A stretch of DNA of 64,000 nt from Dinoroseobacter sp. GTDB lineage: Bacteria > Pseudomonadota > Alphaproteobacteria > Rhodobacterales > Rhodobacteraceae. The stretch lies in the NCBI GenBank assembly GCA_030066795.1, contig JASJAW010000012.1:1-64000 (forward strand), read 5' to 3'. The position numbers and the translations under genes are program-made. Positions 1 through 64,000 of this stretch are shown piece by piece. Numbering within the stretch: the stretch's first letter is position 1; every line of letters starts with the position of its first letter. Under the pieces are notes generated by a model that ran no database searches, was not told the DNA's origin, and was given only the letters and a program-made list of their open reading frames with translations.

Positions 1-742
1 CGATCTGAAGCCGGATAATCTCTTCGACAACGGCTTCGAAGCTCTCTGGCGGCTTGTGGTCTCGCGCTCGCAGGGCTTCCGAGAGCGTGGTATGGCTTTG
101 GCTCAATTCGGGCCTTCTGCGAAGCGTCAGGTATTCCCGCGGAAAGGCCAGGCCGATGCACTCTGTATTGTAGCGGATACTAGTGGGGAGGATGTCCTCG
201 AGCAGACTTGTTGCAAACGGTGGCGGGATGTCCATTTCGATCGCGTCCGGGAACCAATCCGGTCCAGTGAAGTGGCGAACGAGGTTGGTGCAGGACCCGA
301 CTGTGGCAAGGCAGATTTGAGAGTAGTCCGCGTGGTCGGTCGTAGCGAACCGAAACCGACACCACGCTAAGTCGCCAATCAGATCGATGCGAAGTAGGTC
401 ATAGTTGCAAAAGCAGCAAAGCGTCCTGATGAAGCGTTGCAGGCAACCGCCCAGCGTCTCTCCTTCCACGATGTGACGCCCCCATGCGCCGTTGGTGGCG
501 ATGTTGAGGTGTGCGCCGAGCTTTGCGCCAAGGAGAGGGTCACCGGCCTGGCGCGCAGCGCTGCCGAGGAATCTGGCTACTGCAACTTCAGGAACGAAGT
601 AGCCTTCTTGCACCGGTGTGTCCGCCGGCAGCCCGGCATCCGAAAACGACCGGCGAAGTGCGCGCGCGCCAAGTTCACCCGCCACGAATTCGGGCATCCC
701 AACCAGCGCACTTGCGGTGACAAGCGGAACCGTCCCAACCAT
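1..742 (-). CDS. AraC-type transcriptional regulator, partial (C-terminus off window)
   Basis: Reading the minus strand from the ATG at 742 gives an uninterrupted frame of 247 codons that runs off the window edge without a stop. The visible part resembles the N-terminal arabinose-binding-like sensing domain (PF12625 type) of AraC family regulators, for example the segment around residues 80-100 with WGRHIVEGETLGGCLQRF and the later REYLTLRRRPELS. The DNA-binding helix-turn-helix half should lie beyond position 1 and cannot be seen. It is divergently oriented to the DUF1254/DUF1214 cluster, separated by about 250 bases, so a role as its regulator is a reasonable inference. Confidence is good for a regulator of this type and low for its effector. 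Confidence 0.75.
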   Translation of the reverse strand, partial: MVGTVPLVTASALVGMPEFVAGELGARALRRSFSDAGLPADTPVQEGYFVPEVAVARFLGSAARQAGDPLLGAKLGAHLNIATNGAWGRHIVEGETLGGCLQRFIRTLCCFCNYDLLRIDLIGDLAWCRFRFATTDHADYSQICLATVGSCTNLVRHFTGPDWFPDAIEMDIPPPFATSLLEDILPTSIRYNTECIGLAFPREYLTLRRRPELSQSHTTLSEALRARDHKPPESFEAVVEEIIRLQI

Positions 743-792
743 GCTACACCCCTACGTTCTGATCGCGGTGCGTGCATCAGTCTAACGCGGTG

Positions 793-807
793 TGTCATGA
801 AATGACA
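793..807. promoter_or_regulatory. Inverted repeat, candidate operator between regulator and DUF1254 cluster
   Basis: TGTCAT-GAA-ATGACA is a perfect 6-bp inverted repeat with a 3-base centre. It lies in the 249-base divergent intergenic region, about 50 bases upstream of the regulator start and 185 bases before the first DUF1254 gene. The rest of this spacer is AT-rich with no further gene visible. Operator function is inferred from position and symmetry only; AraC proteins more often bind direct repeats. Confidence 0.3.
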
Positions 808-991
808 TATTTCAAATCTTAATCCGGAAGATGCTTAGGCGTACTGTTTTATCAGACTTTTTCAACGCGGATACCGATTTGAACCTCATGATTATTCCCG
901 CGCCACCGCGCTTGCGTTGCGGCAGCCCGTGTTTTGCGGAGGATCCCGACGAGTTCATCGCCCGACACTCTTAGTACCTGGGAGGCACAAA

Positions 992-2050
992 ATGACGTCA
1001 AGATTTAGCATCGTCCTGATCACCAGCGCTCTTTTGATGGGAGGCGCTGCACAAGCTGAACCGGTCGATACGATAGAGTTGTTCTTCGCACCGGACGGCA
1101 AAAAGGTCACCGAAGCGACTTATCCGTCGGCCGAAAGCGCGCGTCAGTACTTGCAAGAGCAAAGCGCGGTTGGTGTGAACAACTTCAATCATCGTCGCGT
1201 ACTTACGCCCACGGACAAGCAGACTGTCGTGCGCATGAACCGCGATACCTACTACTCCTTCGGTGTCGTCGACGTGTCGCAAGGTGCAACGCTGACCCTG
1301 CCCGAAATCCCCGAAGGCAAGTACTTGTCTGGGATGATCATCACCCAGGATCACCGCATCTACCCGATGTTCTATGGTGCCGGCGATCACGAGCTGACCA
1401 CCCATATTGGCGACCACGTCTTTGTCGTCATTCGCCTTGACGCGACCTTCCCGGTGGAAGAGGCGAACGCGATCCAGGACCAGCTACGGATCACCGCGAA
1501 CAGCGCCAAACCGTTCACGGCTGAGCCTGTCGAAGAAGCCTCGTTCAGAGAGGTCGAAGCCGCGCTGAAGGCCAAGATGCCGGGCATTGTGCGGCGCGAT
1601 GGCCAAGACGCTTTGAAAGGGTGCTTCACCTCACCAAACGACGAGTCGAGCAAATTGTTCACCCAGGAAAAGTACGAAGTCTGTTCCGCGATCGGCTGGG
1701 GTGGCGCGCAGTTGATCGACAACATCTACGAGCTTTCGCCCGCATACCCCACGGATGTCTGCCATCAGGCGACCTTCGAAGACCCCGAGAACAAGGCATT
1801 CTGGTCGGTCACCGTCTACAATGCCGCGGGCTTCATGTTCAGCGACTTCGCAAGCTTGAGTTCGGAATCCGCGATACGGAATGACGACGGCACCTATACG
1901 GTGAGCTTCGGGTGCGGACCGGACGCTCTGAACAACATTCCAACGGCAAATGATAGCGGCTTGTTCACCCTGGGCTTTCGGCACTACCGGGTCACCGACA
2001 AGGTCATAAACGGCTACCGCGTCCTTCCGACCTTACGGGCGGTCAACTAG
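992..2050 (+). CDS. Exported DUF1254/DUF1214 family protein, short form (paralogue 1)
   Basis: The start is the ATG at 992, preceded by GGAGG at 981-985; the open frame extends upstream but lacks a signal there. The 352-residue product begins with a Sec signal peptide (cleavage probably after AQA near residue 22). A DUF1254-like segment follows (NRDTYYSFGVVDVS). The C-terminal DUF1214-like beta domain is shown by FWSVTVYNAAGFMF and NDDGTYTVSFG. It is about 130 residues shorter than paralogues 2-6. It most resembles the last cluster member at 11101, sharing the RITANSAKPF/RIVANSAEPV stretch and a Cys just before the DUF1214 core. The family has no established general biochemical function. A periplasmic or secreted location is inferred from the signal peptide. 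Confidence 0.85.
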   Translation: MTSRFSIVLITSALLMGGAAQAEPVDTIELFFAPDGKKVTEATYPSAESARQYLQEQSAVGVNNFNHRRVLTPTDKQTVVRMNRDTYYSFGVVDVSQGATLTLPEIPEGKYLSGMIITQDHRIYPMFYGAGDHELTTHIGDHVFVVIRLDATFPVEEANAIQDQLRITANSAKPFTAEPVEEASFREVEAALKAKMPGIVRRDGQDALKGCFTSPNDESSKLFTQEKYEVCSAIGWGGAQLIDNIYELSPAYPTDVCHQATFEDPENKAFWSVTVYNAAGFMFSDFASLSSESAIRNDDGTYTVSFGCGPDALNNIPTANDSGLFTLGFRHYRVTDKVINGYRVLPTLRAVN

Positions 2051-2182
2051 GGCGCCGCCGGGCTCGGGAACGCCTGATACGACTGTGCGGTGCCGGCGGT
2101 ATGCGCCTGCTCATGAGGGAGATGACACTGGGAACACGGCCTTTGTGGGGGCCGACAGAATTGGCAAAAAGGGGGAAATGAC

Positions 2183-2461
2183 GTGACCGGCTTGGATATT
2201 TTCGCCTGGATCGTTTTGATCGTGCTCGTCGCGACCGCGATCGGAGTGTTCATTTTGCTCGCTATGCTGCCCGGAAAGATCGCGGCACAGCGCGGGCATC
2301 CTCAGAAAGACGCGATCAACGTGGCTGGCTGGCTCGGAGCCTTCTGGGGCGGCGTTTTCTGGCCGATCGTCCTGGTCTGGGCGTTCACCCGATCGCCGTA
2401 CTGGGAGGCTGAACCTCCCGAGGATACCGACGACGCCAGCGAAGCGGGGCAGAGCGCATGA
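2183..2461 (+). CDS. DUF3302 inner-membrane protein (YiaW-like)
   Basis: A 92-residue protein starting at GTG 2183 behind GGGGGAA; the nearby ATG at 2178 is closed at once by TGA. It has two predicted membrane segments (about residues 5-27 and 46-66) joined by a loop with RGHPQKDAINVAGW. This loop closely matches the RNHPHADAIHVAGW region of E. coli YiaW, the DUF3302 type member. The tail is acidic. Its stop overlaps the ATG of the HlyD-type gene (ATGA at 2458), the same pairing as yiaW-yiaV in E. coli, so the two probably form one envelope complex. The function of YiaW itself is not established. Confidence 0.8.
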   Translation: MTGLDIFAWIVLIVLVATAIGVFILLAMLPGKIAAQRGHPQKDAINVAGWLGAFWGGVFWPIVLVWAFTRSPYWEAEPPEDTDDASEAGQSA

Positions 2462-3585
2462 TCGTCTTTCTCACACTGATCTATGTGGTGGTTCTCTTCG
2501 TCTTGGTGAAGATGAAGATACTGCCAAACACAAAGGCGACGTGGCTTTCCACAATTGTCTGGGTCGTCGTGCTGTTCATCTTTCTCTTCATTCCGATGCA
2601 GTGGGGCGCGCCGTCGGGTCCGACGAGGATCGTCTCGCGCGCCGTTCAGGTCGTTCCGAACGTCAGCGGACAGGTCGTCTCGGTTCCCGTCGAGGCGAAC
2701 CGCCCGGTTGCAACAAACGACGTCCTTTTTCAGATCGACCCGGAGCCATTTGAACTTGCCGTGGCACTGGCCGAGGCGTCCTTGGTTCGGGTCGAAACCC
2801 AGGCGCAACAGGATCAGGATGCGTTGGCTTCGGCGCGGGCGCAATTGCGGCAGGCGCAAGCGGCACGACAATTGGCGCAAAACCGCTTCGATGATGACCA
2901 GAAACTCGTAGAGAGCGGGACTATTTCAGAGAACCGTCTGGAACGGCGCGAAGCAGACCTTGAAGCAGCCGTGTCAGCGGTTGAGCAGGCAGAGGCCGCT
3001 GTGTCGCGGGCTGAAACCGAAATCGGCGCAGTGACCAAGGACGGCGTCATCGCAAAGGTTGCCGAGGCAGAGGCGAACCTGGAATTGGCCGTCTGGAACC
3101 TGGAGCAATCGACGGTGCGCGCACCTTCGAACGGGTACGTGACAAACCTCGCGCTGGCGGAAGGCCAACGCGTTACGAATTTGCCGTTCGCACCGTCGAT
3201 GGTGTTTGTGGATACTTCCGAGAAGATCATCGGGGTCGAAATCCACCAGATCTATCTTCGTCATGTCCGCGTCGGACAGCCGGTTGAGATCGCGTTCAAG
3301 ACCACACCCGGCCTTGTCGTCACCGGGACGGTGGAAACCGTCTTTGCCATCGCTTCTCAGGGACAGGCTATTGTGTCCGGAACTGCCATCCAAGCCGGTC
3401 AGACCGTGGCAGAGCCGTTTTTTGTCAGGCTCCGTCTGGACAATGATGAGGACCTTGCGGGTCTCAATCCCGGAACGGCGGGCACAGCCGCTATTTATAC
3501 CGAGAGCGTCGCCGCGACGCATGTCATCCGAAAAGTCATGATCCGGATGGAAGCCATTCTCAACTACCTGAATCCGGCTTTGTGA
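2458..3585 (+). CDS. HlyD/EmrA-family membrane-fusion adaptor (YiaV-like)
   Basis: A 375-residue membrane-fusion protein translationally coupled to the DUF3302 gene. It has two N-terminal hydrophobic segments (about residues 3-20 and 30-46), then the lipoyl-like half motif VVPNVSGQVVSVPVEANRPV. A long Ala/Glu/Gln-rich coiled-coil hairpin follows (about residues 100-215). The second lipoyl half (STVRAPSNGYVTNLALAEGQ) and a beta-barrel region complete it. No ABC or MFS partner sits beside it. The only companions are DUF3302 and DUF1254 genes, so it may span the periplasm in a system involving the DUF1254 products. That link is inference. Confidence 0.85.
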   Translation: MIVFLTLIYVVVLFVLVKMKILPNTKATWLSTIVWVVVLFIFLFIPMQWGAPSGPTRIVSRAVQVVPNVSGQVVSVPVEANRPVATNDVLFQIDPEPFELAVALAEASLVRVETQAQQDQDALASARAQLRQAQAARQLAQNRFDDDQKLVESGTISENRLERREADLEAAVSAVEQAEAAVSRAETEIGAVTKDGVIAKVAEAEANLELAVWNLEQSTVRAPSNGYVTNLALAEGQRVTNLPFAPSMVFVDTSEKIIGVEIHQIYLRHVRVGQPVEIAFKTTPGLVVTGTVETVFAIASQGQAIVSGTAIQAGQTVAEPFFVRLRLDNDEDLAGLNPGTAGTAAIYTESVAATHVIRKVMIRMEAILNYLNPAL

Positions 3586-3661
3586 GCGGCGCATTATTGA
3601 AACGTCCGCAAGAGGACAATCGGCTGAAATCACACACCAAGAGATTGGGAGGTCTACCTTA

Positions 3662-5089
3662 ATGATTCGATTGAAGATTGCGAAAGCGGCGAAGGCGGCT
3701 GTGCTCTGCACGATCATCACTACGACCGCACAGGCAGACACGTTTAATCTTGGCGAAGCCAGTCTGGCTGACCGCATGACCTACCATCGCGCCATCGATG
3801 CTGCGGTCTGGGCCATGCCGTTGATGAACTTCAAGTTCTTCCGGGATGGGCTGGCAGATGTAGGAGTCGGGCCGAACGACATTGGCTACTACTCGGAACT
3901 TCAGGACTGGAAATACCAGACGGCCACGCCGAACAACACGACGCCTTACATATCGGCGTATTGGAACATCGAAGATGGCCCGGTGGTGGTAGAGATCCCG
4001 CCGTCGGCGAAAGGCATCGGCATCTTCGGCACGCTGATGGACGCTTGGCAACGGCCGCTCGATGACGTCGGAGCGGCTGGCCGGGACCGAGGCCGTGGCG
4101 CGCAGTATCTGCTGATCCCGCCCAACTACGATGGCCCGCTCCTGAGAAACGCGTTGATCTACGAGCAGGAGACCCATCACGGCTTCATGATCTTGCGGCC
4201 TATCATGGCGGGCGGTGCCACACCGGAGAACCTGGCCAAGGCCGTTGACCTGACCAAATGGGTCAAGATCTATCCCTTGTCCGAGGCCGATAACCCGCCG
4301 GCAATGACCTATGTCGACCTTTACGGCACGGTGGTCGAGATGACGCCGAAGATGGATGGCGGCATCTATGGCGAGATCCACGAGATGATCAGCGAGGAGG
4401 TCGTGCTCGACCGCGATCTCTCGATGATGGGCATGCTGGCGCACCTTGGTATCAAGCGGGGCGAGACCTTCACGCCGGATGCCCGGTTGCAGGCCATGTT
4501 CGATCAATCTGGGCCAGAGGCGTTGCAATACATGATCGAGCAGTATCACCAGACGCTCACGCCTGTCTTCTACGAGGACAAAATGTGGTCAGTCCTGGTG
4601 CCTCCCGGTGCAGGGGAGACGGAACTCACCTACGAGTGGCCGAGCTATTACGACTATCACGCCCGGGGCGTTCTCTACTACGCGGTCGTCACCAGCGTGA
4701 AGAACTACGGCGATGCCACGTTCTATCTTGGCCTGGCGGAAACGCCGGACGGCCAGTGGCTGGACGGTAGCAAGACCTACAAGCTGGTGATGCCGCCCAA
4801 CGTGCCGGTGCGCGACTTCTGGTCGATCACGACCTACGATCTGGAGACCGCCTCGTACATCCGCGAAGTCGAGCCGAGCAGCATCGACTCCAATCTGGAA
4901 GACGTGGTGAAGAATGCCGATGGTTCTGTGGACATCTACTTCGGACCTCAGGCGCCCGAGGGGAAGGAAAGCAACTGGCTTCCAACGGACCCGAACCGCC
5001 GCTTCTTCCTGCTCTCCCGGTTCTACGGCCCAGAACCAGGCCTGTTCGATAAGAGCTTTGAGCTGAACGATATGGAACTGGTCGAGTGA
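3662..5089 (+). CDS. Exported DUF1254/DUF1214 protein (paralogue 2)
   Basis: A 475-residue protein with a signal peptide (cleavage probably after AQA near residue 25), started at ATG 3662 behind GGGAGG. The N-terminal DUF1254 domain carries NNTTPYISAYWNIEDGPVVVEIPP and the GAQYLLIPPNYDGPL block. The C-terminal DUF1214 domain carries VPVRDFWSITTYDLETASYI, NADGSVDIYFGP, and the ending RFFLLSRFYGPEPGLFDKSF. It follows the HlyD-type gene by 76 bases on the same strand and starts a tight run of like genes. It lacks the FDYQAATQFY opening found in paralogues 3 and 4, and is closer in layout to paralogue 5. Enzymatic role unknown. Confidence 0.85.
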   Translation: MIRLKIAKAAKAAVLCTIITTTAQADTFNLGEASLADRMTYHRAIDAAVWAMPLMNFKFFRDGLADVGVGPNDIGYYSELQDWKYQTATPNNTTPYISAYWNIEDGPVVVEIPPSAKGIGIFGTLMDAWQRPLDDVGAAGRDRGRGAQYLLIPPNYDGPLLRNALIYEQETHHGFMILRPIMAGGATPENLAKAVDLTKWVKIYPLSEADNPPAMTYVDLYGTVVEMTPKMDGGIYGEIHEMISEEVVLDRDLSMMGMLAHLGIKRGETFTPDARLQAMFDQSGPEALQYMIEQYHQTLTPVFYEDKMWSVLVPPGAGETELTYEWPSYYDYHARGVLYYAVVTSVKNYGDATFYLGLAETPDGQWLDGSKTYKLVMPPNVPVRDFWSITTYDLETASYIREVEPSSIDSNLEDVVKNADGSVDIYFGPQAPEGKESNWLPTDPNRRFFLLSRFYGPEPGLFDKSFELNDMELVE

Positions 5090-5116
5090 TCGCACCGACG
5101 ATTGGGAGGAAATGAC

Positions 5117-6577
5117 ATGAAACCGCATTTCGCCGGGACCCGAACCATGAAGATCGTAATGTCCACTGCAGCAGCTCTGGTGCTGTCCACAACGGCACTT
5201 TGGGCGCAAGGCTTCACACCCGAATACGAGGGCGGCTATCCAACGGCAGAGACCGCAGAAGCAGCCTTCGAGGAGTTCGACTATCAAGCCGCGACACAAT
5301 TCTACATCTGGGCCTACGCCTATCTGAATACGCTGGGTGTCGACAAAGGCATGGCGAAATTCGGCGGTAGTCGCTTCGCCAATCACATCTTCAGTGAGCA
5401 GATTCAGCCTCAGCACATCTTTCTGACCGCCAATAGCGAAGTGATCTATTTCGTGTCCCGTGCGATCAATATCGCCGAGGGCCCTGTGGTCTTCGAGATT
5501 CCGGCCCGGAACCGCGGGCATTTCTGGGATTTCGGGATGCGCGCCTTGGGCGACACTGGCGATATCGGTCCTGATGGCGGCAACGGCGGCAAATATCTGA
5601 TAATCGCGCGCGACTACGACGGCCCGATCCCGGAGGGATACACTGTCTACAGGTCCCCCTTCTCGGATTTTGTAATGTATGTCGGCAGAACCTTTCCGGA
5701 AAGTGAGGGCGGCGTTGAAGCGGCCGCGAACCAAGCTGCAACGGCGCGGTGGTATCCGCTGTCGCAAGCAGATGCCCCGCCTGCGCGGGAAACCGTGCTC
5801 ATAGGCAGCATGCCTTTCAGCCAGGACTGGCCGCGGGATGCCGAGGCGTTTGACTGGCTTGGCGAGGTCTTTTCCACGGACAGGGCACCAGCCGAAGGGC
5901 TTGCCCATCTCGGCAACATGCGCCGCCTGGGGTTGACCCCTGGCGAGACCTGGGCGCCAGACGATCGCGCGCGTGCCATCCTCGATCGCGCGGCAGCGAC
6001 CGCCGAGGCCGTGGTTTTGACGATGGCGTTCCAAAGCCGGCTGACCGCGAAAGTCTATCCCGACCGGCAGTGGGAAATTGCTTTTGTCAACAAGGACCCG
6101 CAATTCCTCCCCGGCGGCTATGAGGAGGTCGAAGCCCGCGCAGGCCTCTGGCACCAGATAATCGGAAATTTCATGGAACAGGGATCGTCGGAACCAGGCA
6201 CCGGCCAATTCCCGCTGACCACGTATCGCGACAGCCAAGGCAATTTCCTGAACGGATCCAACACCTACCGTTTGTCGATGCCACCTGCAGTACCCGTTGC
6301 GCAGTTCTGGCAGTTGCCGGTCTATTCGACGACCAACCGGGCTCTGGTCCAGACCGATACCGGGATTGCGACGAAATCTAGCACCGATGCCGACCTGATC
6401 CTCAACACTGACGGGTCCGTAGACATCATTGTCGGACCGAAAGAGCCGGAAGGCGAGGTCAACTGGATCAAGACTAACCCCGGCGAAGGCTGGTTCACGA
6501 TCCTGCGCCTCTATGCGCCCCTCGAGCCGATCCTGAGCCGCGACTGGGTACCGAATGACATCGAACGCCTGAATTGA
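5117..6577 (+). CDS. Exported DUF1254/DUF1214 protein (paralogue 3)
   Basis: A 486-residue protein starting at ATG 5117 with GGGAGGA six bases upstream; a second in-frame ATG at 5150 would also keep the signal peptide (ends ALWAQ). It starts as mature protein with GFTPEYEGGYPTAETAEAAFEEF, almost the same as paralogue 4, which marks the two as a recent tandem duplication. DUF1254 signatures include VFEIPARNRGHFWDFGMR and DIGPDGGNGGKYLIIARDYD. The DUF1214 end has VPVAQFWQLPVYSTTNRALV, NTDGSVDIIVGPKEPEGE and NWIKTNPGEGWFTILRLY. A shortened copy of its signal-peptide junction recurs as debris near 12346-12425. Confidence 0.85.
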   Translation: MKPHFAGTRTMKIVMSTAAALVLSTTALWAQGFTPEYEGGYPTAETAEAAFEEFDYQAATQFYIWAYAYLNTLGVDKGMAKFGGSRFANHIFSEQIQPQHIFLTANSEVIYFVSRAINIAEGPVVFEIPARNRGHFWDFGMRALGDTGDIGPDGGNGGKYLIIARDYDGPIPEGYTVYRSPFSDFVMYVGRTFPESEGGVEAAANQAATARWYPLSQADAPPARETVLIGSMPFSQDWPRDAEAFDWLGEVFSTDRAPAEGLAHLGNMRRLGLTPGETWAPDDRARAILDRAAATAEAVVLTMAFQSRLTAKVYPDRQWEIAFVNKDPQFLPGGYEEVEARAGLWHQIIGNFMEQGSSEPGTGQFPLTTYRDSQGNFLNGSNTYRLSMPPAVPVAQFWQLPVYSTTNRALVQTDTGIATKSSTDADLILNTDGSVDIIVGPKEPEGEVNWIKTNPGEGWFTILRLYAPLEPILSRDWVPNDIERLN

Positions 6578-6594
6578 TTGCAAGGAGGAATGAG

Positions 6595-8034
6595 ATGACC
6601 ATCAGAACTCGGATTTCGGCCACCGCGCTGGCCGCTGCGATATCGTTCGCACCACTATCTGCCTTCGCGTTCGACCCGGTCTATGAAGGCGGCTACCCGA
6701 CCTCTGAAACCGCGGAGGCCGCATTCGAGGAATTCGACTACCAGGCCGCGACGCAGTTCTATGTCTGGGCATATGCCTACCTCAACAGCCTAGGCTTCGA
6801 GAAAGGACTGCTGCGCTTGGGCGGCGACGAGCGCACGATCTTCCTCTTCGACAAGCGGATCCAGCCGAACCAGGGGCTTATCACGCCCAATGACGAAGTG
6901 GTCTATGTGCTGACCCCGTACATCGACCTGTCAAAAGGCCCGGTCGTCCTTGAGGTGCCGCCCCGCGTACGTGGTCACCTGTGGGATCTTGGCATGCGGG
7001 CCTATACCGACTTTGGCGACATTGGCCCGGATCAGGGGCAGGGCGGCAAATACCTCATCTATTCGACGGATTATGAGGGCGAGCTTCCAGACGGGTATTT
7101 CGACGTCGCCATTGAGCATTCAAACCTGATCTCACCGGGAATCCGGGCCTTTCCGGGGACGGAAGGAAGCCTTGACGCAGCGGTGCAACACGGCGCAACG
7201 GTGCGCTGGTATTACCTGTCAGAGGCCGACGCTCCGCCGAAGAACCCGATCTTCCTGATCGGAGACCGGCCCTATTCGCAGGAATGGCCCAAGGACATCG
7301 AAGCCTTTGAGTGGTTGGCCGAGGCCTTCAACCGGGACAAGGTGCCCGCCGCGGGTTTGGCCCATCTGGGCAACATGCGGCGGCTCGGATTCGAAAAGGG
7401 GCAGCCCTTTGCACCGGATGACCGCGCCAAAGCCATCCTTGCCAGAGCGGCAAGCACCGCCGAAGCCATTGCCTTGTCGATGGCGTTTCGGCCACGCGTG
7501 GATCGGATATACGACAATCGCCAATATGTGCCGTTGTTCACCAACATAAGCCCCGCCTTCCTGCTGGAGAGCTATGAGGAGGTCGAGTCGCGAGCGGGCG
7601 GCTGGCATCAACTGGTCGGGAATTTCGTCACACGCGTTCCTGCAAAGCCAGGCACGGGGCAGTTCAATGTGGTTGCCTACAAGGACGCGGACGGCTCGTT
7701 TCTGATCGGGTCCAACACCTACCGCCTGCGGGTTCCGGCGGATGTGCCGGTCACGCAGTTCTGGCAGATCCCCGTCTACGAAGTGGCAACCCGCGCCTTG
7801 ATCAACACGGATCAACAACGCACCTCGCTGTCCAGCACCGATGCGCTTGCCACCAACGACGACGGATCGGTGGACCTGTACTTTGCGCCAGAGCTTCCCG
7901 AGGGCGTCCCGGACTCCAACTGGCTCCAGACGATCCCCGGCGAGGGCTGGTTCACGCTGCCGCGTCTCTACGGCCCATTGGAGCCAATCCTGGACCAGAC
8001 GTGGCGGTGGAATGACTTCGAGAAAGTGAGATGA
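6595..8034 (+). CDS. Exported DUF1254/DUF1214 protein (paralogue 4)
   Basis: A 479-residue protein whose start is ATG 6595, six bases after AAGGAGG; the longer frame begins at a TTG inside the previous gene's end and is unlikely. It has a signal peptide ending SAFAF, then DPVYEGGYPTSETAEAAFEEF, matching paralogue 3 over most of its length. It shows the family blocks VVLEVPPRVRGHLWDLGMRA, DIGPDQGQGGKYLIY, and DDGSVDLYFAPELPEG followed by NWLQTIPGEGWFTLPRLYGP. The stop overlaps the next start (ATGA at 8031), supporting co-translation. Function unknown. Confidence 0.85.
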   Translation: MTIRTRISATALAAAISFAPLSAFAFDPVYEGGYPTSETAEAAFEEFDYQAATQFYVWAYAYLNSLGFEKGLLRLGGDERTIFLFDKRIQPNQGLITPNDEVVYVLTPYIDLSKGPVVLEVPPRVRGHLWDLGMRAYTDFGDIGPDQGQGGKYLIYSTDYEGELPDGYFDVAIEHSNLISPGIRAFPGTEGSLDAAVQHGATVRWYYLSEADAPPKNPIFLIGDRPYSQEWPKDIEAFEWLAEAFNRDKVPAAGLAHLGNMRRLGFEKGQPFAPDDRAKAILARAASTAEAIALSMAFRPRVDRIYDNRQYVPLFTNISPAFLLESYEEVESRAGGWHQLVGNFVTRVPAKPGTGQFNVVAYKDADGSFLIGSNTYRLRVPADVPVTQFWQIPVYEVATRALINTDQQRTSLSSTDALATNDDGSVDLYFAPELPEGVPDSNWLQTIPGEGWFTLPRLYGPLEPILDQTWRWNDFEKVR

Positions 8035-9506
8035 AGCGGCGACGGACAATGGATATGAGCAAACTGACACAGTCAATTCTAGCGATACTTGCAGTGTTTG
8101 TTCTGGGTTCCGTCAGTCAAACGGCATTTGCTCAGAGCGACCTGTCGCGAAAGACAGATCTTACTGAAACCGAGGAGCGGTTGATCTACTCGCGCGCCTA
8201 TGAGGCAACCCTATGGGCGTCTCCCGCACTGGCGCTTTACGCTCAACACGTGGCGAACCAGCGCGACCTCGGTGGCCATCACCTGGATATCATCTACACC
8301 GGCAAGCCGATGGACCATCGCTGGGGCGGCATCACCTACAACAACCAGTCGCCCTATTTCGTCAACCACTTCACGCTCAAAGATGGCCCGGTGGTGCTGG
8401 AGATTCCGCCCGCATCGCCGGAGGCGCGTGTTTTCGGGTCCATCCACGACGCCTGGCAGATCCCGCTCGAGGACTTCGGCCCGGCCGGCGCGGACGAGGG
8501 CAAGGGCGGCAAGTATCTCGTCCTTCCGCCCGGTTACGAAGGCGAGATCCCGGACGGATATATCGTCCTCCGCAGCAATTCCTACGTGCACTTGATTCCC
8601 GGACGCACCATCCCGCGCGACCCGGGGCAGAAGGGCTGGGACGCCGCGGTCGCCTACCTCAAGACAATCAAGCTTTATCTTCTCGCCCATCCGGAACGGC
8701 CCACCACGTTCATACAGGGCGCACAGAAGACGTACGACGCCCAGCCGCAGTTCGACCTCAGCGATTTCCGCCTGCTCCATCGAATTGTGCAGGACGAGCC
8801 GGTTCGGGAGTATGACAAAGCCATGTACGGTATGCTCGCCACAATCGGCATCGAGCGTGGGAAAGAGTTTGAACCTTCCGCTGAAGTTGCTGCCATCCTC
8901 GAACAGGCGGCCAAGGATGCACAGGACTATGCCATCGAGGCCATCCAGTCTGGCGACGCATTCAATACGTTCTGGCAGGACGGCGCCTGGGGCGCATTCA
9001 ATCTCTCGCCGGAATACATCGAAACACTGGGTACTGCCAACTACGACCGGGGTTTGTTTTACGAAGACCGCTACCTCAACCATTTCTATCTTGCAGGCGG
9101 GATTTACCGGCGTTTCGACCCCAGCAAACCCGTTTCGACGGCCTATATGATGACAGCGCGCGACGACGACGGTACGGGCCTCGACGCCTCAAAGACCTAC
9201 AAAATCCGCATCCCGGCGAATCCACCGATCAGAGATTTCTGGTCCATTATCGCCTACGGCAACGAGAGCCGGACGTTTATCGACTCGCCGAGGTTCACGG
9301 TCTCGTCCAACGACGAAGGTCTGAATGTCAACGCGGACGGATCCATCGACCTCTACCTAAGCCCAGAGCCAGTGGCAGGTTATGAGGCCAACACCGTCAT
9401 CACCAACCCGCAGGAAGACGCCTTCCTCATGTTCCGCTTCTACGGCGCCAAACCGGAGCTTTGGGATCGGGAGTGGGTGCTTGGCGATCCGGAGATGGTC
9501 AAATGA
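8031..9506 (+). CDS. Exported DUF1254/DUF1214 protein (paralogue 5)
   Basis: A 491-residue protein, start ATG 8031 overlapping the previous stop; ATGs at 8049 and 8055 are alternatives inside the same signal-peptide region (cleavage probably after TAFAQ near residue 35). Family blocks are NNQSPYFVNHFTLKDGPVVL, GADEGKGGKYLVLPPGYEGE, NPPIRDFWSIIAYGNESRTF, NADGSIDLYLSPEPV and the ending MFRFYGAKPELWDREWVLGD. The 143-base gap that follows contains no gene that can be supported. This protein and paralogue 6 share the GKGGKYL-LPPGYEG form of the central motif. Confidence 0.85.
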   Translation: MKRRRTMDMSKLTQSILAILAVFVLGSVSQTAFAQSDLSRKTDLTETEERLIYSRAYEATLWASPALALYAQHVANQRDLGGHHLDIIYTGKPMDHRWGGITYNNQSPYFVNHFTLKDGPVVLEIPPASPEARVFGSIHDAWQIPLEDFGPAGADEGKGGKYLVLPPGYEGEIPDGYIVLRSNSYVHLIPGRTIPRDPGQKGWDAAVAYLKTIKLYLLAHPERPTTFIQGAQKTYDAQPQFDLSDFRLLHRIVQDEPVREYDKAMYGMLATIGIERGKEFEPSAEVAAILEQAAKDAQDYAIEAIQSGDAFNTFWQDGAWGAFNLSPEYIETLGTANYDRGLFYEDRYLNHFYLAGGIYRRFDPSKPVSTAYMMTARDDDGTGLDASKTYKIRIPANPPIRDFWSIIAYGNESRTFIDSPRFTVSSNDEGLNVNADGSIDLYLSPEPVAGYEANTVITNPQEDAFLMFRFYGAKPELWDREWVLGDPEMVK

Positions 9507-9649
9507 ACAGGAGAAGCGTTGTCAGCCCGGAAAGGCCGGCGGGTCAGGTCAACCGGATCAGACCAAGGATGGTTCGCGCTTCCGCGTCTCTGCGGGCCGC
9601 TTGAGCCCATTCGAATAGCGCATCACGAACATCGAAGGAGGACGATTTC

Positions 9650-11083
9650 ATGCTTCGGACTTTCCTGACGACACTGGTTGCCATGACGCTTCTGACCGGC
9701 CCGTCGTCGGCTGAAGGCGACTATTCCGGCATCACGATCAAACGCGGCTACCCGCTGCCGGCGGATGGCGAGCGGCTTATCGAGAACCTGAAGCTCAATC
9801 GCGCAATCGAACTGTTTTTGTGGTCCTTGCCCGTCAACCAGAGCTATGCGGGCCGCGACGGTGTCCGGGCGGCGTCCGGGGGCGGCGATCTCGACATCAA
9901 CTATATCGGCGACTTCTCGGACCACCGCGTCGGCCTCTCGACATTGAACAACGAGACGATCTACGTGATCGTCCACCTGGACTTGTCGGATGGTCCGGTT
10001 GTCTACGAACAGCCGGTCATGGATGCTAAGGGCTACATGTTCGGGTCCATCGTCGACATCTGGCAGGTGGCGATGACCGATGTCGGGGTCCCACCCGTTG
10101 CACCAGACATGGGCAAAGGCGGCAAGTACCTCATCCTTCCCCCCGGCTACGAGGGCGACGTGCCCAGCGGCTATTTCGTTATAGAAAGCACGTCGAACCT
10201 GGTCACGCTGGGCCTGCGGTCGGTCATGCTGGGCGACGCTACGGCAGACGATGCGATCGCCCGGGCGCGGTCAATCAAGGTCTACCACCATTTTGAACCA
10301 GAACGGGCGCAGGTCTACACCGATATCGCCGACACGGTCATTCCCGCCGAGATCGACACGGGCGTGGGCGCCTTCCGCCGCATGCATGCCTACATCAACT
10401 CGGAACCGATCCGCGAGAGCGACCTCTACATGGTCGGTATGTTGCAGTCGATCGGAATCGAGAAAGGCAAACCGTTCCCCGAAGACGACGCCAGCCTCGC
10501 GCTCTATCAGCGTGCCGCGGAACTGGGCTGGATGACCGCCAAGCAGAATACCACGTTCAGCTGGGAGCCCGGGCTCTTCGGCGGTTGGCTGGCGGTCGGT
10601 TTGCCGGACACGTGGACGCCCGATTACACCGCAGAGAATGCCATTCTGGTCGATCGGCGTGCCGCATACTTCACGTTGGGCATCTGGCCGCCACGGAACA
10701 TGGGCACCTCGACCTTCTATACCATCGCCTTTCGCGACGCCAATGATGCCCCGTTGATGACTGGCGGAAACTACAAGATGACGTTGCCACCGGACGTTCC
10801 GGTCGCCAGCTTCTGGTCGGTCATCCTCTATGACGCTGAGCGGTTCACCATGATTGAGAATCCCTACGGCAAGTACACGGTCAATTCGCTGAATGAGAAC
10901 CTCGCGATCAACGCGGACGGGTCGGTGGACGTGTATTTCGGCCCGGACGCCCCCGACGGCCTAGAGGAGAACTGGATCCCCACCACGGAAAACGACTTCT
11001 TTGTTGGTGTCCGGTTCTACGCGCCGGACATGAACCGCCTTGGCAAGACCTGGGCGCTGGAACGCCCGGCGTCGATTGATTGA
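9650..11083 (+). CDS. Exported DUF1254/DUF1214 protein (paralogue 6)
   Basis: A 477-residue protein, ATG 9650 behind AAGGAGG. The signal peptide is short (cleavage near residue 22, SSAEG). DUF1254 elements are STLNNETIYVIVHLDLSDGP and GKGGKYLILPPGYEGDVPSG. DUF1214 elements are VPVASFWSVILYDAERFTMI, NADGSVDVYFGPDAPDGLEE and NWIPTTENDFFVGVRFYAP. It is the most separated member, with 143 bases before it, and could have its own promoter, though none is obvious. Confidence 0.85.
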   Translation: MLRTFLTTLVAMTLLTGPSSAEGDYSGITIKRGYPLPADGERLIENLKLNRAIELFLWSLPVNQSYAGRDGVRAASGGGDLDINYIGDFSDHRVGLSTLNNETIYVIVHLDLSDGPVVYEQPVMDAKGYMFGSIVDIWQVAMTDVGVPPVAPDMGKGGKYLILPPGYEGDVPSGYFVIESTSNLVTLGLRSVMLGDATADDAIARARSIKVYHHFEPERAQVYTDIADTVIPAEIDTGVGAFRRMHAYINSEPIRESDLYMVGMLQSIGIEKGKPFPEDDASLALYQRAAELGWMTAKQNTTFSWEPGLFGGWLAVGLPDTWTPDYTAENAILVDRRAAYFTLGIWPPRNMGTSTFYTIAFRDANDAPLMTGGNYKMTLPPDVPVASFWSVILYDAERFTMIENPYGKYTVNSLNENLAINADGSVDVYFGPDAPDGLEENWIPTTENDFFVGVRFYAPDMNRLGKTWALERPASID

Positions 11084-11100
11084 AAGAGGAAGGAATTGAC

Positions 11101-12183
11101 ATGAAACGGAAATTGAAAACGACGACTCTCGCTGCACTATTCGCCAGCACCGCCTTGAGTGCTATGGCTGCCGATCCTTTCTCTACTGTCGCCACGGTTG
11201 ACTCAAGCGGCTGGAAATATGACCCGGCAGACACGGGCATGACGGTTGAGCAGTTCGTCAATGCCGAAGGTCTGCACATAATGACCAACATGCAAAACAT
11301 GGCTGGTGGCGTGAACAAGCTTTTCCATTTCACGGAACTTGCGAGTGCCGACACTGTATGGGTGGTGTCACCCAATAACGACGTCATTTACTCGGTGGGT
11401 ACTGTTGATCTTTCGGAAGGCTTCACTGTTCACGTTCCAGAAGACGGCGACCGCTACATTACGCTGCAGATCATCACGCAGGAGCACACGGCTTCGAGCC
11501 ATGTGGGGGCCGGCGTGTACGAGTTCGCGAAAGGTCACTTTAACGGTACGCACGCGATCGTCGGAATTCGTGTTGGCACGGACGCCACGGCCGAGGACGT
11601 CAAACACATCGTCGAAAACGTGCAGCCACGTATGCGGATCGTTGCCAACTCTGCGGAGCCGGTGCCAGCCTATGACGAAGAGCAGCTACTCAAGACCCGT
11701 GCGCACGTCATCCAGGGTTACAACGAGCTGCCCAACCTGAACGGTGCCGCGGTTGCTAAAGTTGAGAACATCACTGATTGGGAGAAGTTCACCTACGCAT
11801 TGTCGGGTGGTTGGGGAATGAATTTTGATGAGATCTCAATGTACGCGCCGACCCTGCCGGTCAGCGCGGACCAGAACAAGTGCTACACGATCACCTTCGA
11901 CACACCAGAGGTCAACGATTTCTGGTCAGTAACTGTGTACAACAGCCAGAATTATCTGATGGCGGACGACTACAACATCGTCAACACAGGCAACGCTACT
12001 CTGAACGAGGATGGCAAGTCCGTTACCATCCACGCGACCAACAACATCGCTGACGGCGAGAAGTATGATAATTTCCTGCTGGTTAGCGAAGACAACTGGA
12101 CGGCACTGCTTCGGGCCTATGGCGTCAAAGATGTGAAGGCCTTCGCTAACTTTGATGCGCCGGACTGGACTGAGTGCAATTAA
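11101..12183 (+). CDS. Exported DUF1254/DUF1214 protein, short form (paralogue 7)
   Basis: A 360-residue protein, start ATG 11101 behind GAGGAAGGA; the longer TTG frame overlaps the previous gene and is disfavoured. The signal peptide ends SAMAAD. It has SPNNDVIYSVGTVDLSEGF as the DUF1254 core and NDFWSVTVYNSQNYLMADDY as the DUF1214 core. Like paralogue 1 it is short and has a Cys just before the DUF1214 core (KCYTITFDTPE), so the two short forms bracket the five long ones. Its codon choice (many GTT, GCT, AAC-ACC mixtures) looks slightly less GC-biased at third positions than its neighbours. Function unknown. Confidence 0.85.
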   Translation: MKRKLKTTTLAALFASTALSAMAADPFSTVATVDSSGWKYDPADTGMTVEQFVNAEGLHIMTNMQNMAGGVNKLFHFTELASADTVWVVSPNNDVIYSVGTVDLSEGFTVHVPEDGDRYITLQIITQEHTASSHVGAGVYEFAKGHFNGTHAIVGIRVGTDATAEDVKHIVENVQPRMRIVANSAEPVPAYDEEQLLKTRAHVIQGYNELPNLNGAAVAKVENITDWEKFTYALSGGWGMNFDEISMYAPTLPVSADQNKCYTITFDTPEVNDFWSVTVYNSQNYLMADDYNIVNTGNATLNEDGKSVTIHATNNIADGEKYDNFLLVSEDNWTALLRAYGVKDVKAFANFDAPDWTECN

Positions 12184-12209
12184 CTCCAGGCCGGCTGAGC
12201 GATCCAGTC

Positions 12210-12450
12210 GGTCGGTAAAGACGCCACGCACAAGCCCTTCGTCTTTCCTGAGGTCAAGGGCGGGTCTGACTATGCGGCGTCCTTTCTGCCGGTGCCGATT
12301 GCTGCCTTCTTCTCTATTACCGTCGACAGCCCTGAAAACTATCTGATGTCTACCGCAGCATCTCTCGCGCGGTCCGTAATGACACTCTCGGCGCAAGGCT
12401 TCACACCCGAAAACGAAGGCGGTCAGCTTCCTGCCGGATTTGGTGGAAAC
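12210..12450 (+). pseudogene. Debris of DUF1214 and DUF1254 gene ends
   Basis: Conceptual reading from 12210 gives a DUF1214-like piece (PVPIAAFFSITVDSPENYLM), comparable with DFWSVTVYNSQNYLM of the gene just upstream. It runs straight into a piece like the signal-peptide junction of paralogue 3. The 21-base string from GCGCAAGG to CACCCGAA occurs both near 5202 and near 12392. No full domain remains and there is no convincing start signal. I read it as a C-terminal remnant joined to an N-terminal remnant of two lost cluster members. Confidence 0.65.
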
Positions 12451-12783
12451 AGAGGTTCGAATTTCTCTGCAAAAGCATCAAGCGGCTTTGTCCGCCGTCC
12501 AGACATCTGCGGGTACCGAAAGCGAGCAGGTGCAGCGAATGACAGCAATGCCAGCTGTGATCGCAGCATTTGAAGCAAATGCTCAAGGTCAAGTATGGGC
12601 CGAGAGCTTTTGTTTTCTCTAGAACTTTGAATGGCAGGTTTGTCCGCATAATTGCCGTTCACTACGGCTTAGCCGCTTAGCTCATGGGGTCAAGCACGCA
12701 GCAAGGGCGCTCTGTATAGCCCGTGCGCGCGAGCGGCATAGTGCGCTGACCAATCGTTAAAAACTTAATAGCTGTGGTTCTCC
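12451..12783. other. No supported gene; left flank of the integrated element
   Basis: A short frame at 12440-12622 with an Ala/Gln/Glu-rich helix-like translation continues from the debris, but it has no family likeness and no good ribosome binding site. From about 12640 the DNA has no open frame with support. The left attachment site of the element that starts at 12784 should lie in or near this stretch, but no direct repeat matching the right flank near 18900-19030 could be found by eye. Confidence 0.4.
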
Positions 12784-13053
12784 TTATGAAAGCGCACCAA
12801 GCAAGCGGTTGGCGTCTCGCCTCAACTCGCTCGAAAATTTCCTGACGGCGATGGCTTCCTCGCTGCGTGCACCGTGTTTCCAGTTCGAGTTGGCAGGTCC
12901 TTTGCGCGCTCCCCCGCGTGCGCCGTGCATCCGGCAGACTGGCCACCCGCGAACTGCTGGGGCCCGACAAGGAAGCCCAGTGCGCTTTGAGCGGGCAGAG
13001 CACCGAGGTGCGGAGTTCGCGGCGTGCAAGGGGTCGTCGTCATTTTTCGTCAC
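12784..13053 (-). CDS. Small HGxRGG-motif protein of the integrated element
   Basis: An 89-residue basic protein. The GTG at 13053 follows AAGGGGGC and overlaps the upstream gene's end, so it was preferred to the ATG at 13101 (105 residues). It carries CSARSKRTGLPCRAPAVRG then CRMHGARGGARKGPANSNWK, a Cys/His/Arg/Gly-rich pattern common in short proteins of alphaproteobacterial phage-like islands. The spaced Cys and His residues could bind zinc. It is the last gene of the element's operon. Function unknown. Confidence 0.6.
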   Translation of the reverse strand: MTKNDDDPLHAANSAPRCSARSKRTGLPCRAPAVRGWPVCRMHGARGGARKGPANSNWKHGARSEEAIAVRKFSSELRRDANRLLGALS

Positions 13054-13585
13054 TGTCCGCCCCCTTGGCTTCCACGCTTCCGACAATGGCCTGTCCACCA
13101 TCTTCGACAGTCACGCGTTCGACCCTAACGGTCTGCTGAGCCTTTGCGCGGTAGCGTTTCAAAGCCTGCATCTGGGTCGTGAACGTTCGCGCCAGTTTGT
13201 TAAACGCGCGTTCGGCGCCTTCCTGTTGCTGGAGTGTCTCAACATGGTTCAAGCGCCTTGCCAGCGTCATCGTGGCTTGGTGGGTAGCAGCCATCTGAGA
13301 CAACAAAAGCACCTCGATTGCATCCCTTGGCTTCATGATATCAACAAACCCAAGGGCAAAGCCCGCCGTGGCTTCGTCTACTCGGTTACCTTCAGAGCCG
13401 AGCACCGATAACCCGCGTATAACCTCTTTGATCACACCCGTGTTTGGGGTGGCCTCGACAATCCGCTCCCAGTCCCCGTGGACATCAATGTTCAACTTAC
13501 CTTCTTCGGTCCACGCCAAGGAGACCATCGGTTCATTGCACCGGCTCTTGTCGATCTCGTTCGCTTTAGCCTTTACGAGTTTCAT
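13040..13585 (-). CDS. Hypothetical protein of the integrated element
   Basis: A 181-residue protein when started at ATG 13585, which has AAAGGG upstream; the 232-residue frame from 13738 adds an unlikely basic leader overlapping the next gene upstream. The product is mostly helical and charged, with MAATHQATMTLARRLNHVET in the second half. No family was recognised. It lies between the two other small element genes with overlapping ends, so it is probably co-transcribed from the AlpA/primase side. Confidence 0.6.
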   Translation of the reverse strand: MKLVKAKANEIDKSRCNEPMVSLAWTEEGKLNIDVHGDWERIVEATPNTGVIKEVIRGLSVLGSEGNRVDEATAGFALGFVDIMKPRDAIEVLLLSQMAATHQATMTLARRLNHVETLQQQEGAERAFNKLARTFTTQMQALKRYRAKAQQTVRVERVTVEDGGQAIVGSVEAKGADSDEK

Positions 13586-13679
13586 TGTGGCCCTTTCTAT
13601 GTCGGGGATGACCGCCTGTTCTGACCCTGCTGTCAGGGGGCAGAGGTCGTCTTCGCTTGCTAGAGGTACCGTCCGCCGG

Positions 13680-14033
13680 TCATGCGCCGTCCTCCCACGT
13701 TTGCGTTTCAGGGCTCCACGATTTTCCGGCCGGGCCATGCTTTTCCCACTCGGAGAGGGTTCGCCAATCGTCGAGGCTCACCACTTTGCCCGTCCAGGTC
13801 AGAGGGCGACCACCGGGGCTGGTGCCGTAGGGACTTCCGCCATTTTGCGAAAAAGCTGATTTCCGCTCGGGTGCTTGCGACTTTCGCGACATTTGCGACT
13901 TTTGGGCCGTTTCGGGCATAGGTGTCGCAAAAGTCGCAGAAGTCGCAGGGGCTACTCGCGGTTTCTCACCTTTTAAGCCTTGCTGTTTTTGTAGCTTTTG
14001 AAGCGCTGCATATGGGTCAAAAATCGCGTTCAT
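13680..14033 (-). CDS. Hypothetical protein with tripeptide repeats
   Basis: A 117-residue protein whose ATG at 14033 overlaps the end of the DUF3987 gene (ATGA). The N-terminal third (MNAIFDPYAALQKLQKQQ) is helical. The middle holds two tripeptide-repeat runs, ATSATFATP and QKSQMSRKSQ, encoded by the inverted 9-bp iterons at 13876-13947. The C-terminus has LTWTGKVVSLDDWRTLSEW then a short acidic end. No known family. The repeats may serve the DNA rather than the protein. Confidence 0.6.
   Translation of the reverse strand: MNAIFDPYAALQKLQKQQGLKGEKPRVAPATSATFATPMPETAQKSQMSRKSQAPERKSAFSQNGGSPYGTSPGGRPLTWTGKVVSLDDWRTLSEWEKHGPAGKSWSPETQTWEDGA
13876..13947. repeat. Two inverted triplets of 9-bp iterons
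   Basis: Three contiguous 9-mers, TGCGACTTT, CGCGACATT and TGCGACTTT (13876-13902), are followed after 18 bases by three in inverted orientation, GGTGTCGCA, AAAGTCGCA and GAAGTCGCA (13921-13947). All share the core GCGAC or its complement. They lie inside a small gene next to the replication-type genes of the element. Such arrays often bind an initiator or repressor. The arrangement is seen directly; origin function is inference. Confidence 0.6.
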
Positions 14034-15544
14034 GACGACACCACCCTATAAGCGAGTTGGCGGGACTGGCCGTCGACGATTGCCCCCTTTTCCAATGCTT
14101 CCAGCCAACCGTGAGCCGCAAGGGTTTTCATCAGCTTTTTGGCGACGACGGTTTCCCGAGCAAAGTTTGGACCGAACCTGACCACGTCGCGTGGGATTAG
14201 GTTGTCTGACGAACGGTTCTCGCTAACCGCGATAGACGGCCAACTGTTGTGAACCCATTGCAGGAGACGGTTGGCGGCGTCCGTTTCGGCTGAGACCTCT
14301 GCAGCCTCCGACAGCCGCTGGGCCTCAGACAAGTAGAAAGCCGCCAAAGCGATAGCGTCGGCCATAGTGTCAGGGGAAACTTCTGCTGCGTTCAAGTTGT
14401 TCCAGAGCGTTAGAACGCCAGCTATCCGAGCCGCTTGCTCGGGAGACTTTGAGGCGAACGCCCTGATATGCTCAAGCGGACCGCCACTGCCCTGCGCCTT
14501 TTCGGTTTCCTGGTAATATTGGAATAACAGCTCCCGAGCGCCTTCTGACATTGGCAAAAGTCGCGGCTCCAGCTCTTGCGGCGCGTCTTCTTTGACTGGT
14601 TTCGCTGCGTTCAAGAGCGCGGAAACGCGCTGACCCATTGCTACAACCGCTACATCTGCTGCGCTACTCGTGCTTCGCGCAAGGCGTGTGCCAATCGCGC
14701 TTTGGGGCTGCGCAATCAGGAACCGCGCAAGGAACCCTTGGCCGCTGGCGACCGGATCGCAAAGTAGTGGACGGGCCGCGATAGGCTGAACCATCAGGTG
14801 CATCGCTAAACGCCGCCCATACAGCGTGGAGGCTCCGTCACCGCTGCGCACGCGGTCCAGCGCTTCGCCGCCCCACAGAGACGACAGCCCTGCCACGGTC
14901 TTCAGGCGGTTGTCCGAGTTCATAGCGTGGCCACCAAGGAAGCCACCGCCTTCGTCCGAGAAGACCCCAAGACCAGGCTGACCGGTTTGGTAGAGCTTCA
15001 CCAACCCTTCAAGCGTCGGCTCCTGTGCGGTGAGCTTCGGCGACAGCGGTCTTGCCGGTTCCGGACCGAGATTGCGCAGGTCGGCTTCTGCGGCAGCGGC
15101 TGCATCAAGCTTTGAGCCCGTCGCATCGCGGATCAGCCGGTCACGCTTGGCCTGCCAGACTTTGTGCGCCAGCTCCCAGGTCTGCATTTCGTCGCGATAG
15201 GTCTCCGCATGATCCCGCTCGTGGTCTTTGACGCCCTGCATCAGCAGCCGGTCACATGCGCTTTTACGTTCACCGGATTGAGCCACGGTCAAAAGAAACA
15301 GCGATGTCGGGGCATCAGGTCCAAGGGTCTCAACATTGGCGTGCGCCTGCACGGCCAGCGAGGCAACGGCTAAGGCTGATTGAGCCGCAATGGCGACAGG
15401 CGCCTGCGTCTGACGCTGCACGGCCAGTACAGCCGCCTTAAGGTGGCCCAACGCGTTGACGGGATAGTCTTCGCCACGCGGTATCTCGCGAACAAGTGGT
15501 TGCGGTCCCTCGGGCTTGTATTCGTGGGGAACAACAACGTTCAT
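14030..15544 (-). CDS. DUF3987-domain protein of the integrated element
   Basis: A 504-residue protein with the hallmarks of DUF3987 (YfjI-like), a family common in phage-like islands beside primase genes. Residues 30-75 contain LGHLKAAVLAVQRQTQAPVA, and a degenerate nucleotide-binding-like turn VAQSGERKSACDRLLM comes next. VFSDEGGGFLGGHAM, AGLSSLWGGEALDRVRSG and LARFLIAQPQS follow. The C-terminal 100 residues look like a winged-helix region (RDVVRFGPNFARETVVAKKL). The start overlaps the primase-like gene's end at 15541. Family members are thought to act with the toprim protein in replication; the exact activity is not established. Confidence 0.8.
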   Translation of the reverse strand: MNVVVPHEYKPEGPQPLVREIPRGEDYPVNALGHLKAAVLAVQRQTQAPVAIAAQSALAVASLAVQAHANVETLGPDAPTSLFLLTVAQSGERKSACDRLLMQGVKDHERDHAETYRDEMQTWELAHKVWQAKRDRLIRDATGSKLDAAAAAEADLRNLGPEPARPLSPKLTAQEPTLEGLVKLYQTGQPGLGVFSDEGGGFLGGHAMNSDNRLKTVAGLSSLWGGEALDRVRSGDGASTLYGRRLAMHLMVQPIAARPLLCDPVASGQGFLARFLIAQPQSAIGTRLARSTSSAADVAVVAMGQRVSALLNAAKPVKEDAPQELEPRLLPMSEGARELLFQYYQETEKAQGSGGPLEHIRAFASKSPEQAARIAGVLTLWNNLNAAEVSPDTMADAIALAAFYLSEAQRLSEAAEVSAETDAANRLLQWVHNSWPSIAVSENRSSDNLIPRDVVRFGPNFARETVVAKKLMKTLAAHGWLEALEKGAIVDGQSRQLAYRVVSS

Positions 15545-16410
15545 ACCGCCACCTCCTGCTTGCGGAGGACGTCGTTCCAGTCCTGGCCATCGGGTGCGGG
15601 GAGCAGAGACACCGTCCAGCCAAGCCCGTGCGCGCGGGCGGCGAGGTCGTTTCCAGCAGCCCTGCCTTCGGGGTCTCCGTCGGTCGCAACAACGAGGTTG
15701 CCGGGACGTTCAGGCAGGCGCAGGCCTTTCATGCCGCTGGTTGAAAGCGCGGCCCAGACGGTTGCGGGTTCGCTGAGAAGGCCTGAGAGCAACGACAGGC
15801 CGGTCTCAATGCCCTCGCAAACGACAAGCGGTCCGAGCGTCTCTGACAGGCGCACGGCGCCACCTCGGCAGGGGCCAAGCATCATCTTCGCGTTGTTAGA
15901 AAGCCTGTTGCCGGTCTTCGTGAAGAAGGTGCGATGCACACCGCCAGACGAGACGTTGGCAACCATCGCGCTGCAGTAACGTCCGCTCGGTTGGTGGTAG
16001 GCGTCCGGCAACCAGCGCAGCGTGTCAGGCAGGTTGCAAGTAATGCCGCGTGACCGGAGGTACTGCTCGCCCTTGGTTCCGGCGAGTGGTTGGCTGGAGC
16101 CCCACAAGCAACGGGCACGCTCTAGCTTCTTGGCGTCATCCGCCTTGCGATCCCGTTCAGCCTTTTCCAAAGCACATGGGTCAATTTCGACATTGCCGCT
16201 TGCGATGCCGGAGGCGACCAAAAGGTCTCTGAAGTCGCAACTCGACTTCTTGCAGTTCATCAGCAACCGCTCGCCATCGTTGCGGATGCCAAGTGCCGTC
16301 TGATCTCGGCGGCGCTCTGGCTGACAGATAGGACACGGGGCTGTGCCGTAGCTGCCGTACCACTTGCCGCCAAGGTCGTGTGTGAGCTGGGCGGGGTCGA
16401 TAGCATTCAT
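15541..16410 (-). CDS. Toprim-domain primase-like protein
   Basis: A 289-residue protein with an N-terminal zinc-ribbon-like segment (CPIC near residue 26, and a Cys pair CKKSSC near residue 53). A toprim core follows: VVCEGIETGLSLLSGL with the catalytic Glu, then NLVVATDGDPEGRAAGNDLA with the D-x-D metal site. This matches the short island primases, P4-alpha-like but lacking a helicase domain. It probably primes element replication with the DUF3987 protein, with which it overlaps. Start ATG 16410 overlaps the end of the upstream gene. Confidence 0.8.
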   Translation of the reverse strand: MNAIDPAQLTHDLGGKWYGSYGTAPCPICQPERRRDQTALGIRNDGERLLMNCKKSSCDFRDLLVASGIASGNVEIDPCALEKAERDRKADDAKKLERARCLWGSSQPLAGTKGEQYLRSRGITCNLPDTLRWLPDAYHQPSGRYCSAMVANVSSGGVHRTFFTKTGNRLSNNAKMMLGPCRGGAVRLSETLGPLVVCEGIETGLSLLSGLLSEPATVWAALSTSGMKGLRLPERPGNLVVATDGDPEGRAAGNDLAARAHGLGWTVSLLPAPDGQDWNDVLRKQEVAV

Positions 16411-16646
16411 GATGCGACCTCCCCGCCATCGCAGCCAAGCGCGGCCTCAGCGGTTTTTGCTGCGTCTGCCGGATCGAGCGCCCGGAGTGCCATGAAGGCG
16501 AGACTTACGCGCTCTTCCAAGGTAAGGCGCTTCCGAATGACGATGCGGAAGCCGAACCATGCATCTTGCGTCCCGAGGGTCAAAACGTAGCCCAGCATCC
16601 GCGTAACGCGTTCGTGGGGCTCGGCGTTTGTTGTTAGTGTTGTCAT
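16407..16646 (-). CDS. Small hypothetical protein of the integrated element
   Basis: A 79-residue protein coupled to the primase-like gene by an ATGA overlap at 16407. It contains HERVTRMLGYVLTLGTQDAW and an alanine-rich helical second half. No family was recognised. Its place between the AlpA-like regulator and the primase suggests a replication accessory or host-takeover factor, which is inference from position only. Confidence 0.55.
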   Translation of the reverse strand: MTTLTTNAEPHERVTRMLGYVLTLGTQDAWFGFRIVIRKRLTLEERVSLAFMALRALDPADAAKTAEAALGCDGGEVAS

Positions 16647-16750
16647 TACTGTCGTTTCCTCAAAGCTTGAAGGAAGCAGGCCGACGCGGTATTCTCGTGT
16701 TGCAGCATGAGAAGTTTCGCCCCTGCCCGGATCCTTCGGGTGGGGGTTTC

Positions 16751-16939
16751 TTATGTGGCATCACGCGCTGCAGTGGCTTCCGCGATGAAGTTTTCGACGT
16801 CAGATGCGGGCCAGCGCGACAAGTTGCCGAGCTTGATCGGGCGGGGGAACTTGCCCTCTTGTACCCATTTCCAGAAGGTCGAAATGGCGCAGCCGATTGC
16901 AGCGGCGCATTCTCGGTCGGTGTAGAGTATATTGGTCAT
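16751..16939 (-). CDS. AlpA-like excisionase/transcriptional regulator
   Basis: A 62-residue single-domain protein of the AlpA/MerR-like winged-helix type: TDRECAAAIGCAISTFWKWV then GKFPRPIKLGNLSRW and ASDVENFIAE. The W-x-x-DVENF end is typical of the family. ATG 16939 fits usual AlpA length; a GTG at 16966 would add nine residues. In P4-like elements AlpA proteins activate integrase expression and aid excision. The integrase gene lies upstream on the same strand. Confidence 0.75.
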   Translation of the reverse strand: MTNILYTDRECAAAIGCAISTFWKWVQEGKFPRPIKLGNLSRWPASDVENFIAEATAARDAT

Positions 16940-16997
16940 TGGGAGACCCGAGTTGATTTCTGTCACAACCCAAATTTACCCACCGCCAACTAGTGTT

Positions 16998-17708
16998 TCA
17001 TGCCGGACGTACCGCAGACGTTCGCGGCACAATTGTCAAACGCCCAAGCCCTCCACTAGCTTTGATCCGCCGCTCAATCTGTGCGCGCTTTTTGTTGTTG
17101 CCCCAAACTTCTCGCACAGCGCGAGTGGTCACCTCATGTCGCCCATGTTTTTTGTAAGCGAGCGAAATCAACTCGCTCGCGCTTGGTTCCGTTTTTCGGG
17201 AACGCTCGGCATTCTGCGTTGGTCGAAGGCTGAAGGTATCAACCAGCAACATCATAAGAAGTATGATTGCACCATCTCTAAAGCCATTCTTGGCGCGTTT
17301 TTTGGCGCTAAAACTGCGAGGGCCCTTGTAGACGCCTAGAATAATGGAGCCCGCAGCGAGAGAAAGAATTGGGGTAAGCGGGTCTCTCGCCATAAGCTGC
17401 CGGCCGATCACATGCTTCAACAGCTCAAATGCTTCGCGGTTCTCTATCGCGGCCTCTAGAAGTTGAACGTGTTTTTCCTCGGGGACGTAAAGGTAGCCCT
17501 GCGAAATTCGTTCGTCTCCGATGTAGGCACCTACTTCGTCCGTAGGTTCCGGGGCGTCCACATGTAGAACATCCAGCTCGACTAATAGAGTAAAGTACTC
17601 CATTCCCATGAACCCATTACAGGCGAAGGCTCTCTCCAGTTCGATAAATTCAGCCACTTTGTTGTTAACCAAATCAGCCAAATCAGTATCTGCATTCTGT
17701 TCGGTCAT
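16998..17708 (-). CDS. Hypothetical protein with one hydrophobic segment
   Basis: A 236-residue protein whose ATG overlaps the integrase stop (ATGA at 17705). The N-terminal half is acidic (TDLADLVNNKVAEFIELERA). A hydrophobic region at about residues 112-126 (PILSLAAGSIILGVY) and another at about 148-156 could be membrane-associated. The C-terminal part is basic and resembles a small HTH-like helix bundle (SLAYKKHGRHEVTTRAVREV). No family was recognised. It is cargo of the integrated element. Confidence 0.55.
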   Translation of the reverse strand: MTEQNADTDLADLVNNKVAEFIELERAFACNGFMGMEYFTLLVELDVLHVDAPEPTDEVGAYIGDERISQGYLYVPEEKHVQLLEAAIENREAFELLKHVIGRQLMARDPLTPILSLAAGSIILGVYKGPRSFSAKKRAKNGFRDGAIILLMMLLVDTFSLRPTQNAERSRKTEPSASELISLAYKKHGRHEVTTRAVREVWGNNKKRAQIERRIKASGGLGRLTIVPRTSAVRPA

Positions 17709-18898
17709 ACCTCTAGCAACCTCACCACTTCACCGCAGCCACCGGATACGTACTGCCCCCAACGCTCCATCAATACGCGGCGCTGTTCCAGAAAGTCAGT
17801 CCGGCGATACGCGCGCTCGACCTTGCCGCCAGCGACGTGCGCCAGGGCGGTCTCTGCGACGTTCTCCGGGGCATCCGTCGCCTCCGCGCACCAAGTTCGA
17901 AAGCTCGACCGAAAACCGTGTGGGCGCGCCTCCATGCCTGCTCGTTCCATGTAACGGCTCATTGTCGCGTCGCTGATCACACCCCGCCGCTTGTTGGGGA
18001 ACAGCAGGCCGTCGCGGGCCAGCGGCTTGGCTTGCTCAATGATGGCCAAAGCTTCGGTGGAGAGAGGTACCCGGAAGTCTGCCTCATACCCCTTCTGCGC
18101 TTTCATATACTCCGCTGGTACAGTCCATACATCATCGCGCATATCGCGCAGGTTCGCGAAACGGATCGGGCGCGAGCGGAGCGCAGTTAGAATTGTAAGC
18201 TTGATTGCGAGTTGGGTGATCGTGCCGTCAGACAAGGTGGCATAGAACTCAGGGACTTCTTTCCAGTGTAGCGCTGGTATGCTCTGAACTTCGTGGCGGC
18301 TTTTGCCGAGAAGGGCCGCCGCTTTGGCCGTCGCCTGCAGGTCGACGTCTAGACCCATCGCTGCGCCGTACTTCATGACAATGCTGAGCCGGTCCATGGC
18401 CTTGCCTGCGGTAGACGCCTTCGTATGCCAGATGGGGGCCAGTGTGTTGCGGATATCCTGTTGGTCAATGTCCTCGACAGGAACGCGTCCGAGCTTTGGC
18501 AGCACATGAAGGCGCAATGGAGAAAACCACCGCCCCGCTTTGCCGTCGTCCTTCAATTGGGACTTGCGTGCTTCAAAGGCCTGTACAGCGACGCTTTCCA
18601 GCGTTGCCTGATCCCGGGCTGCTGCACGCTTGAGTTTCTCGCGCTCTTTTATTGGGTCCAAGCCTTGGCGAACGACAGCGCGCCAGCGCTCGGCTTCGGT
18701 GCGGGCTTCCTTCAACGTTACGTCGCGGGTCGAACCGAGCCCCATCTCACGGCGTCGACCGTGAATGGATACGCGCAGAAACCACTGACCTCCGCCGTCA
18801 GCGCGTTGGTGCAGCCACAGCCCACCACCGTCTGAATGTTTGCCCGGCCTGACCTTCTGAACGACGTTTCCTGGAAGCTTATGGAGAGCTCTCATCAT
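17705..18898 (-). CDS. Tyrosine recombinase (P4-type integrase)
   Basis: A 397-residue integrase. The open frame begins at a TTG, but ATG 18898 follows AAAGGTGG and is preferred. The N-terminal arm-binding domain (DUF4102 type) is seen as VRPGKHSDGGGLWLHQRADG with MGLGSTRDVTLKEAR. A core-binding domain follows. The catalytic residues read Arg241 (TALRSRPIRF), His327 and Arg330 (HGFRSSFR), His354 (ALAHVAGG) and Tyr364 (ERAYRRTD), so it looks active. It sits at one end of the element, as is usual, with repeats just upstream. No tRNA gene was found next to it, so the target site is unknown. Confidence 0.9.
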   Translation of the reverse strand: MMRALHKLPGNVVQKVRPGKHSDGGGLWLHQRADGGGQWFLRVSIHGRRREMGLGSTRDVTLKEARTEAERWRAVVRQGLDPIKEREKLKRAAARDQATLESVAVQAFEARKSQLKDDGKAGRWFSPLRLHVLPKLGRVPVEDIDQQDIRNTLAPIWHTKASTAGKAMDRLSIVMKYGAAMGLDVDLQATAKAAALLGKSRHEVQSIPALHWKEVPEFYATLSDGTITQLAIKLTILTALRSRPIRFANLRDMRDDVWTVPAEYMKAQKGYEADFRVPLSTEALAIIEQAKPLARDGLLFPNKRRGVISDATMSRYMERAGMEARPHGFRSSFRTWCAEATDAPENVAETALAHVAGGKVERAYRRTDFLEQRRVLMERWGQYVSGGCGEVVRLLEV

Positions 18899-18910
18899 CA
18901 ACCACCTTTG

Positions 18911-19026
18911 TGTCCACCTCTGTATATAGGATTGAGATGGACTAAGATAGGGCTGCGCGGACCGAGGTGGGGTCTAAATACCCAGTAAACTTTGGGTTGC
19001 TAGGTCTGAGTAGATGGAGATGGACT
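18911..19026. repeat. GAGRTGGACT repeats upstream of the integrase, candidate arm or att sites
   Basis: GAGATGGACT occurs exactly at 18934-18943 and 19017-19026. A close inverted copy (TGTCCACCTC) is at 18911-18920 and a weaker direct copy (GAGGTGGGGT) at 18964-18973. The stretch is AT-rich and non-coding. Integrases of this class bind short repeated arm sites near the attachment core, which fits, but no matching core was located at the other end. Confidence 0.4.
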
Positions 19027-19386
19027 TCTATATATTGATATTCAATGCGTCTCGACCGCACCATTTTCTGAAAAAACGATTACTATCAGGGCGTTGGGCG
19101 CGTGGCTGTTGCTTTGGCATGCCGAGCAAGCCGCATAGGGAAGCAGTCTGGCGATTGGTTCTTTGATAAAGGAGCGTCCCAGCCGGTCTCCGGACGGTTC
19201 CGTCCACCGCTGTCACGATAACTCCCCACGGACATGTAGCGCCCGGTCAGTCGCCTGCACCGAAATGAGTTTGGTCTCCGCGCAAACAGCCCGCATTTGA
19301 TTTTGGTCAAAGTGCTGAGAATCTGTTAAGTTATGATCAGTGCCCAGAACTTCTGTTTTGTAACTTGTGACTGGGGGGTAACAATT
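19027..19386. other. Intergenic region, right flank of the integrated element
   Basis: About 360 bases between the integrase-side repeats and the broken VPLPA-CTERM gene. Short frames on the minus strand here have no family likeness and no ribosome binding site. The last 15 bases contain GGGGGG, the likely ribosome binding site of the next gene. The right attachment site should be near the start of this region. Nothing else is seen. Confidence 0.4.
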
Positions 19387-20010
19387 ATGACAGTTTTCAT
19401 GCAACGGCTTTTCGCCGTCATGCTGCTTGTGCTCGCGGCAAGTCAGGCGAGCGCTTCCACCTATGGGTATAACCTGACCTTTAAGGACGAGGGCGGCGCC
19501 GTCGTTGGCAGCGGGGTGGTGCGATATGATCCTGCAACCACGGAAGACCTCTATCTGGGAGACGAGTCTATTTATCAAGGCGAGAGGTGCTTCGATCCTT
19601 CCGACCGGTATTGCTACTAATACGACACCTGGACACCGCTGACAGAGTTTAGCGCCGAGATAAACGGTCGTGATATTTTTGAGACCGGCTCAGACACTAC
19701 CTTGTGGCTTGAGGGCCATTACAGTTATCACGGTCGATACGGGATTGGCGGGTATGAACCCGGAGTTTGGTGGGTCGGCGACATTTACTTTAATGAATCG
19801 GTTTTCGTCACTTATTCACCGCCTTCCGGGGCAGAACTCTTTGAAACAGAGTATTATTTTTCCTGGTTCGGCGATACCGAGCAAGGGTTCGTTTATGAGG
19901 AAATTGAGGGCACGGTCGAAATGAGCCTCGTGCCGGTGCCGCCTGCTTTGGCATCCATGGGTCTGGGTCTTTTGGTGCTGGGGGGCTGGCGCCGTTTGAA
20001 GGCGCGCTGA
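19387..20010 (+). pseudogene. VPLPA-CTERM-type secreted protein, interrupted by one stop
   Basis: The frame from ATG 19387 encodes a signal peptide (ends QASAST), reads to TAA at 19618-19620, and continues in the same frame to TGA at 20008-20010. Joined, it is about 207 codons rich in Tyr, Gly and aromatic residues. The end, VPVPPALASMGLGLLVLGGW with RRLKAR, matches the VPLPA-CTERM signal (short Pro motif, one membrane helix, basic tail), which targets roseobacter proteins for exosortase-type processing. A single nonsense change explains the break. Without readthrough the sorting signal is lost. A sequencing error or suppression is possible. Confidence 0.75.
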
Positions 20011-20206
20011 ACAGCATAGTCTGCCGGCGCGAGGGGGAGCGTTGCAGGATTTGCTGCGTCGAAAGCGGAGCGTGCGAGTTGGGAGAGACCCATCGGGTCT
20101 CCGCCGCGTTTGGCTTGCCGGCCCGGCAACTGGAAAGCTCAGCGCTCTTGCTTGACGGACCTCCGCCGCAGTATCCTGTAGGTGGAGTGTTTGGGAGGAC
20201 ATCCAC

Positions 20207-20386
20207 ATGGCACAAAAGTCGAGTTCGCAAAAGCCAAAGAGTGTCCGGCAGGAGGCATCCGCACCTTCAGCCACACCGGACGAGACCCATGTTCCGGATT
20301 GGGCCGAAAACATGGAGCATACTTTGCGAAGGCTGGCACGGCAGAAAGAAGCGAAGCGGGCAAAGAACCCCGGTCTCTATCGATAG
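20207..20386 (+). CDS. Small charged hypothetical protein
   Basis: A 59-residue frame from ATG 20207 with GGGAGGA at good spacing upstream. The translation begins MAQKSSSQKPKSVRQEASA, has DETHVPDWAENMEHTLRRLA in the middle and ends KNPGLYR. It is hydrophilic and very basic at both ends, with a predicted helix in the second half. No family was recognised. The strong ribosome binding site and sensible composition support it as real. Confidence 0.55.
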   Translation: MAQKSSSQKPKSVRQEASAPSATPDETHVPDWAENMEHTLRRLARQKEAKRAKNPGLYR

Positions 20387-20614
20387 CGCAGGTACCCATG
20401 CGCTGAGTAAAGTCGCTTAACTGCCGCCGACATGCGACACGACAAAACCGCGCTTGCTCTCCTTAGCTTTTGACAATGGTGCGGCGGACCGCTGGTACAT
20501 TGGGCGTGCCCGTTCCGCTTAGCATAGTGGCGTGGGAGGTTTTTCTGAACGGGTTCATTGCAGACGCGGTCCAGACCATGCAGCCCCTGTCCAGCACGAA
20601 CTCAGTCTTCTGGC

Positions 20615-20935
20615 CTAGAAAGCGTCCCTTCGTGCCCTCGCGCCGCCGCGTCTGCTGCGCAAGCGAAGTTTCAAGTCCAACGGCTGGAGCGGCGTCGCGG
20701 TCGACGCCAGCAACAGATCACAGAAAACGGCTACGGCCGGAGAGGTGCGCACAGCAGGGCCGGCCATCTCGTACGCACGCATCGCTTCACGGACATAACT
20801 TGCGTTGCCGGGTAACGACCCAAGCCATTGCAGATACCCCAGATGCCCAAGTTCTTCCGCCTTCGTCTGTGAGACCTGGCCTATGTCGAGTTGCGCTAGC
20901 GTGAGTTCGAGCAGCATGTCCTGCATCCATGACAT
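20615..20935 (-). CDS. Hypothetical protein downstream of the metal transporter
   Basis: A 106-residue frame from ATG 20935 (ATGs also at 20930 and nearby), 55 bases after the end of the metal-binding protein gene on the same strand. The first 80 residues look like a helical protein (MLLELTLAQLDIGQVSQTKA, then LGYLQWLGSLPGNASYVREA). The last 20 are Arg-rich and less convincing. A hairpin separates it from the transporter. A plus-strand frame overlaps it but has a less protein-like translation. Paracoccus aztABCD carries the zinc chaperone AztD at this position; this is not AztD. Confidence 0.45.
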   Translation of the reverse strand: MSWMQDMLLELTLAQLDIGQVSQTKAEELGHLGYLQWLGSLPGNASYVREAMRAYEMAGPAVRTSPAVAVFCDLLLASTATPLQPLDLKLRLRSRRGGARARRDAF

Positions 20936-20947
20936 TGTGGATCAATA

Positions 20948-20978
20948 GGGCGGGGCATCGCGGTGGAACACCCCGCCC
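20948..20978 (-). terminator. GC-rich hairpin after the metal transporter operon
   Basis: GGGCGGGG at 20948-20955 pairs perfectly with CCCCGCCC at 20971-20978 across a 15-base loop, 12 bases past the stop of the substrate-binding protein gene. There is no T-run in either direction, so it is either a weak or factor-assisted terminator or an mRNA-stabilising hairpin. Confidence 0.45.
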
Positions 20979-20989
20979 GCATTCTTGGC

Positions 20990-21886
20990 TTAACTCGCGC
21001 CGCCGTTGGCCAATGCGTCTACGATTGCACCAAGGTTGTGCCGGAACATCGCAAGATAGCTCGTGGCCGGGCCACCGCGCTCTGACAGCGCGTCGGAGTA
21101 TAGCCTTCCGCCGATCTCGATCCCGGTCTCGTCGGCGATTTGCCGGACCAGCGCCGGACTGGTGATGTTTTCGACAAACAGTGCCGCCACCTGTTCTTTG
21201 CGCAACTGCTCGATCAGCGCGGCAAGGTCCTGTGCGGACGGTTCCGCCTCACTATCGATGCCGACCGGAGCCAGGAACGTCATGCCGTAGGCATTCGCGA
21301 GATAACCGAACGCGTCATGTGCGGTCACGACCGTCCGGCGATCGGCCGGAAGAGCAGCAAGTTTTTCTTTGGTTTCGGCATCCAGCGCTTCGAGTTCATC
21401 TATATAGGCCGCGGCATTTGCGGAAAATTCGTCCGCGTGAGCGGGCATCACTTCGGACATCGCGTCCGCAATGTTCTGGACATAGACCACACCGTTGGCG
21501 AGCGCGTTCCACGCATGCGGATCAACTTCTCCATCCACTTCAAGCGGCGTGATCCCGTCTGTCGCGACATAGACGACGCCCTCTGTTCCAGATTCCGCGA
21601 TCAGGGTGTCGGACCACGTCTCAAAACCGAGGCCATTGACGAAGACGACGTCCGCCTCGGCAACGGCGCGCGCGTCTGCAACCGAGGGCTGGTAGATATG
21701 GGCGTCAGCGTCCGGTCCCACGATGGTGGTGACGCTCGCATGGTCGCCCACGACCTGTTCGACCATATCACCAAGGATCGAGAAGCTCGCCACGATATTG
21801 ATCTGTTCGCCAGCAGCGGCGGGGAGGGCCGTAAACGACAGCGACGCTGCCGTGAGCCCGACATAGATTGGTTTAAAGAAGGTCAT
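20990..21886 (-). CDS. Metal-ion ABC transporter substrate-binding protein (cluster A-I, ZnuA/AztC-like)
   Basis: A 298-residue periplasmic protein started at ATG 21886 behind AGGAGAA and overlapping the permease stop (ATGA). The signal peptide ends about residue 25 (LPAAAG). Likely metal ligands are His63 (DADAHIYQPS), His124 (EVDPHAWN), His190 (VTAHDAFGYL) and Asp265 (RLYSDALSE). Three His and one Asp fit the zinc-type site rather than the Mn/Fe type, which has Glu at the third position. There is no His-rich loop of the ZnuA kind. The whole operon lies behind a cobalamin riboswitch, so cobalt is a serious alternative substrate. Confidence 0.85.
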   Translation of the reverse strand: MTFFKPIYVGLTAASLSFTALPAAAGEQINIVASFSILGDMVEQVVGDHASVTTIVGPDADAHIYQPSVADARAVAEADVVFVNGLGFETWSDTLIAESGTEGVVYVATDGITPLEVDGEVDPHAWNALANGVVYVQNIADAMSEVMPAHADEFSANAAAYIDELEALDAETKEKLAALPADRRTVVTAHDAFGYLANAYGMTFLAPVGIDSEAEPSAQDLAALIEQLRKEQVAALFVENITSPALVRQIADETGIEIGGRLYSDALSERGGPATSYLAMFRHNLGAIVDALANGGAS

Positions 21887-22785
21887 TCTGGTTTCTCCTG
21901 AGGGTTTGCGGGGTGAACAGTGGCGGTGTGGGATGCGGACGGTTTTCGGAGCCGGCCGCCAAAGCCCAGCGGCCCGAAGAGCGCTGAGATCGCAAAAAAA
22001 CCGCCCGCGACAAGGACAATCGCGGGACCTGAAGGTGTTTCCGGGAGCACGTAAGACAGCGTCAGTCCGATCCAGCAGCTTGCCAGTGCGAACACAAACC
22101 CAAGCGCCAGCTGCCCGGTGATCGTGTGCGCCCAGTATCTTGCGGCCGTGGCAGGCAAGATCATCAAGCCGACGGCCATCAAGGTCCCAAGGGTTTTGAA
22201 TGCCGCCAGCAAGTTCAGCACCAAGAGTAACATGAAGGTTTGCTCCACAATCCACGGGCGACGCGCTTGGGACTCGAAGAAGACCGGATCGCAGGTGCTG
22301 GCAATCAGTGGCCGCAATAAGAAAGCGAAGGAGACAAGGGTGATCGTTGCGACGCCGCCCACAAGCAGCATCGAGGCGTCTTCGATCCCGAGGATCGAGC
22401 CGAAGAGGAAGCTTTTCAGCGGAATTGCCGACCCTGCCGCGGACAGGATGAAAATGCCCGCTGCAAGGGCGACAAGGTAAAGCGAGGCAAGGCTTGCATC
22501 GCTGCGCAGGATTGTTTTGCGCGCCAGCAGCGCTGTAAGGATGGCGACGCCGATACCGGCGATCAAACCGCCGACAATCAGGGACACAACCGAAAGCCCG
22601 GCGGTCACAAACCCGATCACGATCCCAGGGGTAATGGCATGGGCCATCGCCTCCCCAGCAAGGGACAGTCGGCGCAGGACCAGAAACGCACCGACAGGCA
22701 CAACCGAGGCGGACAGAACAGTGGTTGCCACGAATGCGCGGCGCATAAACGCGAAGCTCCACATCTCGGCCAGAAGGTCAAACAT
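21883..22785 (-). CDS. Metal-ion ABC transporter permease (ZnuB/AztB-like)
   Basis: A 300-residue polytopic membrane protein of the ABC-3 family with eight or so hydrophobic segments. The ATG at 22785 follows GGAGGT; the open frame upstream reads through the ATPase gene's end. Typical ABC-3 features are VGAFLVLRRLSLAGEAMAHA near residue 35 and LMAVGLMILPATAARYWA near residue 205. It overlaps both neighbours, which implies translational coupling of all three transporter genes. Confidence 0.9.
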   Translation of the reverse strand: MFDLLAEMWSFAFMRRAFVATTVLSASVVPVGAFLVLRRLSLAGEAMAHAITPGIVIGFVTAGLSVVSLIVGGLIAGIGVAILTALLARKTILRSDASLASLYLVALAAGIFILSAAGSAIPLKSFLFGSILGIEDASMLLVGGVATITLVSFAFLLRPLIASTCDPVFFESQARRPWIVEQTFMLLLVLNLLAAFKTLGTLMAVGLMILPATAARYWAHTITGQLALGFVFALASCWIGLTLSYVLPETPSGPAIVLVAGGFFAISALFGPLGFGGRLRKPSASHTATVHPANPQEKPE

Positions 22786-23536
22786 GTGAGACCTCCGACA
22801 CTTCGGGCGAACCACGAAACATCCAGGCGGCTTGGCTGGGTGACAGGTAGGCCTGCCGCACCAGCCGTTCCGGTGTCAGTACCTCGTCCACTGTGCCATA
22901 GGTCGCCTCACCGGCACCCAGCAGAAGTGCGTGGCTGCAGTGATCCAGCACCGAAGACAGATCATGGACCACCAGGACGACGGCACGACCTTCGTCTTTC
23001 CATCGTCGCAGGATCGACAGCAGATGCGCTTCGGTGGTTTGGTCAACCGCGGCAAAAGGTTCATCCAACAGGATCAAGGACGCGTCCTGCATGATGACTC
23101 GCGCAAAAAGCGCGCGCTGCAACTCGCCGCCAGACAAGGTGTGTAGCGCCTGATCCGCCAATTCCAGGATGCCCGCTGCGTCAAGGGCTGCGTCAACGCG
23201 GTTTTGTTCCTTGAACCCCAGTCCTGACGTCAGCCCGAAACCGCGCCAGGCCCCCATGGCGACAAGGTCCCGCACCCGAATGGGGAACTTGCGATCGAAA
23301 TCCGTCATTTGCGCGAGATAGCCAATCTCGTTTGGTACGCCGTCGGGCCATGTCAGGCGTCCGGCGAGGGGTTTGTTGAGTCCAAGCAATGTCTTGACGA
23401 ATGTGGACTTTCCGGCCCCGTTTGCACCCAGCACTGCCAGCGTGGCACCCGCCTCAACATCCATTGAGAGTTGGCGAAACAGCGTCTGTTTCGGATATCC
23501 CAGCGCAAGGTTGCGGATCTGCAAAATCGCGGTCAT
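22778..23536 (-). CDS. Metal-ion ABC transporter ATPase (ZnuC/AztA-like)
   Basis: A 252-residue ATPase with Walker A GANGAGKST (residues 37-45), Q-loop YLAQMTDFDRKFP, signature LSGGELQR, Walker B LILLDEPF and the switch His in VLVVHDLSS. The DRKFPIRVRDLVAMG segment after the Q-loop is typical of zinc/manganese uptake ATPases. Its start codon overlaps the stop of the 64-residue membrane protein (TGATG), so that small gene is part of the operon. Confidence 0.92.
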   Translation of the reverse strand: MTAILQIRNLALGYPKQTLFRQLSMDVEAGATLAVLGANGAGKSTFVKTLLGLNKPLAGRLTWPDGVPNEIGYLAQMTDFDRKFPIRVRDLVAMGAWRGFGLTSGLGFKEQNRVDAALDAAGILELADQALHTLSGGELQRALFARVIMQDASLILLDEPFAAVDQTTEAHLLSILRRWKDEGRAVVLVVHDLSSVLDHCSHALLLGAGEATYGTVDEVLTPERLVRQAYLSPSQAAWMFRGSPEVSEVSHV

Positions 23537-23727
23537 CAGACCACTGCTATGATCATCAGCCAGAGACCTGCTGAAACGCCCAGAGCAGACAACACCAGAG
23601 CCGGGACGCTCAGATGCGTCAGGCAGAAACTGTGTGCTGACTGCGCGGCATTTGCCTTGGCTGGGCTTGCGCTTCTATCTCCAGATTTCTGAGGGCGCAG
23701 TCTGTGCGGCTTCGCATGGTTTGGCAT
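23536..23727 (-). CDS. 64-residue membrane protein leading the transporter operon
   Basis: ATG 23727 follows GGAGGT; the frame is open to a GTG at 23793 but that has no signal. The N-terminal 38 residues are basic and contain several His and a Cys (MPNHAKPHRLRPQKSGD, HSFCLTHLS). The last 22 residues form one strong membrane helix (PALVLSALGVSAGLWLMIIA). It lies between the cobalamin riboswitch and the ATPase gene, overlapping the latter. Its position recalls small accessory subunits of B12-regulated cobalt importers (CbtB is also a short one-helix protein), but it does not show CbtB's C-terminal His motif. Family unknown. Confidence 0.6.
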   Translation of the reverse strand: MPNHAKPHRLRPQKSGDRSASPAKANAAQSAHSFCLTHLSVPALVLSALGVSAGLWLMIIAVV

Positions 23728-23838
23728 TGCCACCTCCGACAAGGCAGGGCAATGGCAAAACCACAGTGTCTTTCGGCAAGGGCCGTATCGCACATCGTCG
23801 TTTCCCTCCGGGACACCCCGCCCGGGTAAGTTTCGGTT

Positions 23839-24031
23839 GCAATGGCAGGTCTCCTGACTCGCGGGTCGGCGCTCCCCCTGACCTTCCCGAGTGTTTACAA
23901 ACCCAGTGGTCCTTTCGGGGTCGCTCTCCGCTCACAGTTGCGGGGGCAGTCACGGACTTGGCGCCTGATGGCTACACCTCACCGTGTTCCCTTTTCATTT
24001 CTCGGGCCTTGGGCCGTTGAAAACCATTGCC
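23839..24031 (-). promoter_or_regulatory. Cobalamin (B12) riboswitch
   Basis: On the minus strand the region reads, in order, GGCAATGG (P1 5-prime side), AAGGGAACACGGTG, GCCATCAGGCGCC, CCCCCGCAACTGTGAGC (B12 box core), the CACTGGGTTT and CTCGGGAAGG arms, and GAGTCAGGAGACCTGCC ending in CCATTG, which closes P1. These are the conserved elements of the cobalamin riboswitch in the expected order. It precedes the 64-residue membrane protein by about 110 bases and the metal ABC transporter. Such riboswitches normally lower expression when adenosylcobalamin is plentiful. Confidence 0.9.
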
Positions 24032-24231
24032 GGCAAGTATCGTCGCCAGTGCGCGAGCGTCAAGTGTCAAGCAGGGCCGTAATTGCCGCAGCAAGAATGC
24101 CGAACAAAAGGGTCCTGCCGTTCCTCGCAGGCGCCAGCATCGCGGCTTGCAGGTGGGATTTGTTATCTAGGGGTTCTTAAGTCCTGCGCGCGAAAAGACC
24201 GTGTCGCCGCTTCGCGCCAGAACGTCGAGAA

Positions 24232-25137
24232 TCAAGCCGCTTGCCGTGGCCGCAAGTGCTCGAAGCCCGCTTTCACAGCCGCATCTACAAGCTCATCAAG
24301 GTTCTCAATCTTCTGGGATCCACGGAAGCCGCCTGTACGTGTGTGCGGGGCTTCGACCTTGGACTGCGCTGAAATACTCAGCCGACGGCAAAGCTCGTCG
24401 ACAGTCGATTGGTGGCGATGGGCATCTTCGAGGTGAGTTTCGTAATTAATCTCGATATGAGGAACTTGCGCCATCACTGCGTTTTCGTAATCCAGCATCG
24501 CTTCGTTCCAGCGTAGCAATCCGACAAACTTCTCGGGATCGAGGCGCAGGTTCGTGGTGTCCGTGTCTTTCGTGAAATACACACCGGAGTGATGTGCCTT
24601 CGCAAGTGACAGGGTCTGATCCCACGTATTCCGCTTCAAATGAATGATCGAGTAATTCATCGAAGTCAGGTGTTCGAAGAATGCCAGCGGGCGGATGACC
24701 CGTTGCACCTCCATCAACTGATAGGAAAGTAGCTTAACGCCATAGGCCTGGACGTCTGGCCCTGCGCGCTTAGGCAAATCCCTCAGGAACCCAACCGGTC
24801 GCACCACCATCGAATGCAGAAGTTCACCGTCGCACCGAACGCCGTTGACTTGATCGAGAAGGTCGACCAGCAGCGTCGTTCCAGAGCGAGGACGCCCGTA
24901 GATAAGAAATGGCTTGGGAGCGTCCGTGTGCAATCGCGCCTTCAGCCAGACCTTCCCTTCCAAGACCATCCCGCGCACACGCAGTCGATGGGGGTGTACG
25001 AACTTAAAGAGGCCTTCGCGCGGTTCAGACCCCACAACGCTGGAGGTCGCAAAAGTATCGTCAGTCAGTAAATGCGTGGACAAAGCATGCTCCTGTTTCG
25101 AGTGTGATCGAGCCGGCCCTTGTGGCCGTGGGGTCAT
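24232..25137 (-). CDS. PAPS-dependent sulfotransferase
   Basis: A 301-residue cytosolic protein with the PAPS 5-prime-phosphosulfate loop IYGRPRSGTTLL (residues 79-90) and a downstream region (IIHLKRNTWDQTLSLAKA) matching the 3-prime-phosphate-binding strand and helix. C-terminal PHIEINYETHLED and GGFRGSQKIENLDEL are also usual for bacterial Stf0/NodH-like enzymes. The acceptor cannot be told; surface glycans or lipids are typical. ATG 25137 has no clear ribosome binding site, and a TTG at 25083 behind CAGGAG is an alternative start. It stands alone, upstream of the riboswitch-led operon. Confidence 0.8.
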   Translation of the reverse strand: MTPRPQGPARSHSKQEHALSTHLLTDDTFATSSVVGSEPREGLFKFVHPHRLRVRGMVLEGKVWLKARLHTDAPKPFLIYGRPRSGTTLLVDLLDQVNGVRCDGELLHSMVVRPVGFLRDLPKRAGPDVQAYGVKLLSYQLMEVQRVIRPLAFFEHLTSMNYSIIHLKRNTWDQTLSLAKAHHSGVYFTKDTDTTNLRLDPEKFVGLLRWNEAMLDYENAVMAQVPHIEINYETHLEDAHRHQSTVDELCRRLSISAQSKVEAPHTRTGGFRGSQKIENLDELVDAAVKAGFEHLRPRQAA

Positions 25138-25280
25138 TTCGATGGAGTAACCCCTAAAATACGGTTAAAAGTGCTTGGGATCAGATGTCGGTCGTTTGAC
25201 AGGTGTCGGCGTTCGCGGTCTTCTAGCGGACCAAATCCACGCATGTTTTGTGGTCCGACAGGCTGTACAAGCCGTGAAAA

Positions 25281-25922
25281 TTGGGGCGTCTGAAATTGTT
25301 GAGTGACTTTGCTCCGGTTCTGTTTGCCCTTACTGTTCTGGCGACGGCCGTGATGGCTGCATCCGCCGCAATTCAAGCCGCGCGGCAATCGTTCGATTTC
25401 TTCGGGGCGATCGTTCTGGCGCTGGTCACCGCTGTGGGCGGAGGAACGCTGCGCGATGTGCTTATCGGGCGGTTTCCGGTTTTCTGGATCAACGATCCGA
25501 CTTATCTGGCCACGGCTGTACCGGTCGGGCTGATTACGTGGTTTGTCGCGTGCCGGATGCCAGCCGGGGGCGGCCGCAGATTGCGTTTGTTGCTTTATTT
25601 TGACGCCGTTGGGCTTGCGCTTTTCACGCTCGTCGGGCTGCAGATCGCGCTGAATACGGGGGTGTCGGATCTCATGGCGGTCATTCTCGGCTGTGTGACA
25701 GGCATCGCAGGGGGAATGATCCGGGATGTTCTATGCGGCTTGCAGCCCTCTGTGCTCAAGGAAGACCTTTATGCCTCCATCTCACTCGCGGGTGGTTCCG
25801 CCTTCATTGTCCTGAGAGATTTCGCGCCTCTTGAGACCGCGCTTGCTACGTCCTTCGCGGCGATGACGATCGCCCGGTTCTGGGTGGTTTGGCGAGGAGC
25901 GATCCGGGATGAGCCGCTTTAG
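25281..25922 (+). CDS. TRIC/UPF0126-family membrane channel protein (YicG-like)
   Basis: About 213 residues with seven hydrophobic segments and two inverted copies of a three-helix unit. The copies carry the family signatures TAVGGGTLRDVLIG and GIAGGMIRDVLCG, which line the pore in bacterial trimeric cation channels. The start is uncertain: the frame opens with TTG at 25281, and TTGs at 25296 and 25299 lie closer behind GGGGCG. It ends convergently over the stop of thiX (four-base overlap). The conducted ion is not determinable; prokaryotic homologues pass K+ or Na+. Confidence 0.8.
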   Translation: MGRLKLLSDFAPVLFALTVLATAVMAASAAIQAARQSFDFFGAIVLALVTAVGGGTLRDVLIGRFPVFWINDPTYLATAVPVGLITWFVACRMPAGGGRRLRLLLYFDAVGLALFTLVGLQIALNTGVSDLMAVILGCVTGIAGGMIRDVLCGLQPSVLKEDLYASISLAGGSAFIVLRDFAPLETALATSFAAMTIARFWVVWRGAIRDEPL

Positions 25923-26656
25923 CGCGCAAGCCGCTGGGCGGCACGGTCTGCGGCCACATAAAGCATGACAGACATGACGCCGAGCGTCAGCATGGCGGCG
26001 AACATCAGGTCGGTTTTTGCGCGGCCATTGGCCAGCAGCATCAAGTAACCCAACCCCCGCGAGGCGCCGACCCATTCGCCGATCACAGCGCCGATCGGGG
26101 CGTAGACCGCCGCGAGTTTCAGCCCGGTTCCGAGGCTCGGCAGCGCGTGTGGGACGCGAATACGCCAGAGGACCGCGCGCGGTCTTGCCCCCATGGTTTG
26201 CGCCAGATCCAGCCAGCCCTGCGGGGTTCGCATCAAGCCGTCGAAGAAGGCGGATGTAACCGGGAAATAGATGATCAGCACCGCCATTGCGACTTTGGAC
26301 CATAGCCCGTAGCCCAGCCACAGTGTCAGGATCGGCGCCAGGGCAAAAACTGGCAGCGCCTGGCTGAAGACGAGCATAGGACGGATCAGTTCCTGAGCCG
26401 CGCGCGAACTGGCCAGCGAGAGTGCGGTCGCCGCGCCAAGAATGCCGCCGATCAAGAGTCCAAGCGCCACTTCCGAAAGCGTCACCAATGTGTGTTCGCC
26501 AATGAGCATGCGGTTCTGCCACCAGGCTTCTGCCACACTTCCTGGCCCGGGCAGAATAAAGCTTGCCACACCTGTGGTGCTGACGATCCCCTGCCAAACC
26601 ACTAGCGCGAGAACTGTGGCTGATGCTGGCCAAAGAACTGCGCTTGCCCGCATCAT
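25919..26656 (-). CDS. thiX: Thiamine-precursor ABC transporter permease
   Basis: A 245-residue inner-membrane permease of the SsuC/TauC type with about six hydrophobic segments. The EAA-loop region reads DLAQTMGARPRAVLWRIRVP. It is the last gene of the TPP-riboswitch operon and overlaps the ATPase stop. Together with ThiZ and ThiY it should import pyrimidine precursors (HMP or formylaminopyrimidine). Specificity is inferred from the binding protein and from tenA. Confidence 0.88.
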   Translation of the reverse strand: MMRASAVLWPASATVLALVVWQGIVSTTGVASFILPGPGSVAEAWWQNRMLIGEHTLVTLSEVALGLLIGGILGAATALSLASSRAAQELIRPMLVFSQALPVFALAPILTLWLGYGLWSKVAMAVLIIYFPVTSAFFDGLMRTPQGWLDLAQTMGARPRAVLWRIRVPHALPSLGTGLKLAAVYAPIGAVIGEWVGASRGLGYLMLLANGRAKTDLMFAAMLTLGVMSVMLYVAADRAAQRLAR

Positions 26657-27378
26657 GCCGCCTCTCGCAGCCGTCGGAGCAGTGCGCCGGCCGCTGTGAG
26701 CGTTTCTGTATCATCCACCCCACGCGGGATCGGGCCCTTCGGAGGGGCGATCTCGGTCATCCCGCGATGTTCCAAGACAGCGATTTTCTGGCCCAACCGC
26801 GCGGCTTCGCCCGGATCATGCGTCACAAGCAGAACGGTGCGCCCCTTCAAGAGCTCCACCGCGAGATCCTGCATCTGGCTGCGGGTTTTTGCGTCGAGCG
26901 CGGAGAACGGTTCATCCAGCAGAATAACCGGGCGGTCTTCCATCAGTGTTCGAGCCAGTGCAGCACGTTGGCGTTGCCCGCCTGACAATTGCGCGGGCTT
27001 CTTCCTTGCATGCGCGCCCAAGCCCACGCGCTCCAGCAACTCCAGCGCGCGCCCTGTATCCGGCTGTTCTTTGCGCAGGTGCGCGCCGGTGCACACGTTG
27101 TCTAAGACAGTGGCCCAAGGAAACAGCAGATCGTCTTGAGCCATCAGCGCAACGCGTTCCGGCAGCGGCAGGCTATCTGACGCTGTGATTTGCCCGTCGA
27201 AATCCACATGCGCATCGAGGCCTGCAATCAGCCGCAATATCGTTGATTTGCCCACGCCGGATGCGCCCAAAAGGCAGGTCCATTCCCCTGACTTCAAATC
27301 GAGTGTGACGGGTGCAAAGAGGCGCCCGGCCTCCGTTTCCGCCGCACCTTTGATCCGGATAGCCGGAGCAGGGGTCAT
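26653..27378 (-). CDS. thiZ: Thiamine-precursor ABC transporter ATPase
   Basis: A 241-residue ATPase with Walker A GASGVGKST, signature LSGGQRQR, Walker B VILLDEPFSALD and the switch His in LLVTHDPGEAARLG. It belongs to the nitrate/sulfonate/taurine subfamily. Its ends overlap tenA and thiX, in keeping with a single translation-coupled operon. Confidence 0.88.
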   Translation of the reverse strand: MTPAPAIRIKGAAETEAGRLFAPVTLDLKSGEWTCLLGASGVGKSTILRLIAGLDAHVDFDGQITASDSLPLPERVALMAQDDLLFPWATVLDNVCTGAHLRKEQPDTGRALELLERVGLGAHARKKPAQLSGGQRQRAALARTLMEDRPVILLDEPFSALDAKTRSQMQDLAVELLKGRTVLLVTHDPGEAARLGQKIAVLEHRGMTEIAPPKGPIPRGVDDTETLTAAGALLRRLREAA

Positions 27379-28046
27379 GGGTCGAGCCCCATATCCCAGA
27401 AGCCGACCTCCAGTGTTGTCGCCTTTGCAAAAGTTTCCCCAAGTTGTGAGAAGCGCGGTGACAGCGTGTACTCAGCGCCCAGACGATGTCTCAGAGCATT
27501 TTCGATGAGTTGCCCTGTTTCTTTGCAGACCTCCTGGTATTCGTCACCGCCATAGGTGCCGATCCAATCCGAGTAAGTGTCGCTGTATCCTGAACTCGCA
27601 AGGCGCGCGCCGATCTCACCATAACCCAAAACGCACGGAGCCAGGGCCGCAAGAAGATCGAGGAAATCGCCCGAATACCCAGCCTCCAAAACGAAGCGCG
27701 TGTAGGCCATGTTTTCGGCCCGCTCCACAGTTGCTTCCAGCGTGTCCTTGTCGATGCCAGCCGCCGCGCAGATTTCCGTATGCAGCGCCATCTCATGGTG
27801 CAAAAGGGCGTGCACAGTGGCGCAGGCAGATTGCATTTCTGCAAGAGTGGCAGCCTTGGCGATCGCCAGGCCCCAGGCGCGTGAAAAATGCATCAGGAAA
27901 ATGTAGTCCTGCTTCAGATAATGCAGAAACGCGTCGCGCGGCAGGGAGCCGTCTTGCAGCCCCGCAACAAAGGCGTGGCGTGTATAGGCGTTCCAATCCG
28001 GGGCTGCCGCCCGCCATTTTTCGAATGCGGAGCCGTAGCCTGTCAT
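27375..28046 (-). CDS. tenA: Aminopyrimidine aminohydrolase / thiaminase II
   Basis: A 223-residue helical TenA protein. The catalytic Cys138 (LAPCVLGYGEIG) and Glu213 (TTLEVGFWDMG) match Cys135 and Glu205 of the Bacillus enzyme. KQDYIFLMHFSRAW and HHEMALHTE are also family blocks. TenA releases HMP from degraded thiamine. Lying between the ThiY and ThiZ genes it points to salvage of imported base-degraded thiamine. Confidence 0.92.
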   Translation of the reverse strand: MTGYGSAFEKWRAAAPDWNAYTRHAFVAGLQDGSLPRDAFLHYLKQDYIFLMHFSRAWGLAIAKAATLAEMQSACATVHALLHHEMALHTEICAAAGIDKDTLEATVERAENMAYTRFVLEAGYSGDFLDLLAALAPCVLGYGEIGARLASSGYSDTYSDWIGTYGGDEYQEVCKETGQLIENALRHRLGAEYTLSPRFSQLGETFAKATTLEVGFWDMGLDP

Positions 28047-28981
28047 TGCGCGGTCACGTCGATGGCTATGGTATTCACCGGTTTGGCCTCTTCAAGGAGA
28101 CCGGTGCCGACAAGGAACTCCTCGAACCGAGCATAGCGCCCCTCGTCAAGCGCAGCCGGACGCAGCGCAAACCGCGGCAGCGTGTCGACCCAAGCGCGCG
28201 CGTTCAGTTCATCGTCCAGTTCTGCTGCGGTGCCCTTGAAGATCTCCCACGCGTCTTCGGGGTGGTTGACGATGTATTGCGTGGCTTTCTCGACGGCGCT
28301 GAGGAACCGCGCAATCTTGTCTGTATCAAGCGTTTCCGAGTTCGCCACGTAGATCAGTTCATCGTGCGGCGGGATACCTTCTTCTTCGATGTAGTAACAC
28401 TGTCCATCGATCCCTTCGATTTCCATCTGGTTGAGCTCGAAGTTTCGGTAGGCTCCGATCACAGCGGCCACCTGACCCGACATTAGGGAGGGCGAGATCG
28501 AGAAGTTCACATTCACCAGGGTGACGTCGTCCAAAGCGACGCCGTGGTTGCCAAGCAGCGTCTCCAGCAGCGCTTCTTCCACACCGGCAACGGAGAAGCC
28601 GATCGTTTCCCCTTTCAGATCGGAGAGGTTTTCAATCGGCCCGTCGGCCAGGGTCATAAGGCAATTCAGCGGGGTCGCAATCAGGGTGCCGACCCGCAAC
28701 AACGGCAAACCTTGGGCCACCTGCAAATGCTGCTGGATCTGGTAGGAGACAGCGATATCGCCTTGCCCTGCAGCCACCAACTTTGGCGGCGCTGAGGGGT
28801 CTGCAGGGGCGATGACCTCAACCTCCAGACCGGCCTCGGCGAAATACCCGCGTTCCTCGGCCACGATGATCGGCCCGTGATTGGGGTTGATGTACCAATC
28901 AAGCAGCAGCGTGAACTTGTCTGCCGCAAGCGCCGGTGTGGCCAGAAGCCCAAGGGCCAGCGCAAAGGGGAGCGATTTCAT
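28043..28981 (-). CDS. thiY: Thiamine-precursor binding protein (NMT1/THI5-like)
   Basis: A 312-residue protein with a signal peptide (cleavage after ALAAD, residue 20) and the NMT1-like opening KFTLLLDWYINPNHGPIIVA. EVIAPADPSAPPKLVAAGQG and IGAYRNFELNQMEIEGIDG are also typical of the pyrimidine-binding ThiY group. There is a Cys-Tyr-Tyr (GQCYYIEEEGIPPHDE) in the ligand region. The ligand is probably N-formyl-aminopyrimidine or HMP. Confidence 0.88.
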   Translation of the reverse strand: MKSLPFALALGLLATPALAADKFTLLLDWYINPNHGPIIVAEERGYFAEAGLEVEVIAPADPSAPPKLVAAGQGDIAVSYQIQQHLQVAQGLPLLRVGTLIATPLNCLMTLADGPIENLSDLKGETIGFSVAGVEEALLETLLGNHGVALDDVTLVNVNFSISPSLMSGQVAAVIGAYRNFELNQMEIEGIDGQCYYIEEEGIPPHDELIYVANSETLDTDKIARFLSAVEKATQYIVNHPEDAWEIFKGTAAELDDELNARAWVDTLPRFALRPAALDEGRYARFEEFLVGTGLLEEAKPVNTIAIDVTAQ

Positions 28982-28985
28982 GGTT

Positions 28986-29954
28986 TTATGTCTCCGTGTC
29001 GGTGTGTGGGGCGGCGGCGAGAACGATCTCGCCCGGCCATGTCAGGGACAGGCGTTGTCCCATGCGCCAGGCCCGTAGGCCAGTCGCGCAGGCGAGAACG
29101 ACCCTTTGGTCCTTTGGGGGCGACGGCAAACGGGTGTCCGGGGCGTGCCGCACCGCGTTTGGCGTGATGGGCGTCGGGGCTTCGTCGGCTCCGCGCAGTT
29201 CAAGTACAAGATCGTCCGGACGCACTTCAGAAGCCGCGACAAACCGCAGCGGTTTCTTCGGCTCCGTTGCGTTATCGAAGCGGAAGTGGGAAATCCGCCA
29301 TGTCGCGGCGTCGAGGGTCAACATCAGCCCAAGCGGGTTGTCCCCGGTCTTGGTCAGGTGTGCCAGTGCCATCTGCGCTTGAGCCGCGCCGATCATGCCG
29401 ACGACCGGGCCGCTCACGCCCGCGGTCGCGCAGCTTGCCGCCGTGTCAGGCGGGTCGGGGAAGAGGGCCCGCAGGCTCGGGGCACCGCCACAAGTGCCAC
29501 AGATATAGCCGGCTTGCTGCAGGACTGAGGCAGTGATCAGCGGCTTGCCCGCGGCAAGACACAGGTCGGAGGCTGTGAAACTTGCCGCGAAACTGTCGGC
29601 GCAGTCGATCACCAGATCAACCTCCGAGACAAGGCGCGGCCCCGTGGCCGGGTCGAACACCGTATTATGGGCACGGACAGTGATTTCCGGGTTCAGACTG
29701 GTCAAAACCGCTTTCGCGGCATCTGCCTTCGGCATACCGAGTGTCTTGGTCGAAAACAGCGTTTGCCGGTGCAGGTTGGACAGGCTGACTGAATCAGGGT
29801 CCACGATGTCGATCGCCCCAATGCCTGCCCCAGCGAGATAAGACAGAACCGGCGCGCCCAGCCCGCCCGCGCCGATCACCAGCACACGGGCAGCGGCCAG
29901 CTGTGTTTGCCCTTCGGCCCCGAAGACCAGTTCCTGTCGGGTATAGCGCGTCAT
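28986..29954 (-). CDS. thiF: Sulfur-carrier adenylyltransferase
   Basis: A 322-residue E1-like enzyme. ATG 29954 overlaps the thiE stop (ATGA) and is preferred to the upstream in-frame codon. The ATP site GAGGLGAPVLSYLAGAG, the DPDSVSLSNLHRQ loop, and the metal Cys pairs (CGTCGG and the ASCAT region) are visible. The last 60 residues contain VVLACATGLRAWRMGQRL, which looks like a reduced rhodanese C-terminal loop (C-x-x-G-x-R). ThiF adenylates the ThiS C-terminus for thiazole synthesis. A MoeB role is a lesser alternative. Confidence 0.88.
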   Translation of the reverse strand: MTRYTRQELVFGAEGQTQLAAARVLVIGAGGLGAPVLSYLAGAGIGAIDIVDPDSVSLSNLHRQTLFSTKTLGMPKADAAKAVLTSLNPEITVRAHNTVFDPATGPRLVSEVDLVIDCADSFAASFTASDLCLAAGKPLITASVLQQAGYICGTCGGAPSLRALFPDPPDTAASCATAGVSGPVVGMIGAAQAQMALAHLTKTGDNPLGLMLTLDAATWRISHFRFDNATEPKKPLRFVAASEVRPDDLVLELRGADEAPTPITPNAVRHAPDTRLPSPPKDQRVVLACATGLRAWRMGQRLSLTWPGEIVLAAAPHTDTET

Positions 29955-30550
29955 ACGCAAGCCTCGACCCACTGACCCATCCGCGCTTCCGGCGATTGGT
30001 TAAGTGTGATGTCTGTGACGACCGACACGATGTCCGCGCCTGCTTCAAAAACTCCGGGCGCGCGTTCCACAGTCATGCCGCCGATGGCGACAAGCGGAAT
30101 GTCCCCGATCAGGCGTTTCCATTCGGTGACGCGGTCGAGACCTTGTTCATGCCATTTCATTTTCTTGAGTATCGTCGGGTAGACAGGGCCGAGCGCAACA
30201 TAATCCGGGCTGAACGCCAACGCGCGGTCAAGCTCTGCGTGATCATGGGTGGACAGACCCAATTTGATCCCGGCGGCACGCAGCGCGTCCACGTCAGCGG
30301 TGTCGAGGTCTTCCTGGCCCAGATGGACCCAGTCGCAGCCTTCCTCGAGGGCGATCTGCCAATAATCGTTAACGACCAGCGTGGCATCATGTTCTCTGCA
30401 AAGGCCCTTGGCGGCGCGGATCTCGGCCCGGACAACGTTGAGCGGTTGATCTTTGACACGTAGTTGGATGAAGCGCGCGCCGAGCGGCAAGGCCCGAAGA
30501 ACCCACGCGGCGCTGTCGAAGATGGGATAGAAGCGGGGCAGGGTGCTCAT
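29951..30550 (-). CDS. thiE: Thiamine-phosphate synthase
   Basis: A 199-residue TIM-barrel enzyme joining HMP-PP and thiazole phosphate. Family sites are [28 protein letters not shown] with [12 protein letters not shown] and VAIGGMT. The NDYWQIA segment differs from the usual NDRxDLA, a variant whose effect on activity is unclear. It overlaps thiG and thiF by four bases each. Confidence 0.9.
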
Positions 30551-31317
30551 GACAAAAACGCCTGTCCAATGACCGGCGTTGACGGTTCCGCCATCTCTCG
30601 CGGCGGCATGGGATCGGCGGCATGTCCCGCCGCGCCGGCCTCAGCCGCCAAAGCCATGGCTCGCGCCATTTGCACCGGATCACCCGCCTTGGCGACGGCT
30701 GTGTTCAGAAGAACTGCGTCGAACCCCATTTCCATTGCGGCTGCCGCATGGGACGGCAGGCCAATTCCCGCATCGACCACCATCGCAACGTCTGGAAAAC
30801 GGGCACGAATGGTGCGTAACCCGTAGGGATTGGATAAGCCTAGCCCTGTCCCAATCGGCGCGCCCCACGGCATCAGCACCTCGCAGCCAGCGCCGAGAAG
30901 CCGCTCGGCGACGACAAGGTCTTCGGTGCAGTACGGAAAAACCTGAAACCCGTCTTCGGTGAGGATACGCGCGGCTTCGACCAGTTCGAACACATCAGGT
31001 TGCAACGTGTCCGTCTGGCCGATCACCTCTAGCTTGATCCACCGCGTGTCAAAGAGTTCCCGCGCCATATGCGCCGTGGTGACAGCTTCCTTCACAGTAT
31101 GGCAGCCGGCCGTATTCGGTAGCACGCGTACGCCCAGATCGCGGATCATGTCCCAGAAGGCTTGGCCCTCGCCGCCGGACCCCTCGCGGCGCAGCGATAC
31201 CGTTGCCACAGATGCCTGAGATGCCTTGAAGGCTTCCGCCAGAATTGCAGGGGAAGGGTACTGTGCCGTGCCGAGCATCAACGGTGTTTCCAGCGCGGTG
31301 CCATAGAAGGTGCGCAT
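30547..31317 (-). CDS. thiG: Thiazole synthase
   Basis: A 256-residue barrel protein with the Schiff-base Lys in RWIKLEVIG, the [13 protein letters not shown] block and [19 protein letters not shown] phosphate-binding end. It makes the thiazole phosphate from deoxyxylulose phosphate, dehydroglycine (from ThiO) and ThiS-thiocarboxylate. It follows thiS by three bases. Confidence 0.93.
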
Positions 31318-31320
31318 CGG

Positions 31321-31515
31321 TCAGCCTCCTTGCATCGGGGCTAGAATTTCGATCCGATCGCCCGTGGTCAGACGCGTGTTGGCCCGTGCAGCCTTGGGAA
31401 CGAAGGCCTCGTTCACTGCCGTTGCCACACGATCTGAATAGCCAAGCTCCCTCAGCAGCGCATCGAGTGTCTGTGCGCTTGCCTCCTGCGCGCAGCCGTT
31501 AATCTGCAGTTGCAT
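31321..31515 (-). CDS. thiS: Sulfur carrier protein
   Basis: A 64-residue ubiquitin-like carrier ending in the required Gly-Gly (ILAPMQGG). The start overlaps the last bases of thiO. It carries sulfur as a C-terminal thiocarboxylate after adenylation by ThiF. Confidence 0.93.
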   Translation of the reverse strand: MQLQINGCAQEASAQTLDALLRELGYSDRVATAVNEAFVPKAARANTRLTTGDRIEILAPMQGG

Positions 31516-32473
31516 TCAGAGCCTCCATCTGTCCTGTGATCCGCTCGGCCACCTGTTGCGCCAGCGCCGGGGCCATTAGATAGCCATGCCGGTAAAGGCC
31601 ATTGACGTACAAAACGCCGTCTTTTTCGACCACGCGGGGCAGGTTGTCGGGAAAAGCCGGGCGCAGGTCTGTGCCGAACTCGAGGATCTCTGCCTCTCCA
31701 AAAGCAGGGTTCAGTGCATAGGCGGCACTCAAAAGCTCTAAGGCGGACCGTACGGTCATCGGCCCTCGCGCGGAACTTTCGATCATCGTCGCGCCCAACA
31801 TGTACACGCCATCGCCGCGCGGGACGACATAAAGCGGAATCCGTGCATGTAGCAGACGTATGGGACGGGTGAACGCAACATCCCTTGAACGGATAAGTGC
31901 CATTTCTCCCCGCACGCCGCGCAGGTTGGCCAGCCTGTCCTGTGCCGCAAGGCCGCGGCAGTCCACGATCTGGCGCTCGGGTGCGGGTGGCAGGGTTTGT
32001 ATCCCCACACCCTGTGCCCTCAGCCTTGCAACGAGATCAGTCAGGGCGCGTCGCGGGTCAAGGTGGCCTTCCCCGGCGAAGTAAAGGCCAGCAGGAAAAC
32101 GTCTACCGAGGTCTGGCTCAAGGTCCTGAATGCGCGCGCTGTCGACGGTCTCGTACCCTTCCGTGCGGGAGGCAAATCTCGCGACATCCCGCCGGTCGCG
32201 GGGCTGGGCGACAACCAATGTGCCCTTGTGCGCCACCTCGGTTTTTTCAGACCACCAGGCAAGCGCCATTTGCCCGTTGATCAGAACCGGAGGCTCAGCG
32301 TTTTCGTATTCGCAATAAGGCGCGAGCATACCGCCTGCCCACCAGGAACAACCATGTGCTCCAGGCGCCCCGGCCGGATCGTGGATGGACACATCAAACC
32401 CGCGGTCCGAAAGCTCTGTTGCCACGCACAAACCGGCAACGCCTGCCCCCAGAACGGCAATCCGTCGCGTCAT
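31499..32473 (-). CDS. thiO: Glycine oxidase
   Basis: About 324 residues from ATG 32473, which overlaps the thiD stop (ATGA); an ATG at 32485 is possible. FAD-binding motif IAVLGAGVAGLCVATELSD, the second FAD segment GCSWWAGGMLAPYCE, and the C-terminal YVNGLYRHGYLMAPALAQ are those of the ThiO group. It supplies dehydroglycine for the thiazole. Its presence implies an aerobic route instead of the ThiH radical enzyme. Confidence 0.9.
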   Translation of the reverse strand: MTRRIAVLGAGVAGLCVATELSDRGFDVSIHDPAGAPGAHGCSWWAGGMLAPYCEYENAEPPVLINGQMALAWWSEKTEVAHKGTLVVAQPRDRRDVARFASRTEGYETVDSARIQDLEPDLGRRFPAGLYFAGEGHLDPRRALTDLVARLRAQGVGIQTLPPAPERQIVDCRGLAAQDRLANLRGVRGEMALIRSRDVAFTRPIRLLHARIPLYVVPRGDGVYMLGATMIESSARGPMTVRSALELLSAAYALNPAFGEAEILEFGTDLRPAFPDNLPRVVEKDGVLYVNGLYRHGYLMAPALAQQVAERITGQMEALNATAD

Positions 32474-33270
32474 GGCGTCCACCATTCGTGGAAATGGTGC
32501 ACTGGCCCGTGTCCGTGTCCGACCTGCAGGTCGTCCGCTGACTGGATTGCAGCCTGTAAATACCGATGTGCTTCAGTGACCGCGTCGCGCAGGCTTGTAC
32601 CTTTGGCAAGTTCTGCAGCTATGGCCGACGACAACGTGCAGCCGGTGCCGTGCGTGTTGGTTGTGTTTTGGCGCGGAGCCTCCAGCCTCAAGGACGGTTT
32701 GCCACCTTCCACGAGCAGGTCAATGCATACAGTTCCGCTGCCATGACCGCCCTTCATCAAAACAGCTTTCGCGCCGAGTGCGCACAATGCATGGCCCTGT
32801 GTGGCGATTTCGCTCTCAGACGTTTTTTGCGGTTCATGTAAGAGCCGCGCTGCCTCGGGAAGATTTGGCGTCAGCAAGGTGGCTTTCGGCAACAGCGCCT
32901 CCGCCAGAGCAGCCTCAGCATCGGCGGCGAGAAGCGCGTCGCCTGATTTGGCAACCATAACCGGGTCCAGCACCACAGGACCTGAAAAACCTTTGATACC
33001 GCCTGCAACGGTTTCAATGACCTCCGGTGTCCCAAGCATGCCGATCTTGATCGCTTTCACGTCCAGATCGGAGAGCACTGCATCGATCTGCGCGGCGATG
33101 GTGGTGGCAGGGATCATGGCCACGTCTGTCACCGCCCGCGTGTTCTGCGCTGTAACGGCTGTGATTACGCTTGCGCCATAAGCTCCGAGTGCGGAGAAGG
33201 TCTTCAGATCAGCCTGAATACCGGCGCCGCCGCCGCTGTCGCTTCCCGCAATGGTCAAGGCAATTGCCAT
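32470..33270 (-). CDS. thiD: HMP / HMP-phosphate kinase
   Basis: A 266-residue ribokinase-like enzyme with the substrate segment GSDSGGGAGIQADLKTFSA and the ATP/anion-hole motif NTHGTGCTLSSAIAAEL. It is the first gene after the TPP riboswitch and uses a GAGGGC ribosome binding site. It phosphorylates HMP twice, accepting imported or TenA-released HMP. Confidence 0.93.
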   Translation of the reverse strand: MAIALTIAGSDSGGGAGIQADLKTFSALGAYGASVITAVTAQNTRAVTDVAMIPATTIAAQIDAVLSDLDVKAIKIGMLGTPEVIETVAGGIKGFSGPVVLDPVMVAKSGDALLAADAEAALAEALLPKATLLTPNLPEAARLLHEPQKTSESEIATQGHALCALGAKAVLMKGGHGSGTVCIDLLVEGGKPSLRLEAPRQNTTNTHGTGCTLSSAIAAELAKGTSLRDAVTEAHRYLQAAIQSADDLQVGHGHGPVHHFHEWWTP

Positions 33271-33336
33271 GCTGCCCTCATTGTATGGGCGCTGCGGCGA
33301 AGACTGATCGGACGATGGGTATCACCATGTCTCAAA

Positions 33337-33420
33337 CCGTTCCCTCCGCCGGTATTGCCCGGATCAGGTTCCATGGGTTCGCTTGCGCATCTCAGCCCGG
33401 CGAGCGGGCACCCCAACGGT
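33337..33420 (-). promoter_or_regulatory. TPP (THI-box) riboswitch
   Basis: On the minus strand: ACCGTTGGGGTGCCC, GGGCTGAGATG, GAACCTGATCCGGGCAATA, CCGGCGGAGGGAACGGT. These are the conserved THI elements in order, and the outer ACCGTT/AACGGT arms pair as P1. It sits about 65 bases upstream of thiD and should repress the ten-gene operon when thiamine pyrophosphate is abundant. Confidence 0.95.
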
Positions 33421-33523
33421 GATGTGCGAGAATTAGTCTCGATTGTGCGTCTGTGCAAGGCTTCGCCATCTATACCTTTGCAATTCACGTACTATCTTAG
33501 GAGCGGTACAGCACGAGAGTCCC

Positions 33524-34648
33524 ATGCGCAGCCCAACCTTTTTTTCCGCCTGCTTTCTGGCCGTGGCGGTGTTCGTTATTCCAAGTAGTAGCTTTGCTCA
33601 GGGACGCCCGGCAGGCGTTGTGACAGAAACGGTCGAAACCCGTACGCTTTCAGAGACATTGCCGGTCTTCGGTCAGATTGTTGCCCGTCGCGATAGTGCC
33701 GTGGCTGCGCGCGTAGCAGGAATAGTCGAAAGCGTAGACGTTCTGGTCGGAGAGCGGGTGAAAAAAGGAGATCAGTTGGCACAACTCGACACAGAGTTGA
33801 CCCAAATCGAATTCGGGCAGGCCATGGCGGCACGTACGGAAGCTGAGGCGGGCATAACGGTTGCCGAGGCGCAGTTGGCGCAGGCGCGCGACACGCTAAC
33901 CCGTACCGAAGGACTTCGGGAAACCGCTGCGTTCTCGTCGGCCCGCTTCGAAGACCTGACATCTGAACTGGCCCAGGCGCAAGGCCAATTGGCGCAAGCA
34001 CAGGCGCGTCTTGCAATCGCTGAAGCAGCTCTGGCTCAATCGTCGTACACACTGGACCGCGCGCAGATTACGGCCCCCTTTGATGCAGTTGTCATCTCTG
34101 TCGAAGCCGACCCTGGACAGTTTATCTCGGTTGGGGCGGAGGTTGCGCGTCTTTTGGATATCGGCGCATTGGAGGTAGAGGCGCAGGTCCCTGCGACTTT
34201 CGTAGCTGCTGTCGAGCCCGGCGTGCCGGTGGACGGAGAAACAGAACAAGGTGTTGAGTTGGACCTGACTGTACGCGCGGTCTTGCCCACCGAAAGCACT
34301 GCAACGCGCACGCGCCCTGTTCGATTGAGCGTAGACCTCGCCGCGCTGTCCGGGGATGTCGCCTTGGGTCAGTCGATCACGCTGCAACTGCCGATCGCTC
34401 CCCCGCGTGATGCACTGAGCGTGCCAAAGGATGCGCTTGTACAAGGTGCTGGTGGCTGGACGGTGTTTTTGAACGCCGACGGAGCAGCGCAACCGCGCCC
34501 GGTTACAATCGGTGTTGCGATGGGTGACAGGTTCGAGGTGCTCACTGGCCTTCAAGAAGGGGACGAGGTTGTGGTCCGGGGGAATGAACGCCTCAGACCT
34601 GGGCAGCCGATACAACTCATGGGCGGAACGCCCCCTGCCTCCAACTGA
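33524..34648 (+). CDS. RND efflux periplasmic adaptor (MFP)
   Basis: A 374-residue membrane-fusion protein from ATG 33524; the open frame upstream lacks a signal peptide in register. The signal peptide ends SSFAQ (about residue 25). Lipoyl halves (VAARVAGIVESVDVLVGERV and ITAPFDAVVISVEADPGQF) flank a Gln/Ala coiled-coil hairpin. Beta-barrel and membrane-proximal domains follow. It pairs with the pump 12 bases downstream. No outer-membrane channel gene is adjacent. Confidence 0.9.
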   Translation: MRSPTFFSACFLAVAVFVIPSSSFAQGRPAGVVTETVETRTLSETLPVFGQIVARRDSAVAARVAGIVESVDVLVGERVKKGDQLAQLDTELTQIEFGQAMAARTEAEAGITVAEAQLAQARDTLTRTEGLRETAAFSSARFEDLTSELAQAQGQLAQAQARLAIAEAALAQSSYTLDRAQITAPFDAVVISVEADPGQFISVGAEVARLLDIGALEVEAQVPATFVAAVEPGVPVDGETEQGVELDLTVRAVLPTESTATRTRPVRLSVDLAALSGDVALGQSITLQLPIAPPRDALSVPKDALVQGAGGWTVFLNADGAAQPRPVTIGVAMGDRFEVLTGLQEGDEVVVRGNERLRPGQPIQLMGGTPPASN

Positions 34649-34660
34649 CGGGAGCGAGTT

Positions 34661-37600
34661 TTGGACCCAATTCGCTTTGCCATCGAACGCCCGATTGCCG
34701 TCATAGCAGCTGTTATCATGGCTGTGCTGTTCGGCATTTTGGCTCTGACCGCGATCCCGATCCAGTTGGCGCCCGATGTGCGCAAACCCATTGTCGTTGT
34801 GACAACGGACTGGCCGGGTGCTGCTCCAGCGGAGGTGGAGCGCGAGATCGTCAATCCGCAGGAAGAGGCGCTGCGCGGGCTTGAAGGGCTCGATATCATG
34901 ACCTCGCGATCGCAAACCGGCGAGGCTGAGATCACGCTCGAGTTCTCCACCGGAACCAATATGAGCCAGACCCTGCTGCTGGTTTCGAACCGGCTCGACC
35001 GTGTGGGCGATTATCCCGACGAGGCAAGTGAGCCATCGTTGGACACTTCTGGCGGAGATGACAGCCCAATCGCCTGGGTGATTTTCACTGCGCAGGAGGG
35101 CAACACGCGCTCGCTTCCTACCTATGGTGATTTCGTCGAGGACGTCGTGAAGGACCGTATCGAGAGGGTCGAAGGGGTTTCGGCGGTCAATGTTTTTGGG
35201 GGGGTGAGCCGCGAGCTTCAAATTGTTGTTGATCCCCGAAGGTTGGCAAATTTCGGTCTGACCGTGCCCGAGGTCGTGGGGCGGCTGCGCGCGGAGAATA
35301 TTTCGGTGTCTGCCGGGGATGTCGACGAGGGCAAGCGCCGCTATGTGGTGCGCGCCGAAGGCTCATTGGACACGGTCGAAGCCGTGGAAAGCGTTGTTTT
35401 ACGCACGGAAGCCGGTAGCGGTCGCTTGGGACGTGTTCTCGTCTCGGACGTCGCCAACGTGCAGTTCGGTTATGGCGAACCGCGCGCCCGCTTGCGTTTC
35501 AAAGGTGAGCCGGGATTGGCGTTCAACATCGTGCGGGAGCAGGGCGCAAACGTCATCGAAACAATGGAAGAAGTCCGCATTGTTCTGGCGGAGCTTCGTG
35601 AAGGACCTGTAGCCGCGCAAGGTCTGAACATGCGTCAGGTTTATGACGAGACGATTTACATTGAGGGCGCAATCCAGCTTGTCACGCAGAATATCTGGAT
35701 TGGTGGCGGGTTAGCCGCTCTGGTACTTTTGTTGTTCCTACGAAGCCCGAGGGCCACCCTCGTTGTTTCGCTTGCCATTCCTGTATCCATTGTAGCGACT
35801 TTCGTGGCTATGGCTGCAACGGGCCGAACGCTCAATGTCGTTAGCCTTGCGGGTATTGCCTTTGCCGTGGGTATGATCGTCGACGCGGCGATTGTGGTGC
35901 TGGAAAACATCTATCGACTGCGCGAACAAGGACTTCGGCGCAGCGAAGCGGCCTATCAGGGGGCAAAACAGGTTTGGGGCGCGATCCTTGTGTCCGCGCT
36001 GACAACGGTGCTCGTGTTTGTGCCGATCCTGATTATGGAGTTGGAGGCGGGTCAGCTTTTCCGCGACATCGCCGTGGCGATCTCCGTATCGGTCTTGTTG
36101 TCGCTTGTTGTGGCGGTGACGGTGATCCCGGCACTGTCCAAACGGCTTTTGAAAGACGGTGAGCAAAAAACGCTCCCATTGCCCGGGATCGATCATCTCG
36201 CCCGCGGCTTCAAGGCAATGGTGATGTGGTACGTCCGCATGACCGTACGGTTCCGAGCTTTGGGCCTCTTGATGGTCGCGCTCATCGCTGGCGGAGCGGC
36301 AGCGGCCACGATCTTGTTCCTGCCTCGACTAGAATACCTGCCCGAGGGGAACCGAAATCTGGTGTTCGGTCTGATAATTCCACCGCCCGGTTACAATCTT
36401 GATACCACCGAAACCATCGCCGAGCGGATCGAAAATGCCGCGCGGCCGATGTGGGAGGCGGCTCCTGCTCTAGTTACGCCGGAAGGCACACCCACGATCG
36501 ACAATTTCTTCTTCGTTGCAACACCTGGCAATTCCTTCGTTGGGGCTACCGCGCTTGACGGTCCGCGGGTCGCAGAACTCATCCCGCTCTTGTCCGGTCC
36601 CATTTTCGCAGAACCCGGAACGTTTGGCTTTATGACGCAACCGTCGCTCTTTGGACGCGGGGTTGGTGGTGGCCGGACCATTGAATTGAATGTCTCCGGG
36701 CAGGATCTTGAGGAGATTCTGGGGGTGGCCGGTCGTGCCGCCGGCATCGTGTCCGGTTTGCTGCCGCGCTCTGAAGGACATCAGTTTCGCCCGATCCCCG
36801 GCCTCGAACTGGGCGCTCCCGAGGTGCGCTTGGTACCAGACCGTCTTCGTCTGGCGGATGCAGGCGTCGACGCCGGGGCTCTTGCGGCGACGGTGGATGC
36901 GTATAACGATGGATTGCGCGTGGCGGAAATCACCGAAGGCGCGGATCGCCTTAACCTTGTGCTGAAAGGGGAGACTGCGACCGCCGTCGGGCTGCGCACG
37001 CAGGATGTGGGCGCGTACCCTGTTGTCACGCCATCCGGTGATATCGTGCCGGTTTCGGCTCTGGCTCAGGTTGTGGTCACGGCCGGGCCGACCGAGATAC
37101 GCCACCGGGACCGATTGCGCACAGTGACTTTGGAAGTCCGTCCGTCCGATGCATTGCCACTCGAAGCTGCAGTCGATTTGTTGCAGCGCGAGGTTGTCGA
37201 TGTGCTGGAGGAGCAGGGCTTGCCGCCGGGCATACGCCTGTCTGTGTCCGGCACGGCGGACCAGTTGAGCCAGACTTGGAATGCGATTCAAATCAACCTT
37301 GTAGTCGCACTGATCATCGTGTTCCTCGTGATGGCAATTCTGTTTGAAAGCTTCGTTCTGCCGCTTGTGATCCTGATATCTGTTCCGGTTGCCGCGGCAG
37401 GCGGTGTTGGGGGATTGGCGCTTCTAAATACCTATCAAGCTCAACCTCTTGATATGCTTACTCTATTGGGTTTTATTATCCTCGTTGGAATTGTGGTAAA
37501 CAACGCGATCCTAATCGTTCATCAGTCGCTGTTCCATTTGCGTGAGGAAGGGATGAGCCCTATCGACGCGATTGAAGAAGCGACGCGCAACCGTATTCGC

Positions 37601-37828
37601 CCGATCTTTATGTCGACGCTTACAAGTGTGTGTGGAATGCTGCCGCTTGTGATCTTTCCGGGCGAGGGGTCGGAGCTTTATCGTGGTCTTGGTGCTGTAG
37701 TTGTAGGCGGCCTCTCCATGTCGGCCTTCCTGACCTTGTTGACGGTTCCGCCGTTGCTGCGCTTGGCGTTGGTTGCGCCATCCCCGGAGGATGATGTGAA
37801 GACGCCCGTTGCTGCACCAGCGCAGTGA
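34661..37828 (+). CDS. RND efflux pump, inner-membrane subunit
   Basis: A 1055-residue AcrB-type proton-driven transporter, starting at TTG 34661 behind GGAG. It has the two-fold repeat with twelve membrane segments and two large periplasmic loops. The proton-relay helix reads GMIVDAAIVVLENIYR: one Asp instead of the AcrB pair VDDA, as in heavy-metal RND pumps. The second-half motif GIVVNNAILIVHQ and TSVCGMLPLVIFPGEGSE are present. The substrate cannot be deduced; drug-like efflux and metal efflux both remain open. Confidence 0.9.
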   Translation: MDPIRFAIERPIAVIAAVIMAVLFGILALTAIPIQLAPDVRKPIVVVTTDWPGAAPAEVEREIVNPQEEALRGLEGLDIMTSRSQTGEAEITLEFSTGTNMSQTLLLVSNRLDRVGDYPDEASEPSLDTSGGDDSPIAWVIFTAQEGNTRSLPTYGDFVEDVVKDRIERVEGVSAVNVFGGVSRELQIVVDPRRLANFGLTVPEVVGRLRAENISVSAGDVDEGKRRYVVRAEGSLDTVEAVESVVLRTEAGSGRLGRVLVSDVANVQFGYGEPRARLRFKGEPGLAFNIVREQGANVIETMEEVRIVLAELREGPVAAQGLNMRQVYDETIYIEGAIQLVTQNIWIGGGLAALVLLLFLRSPRATLVVSLAIPVSIVATFVAMAATGRTLNVVSLAGIAFAVGMIVDAAIVVLENIYRLREQGLRRSEAAYQGAKQVWGAILVSALTTVLVFVPILIMELEAGQLFRDIAVAISVSVLLSLVVAVTVIPALSKRLLKDGEQKTLPLPGIDHLARGFKAMVMWYVRMTVRFRALGLLMVALIAGGAAAATILFLPRLEYLPEGNRNLVFGLIIPPPGYNLDTTETIAERIENAARPMWEAAPALVTPEGTPTIDNFFFVATPGNSFVGATALDGPRVAELIPLLSGPIFAEPGTFGFMTQPSLFGRGVGGGRTIELNVSGQDLEEILGVAGRAAGIVSGLLPRSEGHQFRPIPGLELGAPEVRLVPDRLRLADAGVDAGALAATVDAYNDGLRVAEITEGADRLNLVLKGETATAVGLRTQDVGAYPVVTPSGDIVPVSALAQVVVTAGPTEIRHRDRLRTVTLEVRPSDALPLEAAVDLLQREVVDVLEEQGLPPGIRLSVSGTADQLSQTWNAIQINLVVALIIVFLVMAILFESFVLPLVILISVPVAAAGGVGGLALLNTYQAQPLDMLTLLGFIILVGIVVNNAILIVHQSLFHLREEGMSPIDAIEEATRNRIRPIFMSTLTSVCGMLPLVIFPGEGSELYRGLGAVVVGGLSMSAFLTLLTVPPLLRLALVAPSPEDDVKTPVAAPAQ

Positions 37829-37923
37829 TCTGTCGCTAATAAGCACCGCGCCTGTCGCTGTTGGCTTGATTGCCGCGCTTTACGGGTTTCTAGTGGGGCT
37901 CGGAACCAAAACCGGAGGCCCGG

Positions 37924-38190
37924 ATGCGCATTCCCTGTCCCTTGTGCGGCGACCGCGATTTGCGGGAGTTCAATTACTTGGGCGACAGCACCTATCTTGA
38001 CCGGCCAGAGTTGGGGGATTCGGACGGATATGATGCCTATCTCCATCTGCGTGCGAATCCAGCCGGACCCACGCGGGAATTGTGGTTCCACAACGGAGGC
38101 TGCGGTGCTTGGCTGGAAGTGGAGCGCAATACCGTAACCCATGAGATTACCGGCGCGCGGCTTGTCGCTGACACGGCGGAGCATGCCTGA
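37924..38190 (+). CDS. soxD: Sarcosine oxidase delta subunit
   Basis: An 88-residue zinc-binding subunit with CPLCGD at the start and WFHNGGCGAWLEVER later (Cys, Cys, His, Cys ligands). ATG 37924 follows GGAGGC. Its stop overlaps the soxA start by one base. The beta-subunit gene usually found just before it is absent; the RND pump lies there. Confidence 0.92.
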   Translation: MRIPCPLCGDRDLREFNYLGDSTYLDRPELGDSDGYDAYLHLRANPAGPTRELWFHNGGCGAWLEVERNTVTHEITGARLVADTAEHA

Positions 38191-41123
38191 TGCGGCTTCC
38201 CGGGGCTGGGCAGATCGACCGCGGACGTGTCATCAAGTTCCAATGGGATGACAAATGGATGTCCGGCTTTGGCGGCGACACACTGGCCTCGGCTCTTATG
38301 GCCAATGGCGTGCGGCTTGTTGGCCGGTCGTTCAAGTATCACCGCCCCCGAGGCGTTTGGGGCGCTGGCTCCGAAGAGCCCAACGCGCTGGTCGGTATCG
38401 GCAAGGGCGCAGCGCATGTCCCCAACACGCGTGCCACGCAGGTCGAGCTTTACGACGGGCTTTATGCCGTCAGCCAGAACCGCTGGCCGTCGCTGCGCTG
38501 GGACATGATGGAGGTCAATGACCTTGCTGCACCGTTTCTGGGCGCCGGGTTTTATTACAAGACCTTCATGTGGCCGCGCAGGTTCTGGGAAAAGCTCTAT
38601 GAGCCCGCGATCCGACGCGCGGCCGGGCTCGGACGCCTTTCAGGACGGCACAATCCGGATGCCTACGAGAAGGCCTTTGCAAGCTGTGATGTGCTGATCG
38701 TTGGTGCTGGTCCAGCAGGACTTACGGCCGCGCTCATCGCTGCGCGCGCAGGCGCAGATGTGATCCTCGCGGACGAAGACACACAGCCCGGCGGTGCTTT
38801 GCTGGCCAGTGACGAGGAAATCGACGGCGCGCCCGCGCGGGAGTGGGTCGCCGACATGCTGGGGAAACTGCAGGACACTGGCTGTGTCCGGTTCATGTCC
38901 CGAACGACTGTGACCGGGGCCTATGATGGCGGCACATTCGGTGCACTGGAGCGGGTCGGGTTGCATCTGGCCGACCCGCCGGAGCATCTGCCACGCGAGT
39001 GTTTCTGGCGCATCGCTGCGAAACGAGCGATCCTCTGTTCCGGTGCAAGCGAACGCCCCATTGCGTTTCAAGACAATGATCGTCCAGGCATCATGTCCGC
39101 GTCCGCGCTGGTTGCCTATGCCCGGCGCTGGCAAGTCAGCCCGGGTAAGCGGGTCGCGCTCTTTGGCTGCAACGATGGAATATACCAAGCGGCGCACGCA
39201 CTTCGCGATGCCGGGCTGGACTTAGTGGCCGTTATTGATCCGCGACCTGATGCGCCTGAGCACGCGGCCCTCCCACAAATCGGCGGTGGAAGCGTGACTG
39301 GGACACGCGGGCGCTATGGCTTGCGGCAAATTGAGGTCACGCAGAACGGCCAAGCTCGCTGGATCGATTGCGATGCGCTTGGTGTATCGGGGGGATGGAA
39401 CCCCAACATTCAAATTGCCTGTCATCTGGATGCTGCGCCGGTTTGGAACGCGGACCTTCAAGCCTTCATCAGCCCGGACGGTGCGGTGCCGGGACTGCGG
39501 GCCGCCGGCGCGGCTGCGGGTTCATTTTCCACCGCTCAGGCGATCAGCTCTGCGATGCATATGACGCGCGAGACACTTGCCGATCTGGGCAGACCCGTGC
39601 CCGATACCACGCTCCCAAAGGCTGCGGACAAAACGTATCGCGTCTCGCCACTCTTCGAGGTGCCTGTTACCCGGCGGGCATGGCTCGATCTGCAGAACGA
39701 CGTCACCACGAAAGACGTCAAACTCGCCGCGCGCGAGAACCTGCGCTCTGTGGAACATATGAAGCGCTATACGACGCAAGGCATGGCCCCAGACCAAGGG
39801 CGCTCGTCCAATGTCCTTGCGCTGGCCATTCTGGCCGATGCAACCGGCCGGTCCGTGCCAGAGACCGGGACGACCCGCTTTCGGCCGCCCTTCACGCCGG
39901 TGTCAATCGCCGCCATTGGAGCCGGAGCACAAGGGCAGGGGTTTGCTCCGAGGCGTCAAACTCCCAGCCACGCCGATGCCGCTTCGCGCCGAGCTCCGAT
40001 GCTCGAGCCAGGCTTATGGCTCCGGCCCGCGTATTACCCGCGCCCGGGTGACCGGTCCTGGCGCGAGGCCTGCGATCGGGAGGTCGGGTTCGTGCGCAAG
40101 GCCGTCGGTTTGTGCGATGTGTCGACCTTGGGCAAGATCGCCGTGCGGGGGCCCGACGCCGGAGCATTTCTGGACCTTGTGTACGCGGGTCGGATGTCGC
40201 GACTAAAGCCGGGCCGCGTCCGATATGGGCTGATGCTGCGCGAAGATGGAATGGTAATGGACGATGGCACCTGTGCGTGCCTCGCGCCCGATGAGTATCT
40301 GGTCACCACTACAACTGCTGCCGCGGGGCAGGTTTTCCAGCATCTTGAGTTTGTCCATCAGGCGCTGCGACCCAATATGCGGGTCCGGTTCACTTCCGTG
40401 ACTGACCAATGGGCGCAGTTTGCGATCGCGGGTCCCCGCGCCAGTGAGGCTCTGGAGGCCATCTGGGAAGAGCCGAAGATCGCCCGCGAATTACCCTTCC
40501 TTGGCACTGTTCCGGTTCCGGTGCAGGGCAGGGACGCGCGGCTTTACCGTATCTCTTTCTCGGGCGAATTGGGCTACGAGATCGCGGTGCCAGCAAGCGT
40601 TGGCCCCTTAGTTTATGCGCGCTTGGCGGAGAAGATAGAGGCGCTGGGCGGTGGGATCTACGGAATGGAAGCTCTGAACGTGTTGCGGATCGAGAAAGGA
40701 TTTGTCACTCACTCTGAGATCGATGGCCGTGTCACTCCGGGCGATCTTGGCTTGGCAGCGCTTGTGAAGAAAGATGCTGACTTCATCGGCGCAACCGCCC
40801 TTAAGCGTCCTGGCTTGCAGGATCCGATGCGCCCGCGTCTCGTAGGTCTGAGACCGGAAGACGGTTCCTCTGAGTTGCTCGCCGGGGCGCACCTCTTTGA
40901 ACAAGGCGCGGAACCCGTGCGTAAGAATTCGCAAGGACATATCAGCTCCGCCTGCGTTTCCCCAACTCTGGGTGTTCCGCTGGCTTTGGGTTTTTTGAGG
41001 GACGGCGCAGCGCGTATTGGGGCGAAGGTGAATATGGTCGACCATTTGCGCGCAAAGACCGTACGTTGCTGTGTCACCGAGCCTTGTGCCTTTGATCCGG
41101 ACGGAGGGCGGATGCGTGGCTGA
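38190..41123 (+). CDS. soxA: Sarcosine oxidase alpha subunit
   Basis: A 977-residue multidomain subunit. The N-terminal 2Fe-2S-fold-like region is at about residues 10-95. The dinucleotide-binding motif VLIVGAGPAGLTAALIAARA is near residue 170. A C-terminal aminomethyltransferase (GcvT-like) half runs from about residue 600, including FSGELGYEIAVPA. The complex oxidatively demethylates sarcosine to glycine and transfers the methyl to folate, part of glycine betaine breakdown. The start overlaps soxD. Confidence 0.93.
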   Translation: MRLPGAGQIDRGRVIKFQWDDKWMSGFGGDTLASALMANGVRLVGRSFKYHRPRGVWGAGSEEPNALVGIGKGAAHVPNTRATQVELYDGLYAVSQNRWPSLRWDMMEVNDLAAPFLGAGFYYKTFMWPRRFWEKLYEPAIRRAAGLGRLSGRHNPDAYEKAFASCDVLIVGAGPAGLTAALIAARAGADVILADEDTQPGGALLASDEEIDGAPAREWVADMLGKLQDTGCVRFMSRTTVTGAYDGGTFGALERVGLHLADPPEHLPRECFWRIAAKRAILCSGASERPIAFQDNDRPGIMSASALVAYARRWQVSPGKRVALFGCNDGIYQAAHALRDAGLDLVAVIDPRPDAPEHAALPQIGGGSVTGTRGRYGLRQIEVTQNGQARWIDCDALGVSGGWNPNIQIACHLDAAPVWNADLQAFISPDGAVPGLRAAGAAAGSFSTAQAISSAMHMTRETLADLGRPVPDTTLPKAADKTYRVSPLFEVPVTRRAWLDLQNDVTTKDVKLAARENLRSVEHMKRYTTQGMAPDQGRSSNVLALAILADATGRSVPETGTTRFRPPFTPVSIAAIGAGAQGQGFAPRRQTPSHADAASRRAPMLEPGLWLRPAYYPRPGDRSWREACDREVGFVRKAVGLCDVSTLGKIAVRGPDAGAFLDLVYAGRMSRLKPGRVRYGLMLREDGMVMDDGTCACLAPDEYLVTTTTAAAGQVFQHLEFVHQALRPNMRVRFTSVTDQWAQFAIAGPRASEALEAIWEEPKIARELPFLGTVPVPVQGRDARLYRISFSGELGYEIAVPASVGPLVYARLAEKIEALGGGIYGMEALNVLRIEKGFVTHSEIDGRVTPGDLGLAALVKKDADFIGATALKRPGLQDPMRPRLVGLRPEDGSSELLAGAHLFEQGAEPVRKNSQGHISSACVSPTLGVPLALGFLRDGAARIGAKVNMVDHLRAKTVRCCVTEPCAFDPDGGRMRG

Positions 41124-41673
41124 GCTTGCGACGATTGAGGAACTGATTGCACAAGGGCCACAGCGGGTAGGCCGGTGCGAACTGTCGTTCATACCACCGA
41201 TCCGGAAAACATGGCTCGCCCCTTGGCCAGGGGAGCAGGTCGCTTTTTCTGACGCCATGCAGAATGCGTTTGGTCTTGCTTTGCCCGCGTCAGGTGAGGT
41301 TCTTCGGGCCGGCACGGTGTCGGTGGTCTGGGTCGGGCGTGAGGCTGCCATTCTGCTTGAGGCCGAAGCCACTCCGGAACTGGCCGCTCATGGCGCAGTG
41401 GTTGACGTTTCTGACGGTTGGACGCGGATGCTTATCTCCGGAGAAGATGCAGTGCAGGTTCTCGCGCGGCTCTGTCCTGTAGACTTGCGGACCGAACTCT
41501 ATGCACAGGAAACGGCGCTCAGAACGCAGATTGGACATTTATCGGCGCTTGTTGTCGCGGGCCGCACGGATGGGGTTGAGCTTTGGGTCATGCGTTCATT
41601 TACGGCACACCTGCACGAGGAACTGGTGACCGCGATGGAAGGTATCGCTGCGCGGGCTGTGTCGCTGGGATAG
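41116..41673 (+). CDS. soxG: Sarcosine oxidase gamma subunit
   Basis: A 185-residue protein from GTG 41116, preceded by GGAGGGCGG and overlapping the soxA end by eight bases; the longer frame lies inside soxA. It is GcvT-fold-like, as the gamma subunit is (ISGEDAVQVLARLCPVDL). Confidence 0.88.
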   Translation: MAELATIEELIAQGPQRVGRCELSFIPPIRKTWLAPWPGEQVAFSDAMQNAFGLALPASGEVLRAGTVSVVWVGREAAILLEAEATPELAAHGAVVDVSDGWTRMLISGEDAVQVLARLCPVDLRTELYAQETALRTQIGHLSALVVAGRTDGVELWVMRSFTAHLHEELVTAMEGIAARAVSLG

Positions 41674-41722
41674 CTGCGATTGTACCCTTGCCGCCAGAGG
41701 TCGCTCGCCCGATATTAGATCT

Positions 41723-43705
41723 ATGAGTCTGCCACCGGGGTTTCTCGAAGAACTGCGCAGCCGCACCTCCATCGCGCAGGTGGCGGGACGTAAGCTTGTT
41801 TGGGACGCGCGCAAATCAAACCAAGGCAAAGGCGATCTGTGGGCGCCATGTCCTTTTCATCAGGAGAAGACCGCTTCATTTCATGTCGATGACCGCAAAG
41901 GATACTATTATTGCTTCGGTTGCCATGCGAAAGGCGATGCAATCTCTTTTGTGCGCGAGACCGAAAATGTCAGTTTTATTGAGGCGGTAGAGATTCTGGC
42001 TGGTGAGGCAGGCATGCAGATGCCAGCCCGGGATCCGAAAGCTGCGGAAAAAGCTGACCGCCGGTCGGAATTGGTCGAAGTGGTCGAACAGGCGGTGCAG
42101 TACTTCCGCCTGCAATTGTCCACCACAGCCGGGGCAGAGGCTCGCGCTTACCTTGAGAGGCGTGGACTGTCGGCGGAGGCTCAGGCTCGGTGGGAGTTGG
42201 GGTTTGCGCCGCAAGGCTGGCAGAACCTGTGGGACCATCTGCGGGGTAAGGGGATAGCCGAGGAAAAGCTCATGGCGACCGGGCTCGCCAAGCCGTCCTC
42301 GAAAGAAGGCGGAAAGCCTTATGATGTATTTCGCAATCGCATCATGTTTCCAATAAGGGATGCGCGCGGACGCGCGATCGCGTTTGGTGGGCGGGCCATG
42401 GATCCCGATGATCCAGCAAAGTACCTCAACTCTCCTGAGACAGAGCTGTTCGACAAAAGCCGGGTGCTCTTCAACCTGGCGCGGGCACGTGAAGCGGCCG
42501 GTAAGGGACAGCGGTTGGTGGTAGCTGAAGGCTACATGGATGTAATCGCACTGTCGGAGGCCGGATTTGGGGCTGCTGTGGCGCCGTTGGGTACTGCCGT
42601 CACGGAGCCTCAGCTCCAAATGATTTGGCGGATTGCCGAAGAGCCTGTGTTTGCGATGGATGGCGACAGGGCAGGGGTGCAGGCTGCCATGCGGGTCATG
42701 GACCTGGCGCTACCTCTATTGGAGGCGGGCAAAGCTATTCGCTTTTCGCTTCTTCCAGACAAGCAAGACCCGGACGACGTGATCAGCGCTGGTGGTCCGG
42801 AAGCGATGGAGGCCCAGCTGGCTGCAGCAAAACCGATGGTGCGCCTGCTTTGGCAACGCGCCACTGAGGGCAAGGTATTCGACAGCCCGGAGCGACGGGC
42901 AGCGTTGGACAAGGACCTCCGCGGCTCTATCTCCGCGATCCGCGACCCGTCGATTAAGCGCCACTATGGGGAGGAAGTTCGCCACCTGCGCGAAGATCTC
43001 TTCGGGTATTCTCAAAAGCGCAACGCTCCGGGCAAATCAGGCGCAAGCGGTTACGGCGGAGGACGACGCGGATCCGGTGCGCGACTTGCGGCTTTGCCGA
43101 CCGCTTCGGCGCGCGCCTCCGATCTCGCAAAAGCGGAGTCGACAGAAGCCTGGTTGCGTGAAGCGTTGGTTCTGGCTGTACTGGCCCGGCACCCAGCGAT
43201 GATTGCGGAATACGAAGATCATCTTCTGGAGCATAGCTTTCAGGACGCTGAACTCGGGCGATTGGCAGCGGCTTTGCTCTCTGCGCCAGACGGAGATCCG
43301 GAACTGCAGGGTCATCTGGAGGCAAAAGGCTGTTCTGGCAGTCTTGAAAGGCTGGTCAGCCACGCCCATTTGCGTATCGCCCCTGCGTTGCGCTTTGATG
43401 CAACTGCCGACCTTGTTCATCAGACCGTGTCGGAGACTTTTGCCAAGCTATCGGCGCAGCGAGGATGTGATCGGGAAATCTCAGAGGCATTGGACGAATT
43501 TGCGAGCCGGGAGGATGAGGGTCTGACTTGGCGACTTGCTCAGGCAGCTGAGGCCCGCAACCAAGCGGAACGCAGTTTTCAGGAGGATAAAACCGAATAT
43601 GAAGTTGCCGATAATGGTGCGCGACTCAGTCGTGATGAACGCGGCGCCCTTGACCAGTTGTTGAAGGGGATCACCTTCTCAAAAGGTGAGTCGCGGGGGG
43701 GCTGA
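41723..43705 (+). CDS. dnaG: DNA primase
   Basis: A 660-residue primase. The CHC2 zinc finger is Cys43, His46, Cys64, Cys67 (CPFHQEK and CFGC). The toprim core has VVAEGYMDVIALSEAGFGAA, catalytic Glu, and FAMDGDRAG with the D-x-D site. The C-terminal helicase-interaction domain is variable. It makes Okazaki primers at the fork. The pairing with rpoD 140 bases downstream is the usual macromolecular synthesis arrangement, here without rpsU. Confidence 0.96.
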   Translation: MSLPPGFLEELRSRTSIAQVAGRKLVWDARKSNQGKGDLWAPCPFHQEKTASFHVDDRKGYYYCFGCHAKGDAISFVRETENVSFIEAVEILAGEAGMQMPARDPKAAEKADRRSELVEVVEQAVQYFRLQLSTTAGAEARAYLERRGLSAEAQARWELGFAPQGWQNLWDHLRGKGIAEEKLMATGLAKPSSKEGGKPYDVFRNRIMFPIRDARGRAIAFGGRAMDPDDPAKYLNSPETELFDKSRVLFNLARAREAAGKGQRLVVAEGYMDVIALSEAGFGAAVAPLGTAVTEPQLQMIWRIAEEPVFAMDGDRAGVQAAMRVMDLALPLLEAGKAIRFSLLPDKQDPDDVISAGGPEAMEAQLAAAKPMVRLLWQRATEGKVFDSPERRAALDKDLRGSISAIRDPSIKRHYGEEVRHLREDLFGYSQKRNAPGKSGASGYGGGRRGSGARLAALPTASARASDLAKAESTEAWLREALVLAVLARHPAMIAEYEDHLLEHSFQDAELGRLAAALLSAPDGDPELQGHLEAKGCSGSLERLVSHAHLRIAPALRFDATADLVHQTVSETFAKLSAQRGCDREISEALDEFASREDEGLTWRLAQAAEARNQAERSFQEDKTEYEVADNGARLSRDERGALDQLLKGITFSKGESRGG

Positions 43706-43845
43706 CCCCAGATTAAAAGTTAAGTAAACACAGCTACAAGAGCGCGGGCCGAATCACTTTCAAACTGATTCGTTCTGAACGGGCACTACCTAGATTGATC
43801 GCAGTGAGTGTCGGCAAGACACTCCTCTGGACCAAGGATTATCGA

Positions 43846-45840
43846 ATGGCCGCCAAGGACACGGACGACCCCAAGACCGACGACCAGGAAAACGAGCCGA
43901 TGCTCGACATGAGCCAGACCGCGGTCAAGAAAATGATCGCTGAGGCGAGAACGCGTGGCTACATCACCTACGATCAGCTAAACCAGGTCCTGCCGCCCGA
44001 TCAGGTGAGCTCCGAACAGATCGAAGATGTCATGTCGATGCTGTCGGAAATGGGCATCAACATCATCGAAGGTGATGAAGCCGAGGACGGTGATGCGCAA
44101 GCAAGCGGATCAACGGAGGTCGTTGAAACCTCGTCGTCGCGCGAAGTTGCCGTGTCGGCAACCCAATCCGAAACGCTGGATCGTACTGACGATCCAGTGC
44201 GGATGTACCTCCGCGAAATGGGATCGGTTGAACTGCTGAGCCGCGAAGGCGAGATTGCTATCGCCAAGCGGATCGAAGCCGGGCGCAACACAATGATCCT
44301 GGGTCTCTGCGAGAGCCCGCTGACATTCCAGGCGATTACGATCTGGCGTGACGAACTTCTGTCCGAAGATATCCTGTTGCGCGATGTGATTGACCTTGAA
44401 GCTACCATGGGTGGCGCCATGGATGAGGACGATGGCAGCGCGAGTGTGGTCGAAATGGCGGCCAACAGTCCTGCCGCGCCTAAGCCCAAATCGGAAGAAC
44501 CCGAGCTCGATGCCGACGGCAATCCGATCGCCAAGACCGACGACGATGACGATGACGACGATCAGGCGAACATGTCGCTTGCGGCGATGGAGGCAACGCT
44601 CAAGCCGCAAGTGCTGGAGACGCTCGACCGGATCGCGGACGACTACATGCAGCTGTCAGAAATGCAGGACCTGCGCATTTCGGCCACGCTGAATGAGGAT
44701 GCCAGCTTCTCCTCCGACGATGAGGAAGAATACCAGAAGCTCCGGTCCGAGATTGTAACGCTGGTCAATGGCCTGCACCTGCACAACAACCGTATTGAGG
44801 CGCTGATTGATCAGCTCTACGGCATCAACCGCCGGATTATGTCAATCGACAGCGCCTGCGTAAAACTGGCCGACCAGGCGCGGATCAACCGCCGCGATTT
44901 TGTTGAAGCCTATCGGGGTTACGAGCTTGATCCGACCTGGGTCGAGCGTATGCGGGAAAACCCTGGGCGTGGCTGGCAGGCGCTTTTTGACCGCTCGACC
45001 GACAAGATCGAGGAACTGCGTGCTGACATGGCACAGGTCGGTCAGTATGTCGGTGTCGATATCGGCGAATTCCGTCGGATCGTGAACCAGGTTCAGAAGG
45101 GCGAAAAAGAAGCCCGTCAGGCCAAGAAAGAGATGGTGGAGGCAAACCTGCGCCTCGTGATCTCGATTGCGAAGAAGTACACAAACCGCGGCCTGCAATT
45201 CCTTGATCTTATTCAGGAAGGTAATATCGGCCTGATGAAAGCGGTCGATAAGTTCGAGTATCGGCGCGGCTATAAGTTCTCGACCTACGCGACGTGGTGG
45301 ATCCGTCAGGCGATCACCCGGTCCATCGCGGATCAGGCACGCACCATCCGTATCCCGGTGCATATGATCGAGACAATCAACAAGCTCGTCCGGACCGGGC
45401 GCCAGATGCTGCATGAAATCGGTCGCGAGCCGACGCCGGAAGAATTGGCCGAGAAGCTCCAGATGCCGCTGGAGAAGGTGCGCAAGGTGATGAAGATCGC
45501 TAAGGAGCCGATCTCTCTCGAAACCCCGATCGGGGACGAGGAAGACAGCCAGCTTGGCGATTTCATCGAAGACAAAAACGCGGTTTTGCCGCTGGACAGT
45601 GCCATTCAGGAAAACCTCAAGGAAACCACAACGCGGGTCCTGGCGAGCCTGACCCCGCGGGAAGAGCGTGTTCTGCGGATGCGCTTCGGGATCGGTATGA
45701 ACACCGACCACACCCTCGAGGAGGTCGGCCAGCAGTTCAGCGTGACGCGCGAGCGTATCCGCCAGATCGAGGCAAAGGCGCTCCGGAAGCTGAAACATCC
45801 GTCGCGCAGCCGAAAGCTGCGCAGTTTCCTCGACCAATAA
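43846..45840 (+). CDS. rpoD: RNA polymerase primary sigma factor (sigma-70)
   Basis: A 664-residue sigma factor. ATG 43846 behind AAGGA is preferred to the alternative 51 bases upstream. Region 1.1 (about 20-90), an acidic non-conserved region (PELD...DDDDDDD), regions 2.1-2.4 ([40 protein letters not shown]) and 4.2 HTH ([20 protein letters not shown]) are all present. The 140-base gap before it can hold its own promoter in addition to dnaG readthrough. Confidence 0.97.
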
Positions 45841-45865
45841 GCGTTTGTTTTCCCAATTTGCCAGT

Positions 45866-45885
45866 AGGCCGAGATCGCTCGGCCT
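45866..45885 (+). terminator. Hairpin after rpoD
   Basis: AGGCCGAG-ATCG-CTCGGCCT is a perfect 8-bp stem with a four-base loop, 26 bases after the rpoD stop. There is only a short T-poor tail (GCTACTTCC), so it is a likely but not strong intrinsic terminator. Confidence 0.55.
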
Positions 45886-45918
45886 GCTACTTCCCCGCTA
45901 TCTGAATAGCATACCGGA

Positions 45919-46359
45919 ATGACAGATCTCTTTTTCAGAAACAGGTTTGTTCTGGTTCTGCCGTTGGTCATTATGGTCGTCGCGCCAGCCGCTCTTTCGG
46001 CACAAGAGTGGCAAGCCAGAAACAAACATCGCGTCGCGCCGTCTTCCGCCGAAGGCGCATTGATAGAGGTGTACTCTCGTCCGGGGGCGGGTGGGTCTGA
46101 GTACTTCTGCGCTGCTGCAGACTATGCAAGGCGGTGGTTCAACAGCAACTACTCTGACCGAGTGGTCGTTGTCATTCCAGAGGCGCCCAGCTCAACCAAA
46201 CCTGGGTTCCGAAGTGTGCATTTTTCGGTTGTTTCGTTCAGAACGAAACGGGCTGGAAACCAATCGTTATCGTTGGACATCAGTCGCCCAGGGCGCGAAA
46301 CAACCATTGTGGGGGCTTTGAAAGCGTGTAAGCCTAACTCGAGGTTTGCTATCCCTTGA
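45919..46359 (+). CDS. Small secreted Cys-pair protein, paralogue A
   Basis: A 146-residue protein with a signal peptide (cleavage after LSAQE, about residue 29). It shares with the next two genes the pattern EVYSRPGAGGSEYFCAAADY and a final Cys (ALKACKPN), so the two cysteines probably form a disulfide in the periplasm. No known family was recognised. It is the first of three tandem paralogues. Confidence 0.7.
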   Translation: MTDLFFRNRFVLVLPLVIMVVAPAALSAQEWQARNKHRVAPSSAEGALIEVYSRPGAGGSEYFCAAADYARRWFNSNYSDRVVVVIPEAPSSTKPGFRSVHFSVVSFRTKRAGNQSLSLDISRPGRETTIVGALKACKPNSRFAIP

Positions 46360-46403
46360 GACAGCTTCCGGGAGCGCCTTTTAGGCCGGAACGAAGAACG
46401 GGC

Positions 46404-46838
46404 ATGATGTTGCGATCGCTTTCGAATAACAACAAATCGTTGTGCGCGGCCGTACTGGTCGCAGTCCTAGTACCCGCTCAGGTTGCCGCTGAATTTAGCT
46501 CAAGGACCAGTCAGCGTGTGGTTGCGACGTCTGTTGATGGTGCGCAAATGGAGGTATTCTCCAGACCTGGGGCGGGGGCGACCGATTACTTTTGCTCAGC
46601 GTCGCAGTATGCATTGGCCCGACTGAATGCGCACCCGTCGGACCGTGTGGTCGTCATTCGACCGTTGGCGTCCAGTAATACAAGGCCTCGCTTCAAGAGT
46701 GTGCTGTTTGCTGTCCAGCCCTGGCAAACGGAGAGGACGCCGAACGCTTCTTTCCTTGTGGACGTAACGCGCGCCGGCACGGCTTACACGAATGCTTTTG
46801 GGTTGCGTTGGTGCCGGCGATCGCGCCTTGCGCAGTAG
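46404..46838 (+). CDS. Small secreted Cys-pair protein, paralogue B
   Basis: A 144-residue protein from ATG 46404; a longer TTG frame would overlap paralogue A. The signal peptide ends VAAEF. The family core is MEVFSRPGAGATDYFCSASQ, and the C-terminal Cys lies in LRWCRRSRL. Its mature part aligns with A and C through the RVVVIRP... strand. Function unknown. Confidence 0.7.
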   Translation: MMLRSLSNNNKSLCAAVLVAVLVPAQVAAEFSSRTSQRVVATSVDGAQMEVFSRPGAGATDYFCSASQYALARLNAHPSDRVVVIRPLASSNTRPRFKSVLFAVQPWQTERTPNASFLVDVTRAGTAYTNAFGLRWCRRSRLAQ

Positions 46839-46885
46839 CACAAAAAAGCCTCTAAGCTTCCTTTGATAATGACTCGGAGGGACTT

Positions 46886-47320
46886 GTGTCTGATCGATTT
46901 CTGACAGCGCTGGTTATGTTGTTGCTGGTGGCCGGCGCCGTCTACTTGCTACGTGACCGCATCCCCAGCCCAAATGTCAGTCGCGACCGTCCTTTTGTGT
47001 CTTCAAACGGTCAAAGGGTTTTGCCGTCGATTGACGGAGGGCCGACGTTCGAGGTTTTGTCTAGGCCGGGTATGGCTGGACCGCAGTACTTTTGCGCTGC
47101 TGCAGAATACGCCCGCAGCGTTTTGCGGGCAGAGATGAACGACGTGCTGGTGACCCTGACAGCTGAGGCGCCAAGCGAGAGCAGCCCGGACCATCGCGGC
47201 GTGATCTTCGAGCTGCGGCCAGCGGCGGAGAAAGGAAGCATACAGTCAGGGATCGTTATTGACCTGTCACAACCGGGTCAAAGCCGCTCGATCACGGTTG
47301 CCATGACCTTTTGCCGTTAA
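46886..47320 (+). CDS. Small secreted or anchored Cys-pair protein, paralogue C
   Basis: A 144-residue protein from GTG 46886 behind CGGAGGG. The N-terminal hydrophobic helix (residues 6-22) lacks a clear cleavage site, so it may be anchored. The core is FEVLSRPGMAGPQYFCAAAE and the end is MTFCR. It is more diverged than A and B from each other. Confidence 0.7.
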   Translation: MSDRFLTALVMLLLVAGAVYLLRDRIPSPNVSRDRPFVSSNGQRVLPSIDGGPTFEVLSRPGMAGPQYFCAAAEYARSVLRAEMNDVLVTLTAEAPSESSPDHRGVIFELRPAAEKGSIQSGIVIDLSQPGQSRSITVAMTFCR

Positions 47321-47345
47321 TCCCGCGAAAGGTTACAGCTATGAT

Positions 47346-47768
47346 ATGGCGCAGCACCAGCTAACCTGTCAGACGACTGGCCCCGGCCTGTACGAGATCA
47401 CCAACGATGTAGCTGCTTGGCTGCCTCGCCGAGACGGGCTGCTGACGCTTTTGATACGTCACACTTCTGCAAGCCTTTTGATACAGGAAAACGCCGATCC
47501 CGAGGTCCAGACCGACCTGACAGCATTCCTTCGCAGGTTAGTCCCGCCCTCCGACCACCCCAGCATGACCTATCTCACCCATACCTACGAGGGCCCGGAT
47601 GATATGCCCGGGCATATCAAAGCGGCGTTGCTCCCAGTTAACCTGCAGATCCCAGTGTGTGCAGGCCGGATGAATCTCGGTACGTGGCAGGGTATCTATG
47701 TCGTGGAGCACAGGGACCACCCGCACACACGAAGTGTGGCTTTGCATTTCCAGCCTGATCCAGATTGA
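47346..47768 (+). CDS. yjbQ: YjbQ/UPF0047 family protein
   Basis: A 140-residue protein with the family blocks LLIRHTSASLLIQENADPEV, DDMPGHIKAALL and GTWQGIYVVEHRDHPHTR. YjbQ proteins show weak thiamine-phosphate synthase activity in vitro, but their physiological role is unsettled. The conserved His residues (HTSAS, GHIK, EHRDH) are all present. Confidence 0.9.
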   Translation: MAQHQLTCQTTGPGLYEITNDVAAWLPRRDGLLTLLIRHTSASLLIQENADPEVQTDLTAFLRRLVPPSDHPSMTYLTHTYEGPDDMPGHIKAALLPVNLQIPVCAGRMNLGTWQGIYVVEHRDHPHTRSVALHFQPDPD

Positions 47769-47899
47769 TGTGCCCTGCGTGCCGCAACAGGCTGTAGCCG
47801 AAAATCACCTCTACCCAAGGTATTGGCGGTCCCCTATAGTCAAAGTGTCCACAGGGGAACATACCCCAAACACAACACAAGGACCGAGGAGAGGGATAT

Positions 47900-48367
47900 A
47901 TGCGCTGCCCGTTTTGCGGAAACGTAGATACGCAAGTGAAGGACTCACGGCCAGCGGAGGATCATGTTGCGATCCGCAGACGGCGGTTTTGCCCGGCGTG
48001 CGGTGGGCGTTTCACAACCTATGAACGTGTCCAACTCCGAGACCTTGTGGTTATTAAGACAAACGGCAAACGCGAAGACTTCGATCGCGCGAAATTGGAG
48101 CGCTCCATCCGGATCGCCATGCAAAAACGGCCGGTAGAACCCGAGCGTTTGGACCAGATGATTTCCGGCATCGTTCGGCGTCTCGAGTCCATGGGCGATA
48201 CTGATATCCCATCTAAGGTGATCGGCGAGATCGTGATGGAAGCTTTGGCGCGGATCGACACCGTTGGCTATGTTCGCTTTGCGAGCGTGTACAAGAATTT
48301 CCAGGCTGCGGATGACTTTGAGGAGTTTGTCGCTGAACTGCGGCCTCCGGCCCCAAAGGATGGTTAA
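47900..48367 (+). CDS. nrdR: Ribonucleotide-reductase transcriptional repressor
   Basis: A 155-residue regulator with a zinc ribbon (CPFCGN and CPACGGRF, residues 3-36) and an ATP-cone domain ([20 protein letters not shown]). It represses nrd genes when dATP is high. It overlaps ribD by eight bases, an order common in Alphaproteobacteria. Confidence 0.95.
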
Positions 48368-49469
48368 GCCAGCTCGGGAAACCGATCTCAGATGGATGGA
48401 GCTGGCGCTTAACCTTGGGCGCCGCGGGCAGGGGAACTGCTGGCCTAATCCGGCGGTGGGCTGTGTCATTGTCAAAGAGGGCGCCGTCGTTGGGCGGGGC
48501 TGGACGCAGGCGGGTGGGCGACCGCACGCGGAACCTATGGCTCTTGCCCACGCCGGAGACGCCGCGCGCGGAGCGACAGCGTACGTGACATTGGAACCCT
48601 GTGCGCATCACGGGCAGACACCGCCCTGCGCCGATGCATTGGTTGAGGCGGGTGTTGCGCGTGTTGTGACGGCGCTGGAGGATCCGGACCCACGTGTAAA
48701 TGGAGGTGGGCACGCAGTTCTAAGGGCCGCCGGAATCCCGGTAGACACTGGTGTCGCACGAAAGGAGGCCGTGCGGGATCATCAGGGCTTTCTCTCCCGT
48801 ATCCGCCAAGGGCGCCCGATGGTTACGCTGAAGCTGGCGACGAGCCTCGATGGGAAGATCGCCACGGCTTCCGGAGAGAGCCAGTGGATCACTGGTCCGG
48901 CCGCGCGCCGTGTGGGCCACGCGCTTCGCGCCCGGCATGACGCCGTCCTAATTGGTGCAGGTACCGCGCGTGCCGACGACCCGACCCTGACAGTCCGCGA
49001 CATGGGCGTCCGCACTCAACCAGTGCGTGTTGTAGTCAGCCGCGCGCTCGACCTTCCGTGTCCGTCTAACCTTACCCGGTCTATTTCGGAGGCACAGCTT
49101 TGGCTGCTGCACGGGGCAGATGCGGATACTCCGCAGTTGAACGCCTTTGCGCAGGCTGGTGCGCGGCTGTTCGAGGTCAACGGGGCAAATGGAAGCCTTG
49201 ATCCTCGCGCAGTTCTGTCTGCGCTTGGCGATGCCGGGCTGACCCGCATCTATTGCGAAGGCGGTGGTGCCTTGGCGGCAAGCCTGATGGAGGCGGATCT
49301 GGTCGATGAACTTGCCGTTTTTACGGCTGGTATGGCCATCGGAGCGGAAGGGCGACCTGGGATCGCCGCGCTGAACGTGTCAGAACTACAAGAAGCCAAA
49401 CGCTTTCATCTCCACGCTCATCGGGAGGTCGGGCCTGATGTTTACACGCATTGGATCCGTCAGCTTTAG
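48360..49469 (+). CDS. ribD: Riboflavin biosynthesis deaminase/reductase
   Basis: A 369-residue bifunctional enzyme from ATG 48360 inside the nrdR end. The N-terminal cytidine-deaminase-like domain holds [12 protein letters not shown] and the zinc Cys [11 protein letters not shown]. The C-terminal reductase domain begins about residue 150 ([20 protein letters not shown]). The rest of the rib genes lie 5 kb further on, past the capsule genes. Confidence 0.93.
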
Positions 49470-51508
49470 CGCCAAAGCCAGCTGTAACTGGCCAGCAAGC
49501 CCTGGAGCTTTGACAGCACTTTTAGCGGAGGCGTCGATGCTGTGAAGTTACGGGCTTCCAGGCGCTCGAGCGTAACCTCGACAGGGCAGGCAAGACCTGT
49601 CTTTGGGTCCCAGTATCTAGGATACGCGATCAGCGCGGCATGCACTAAGCCATCGATCGTGACCGCGTGCGCCCGACGGCGCGCGAAGGCCGGATGCTCC
49701 TGCGGGGCAAGGTCGTGGGTCAGTCCCCATCCTGCATAGAAGGGGAGGCCCAGGGTAACGACCTTTCGCCCGCGCAGGAGTGCTTCGAACCCCATCAGTG
49801 AGGTGATCGTCCACACTTCGTCCACCGCTTCCAGAATCTTGGCCGGGTTGCTGCCGGATGCTACGATGTCTGCTCCCGTTGGAGTGGTTCCCGGTCTCAA
49901 GCCAGCTTCGACATCGGGGTGAGGTTTGTAGATAAGCTGGGCGTCGGGACGTGTCTGGCGTGCGACATCCAGCAATGCTGCATTCGTCTTCACCGGCCCG
50001 GTCGCGCCATGGATGATCGAGGCGTCATCTTCCACTTGCCCGATGACCAGTATTTGTGGTCCTGCGCCGCAAGAAAAGTGGAGCTTGGAGCGGTCGAGAT
50101 TGTATTTCGTAAGCCCGGTTTCAACGATCCGCCTGCGTAGGCTGGCCGCGCGTGAGAGCTCGGCGGGTGGCAGATGCTCTGATTGTACGATCAGTTCTTC
50201 GAGCGCCGAGGGACTTTCCGGGTCGAAGTAAATGCCAACAGGATCCCGTACCAATGACACTGCCGGAACAAGGCTTGCGCCGAGGCCCACTGATCTAAGA
50301 AAGCCGTCTTCAACCCCGTGCGTTGCGGGTATGTTGGATTGTTTCGCTTGTCCTTTTCTCCCCCAAGCCAGAATGTGAGTGCCCATTCGGGTGGCGGCGA
50401 TCTCAGCTTCCGATCTGGTGTTAACAAACCGGACGGGACCTGCCTTGAAGAAGTCTCGTATCCATTTCCGCTTCCAAACGCGCATTCCAAGAGCCACGCT
50501 CCCCCGTACATCCTCGCGAAAAGCTCTCGACTGAGCTTCGAGAGCGTCAATCACCGTCTCTGGATCTGTGAGGCGGTCCCGATAGGGATCGTAGTAGAGA
50601 GGATATTTAATCAGTACAGCGAGCGCGAGTTGTGCGCGGCTCAGTTTCCGTTGGCGCCGCTCGGGGTGGGGCGCGCGATCATCGCTGAGGCCCCAGCCCG
50701 CATAAAAGGCTTGTCCGAACACGCAAGGTCGGTGTCCTGAAAGAATGGCTTCAAATCCGATTTGGGAGCTGACTGTGTAAACCGCATGGGCCTTACCTAG
50801 CAGACTATATAGTTGGGCAGGAGGCGCTATGGCGCAGATGTCATCTCCCGCTTTTGTCAGATAGCCCTCGCGCAGCCCCAGTGCCGTTTCGGGATGCTGC
50901 TGTATCACAATCTGGCGGTTCGGATGTTCCGCCCGGGCGGCCGCCAACATGTCCAAGAAAGTTTTTTCCGACGCGTTTGCGCCCGCAACAGACCGGTCCC
51001 CATAGGTTTGATCGACGACGAGTACAAAGCCGGCAGCGGGATCCACTCCGGTCGCATAGTTGTATTTACTGACTCCTGATGCAGTCAGACGCGCTATCAA
51101 AGTCTCGGCGCGGGCGAGTTCGGTTGGGTCTTCTAATGAGGCAGAGTTTAGCAGCCTTTCCAAGTTCGTCTCGGCATTGGCATCGAAATACGCGCCTCCC
51201 GGATCTGCAATGAGGCTGAGAGTGGGGTCACCGCAGCGGCCCGGCCTTACAGAGCGCAGAAATCCGTCTTCGAGATGAAGGAGTTGCGCGCCACGTTGAG
51301 CGGCCAGCCATTTGCCCCGGTTTGCGGTGCGCCCTTGGCCCCAAATTGCGACTTGGTCGTTCATGCCCGGTACCCCAAAACTCAGGTCGTAACCGGCAAG
51401 GTTCAGGATGCGCCGCACCCGCACGTCGCGCAGGTGACTTAAAGACGAAAGGTACAAACGAGAACGCGGAGCAACCGGGGTACCGGATGCTCCGCGCTGT
51501 GATGTCAT
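49466..51508 (-). CDS. kpsC: Capsule polysaccharide linker Kdo transferase
   Basis: A 680-residue protein with two related halves. Each has an HLEDGFLRSV or VEDGFLRSVGLG block, the QQHPETALGLREGY/YKPHPDVEAGLRPG segment, and the SSQIGFEAILSGH/TSLMGFEALLRGR plus FYAGWGL signature of KpsC. In other bacteria the two domains build the poly-Kdo linker on lipid-anchored group 2 capsules. It starts seven bases after the OPX stop and ends four bases over the end of ribD. Confidence 0.92.
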   Translation of the reverse strand: MTSQRGASGTPVAPRSRLYLSSLSHLRDVRVRRILNLAGYDLSFGVPGMNDQVAIWGQGRTANRGKWLAAQRGAQLLHLEDGFLRSVRPGRCGDPTLSLIADPGGAYFDANAETNLERLLNSASLEDPTELARAETLIARLTASGVSKYNYATGVDPAAGFVLVVDQTYGDRSVAGANASEKTFLDMLAAARAEHPNRQIVIQQHPETALGLREGYLTKAGDDICAIAPPAQLYSLLGKAHAVYTVSSQIGFEAILSGHRPCVFGQAFYAGWGLSDDRAPHPERRQRKLSRAQLALAVLIKYPLYYDPYRDRLTDPETVIDALEAQSRAFREDVRGSVALGMRVWKRKWIRDFFKAGPVRFVNTRSEAEIAATRMGTHILAWGRKGQAKQSNIPATHGVEDGFLRSVGLGASLVPAVSLVRDPVGIYFDPESPSALEELIVQSEHLPPAELSRAASLRRRIVETGLTKYNLDRSKLHFSCGAGPQILVIGQVEDDASIIHGATGPVKTNAALLDVARQTRPDAQLIYKPHPDVEAGLRPGTTPTGADIVASGSNPAKILEAVDEVWTITSLMGFEALLRGRKVVTLGLPFYAGWGLTHDLAPQEHPAFARRRAHAVTIDGLVHAALIAYPRYWDPKTGLACPVEVTLERLEARNFTASTPPLKVLSKLQGLLASYSWLWR

Positions 51509-51515
51509 ATAGCTA

Positions 51516-52676
51516 TCAGTTGCCGGCGAGCGTATTCAAGTTCGCTGCGGGCTGAACGATCGAGCCGAATACCAAGCTGACGGTTTTGCCCCAGCGTGCC
51601 AGCGGCGCTTCGGTGACAAAGATCGTGTCGTTGTCTTGGATAATGAAGTTCTGAGCCACGAACATACCGCTCGGCTGGGTCAGATCCAGCAAGTAGATGA
51701 TACGCTGATCGCCTTGAATGTCAGGACGGTTCAGAACGTTGCGTGCCGTATTCTGATCCTGCTCACGCAGTACGAACACGCCAGTCGGGTCAGCAATCGC
51801 GGGGTTCAGACCGCCTACAGAAGCGATGGCTTCAATTGCTGTGAGGTTTTGCTCGTCAAACGGTACTCGTGTCTGATTGCCAGTCGCACCCATGGAGATG
51901 AACGATCTGCGGTCGCGTTCGACCACGATGCGGTCGCCACCTCGGATCGCGATATCCACCGCGGGGTTTTCCAGCAGATCTGTCAACCAGATCCGTTCGA
52001 TGCGATTGCCGCGCAGGACTGATACCTGCGTCACGTCAGGTTCGACGACCTCAGGGTTCACGCCGCCTGCCCGTGCGAGGACCGACGAAAGCTTCCGCGT
52101 CGAACGTTCGATCGGGTAAACGCCTTGGCTGCCTACGGCGCCAACAACTGTTACGGTTGCGCCGTCACCGGCCAGGCGCCGTACGGACACCTGCGGGTCC
52201 GGAGTTTGGGTTTCCAGCGCACGCGTGATGATACCACGAAGTGCTTCCGGGGTGTTCCCTGCAGCACGAATTCGGCCAGCGTAAGGAACGAAGATAAAGC
52301 CTCCGCTATCAACTTCCACCTGTTCGATGACTGCTGCGCCGTCGCCGCCACGTGCCAGAAGGCCCTCTGTGACGTTTTCCCAAATGGTCAAACCAAGCAC
52401 GTCGCCAGCCCGGATGGTGTCAGGGCTCAGTTCCGCGGCATTGGTGAAGTCACTTGGGAAGCCCAACTGATTGAAAACGGCAGTTTCCCGCGCAACTTCA
52501 TCATCAACCGGAACGACAAACGCATCCCCGGCGCGTTGTACCGACGAACTGAGTAGTTGTGACTCGTTCGGGCCGGATTCAGGCAGTCCGCAGCCTGCCA
52601 AAGCACCTGCGAGTGTCAGGACAAACAAGTTTCTCAACGTGCGCTGTCCCCGCAAATCGAAAGTAAAGGTGTTCAC
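51516..52676 (-). CDS. Outer-membrane polysaccharide export lipoprotein (OPX)
   Basis: A 386-residue protein from GTG 52676 behind AAGGAG. The lipobox LAGALAGC (Cys about 29) marks it as a lipoprotein. A poly-export domain (IRAGDVLGLTIWENV) and SLBB repeats (VTVVGAVGSQGVYPIERS, and VPFDEQNLTAIEAIASVGG) match the KpsD/Wza/CtrA group. It forms the outer-membrane exit of capsule. Confidence 0.9.
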   Translation of the reverse strand: MNTFTFDLRGQRTLRNLFVLTLAGALAGCGLPESGPNESQLLSSSVQRAGDAFVVPVDDEVARETAVFNQLGFPSDFTNAAELSPDTIRAGDVLGLTIWENVTEGLLARGGDGAAVIEQVEVDSGGFIFVPYAGRIRAAGNTPEALRGIITRALETQTPDPQVSVRRLAGDGATVTVVGAVGSQGVYPIERSTRKLSSVLARAGGVNPEVVEPDVTQVSVLRGNRIERIWLTDLLENPAVDIAIRGGDRIVVERDRRSFISMGATGNQTRVPFDEQNLTAIEAIASVGGLNPAIADPTGVFVLREQDQNTARNVLNRPDIQGDQRIIYLLDLTQPSGMFVAQNFIIQDNDTIFVTEAPLARWGKTVSLVFGSIVQPAANLNTLAGN

Positions 52677-52819
52677 TGTGCTGCTCCTTAAGGGGCCTTT
52701 TAGCTCTCAAGAGAGGACCTTACTGAGCGCAATCTGTGATTCAAAGGCTATTTCAATGCACTGGAGCGAATAGCTCAGGCAAGCGTGGGTTTTTTATCAC
52801 GCTCGTGTCATGCGATCAT

Positions 52820-54130
52820 CTATCGACCAACCACGTTGAAACGCGGTTCTTTGAGCGGTTTTTCGCCATAAAACTTAGAATAGGGACAGGTTTCTGCCAG
52901 CATGAGATCAAGCAGTTCGCGGAATAATTGGCAGCGGCCATGGGCCGCGTAAAAACCTCCGCGAACCTGCGACGTCTGTAGCAGGAAGTGCCGAAAATCC
53001 CGATATGCGCCCGGATCGGGTGCAAGAGGACGCTGGAAGAATTCGTCCAAAGATTGCGGCGAGGTCAGCTGAGGTTTGTTGTAGATGGCACGACCCAGTG
53101 CTTTGACGGGAAGACCCCGCCATAAGGCCTGCTGAGCCGCTGTTGAGTTGACAGTCACAACGCTGCGCGCAGGGTCCAGCAACGGTGCCAGCTTGCCTCC
53201 GGCGACATAGTGCAGCCGGTCGGCAACTCCGAAATGTGCGCCAAGCTGTGCAAGCTTGCGAGGAATCCCCGCGCGCCCGTCCTCAAGCGGATGCGCCTTG
53301 AATACAAGGTGGTGGTGCCGGGGCGCGTATTGGGCAAAAGCCGAAACGGTCTCTTCGACCACATCTGCGAAACTCTCGTAGTCGCAATGTGCTGTGAATG
53401 AGGTGTCATGTTCCAGTTGGAGCAAGAACAGGTGGTACGGAAACCCTCCGGCTTTGACCCGTCGAGTGGCAATGGTCCTTCGCATTGCGTTAACGGGCAT
53501 GCTTGCGAGTTTCTTGGCATACAGCGCGAACTCCTGGCGGACATTCAGCGCTCTGTGAGGCGTGAAACCCGGATATCTCTGATTCCGGAGCATTACGTGG
53601 AACTGATATCTAGCGCCATGCCAGATATGCTGGCGCATTTCTCCCCATTTCGCTGGGGCTGCTGACATGTCCTGCGCTGGGTTTCCCAGCGCCGCTTGAA
53701 TATCGGGCAGCGACAAACGCATCAGTTCGGAATGCCCGTTCGTGCCAGAGCGTTCATAGGTGATCCAGGAAGGGCGCAGGTAGCCTTCCTCAAACAGGTG
53801 TGTACGCAGACCCATCTGATGGGCGCGGCGAAGAGCGCTTGCATGGATCGGGCGTACATCACCGTACAATACAAGGTCGGTTGCGTTCAAAGCTTCCAGA
53901 ATGCCGGGGAGTTGCCGCGACCACTCGTCCGGCGTTTCCTTGAACGGAATGTATGTCTCAGGATTTGGCCAGAACCTCGCATCCCCCGCGTTAAAGCCGA
54001 TCCGAACGACGCGTGCTCCGGTCTCCTCCAGCCTCCGGCCGAGCTCGCCGAAGAAAGGACCGTGCGGGCCTTGCAGAAAAACGAAAACGCGCTGGTGTTC
54101 TGGCCGCAGGAAATGACGGAGTTTTGTCAT
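52820..54130 (-). CDS. kpsS: Capsule linker-initiating Kdo transferase
   Basis: A 436-residue protein with KpsS blocks: FVFLQGPHGPFFGELGRRLE at the start, HLFEEGYLRPSWITYERSG, KAHPLEDGRAGIP and TVNSTAAQQALWRGLPVKAL. KpsS adds the first Kdo to the lipid anchor, and KpsC extends. No kpsM, kpsT or kpsE is in the window, so the inner-membrane exporter is elsewhere. Confidence 0.92.
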   Translation of the reverse strand: MTKLRHFLRPEHQRVFVFLQGPHGPFFGELGRRLEETGARVVRIGFNAGDARFWPNPETYIPFKETPDEWSRQLPGILEALNATDLVLYGDVRPIHASALRRAHQMGLRTHLFEEGYLRPSWITYERSGTNGHSELMRLSLPDIQAALGNPAQDMSAAPAKWGEMRQHIWHGARYQFHVMLRNQRYPGFTPHRALNVRQEFALYAKKLASMPVNAMRRTIATRRVKAGGFPYHLFLLQLEHDTSFTAHCDYESFADVVEETVSAFAQYAPRHHHLVFKAHPLEDGRAGIPRKLAQLGAHFGVADRLHYVAGGKLAPLLDPARSVVTVNSTAAQQALWRGLPVKALGRAIYNKPQLTSPQSLDEFFQRPLAPDPGAYRDFRHFLLQTSQVRGGFYAAHGRCQLFRELLDLMLAETCPYSKFYGEKPLKEPRFNVVGR

Positions 54131-54290
54131 GTGTGTTCCGGTTGATTTCGAGGGTGCACTCTAGATAAGCGCACCAGGTTGCCAAGAGCTAAAACTCGAT
54201 GAACCAGCCTTCGAAAACCTCCGGGCACCTCTTGTTTGCAACCGACTGGGTGACTAGGACATGAGAAGCGTTGCAGCAGGAGAAGGCTCC

Positions 54291-54893
54291 ATGTTCACAG
54301 GAATCATCGTTGATGTGGGTGAAATCACCATGCTGGAACAGGAGGGAGACCTGAGGGCGCGCATCGCCTGCGCTTTTGACCCGGATGGTATCGATCTCGG
54401 CGCCTCGATTGCCTGCAATGGTGTCTGCCTTACGGTGATCGACAAAGGCGCCAGCGAAGGTCGTGGTTGGTTCGATGTGCAAATCAGCGCGGAAAGCGTT
54501 TCAAAAACTAATATCTCCGAGTGGAAGTCCGGCTCGCCTGTGAACCTTGAACGGGCGCTTAAGGTCGGCGATGAGCTTGGCGGGCACATCGTGTCAGGCC
54601 ATGTGGATGGCGTGGCCACCATTGTGGACATGCAGGACGAGGGCGACAGCACCCGCGTTACCTTTGAGGCTCCCGCGACTTTGGCTAAGTTCATCGCCCC
54701 GAAAGGCTCGGTTGCGCTCGACGGCACATCACTGACCGTGAACGAGGTGAACGGGCTCCGGTTTGGAGTCAACTTCATTCCCCACACAAAGGATGCGACA
54801 ACCTGGGGGAAGGTCAAAGTCGGCGATCGCATTAATCTCGAAATCGATACTCTGGCTCGCTACGTGGCCCGTTTAGCGGAGTGGCAGTCGTGA
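54291..54893 (+). CDS. ribE: Riboflavin synthase, alpha chain
   Basis: A 200-residue enzyme from ATG 54291 behind AGGAGAAGG, with the two-fold lumazine-binding repeat: MFTGIIVDVGEI, SIACNGVCLTV, and the second copy near residue 98 (HIVSGHVDGV, SVALDGTSLTVNEV). It makes riboflavin from lumazine made by RibH. Upstream is the divergent kpsS. Confidence 0.94.
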   Translation: MFTGIIVDVGEITMLEQEGDLRARIACAFDPDGIDLGASIACNGVCLTVIDKGASEGRGWFDVQISAESVSKTNISEWKSGSPVNLERALKVGDELGGHIVSGHVDGVATIVDMQDEGDSTRVTFEAPATLAKFIAPKGSVALDGTSLTVNEVNGLRFGVNFIPHTKDATTWGKVKVGDRINLEIDTLARYVARLAEWQS

Positions 54894-55462
54894 GGGCGGG
54901 TATTGGCCATAATAACGGGCCGTCGATGGAGCCTGGTTTCACTTATCGGCGGGGACTGTGGCAAAAAGCGCGGAAAGAGCTGATACCCAAAACCCTGCCG
55001 ATCGAGGTGATACGGGGGCGTGTGCGCCGCGCGAAAGAGCTTGGGCTTCCCTACAAGACCTACGCATCGATACGAGCTTCGAGTGGGCGAGATGTCATCG
55101 GGCTGCTTTTTTCCGACAATGCATTGCGCGTACGCCGCGCCCGTTTGCGTATGGCACACGACCGGTTCGAAAAGCTGTCGCAAGTGTCGGGCTGTTCCTT
55201 GAGCGCCGCTGTCCACGCCCCTCTGAACCCCGAAGAGGTAATCGAAGCAAACCCGATCCTTACGTTTGCAGGCGTTGCCCCAGGCATAACCGCGACATGG
55301 CCCGAAACGGCCACAATGCTCAGGGCGGCCGTGTCACCTGCCGGCATGCCTTTCGACGGCGTTATAATCGTAGGTGAGACCGGTCTGGAACGAGAGTGGT
55401 GCGCGGCCCTGAAAGCCGCTTTCTTTCTGCCGGCGCAACGGTATTTCGACCCAACGTCATAG
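54890..55462 (+). CDS. Hypothetical protein in the rib operon, GHNNGP motif
   Basis: A 190-residue protein from GTG 54890, which overlaps the ribE stop (GTGA). The opening GIGHNNGPSMEPG is a short motif found at the start of many unrelated alphaproteobacterial proteins. The middle is basic and helical (RGRVRRAKELGLPYKTYASI), suggesting a small DNA- or RNA-binding unit. The rest (FDGVIIVGETGLEREWCAAL) is globular. No family recognised. The tight overlap points to a job linked to the operon. Confidence 0.7.
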   Translation: MRAGIGHNNGPSMEPGFTYRRGLWQKARKELIPKTLPIEVIRGRVRRAKELGLPYKTYASIRASSGRDVIGLLFSDNALRVRRARLRMAHDRFEKLSQVSGCSLSAAVHAPLNPEEVIEANPILTFAGVAPGITATWPETATMLRAAVSPAGMPFDGVIIVGETGLEREWCAALKAAFFLPAQRYFDPTS

Positions 55463-55558
55463 AGCGGAGTGTCGACGGAGCGTCAGGCTGCTATTGATGC
55501 ACTGGTCTCCGGCCGCTGGCTGGGCTATGCCCCGCTCGAACAGATATAGGGGCCCGGC

Positions 55559-56683
55559 ATGGCTGACACGACATCCTCTGTATATTCGGATGCGATTTCT
55601 TCTATCGAGGAAATCATTGATGACGCGCGCAACGGCAAGATGTTCATTCTTGTGGATCACGAAGATCGCGAGAATGAAGGTGATCTGGTGATCCCAGCGC
55701 AAATGGCGACACCGGACGCGATCAATTTCATGGCTACGCATGGGCGTGGTCTGATTTGCCTGTCACTGACCGGAGAACGCATTGACCAACTTGGTCTGCC
55801 TTTAATGGCGTCCTACAACTCCTCGCGGCACGAGACGGCTTTCACAGTTTCCATTGAGGCACGCGAAGGAGTGTCGACCGGGATTTCTGCGGCGGACAGA
55901 GCCCGGACAGTGGCAGTTGCGATCGACGCGGCGAAAGCCGCGGCCGACATCGCATCGCCGGGCCATGTCTTTCCTCTGCGCGCTCGCGATGGCGGGGTTC
56001 TCGTGCGCGCCGGGCATACCGAAGCCGCTGTAGACGTCAGCCGTCTGGCCGGGCTGAACCCGTCAGGAGTGATCTGCGAGATCATGAATGAAGATGGCAC
56101 CATGGCGCGTCTGCCGGATTTGGTTGCTTTCGCTCAGCGCCACAATCTCAAGATAGGAACGATCAGCGACTTGATCGGCTACCGCCGCCGCAACGACAAT
56201 CTTGTGAAGGTGACGCGCGAAGAATGGGTGACTTCAGAGTTCGGTGGCGACTGGCAGCAGCGCATCTACACCGACGAGACGCAGGGCGCAGAACATATTG
56301 TGTTGATTAAAGGCGACATCACCACGCCGGACCCAGTACTTGTACGCATGCATGCGTTGGATCCGATGTTGGATATCATCGGCACCGGTGGACCGGGACG
56401 CGCGGGAGAATTCGGAGATGCCATGTGCGAGGTTGCCGACGAGGGGCGTGGCGTGGTTGTTCTATTGCGAGATACCACTATGAAGATGGTGCCAGAGCAT
56501 TCCGCATCGCCATCAACACTTCGCCAGTATGGTTTGGGCGCTCAAATCCTGTCCTCGCTTGGGTTGAGCGATCTTGTCCTACTGACAAACTCTCCGTCGC
56601 CGAAGGTCATTGGTCTGGAGGCCTATGGGTTGAGCATTGCCGGCACGCGTGAAATCCCGTCGCGCCGCATCAAGAAAGGCTGA
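55559..56683 (+). CDS. ribB: Dihydroxybutanone-phosphate synthase with degenerate GCHII-like half
   Basis: A 374-residue two-domain protein. Residues 1-210 are an intact RibB domain (VDHEDRENEGDLVIPA, RHETAFTVS, HTEAAVDVS). Residues 220-374 align in position with GTP cyclohydrolase II, but the zinc Cys cluster (normally C-x10-CxC in the SECLTGD...RRCDCG block) is replaced by MHALDPMLDIIGTGGPGRAG and no Cys cluster remains. A separate ribA is therefore probably needed elsewhere. Confidence 0.88.
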   Translation: MADTTSSVYSDAISSIEEIIDDARNGKMFILVDHEDRENEGDLVIPAQMATPDAINFMATHGRGLICLSLTGERIDQLGLPLMASYNSSRHETAFTVSIEAREGVSTGISAADRARTVAVAIDAAKAAADIASPGHVFPLRARDGGVLVRAGHTEAAVDVSRLAGLNPSGVICEIMNEDGTMARLPDLVAFAQRHNLKIGTISDLIGYRRRNDNLVKVTREEWVTSEFGGDWQQRIYTDETQGAEHIVLIKGDITTPDPVLVRMHALDPMLDIIGTGGPGRAGEFGDAMCEVADEGRGVVVLLRDTTMKMVPEHSASPSTLRQYGLGAQILSSLGLSDLVLLTNSPSPKVIGLEAYGLSIAGTREIPSRRIKKG

Positions 56684-56686
56684 GTC

Positions 56687-57199
56687 ATGGCTGGATCGGA
56701 ATCCCATTATGAAATGCCGCTGCCCGAGTTCGAAAAGCCAGTGAAAGTGCTGATTGTGCTGTCGCCTTATTATAGAGACATCGCAGATGGGCTGGAAAAA
56801 GGCGCACGCGATGTGTTGGCTCAAGCCGGGGCGGAAGTCGATTTGGTTCATGTTCCGGGTGCGCTTGAAATCCCGCCGGCTATTCGCATAGCGCATTCAC
56901 AGTCCGACTACGATGCGTATGTCGCATTGGGTTGTGTAATTCGAGGCGAGACCACGCATTACGAGACCGTTTGCAATGACAGTTCTAGCGGATTGATGCA
57001 GCTCGGGCTTATGGGTGCCTCACTCGGCAATGGCATCCTGACTGTAGAGAATAAAGAACAGGCTTTGGTCCGTGCTGATCCGAATGGGCAGAACAAAGGG
57101 GGAGGCGCGGCTGCGGCGGCCTTGCACCTGGTTGCACTTTCGCGCAAGTACGCGCGCCAGACAAAGGGGATCGGGTTTAAGCCCGGTGCCACCGATTAA
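56687..57199 (+). CDS. ribH: Lumazine synthase
   Basis: A 170-residue enzyme three bases after ribB. Blocks VHVPGALEIPPAIRIA, ALGCVIRGETTHYETVCN and GILTVENKEQALVRAD are present, with the catalytic His in the THYE segment. It condenses the RibB product with the pyrimidine made by RibD and its phosphatase. Confidence 0.94.
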   Translation: MAGSESHYEMPLPEFEKPVKVLIVLSPYYRDIADGLEKGARDVLAQAGAEVDLVHVPGALEIPPAIRIAHSQSDYDAYVALGCVIRGETTHYETVCNDSSSGLMQLGLMGASLGNGILTVENKEQALVRADPNGQNKGGGAAAAALHLVALSRKYARQTKGIGFKPGATD

Positions 57200-57208
57200 G
57201 GAGCCGAA

Positions 57209-57688
57209 ATGAACCGCCCCAAACCCTCAGGCGAGGATCGCCGCCAAATGAAATCGGCCGCGCGGCTCTATGCTGTTCAGGCGCTGTTTCAGATGGAGGC
57301 ATCGGGGCAGGCGAGCGACACTGTGATCCGTGAGTTCGAGGATCATCGCTTTGGTGCAGAGTACGAAGAAGGCACGCTCGCCGAAGGTAATGTGAACCTT
57401 TTCCGGAAAACGCTTGATAACGCTGTTAACCTGCAAGCGAATATCGACCAGATGACCGATCGAGCGTTGGTCGCCAAATGGCCCATCGACCGCATTGACC
57501 CAACCCTGCGTGCGCTGTTTCGGGCCGCCGGTGCGGAGCTTCTGTCAAGCGAGACTCCACCACGGGTTGTCATAACGGAATACGTGGATGTGGCGCGCGC
57601 CTTTTTTCCAGAGGGAAAAGAGCCCAAATTCGTAAATGCGGTCCTTGATCACATGGCGCGAGAAGCGAAGCCTGAAGCTTTCACCTAA
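57209..57688 (+). CDS. nusB: Transcription antitermination factor
   Basis: A 159-residue helical NusB: AARLYAVQALFQME near the start, KWPIDRIDPTLRALFRAAGA and RVVITEYVDVARAFF at the end. The GNKFVNAVLD-like close is modified to PKFVNAVLDHMAR. It follows ribH by nine bases, the common ribH-nusB order. Confidence 0.94.
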   Translation: MNRPKPSGEDRRQMKSAARLYAVQALFQMEASGQASDTVIREFEDHRFGAEYEEGTLAEGNVNLFRKTLDNAVNLQANIDQMTDRALVAKWPIDRIDPTLRALFRAAGAELLSSETPPRVVITEYVDVARAFFPEGKEPKFVNAVLDHMAREAKPEAFT

Positions 57689-57843
57689 AACCGTGCACTT
57701 TTTGCGCGTTTGATGGGCACCTCGTTAGTTAGTCCCTCGTTTTTCGGCGCGAAGTCGCGGGTTACCTCGCTGCGGTGCCCTGCCAACTGGCCAAATGCGC
57801 TAGTGCGGCTATCTACACAAGGACATCGAAACGGAGTCCTCAT

Positions 57844-58176
57844 ATGCCGAACCTCGTGCGCCTTTACCTGCAGCAATGCGCTATAGGGTTTGCCCTTGCC
57901 GTTTTGTTTGTCGGCATCCTGTTTGTGTTTGACGTCGGTGGGCTTTGGACTCTGGTGTCGAACTCTGACGTAGGCGTTACGGCCACGATCATGTTGGTGA
58001 TGTTCAACGCAATTGTTTTTTCCGGCGCTCAATTCGCCTTTGTCATCATGCGGATGGCGTCGCCTGATGAAGATACGTCGATGCATTCTGCTCGCCCTGT
58101 GCCGCCTCCGCGCACCCGAAGAACAGATGTCCCGGAAGTGCGCAAAGAGCGGTTCCGTCAGCGCGACAGCGCCTGA
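57844..58176 (+). CDS. Small two-helix membrane protein
   Basis: A 110-residue protein from ATG 57844. Two hydrophobic segments (about residues 14-34 and 45-66) are followed by a Pro/Arg-rich tail (RPVPPPRTRRTDVPEV). It looks like a conserved roseobacter hypothetical of unknown function. GGAGT precedes the start. Confidence 0.65.
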   Translation: MPNLVRLYLQQCAIGFALAVLFVGILFVFDVGGLWTLVSNSDVGVTATIMLVMFNAIVFSGAQFAFVIMRMASPDEDTSMHSARPVPPPRTRRTDVPEVRKERFRQRDSA

Positions 58177-58407
58177 GCGAAGCGGCGGGAACCGCCAGTA
58201 CCGGGAAGACGTGAATTCCCGAGGACCTGTATATACAGGTGGGCGCCAGGTAAACGGACCACGGCCCGGACAGAGCCAGCTCCCTCGGAATTGCTTAAGG
58301 CCACCGGAATTTTGCCTGTGTCGAGTACGGCAGAACCCGCCAACCGCCCATATAGGGGGCACTCTGGGGTGGGGCAAGGGAATTCGGACAAGAGAATCTG
58401 GACAGAT
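58177..58407. other. Hairpin-rich non-coding spacer
   Basis: This 230-base stretch contains several perfect or near-perfect hairpins: GGCGG-GAA-CCGCC at its start, GGGAA-N7-TTCCC near 58203, and the 16-base palindrome ACCTGTATATACAGGT at 58225-58240. No reading frame is convincing. It could hold a small RNA, or be a terminator/regulatory region; it does not match tRNA, SRP RNA or tmRNA by eye. Confidence 0.45.
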
Positions 58408-58422
58408 GTTCTTGTTATGTTC
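58408..58422. promoter_or_regulatory. LexA box (GTTC-N7-GTTC) of mmcB
   Basis: GTTCTTGTTATGTTC fits the alphaproteobacterial LexA operator (direct repeat GTTC spaced by seven) exactly. It ends 11 bases before the mmcB ATG, so it overlaps the likely promoter or leader. mmcB is a known SOS gene in Caulobacter, which supports function. Confidence 0.75.
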
Positions 58423-58433
58423 ATTATCGTCCT

Positions 58434-58895
58434 ATGCCAGATCAATCGGTCACTCTTGAGCTTTTGCAACCGGGTCAAAAACTGGCTCGTGGTGTATGCC
58501 GAATGCTGCGGAGCCTGGATTTCGCCTGTCTTGAGGAATTCACACCGGACCGCGGTATGCGGGTGGATGTGATGGGGATGGGGTCTAAGGGCGAGTTATG
58601 GATCGTGGAATGCAAGTCCAGCCGGGCCGATTTCATGTCGGACGCAAAATGGACGGGGTATCTTGATTACTGTGACAGGTATTTCTGGGCTGTGGATGCC
58701 ACCTTCCCCGTTGAGTTGCTGCCCGAAGGAACAGGTTTGATCTTTGCCGACAGTTATGATGCCGAAATTCGTCGTATGCCGGAGCCAGCCGCGCTGGCAG
58801 CCGCACGCCGAAAAGTCCTGACACGCAAGTTCGCACGTGCCGCTGCTTTGCGCTTGCATACGTTTCGGGATCCAGATGCCGCGTTGAGTGGTTGA
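58434..58895 (+). CDS. mmcB: SOS-induced DNA repair protein MmcB
   Basis: A 153-residue protein with a compact PD-(D/E)xK-like core: RVDVMGMGSKGELWIVECKS gives the Asp and the Glu-x-Lys. KWTGYLDYCDRYFWAVDATF is the family hallmark. In Caulobacter, MmcB is LexA-controlled and contributes to mitomycin C resistance. The LexA box directly upstream fits this. Confidence 0.88.
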   Translation: MPDQSVTLELLQPGQKLARGVCRMLRSLDFACLEEFTPDRGMRVDVMGMGSKGELWIVECKSSRADFMSDAKWTGYLDYCDRYFWAVDATFPVELLPEGTGLIFADSYDAEIRRMPEPAALAAARRKVLTRKFARAAALRLHTFRDPDAALSG

Positions 58896-58949
58896 GCGCT
58901 TGCAGACCGGCAATTACGGTGCCGGTATTGAAGTGACTGTGAGGGCGGA

Positions 58950-59711
58950 ATGACACTCAGGCATCTTGAGACGAAGCGTGGGCGGCGGCTGGCATATGTA
59001 AAGACGAATGGCTCGGGGCCAACGGTCGTTTTTCTAGGTGGTTTGCGTTCCGACATGGAGGGTACAAAAGCCCTGCATCTGGAGACATGGGCGCAAGCGA
59101 ATGGACAATCTTTTCTTCGCTTTGACTATTCCGGGCACGGCATCAGTTCCGGTGATTTCGAAGACGGCTCGGTCGCCGAATGGGCCGAGGACGCGGTCGA
59201 CATGCTCGGAGCGGTCACTGAGGGGCCGTTGGTGCTTGTTGGATCCTCCATGGGGGGATGGGTTTCGCTGATGGTTGCCAAGTCGCTCGGGCCACGGGTG
59301 GCAGGCCTTGTGACCGTTGCCGCAGCTCCGGATTTCACGGAGGACGAATGGTGGGCCGGGTTCTCGGAGCAGCAAAGAAGAACTCTTCAGCGCGATGGAA
59401 GACTGGAGTTGCCTTCGGATTACGACGATGGCCCCTATGTCGTGACTTTGAAACTCATAGAAGATAGCCGACGGATTCTGGTCTTCGATGAGCCGCTTGA
59501 ACTGCCGATGCCGGTGCGTTTTCTGCACGGCACAGGAGATGAGGTGGTGCCAACCACGCTTGCGTTGCGGCTACTTGACTATGCCGAAGGATCCGACATG
59601 CGACTGACGCTTGTTGACGGGGCTGACCACAGGTTTTCGACTCCGGACTGCCTGGCACTTATTACCCGCACCGTTGAGGAAGTTGTTGAGCGGAGCAAAC
59701 GCGGTGCGTAG
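58950..59711 (+). CDS. Alpha/beta hydrolase
   Basis: A 253-residue hydrolase. The nucleophile elbow is LVGSSMGGWVSLM (Ser), the acid is the Asp in HGTGDEVVPTTLA and the His is in VDGADHRFS, so the triad is complete. The oxyanion segment VVFLGGLRSDMEGTKA resembles ABHD10/YqiA-like serine esterases. Substrate unknown. ATG 58950 follows GAGGGCGG. Confidence 0.85.
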   Translation: MTLRHLETKRGRRLAYVKTNGSGPTVVFLGGLRSDMEGTKALHLETWAQANGQSFLRFDYSGHGISSGDFEDGSVAEWAEDAVDMLGAVTEGPLVLVGSSMGGWVSLMVAKSLGPRVAGLVTVAAAPDFTEDEWWAGFSEQQRRTLQRDGRLELPSDYDDGPYVVTLKLIEDSRRILVFDEPLELPMPVRFLHGTGDEVVPTTLALRLLDYAEGSDMRLTLVDGADHRFSTPDCLALITRTVEEVVERSKRGA

Positions 59712-60360
59712 CCCTCGTAGTCTGGTCGCTTTGGAGGATTTGGGGCGAATTCGTCTTAGTAAGTATTTTGCATTTCGAGACTTTTTGCACAGCGAAATTG
59801 CCGATCTCTATCATATATCGAACATTCCTGAGGATCCCGACCTTGCGCTTTTGGCCGGGCGAAACTTGGCGGAAAACTTGCTCGATCCATTAGTCGAAAC
59901 CTTCGGCCCTATCGACATTCGGTCAGGCTACAGATCTCCTGAATTGAACCATTTTGGCGCAACCCACGTGACACCGCAGAAATGCGCAGCCAATCCGAAA
60001 ACCTATGCCGGCCACATCTGGGACCGCCGCGACGCGAAGGGGCGGATGGGCGCCTGTGTCAGTGTCTCGATCCCGTGGTTCGCGGCACAGTATGCAGGTG
60101 GCCGAGATTGGCGCGATTTAGCGTGGTGGCTTTGGGACCACCTGCCGTTTCATGAAGTGTATTTCTTTCCCAAGACTGCCGCATTCAATTTGACATGGCG
60201 AGAAGCCCCCGAGAAACGGATCCTGTCTTATATCGCGCCAAGGGGGGTTTTATTGGCTCGTGGCAAACAGCCGCCACATGCTCGCGCCAAGGCGTACGAT
60301 GACTTCCCAGCGTTTCGGCATATTTGCTACCCTGACCCTCCCGCAAAAAGTGCCAGTTGA
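59704..60360 (+). CDS. Peptidase-M15-like protein
   Basis: A 218-residue protein from GTG 59704, overlapping the hydrolase end by eight bases; longer frames lie inside that gene. The segment PIDIRSGYRSPELNHFG resembles the SGYRS-x-x-x-N motif of M15/VanY-like metallopeptidases. The following AGHIWD and MGACVSVSI could correspond to the zinc His and Asp region, but the usual S-x-H-x-x-G-x-A-x-D is not intact. It may be a non-catalytic relative. No signal peptide is evident. Confidence 0.55.
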   Translation: MRSPRSLVALEDLGRIRLSKYFAFRDFLHSEIADLYHISNIPEDPDLALLAGRNLAENLLDPLVETFGPIDIRSGYRSPELNHFGATHVTPQKCAANPKTYAGHIWDRRDAKGRMGACVSVSIPWFAAQYAGGRDWRDLAWWLWDHLPFHEVYFFPKTAAFNLTWREAPEKRILSYIAPRGVLLARGKQPPHARAKAYDDFPAFRHICYPDPPAKSAS

Positions 60361-60517
60361 ACTACGTCCGCCAAGCTGTTGCAATGGGGGCAGGGGCTTT
60401 GTGTGAAGAGCACGCCAATTCAGCACTGCCTGATTGCAAATGCTCTTTGGCGCGCGTTTTCCAGCCATTGGCCGGTTCCCAGTTTCCAGCGAAATCAATC
60501 ATTCAGGAGCGGGGTCC

Positions 60518-60661
60518 ATGACGCCTAACCAGCGTGGAAGCACAGAGCCAAGTGATCCCGACGACTCGTACTTCGAGATCAACCTTGCCTTCGATATTCT
60601 AACGGAGAGTAGTCACTCGGGAGCAACCGCGCCTTTCCCAGTGCGGTTGCCCGTCTCATAA
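60518..60661 (+). CDS. Small hypothetical protein
   Basis: A 47-residue frame from ATG 60518 behind CAGGAGCGGGG. The translation is hydrophilic and ends at a TAA ten bases before the convergent phaZ stop. The middle is acidic (EPSDPDDSYFEINLAF). No family recognised. Support rests on the ribosome binding site alone. Confidence 0.4.
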   Translation: MTPNQRGSTEPSDPDDSYFEINLAFDILTESSHSGATAPFPVRLPVS

Positions 60662-60671
60662 AGAGGACGCG

Positions 60672-61940
60672 TTAGCTCACGCTTTGAATGGAGACGACAT
60701 TCTCACTTGGGTCGCTGTTCGCGTCGATGAACTCAAGGACCAGTGGACGGATATTGTTCCGCCATGACTTGCCCGCAAAGATACCGTAGTGCCCTGCACC
60801 CGGTTCAAGGTGGCTTGCCTTCTTGCTGTCGGGAAGTCCGGTGCAGAGGTCGAGTGCCGCAACGCACTGGCCAGGGGCGGAAATGTCGTCATTCATACCT
60901 TCGACAGTTTTGACCGCAACGGTTGTAATTTTGCCGATATCCACGTGTTTGCCGTTCACGGTGAACTCATTCTTGGCGATTTCGCATTTCTTAAAGATGC
61001 GCTCGACAGTCGAAAGGTAGAACTCGGCAGTCATGTCCATTACCGCGAGGTATTCGTCATAAAAACGGTTATGTGCGTCATGGTCGGCTGCCTCGCCCTT
61101 GGCCGCGCGGACGATCTGGTCGGTAAATGCTTTGGTGTGACGCTCTGCGTTCATTGCCATGAAGGACGCAAGCTGCAAAAGCCCAGGGTAAACCATGCGG
61201 CCAACCCCTGCGTACTTGAACCCGACACGCTGGAGCATCGTGTGCTCAAGCTGGCCCATTGTGACGCGATTTCCGAAGTCGGTCACTTCGGTCGGCGTGG
61301 CGTCCGGGTCGATCGGGCCGCCGATCAGCGTGAGCGAACGCGGCTGCGCTTCTGGCTCTTCTCCTGCCAGGTAGGCGGTGGCAGCCAGGGTCAGCGGTGC
61401 AGGTTGACACACAGCGATGACGTGAGTGTCCGGCCCCATCTCTTTCATGAAGTCCACGAGGTAGAGCGTGTAATCCTCCACGTCGAACTTACCCATCGAG
61501 ACCGGAATATCGCGAGCATTGTGCCAATCGGTGATGTATACCTCGCAGTCCGGCAAAAGGCTCAGCACAGTCGAGCGTAGCAGCGTCGCGTAGTGACCGG
61601 ACATCGGTGCCACAAGCAGAACTTTGCGCTTTTTCTCCGGGCGACCGAGCACGTTGAAGCGCAACAGGTCGCCAAATGGGCGCGGCACGACGATCTCCGT
61701 TTCGACCAAATGGTCACGCCCGTCTTCCGTGACGACTGAGCGGATTCCCCAGTCTGGCTTTGTGACCATACGCGAGAAAGTGCGCTCGGTGACCTGACCC
61801 CAACCTGCCATAACCTTGAACATTGGATTGGGAACCATGCCAAGAGCTGGATAAGAAGCCATCGCGCGGGCAGTCGCGCCGAGCCATTCATTCGTATTGC
61901 GAATGGACTCCATCAGGTCGTAGGTCACGAGGTATTTCAC
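60672..61940 (-). CDS. phaZ: Intracellular polyhydroxybutyrate depolymerase
   Basis: A 422-residue protein from GTG 61940 behind GAAGAAGGAG. It matches the intracellular PhaZ family (KVLLVAPMSGHYATLLRSTV, EVYITDWHNARDIPVSMGKF). The nucleophile is probably Cys178 in IAVCQPAPLTL, as in the Ralstonia enzyme. It degrades stored PHB and is divergent from phaC, with a 102-base shared promoter region. Confidence 0.92.
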   Translation of the reverse strand: MKYLVTYDLMESIRNTNEWLGATARAMASYPALGMVPNPMFKVMAGWGQVTERTFSRMVTKPDWGIRSVVTEDGRDHLVETEIVVPRPFGDLLRFNVLGRPEKKRKVLLVAPMSGHYATLLRSTVLSLLPDCEVYITDWHNARDIPVSMGKFDVEDYTLYLVDFMKEMGPDTHVIAVCQPAPLTLAATAYLAGEEPEAQPRSLTLIGGPIDPDATPTEVTDFGNRVTMGQLEHTMLQRVGFKYAGVGRMVYPGLLQLASFMAMNAERHTKAFTDQIVRAAKGEAADHDAHNRFYDEYLAVMDMTAEFYLSTVERIFKKCEIAKNEFTVNGKHVDIGKITTVAVKTVEGMNDDISAPGQCVAALDLCTGLPDSKKASHLEPGAGHYGIFAGKSWRNNIRPLVLEFIDANSDPSENVVSIQSVS

Positions 61941-62042
61941 GCACGGCTCCTTCTTCCGGACAGGCCGGATCAATTCGTCGCTTTGCCCCCCCGTGCCGGC
62001 GACGGTATTTTCGGAGTGAATTCATACGGGGGTTTCGGTGGC

Positions 62043-63857
62043 ATGACAACCGAATTGGAAGGGCAGGAAGTCGCGGACGAACAAATGGGTGAAAATCTCG
62101 AAAAACTCAATGCGAATGTTGCGAAAATGGAAGAGCTTTCGCAACGATTGGTAAATGCGCTTTCCCAACGTGAGTCGCACGATCAAGGGCTGCAGGGGCC
62201 TGGATCCGACGTCTATATGAAGGCGATGGCCGCATATATGACCGAACTGATGTCCAATCCGGCGAAATTGGTCGAACATCAGGTTTCCTACTGGGGCAAA
62301 ACGCTCAAGCACGTTGTAGAGGCACAGCACATGCTCGCAAAGGGCCAGCTTGCAGCGCCCCATGACGACCACTCGGGAGACCGCCGCTTTAAAAACCCCC
62401 TTTGGGACACACACCCCTATTTCAACTTTTTGAAGCAGCAGTATCTGATCTCGGCGGAATCGATCGAGAAGGCGATTGGCGATATCGACGGGCTGGCGGA
62501 AATGGATAAGCGCCGTGTGGAATTCTTCTCCAGGCAGATCGTCGACCTGTTCTCACCTGCAAACTTTTTGACCACCAATCCGGACGCGCTTCAGCGTGCA
62601 GTCGAAACAAATGGTGAAAGTCTCGTCCAGGGTTTGGAGAACCTTGTGCGCGACATCGAGGCAAATCAGGGCGAGCATTTGGTAACCCTGTCCGACCCCG
62701 AAGCCTTTACCGTCGGAGAAGATCTCGCCACGACTGAAGGCTCGGTTGTGTTTCGCAACCGTATGTTTGAGCTGATCCAGTATGCGCCCCAGACCGAAAA
62801 AGTACAAAAGACCCCGCTTATCCTGTTTCCGCCTTGGATCAATAAGTTCTACATTCTCGACCTGAAGCCCAAGAATTCCTTGATCAAGTGGATTGTTGAG
62901 CAGGGATTCACCCTTTTTGTAGTCAGTTGGGTCAACCCCGACGCTAACTATGCGGATGTCAGCCTCGATACCTACATCGAGGAAGGTTACCTCACCGCGG
63001 TCAACGAAGTAAAAAAGATCACGGGCGAGGACCAGGTGAACGCGGTAGGTTACTGCATCGCTGGAACAACACTTTCCGCCACTCTGGCGCTCATGAACAA
63101 GCGCGGTGACAAATCAATCAAGTCTGCCACCTTCTTTACAACCCTCACCGATTTTGACGACCCCGGCGAGATGAGCGTGTTTCTAGACGACGATTTTGTC
63201 GATGGAATCGAGCGCGAGGTTGTGGAGAAGGGTTTTCTCCACTCCTTTTTTATGTCGCGAACATTCTCATTCTTACGTGCAAATGATCTGGTCTACGGGC
63301 CCGCAATCCGGTCCTACATGATGGGTGACAAGCCCCCGGCGTTTGACTTGCTGCATTGGAACGGGGACAGCACGAACCTTCCTGGGAAGATGGTTGTTCA
63401 GTATCTTCGTGAGCTATGTCAGGAAAACAAACTCGCCAAAGGAGAACTGCAACTCTGCGGTGAAAAGCTTTCACTAAAAGACGTCAAGGTTCCTGTTTAC
63501 GCAATCGCCTGCGAAACCGATCATATCGCGGCCTGGAAGGGCAGCTTCGAAGGTGTCAAACAATTCGGAAGCCGGGACAAGACCTTCATTGTCTCTGAAT
63601 CAGGTCACATAGCGGGCATCGTGAATCCGCCTTCAAAGAAGAAGTACGGTCACTATACAAACACTGATAAGATGGAAAACGCGGACCACTGGATGAAGAC
63701 AGCGACTTTCAATGAAGGATCGTGGTGGCCGCGTTGGTCCAAGTGGCTTGAACGACGCTCTGGCGCCAAGATTGACGCCCGGCAACCGGGAGATGCGAGT
63801 CACCCAATTCTGGAGAAGGCCCCGGGAACCTACGTTGTGTCTCGCCCAAACGTCTGA
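62043..63857 (+). CDS. phaC: Poly(3-hydroxyalkanoate) synthase, class I
   Basis: A 604-residue synthase from ATG 62043. The lipase-like box VGYCIAGTTL holds the catalytic Cys (about 338), with Asp about 493 (CETDHIAAW) and His about 522 (SESGHIAG). The N-terminal 100 residues are helical and variable, as usual for class I. It polymerises hydroxybutyryl-CoA at the granule surface. Confidence 0.95.
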   Translation: MTTELEGQEVADEQMGENLEKLNANVAKMEELSQRLVNALSQRESHDQGLQGPGSDVYMKAMAAYMTELMSNPAKLVEHQVSYWGKTLKHVVEAQHMLAKGQLAAPHDDHSGDRRFKNPLWDTHPYFNFLKQQYLISAESIEKAIGDIDGLAEMDKRRVEFFSRQIVDLFSPANFLTTNPDALQRAVETNGESLVQGLENLVRDIEANQGEHLVTLSDPEAFTVGEDLATTEGSVVFRNRMFELIQYAPQTEKVQKTPLILFPPWINKFYILDLKPKNSLIKWIVEQGFTLFVVSWVNPDANYADVSLDTYIEEGYLTAVNEVKKITGEDQVNAVGYCIAGTTLSATLALMNKRGDKSIKSATFFTTLTDFDDPGEMSVFLDDDFVDGIEREVVEKGFLHSFFMSRTFSFLRANDLVYGPAIRSYMMGDKPPAFDLLHWNGDSTNLPGKMVVQYLRELCQENKLAKGELQLCGEKLSLKDVKVPVYAIACETDHIAAWKGSFEGVKQFGSRDKTFIVSESGHIAGIVNPPSKKKYGHYTNTDKMENADHWMKTATFNEGSWWPRWSKWLERRSGAKIDARQPGDASHPILEKAPGTYVVSRPNV

Positions 63858-63879
63858 AAATAAAGAACTAAAAATTTCT

Positions 63880-63918
63880 CTGCGGCGCAGCATTTTTTCT
63901 TGCAATGCTGCGCCGCAG
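63880..63918. promoter_or_regulatory. Candidate PhaR operator in a perfect 15-bp inverted repeat
   Basis: CTGCGGCGCAGCATT (63880-63894) and its exact complement AATGCTGCGCCGCAG (63904-63918) are separated by nine bases. Each arm holds one CTGC-N3-GCAG, the TGC-rich type of site bound by the PHA regulator PhaR in Paracoccus. It also could act as a phaC terminator hairpin. The position between phaC and the phasin promoter fits repression of phaP. Confidence 0.6.
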
Positions 63919-63928
63919 CGCGTATATA
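63900..63928 (+). promoter_or_regulatory. phaP: Sigma-70-type promoter before the phasin gene
   Basis: TTGCAA (63900-63905), a 17-base spacer, and TATATA (63923-63928) give a good housekeeping promoter. The right arm of the inverted repeat lies within the spacer, so bound repressor would block RNA polymerase. Transcription would start about 50 bases before the ATG at 63984. Confidence 0.55.
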
Positions 63929-63983
63929 GTTTGCAGACGCAGAAAGCATCCGACGGTCGGATGAGGCGCGAGGAGATTAAAAG

Positions 63984-64000
63984 ATGGCTAAGGCTGAAGA
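63984..64000 (+). CDS. phaP: Probable phasin, partial (window end)
   Basis: Only the first five codons and two bases are in the window (ATG GCT AAG GCT GAA). GAGGAG precedes the ATG at good spacing. Assignment as phaP rests on the phaC-phaP order and the operator upstream. The protein itself cannot be seen. Confidence 0.5.

Follow-up and report, generated by a model that had tools for sequence, protein, structure and literature searches.

We report that the window, by which we mean the whole stretch of 64,000 nucleotides of Dinoroseobacter sp. DNA that was analysed, contains a metal ABC importer operon headed by a cobalamin riboswitch, and that this operon probably imports cobalt for B12 synthesis and would be repressed by B12. 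The preliminary description of this DNA had proposed the same import role. It is supported by the linkage of riboswitch and transporter in related genomes, by the presence of CobN in the genomes that carry both, by the scarcity of CbtA and CbiM beside them and by the absence of full-length MetE; it is from these features that we infer the metal. The features of the operon are listed in Table 1.

Table 1 Features of the operon in the window, in order of transcription.
Feature	Positions	Strand	Evidence
Cobalamin riboswitch aptamer, start of operon leader	23827..24043	-	RF00174, 130.3 bits
Possible 58-aa leader ORF	23619..23795	-	ORF scan; SD-like GGAGGG directly 3' of aptamer
63-aa protein with CLTxxS motif followed by its single TM segment	23536..23727	-	ORF, SD GGAGG before start
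ATP-binding subunit (P0003)	22778..23536	-	PF00005 ABC_tran, 87.9 bits
Membrane permease (P0002)	21883..22785	-	PF00950 ABC-3, 148.7 bits
Periplasmic metal-binding protein (P0001)	20990..21886	-	PF01297 ZnuA family, 289.7 bits
106-aa ORF after binding protein, no assigned function	20615..20935	-	

Riboswitch and operon leader

The RF00174 match, obtained with cmscan on the window, covers model positions 1-189 of 189 (E 1.8e-32, gathering score 31.5 bits) and contains the B12 box AGTCAGGAGACCTGCC. A cobalamin riboswitch ahead of the operon had been described before, and this part stands; its extent is corrected here, as the aptamer reaches 24043. Searching by B12-box pattern overlooked seven riboswitches detected by cmscan. 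Whether the 58-aa leader ORF is a real gene is uncertain: a start codon recurs at its place in many riboswitch loci, and the peptide, judged by eye, is poorly conserved. Its reading as a cbtB remnant was dropped because the two are not similar enough. At ten loci, folding the RNA of the expression platform gave no defensible common helix, so that the on/off mechanism proposed below is borrowed from the known riboswitch class.

The earlier statement that no Zur-type site lies at the operon agrees with searches using two patterns. Scanning the 900 bp ahead of the window ATPase turned up no Zur-like box, and a looser palindrome had no match in the 700 bp upstream; a divergent box could escape both patterns. 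The looser palindrome matched L076, a locus of zinc-type context, but also the riboswitch loci L096, L103, L112, L121 and L128, and the stricter patterns were preferred.

Transporter genes

All transporter genes lie downstream of the riboswitch on the same strand, and their matches to PF01297, PF00950 and an ABC ATPase, all over cut-off, identify a cluster A-I metal ABC importer. The precursor of the binding protein has the ligand set H63, H124, H190 and D265, conserved in 81/81, 80/81, 81/81 and 79/81 sequences, respectively, when the window and 80 loci are aligned. Pfam matches and alignment agree with the description of a ZnuABC/AztABC-like transporter whose binding protein has three His and one Asp. 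The further suggestion that these ligands are zinc-like did not hold. The binding protein has no His-rich D-loop, as seen from the same short 14-residue stretch in 81/81 sequences and from alignment to 5w56, which with 5kzj and 8svc is among the nearest solved chains; without this loop the set is that of group III binding proteins, which according to the available text of PMC7731109 usually carry Mn or Fe and also include the zinc protein AztC.

The top NCBIfam models were AztC for P0001 (287.9 bits, cut-off 350), AztB for P0002 (202.8 bits, cut-off 280) and AztA for P0003 (192.3 bits, cut-off 220), and all three proteins thus fall short of the AztABC equivalog cut-offs (NF040870/NF040871/NF040873). 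Automatic annotation had been expected to give a zinc label. This is borne out as far as the rank of the AztABC models goes, but all of them score below cut-off and the annotations of homologs are mixed: among 20 listed records of a total of 33, homologs on plasmids, with no more than 52% identity, are labelled as proteins for zinc, for iron or simply for 'metal', and some have no label. The 106-aa ORF matched no NCBIfam family and no Pfam family better than E 0.19, and its homologs (62-68%) occupy the same place in L055, L066, L069 and L071.

The 63-aa membrane protein

The preliminary description overlooked the 63-aa ORF located between riboswitch and ATPase. Its stop codon ends on the A with which the ATPase ATG begins, and the operon therefore consists of four overlapping genes, with the 106-aa ORF downstream. 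The CLTxxS motif is present in 70 of the 73 assessable loci (of 81), and pN/pS is 0.38 in frame, with values of 1.19 and 1.67 for the two alternative frames; the protein is under purifying selection. It has no Pfam match and no NCBIfam match, and it looks like a candidate fourth, unrecognised subunit of the importer. By our own classification, a hydrophobic small ORF also lies ahead of the ATPase in 9/10 AztABC-type loci seen. None was seen ahead of 14 Mnt-type ATPases, which is weak evidence because the binding-protein gene can occupy the same place.

Riboswitch linkage in related genomes

We collected 80 orthologous loci, in 73 of which the upstream DNA is readable. A riboswitch lies upstream in 63 of these 73, so that the linkage first noticed in the window recurs in other genomes; seven have no riboswitch and a zinc-type COG0523 gene downstream, and three have no riboswitch otherwise. 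The riboswitch was absent from twelve loci of homologs found in a search for relatives (including G022 and AztABC/Mnt-type loci), which at first suggested that linkage is not conserved; the scan for close orthologs overturned this. Window-type transporters form their own clade, apart from AztABC. Two of the transporter loci, L050 and L101, adjoin cob genes. A scan of viral contigs confirmed no relative.

Loci in zinc-type context

The seven loci with a downstream COG0523 gene are L076, L083, L085, L087, L088, L098 and L105. The COG0523 gene follows that of the binding protein, and a WD40 gene is present in 6/7; by our own reading, neighbours are HisI-, CysRS- and ThrRS-like in L098 and dihydroorotase-like in L105. 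Zur-like boxes occur somewhere in five of the seven and within 900 bp of the ATPase in two. Zinc clusters of COG0523 subfamily 5, WD40 and znuABC genes are described in the available text of Haas 2009 (PMC2770081), and these loci, a minority of the branch, resemble them by neighbourhood (COG0523 and WD40). True CobW identity of the downstream GTPases was rejected for the two tested (L076 and L034, which is L088).

Six of these loci are nested within the riboswitch clade and L088 is separate. The branch, proposed earlier to be specific for cobalt, is thus not purely B12-linked. The nested position in zinc-type neighbourhoods implies that metal use may have switched or that the importer is broad. 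In the latter case, a general divalent importer (Co, Zn, perhaps Mn) would have whichever regulator fits the host, a B12 riboswitch in B12 makers and otherwise Zur with COG0523. That the zinc-context binding proteins are 67-74% identical to that of the window and agree with it in ligands and loop length speaks for this, as do the Zur-like boxes. However, riboswitch and downstream COG0523 are mutually exclusive in the loci seen, and the fact that so few carriers have CbtA or CbiM (see below) fits real cobalt delivery. Breadth is compatible with both, and we regard a broad importer as unlikely.

Cobalt-related gene content

CobN exceeded its cut-off in every one of the 45 riboswitch genomes searched, as it did in the genome of the window, compared to 16/26 relatives that lack the transporter (Fisher p 1e-5). 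CbtA or CbiM was found in 10/46 CobN-positive carriers compared to 13/16 CobN-positive non-carriers (p 4e-5); since the genomes are related, both p values are too small. CobN was found in 1/6 zinc-context carriers. In the same-genus genome G001, a riboswitch, a cbtB-like ORF and cbtA lie between SMC and cobW-cobN. The window's genome, which has CobW, contains only 185 bp at the corresponding cob locus and no riboswitch-cbtAB. CbtA and CbiM had no match in its 57 contigs, MetE had no match and NrdI was not found; as the genome is 95% complete, these absences are not certain.

MetE and NrdI are relevant to other uses of the importer under B12 shortage. MetE is a zinc enzyme, and import of zinc for it would fit the zinc transport of AztC and ZnuA relatives as well as the partial MetE-like matches below cut-off in 11/45 riboswitch genomes. 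Full-length MetE over cut-off was found in 0/45 of them, on which ground we rejected this as a general reason and hold it to be extremely improbable. Import of manganese for the B12-independent class Ib ribonucleotide reductase NrdEF would be in line with the metals usual in group III (PMC7731109, available text) and with L059 and L063, where nrdIEF-like genes adjoin the operon and have a second, divergent B12 riboswitch ahead of them. NrdI is present in only 7/45 riboswitch genomes; its rarity led us to reject this too as a general reason, and we consider it very improbable.

NicO-family proteins are nickel/cobalt transporters, but the family also includes exporters. They are commoner in carriers (39/45; 91 bits in the window's genome) than in CobN-positive non-carriers (8/16), and another cobalt route is therefore possible. 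The available text of PMC4771312 counts CorA among the cobalt routes of Roseobacter genomes. NicO in carriers, the nested zinc-context branch and the ten carriers that also have CbtA or CbiM count against the cobalt reading.

Comparison with known systems

The AztABC(D) zinc importer of Paracoccus denitrificans resembles the window operon in giving the top models for the three large subunits, in its binding-protein family and in the small hydrophobic ORF before the ATPase. The window operon differs from it in scores below the cut-offs, absence of a His-rich D-loop, a separate clade, the B12 riboswitch and the lack of any Zur-like box found. According to the available text of PMC7689651, CbtJKL of Sinorhizobium meliloti is a cobalt ABC importer under a B12 riboswitch whose CbtJ resembles BtuF. 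The window operon likewise places an ABC importer under a B12 riboswitch, but its binding protein belongs to the ZnuA family and is not of BtuF type.

On pSymB, a riboswitch box is followed by three homologous genes that are probably cbtJKL (the record has no annotation). Just one further B12 riboswitch was found in the window's genome, and it heads a BtuFCD-like operon (C9) that is distantly related (25-41%) to these genes and could itself carry cobalt, which also counts against the cobalt reading. In L069, L071 and L084, the BtuF-like gene of a C9-type operon instead follows the window-type transporter, which counts in favour of the cobalt reading, as does the position of L050 and L101 beside cob genes. 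CbtAB, CbiMNQO and NiCoT, given as the cobalt supply of B12 makers in the available text of PMC2667541, are of protein families different from those of the window operon; CbtA and CbiM are scarce beside it, NicO is not.

Proposed mechanism

In the cobalt reading, an importer of the AztABC-like branch of cluster A-I would supply Co2+ to the aerobic cobaltochelatase, and hence to B12. When B12 is plentiful, the coenzyme would bind the leader RNA and switch the operon off, a direction that we infer for this host; when B12 is short, the operon would be expressed. The binding protein would capture the metal by its 3His/1Asp site and pass it to permease and ATPase, and the 63-aa protein, co-translated with them, probably belongs to the membrane complex.

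Significance

None of the matches listed from the open-access literature connects an importer of ZnuABC/AztABC type with a B12 riboswitch, though an earlier prediction may exist there; the available text of PMC3766115 gives 12 cobalt-transport orthologs overall in 15 Rhodobacterales genomes. Tentatively, and with somewhat less than even confidence, this may be a distinct branch with four subunits, the single-TM protein being an overlooked one, that serves as a cobalt importer of B12-making Alphaproteobacteria in which CbtAB and CbiMNQO are missing; Zur/COG0523 control may at least twice have replaced its B12 riboswitch, turning it into a zinc importer. If true, the cobalt reading would extend to cobalt a transporter superfamily whose known metals are zinc, manganese and iron, and would suggest the cobalt route of Alphaproteobacteria that have cobN and neither CbtA nor CbiM. 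Metal selectivity can be compared between close homologs that stand in a B12-type and in a zinc-type regulatory context, and the 63-aa protein is a specific new candidate for a subunit.

Operon structure and protein families

The preliminary description had noticed a cobalamin riboswitch followed by a metal-transporter operon, and this observation proved right: ZnuA, ABC-3 and ABC_tran genes lie downstream of the riboswitch (see table). Adjacent operon genes overlap by 1, 8 and 4 bases, which makes translational coupling of the four genes probable. The best NCBIfam models for the three large proteins each score below their curated cut-offs. The binding-protein ligands H63, H124, H190 and D265 are conserved in 81, 80, 81 and 79 of 81 aligned sequences, respectively. 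The His-rich D-loop of zinc AztC is absent from all 81 aligned binding proteins of this subfamily. Three His and one Asp without the loop are typical of group III metal-binding proteins according to PMC7731109; therefore, the ligand set that had been read as zinc by sequence is present, but does not on its own indicate zinc.

Coordinates of features in the window and in fetched loci (L-numbers)
Feature	Location	Strand	Remarks
Cobalamin riboswitch	window 24043-23827	minus	RF00174, 130.3 bits
63-aa ORF	window 23727-23536	minus	Upstream of ATPase gene
ATPase	window 23536-22778	minus	Pfam ABC_tran; top NCBIfam model AztA
Permease	window 22785-21883	minus	Pfam ABC-3; top NCBIfam model AztB
Binding protein	window 21886-20990	minus	Pfam ZnuA; top NCBIfam model AztC
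Integrase- and primase-like ORFs	window 14030-18901	minus	By eye; possible mobile element close to the transporter operon
Thiamine-type ORFs	window 25919-32485	same as TPP riboswitch	ThiO/ThiG/ThiE/ThiF/TenA-like and ABC transporter; by eye
TPP riboswitch	window 33425-33324	minus	77.1 bits
6S RNA	window 58339-58185	minus	RF00013, 52.4 bits
Divergent B12 riboswitch	L059 3562-3752	minus	Ahead of nrdIEF-like genes beside transporter operon
Divergent B12 riboswitch	L063 about 3527	minus	Ahead of nrdIEF-like genes beside transporter operon
Second B12 riboswitch	L077 6990-7202		3' of binding protein
BtuFCD-like operon with B12 riboswitch	L033 5244-10001		Contig 9 of the window's genome; second riboswitch found in genome

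Conservation of the riboswitch linkage

Among 120 relatives, the only close ortholog (73%; next best 52%) belongs to the genome G022 and has no riboswitch. Species genomes were then scanned with two peptide patterns derived from the window and G022, and the best 80 by similarity of the 346 relatives found were kept; upstream DNA was cut off in 7 of these 80 loci, leaving 73 assessable. A riboswitch precedes the operon in 63 of the 73, so the linkage to be looked for in other genomes is borne out. These comprise 55 found by pattern, 7 more found by cmscan, and L108, where the riboswitch (pattern only) sits immediately ahead of the binding-protein gene. cmscan confirmed all 12 of those submitted from the 55. 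Seven riboswitch-free loci, referred to as zinc-context loci, carry a COG0523 GTPase gene 3' of the binding protein (L076, L083, L085, L087, L088 of G022, L098 and L105), and also a WD40 gene except in L085, where the contig ends. L114, L119 and L116 are riboswitch-free as well, the last having COG0523 and WD40 genes farther away on the opposite strand.

Cobalt-pathway genes and alternative metals

We tested the genomes of 50 of the 80 loci (45 riboswitch, 5 zinc-context), the window's genome (G000), G022, and 26 of the 120 relatives. Zinc for MetE is ruled out as a general reason for B12 control: among the 45 riboswitch genomes not one MetE match exceeds the cut-off, 11 carrying partial matches below it, and G000 has no match. 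Manganese for NrdEF is ruled out as a general reason too: NrdI, a marker of class Ib ribonucleotide reductase, was found in just 7 of the 45 and is absent from G000.

CobN of the aerobic cobaltochelatase exceeds the cut-off in all 45 riboswitch genomes, G000, G022 and 16 of the 26 relatives; the five tested zinc-context genomes other than G022 show no match above it. The cobalt-transport families CbtA (4/45) and CbiM (6/45) together occur in 10 of 46 carriers counting G000, versus 13 of the 16 CobN-positive relatives without the transporter (Fisher p 4e-5, kinship of the genomes being ignored); several CbiM matches are weak (51-65 bits) in both carriers and non-carriers. NicO-family proteins, which include exporters too, are commoner in carriers (39/45 and G000) than in CobN-positive non-carriers (8/16), and this counts against the cobalt-importer reading, importer and exporter not being distinguishable here. 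In the same-genus genome G001, the stretch between SMC and cobW-GNAT-cobN holds cbtA, a cbtB-like ORF (from sequence reading) and, by pattern, a riboswitch; in G000 the corresponding stretch has cobW-GNAT-cobN separated from SMC by a 185-bp gap, with neither riboswitch nor cbtA. Neighbouring cob genes, another proposed check, do adjoin the transporter in L050 (names from sequence reading) and L101.

The zinc-context branch

A quick-method tree of 87 rows was built from the permease together with the binding protein, leaving out L108, L115, L124 and L041, for which there was no permease match. It recovers the window's subfamily as one clade (support 99), separate from homologs of the AztABC and Mnt types. 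Six of the zinc-context loci group together (99), nested in a set of 48 rows (100) whose remaining members are 41 riboswitch loci and one truncated locus; their sister is the riboswitch locus L097 (93), and L088 branches elsewhere. At minimum two changes between the two states are needed, a shift of riboswitch loci to zinc context being the simplest direction, and the transporter's use would apparently have changed to zinc in this branch.

Using a Zur-type palindrome with up to two mismatches, we found Zur-like boxes in 5 of the 7 zinc-context loci searched whole: an exact one ahead of the operon (L076), one immediately 5' of an upstream COG0523 gene (L085, L087), boxes about 770 bp and farther upstream (L098), and a weak downstream one (L083); L088 and L105 have none. 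Within 900 bp 5' of the ATPase, none of the 63 riboswitch loci has the palindrome (1.6 expected by chance), and L078 alone has a weak P. denitrificans-type site (2.9 expected; site type from PMC5387054). Sequence reading places Fur/Zur-like regulator, HisI-, CysRS- and ThrRS-like genes in L098 and a dihydroorotase-like gene in L105; Zur-regulated paralogs of such kind and COG0523-WD40-znuABC clusters are described by Haas 2009 (PMC2770081). The GTPases encoded 3' of the binding protein in L076 and L088 score 215 and 217 bits versus the TIGR02475 CobW cut-off of 332, which G000's own CobW exceeds (509 bits).

The small single-TM protein

A search with a loose motif could be made in 73 of 81 loci, window included. 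In 70 of these a hydrophobic single-TM ORF, mostly carrying a CLTExS or NLTxxS motif, ends at the start of the ATPase gene or shortly 5' of it, in riboswitch and zinc-context loci alike (misses: L093, with a hydrophobic ORF lacking the motif, L096 and L116). Its pN/pS of 0.38 in frame versus 1.19 and 1.67 in the other two frames (496 pairs, 45 loci) indicates that the ORF very probably encodes a genuine protein. The 63-aa protein matches no Pfam or NCBIfam family. Since a hydrophobic small ORF, judged by hydropathy only, occupies the same place in 9 of 10 AztABC-type loci (L035, L036, L038, L040, L043, L046-L049; class by tree or identity), the small protein may be a subunit common to the AztABC-like branch. 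The parts of the AztABCD literature examined do not mention it.

Other B12 riboswitches

With 150 of 223 candidates scored, one further B12 riboswitch was found in G000, heading the BtuFCD-like operon. Its subunits exceed no NCBIfam cut-off and are 25-41% identical to the probable cbtJKL of S. meliloti, and either B12 or cobalt could be the cargo. In L069, L071 and L084 the BtuF-like gene and its next gene, which we take to be DUF1289-like, stand 3' of the ZnuA-type transporter; at this place only the DUF1289-like gene is present in L055, and a 57-aa piece of the BtuF-like gene in L066. By pattern, L082 and L129 resemble L077 in having a second riboswitch 3' of the binding protein; in L077 the DNA between it and the gene of an MrpA-like antiporter, near 7740, holds no clear gene.

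Implications

In the literature searched, no earlier description was found of the conserved link between a B12 riboswitch and a ZnuABC/AztABC-type importer, of the apparent change to zinc, or of the small protein. With the conserved linkage, CobN throughout the riboswitch genomes and CbtA/CbiM scarce in carriers, the cobalt import proposed in the preliminary description is the best-supported reading, and the operon quite likely serves to import cobalt.
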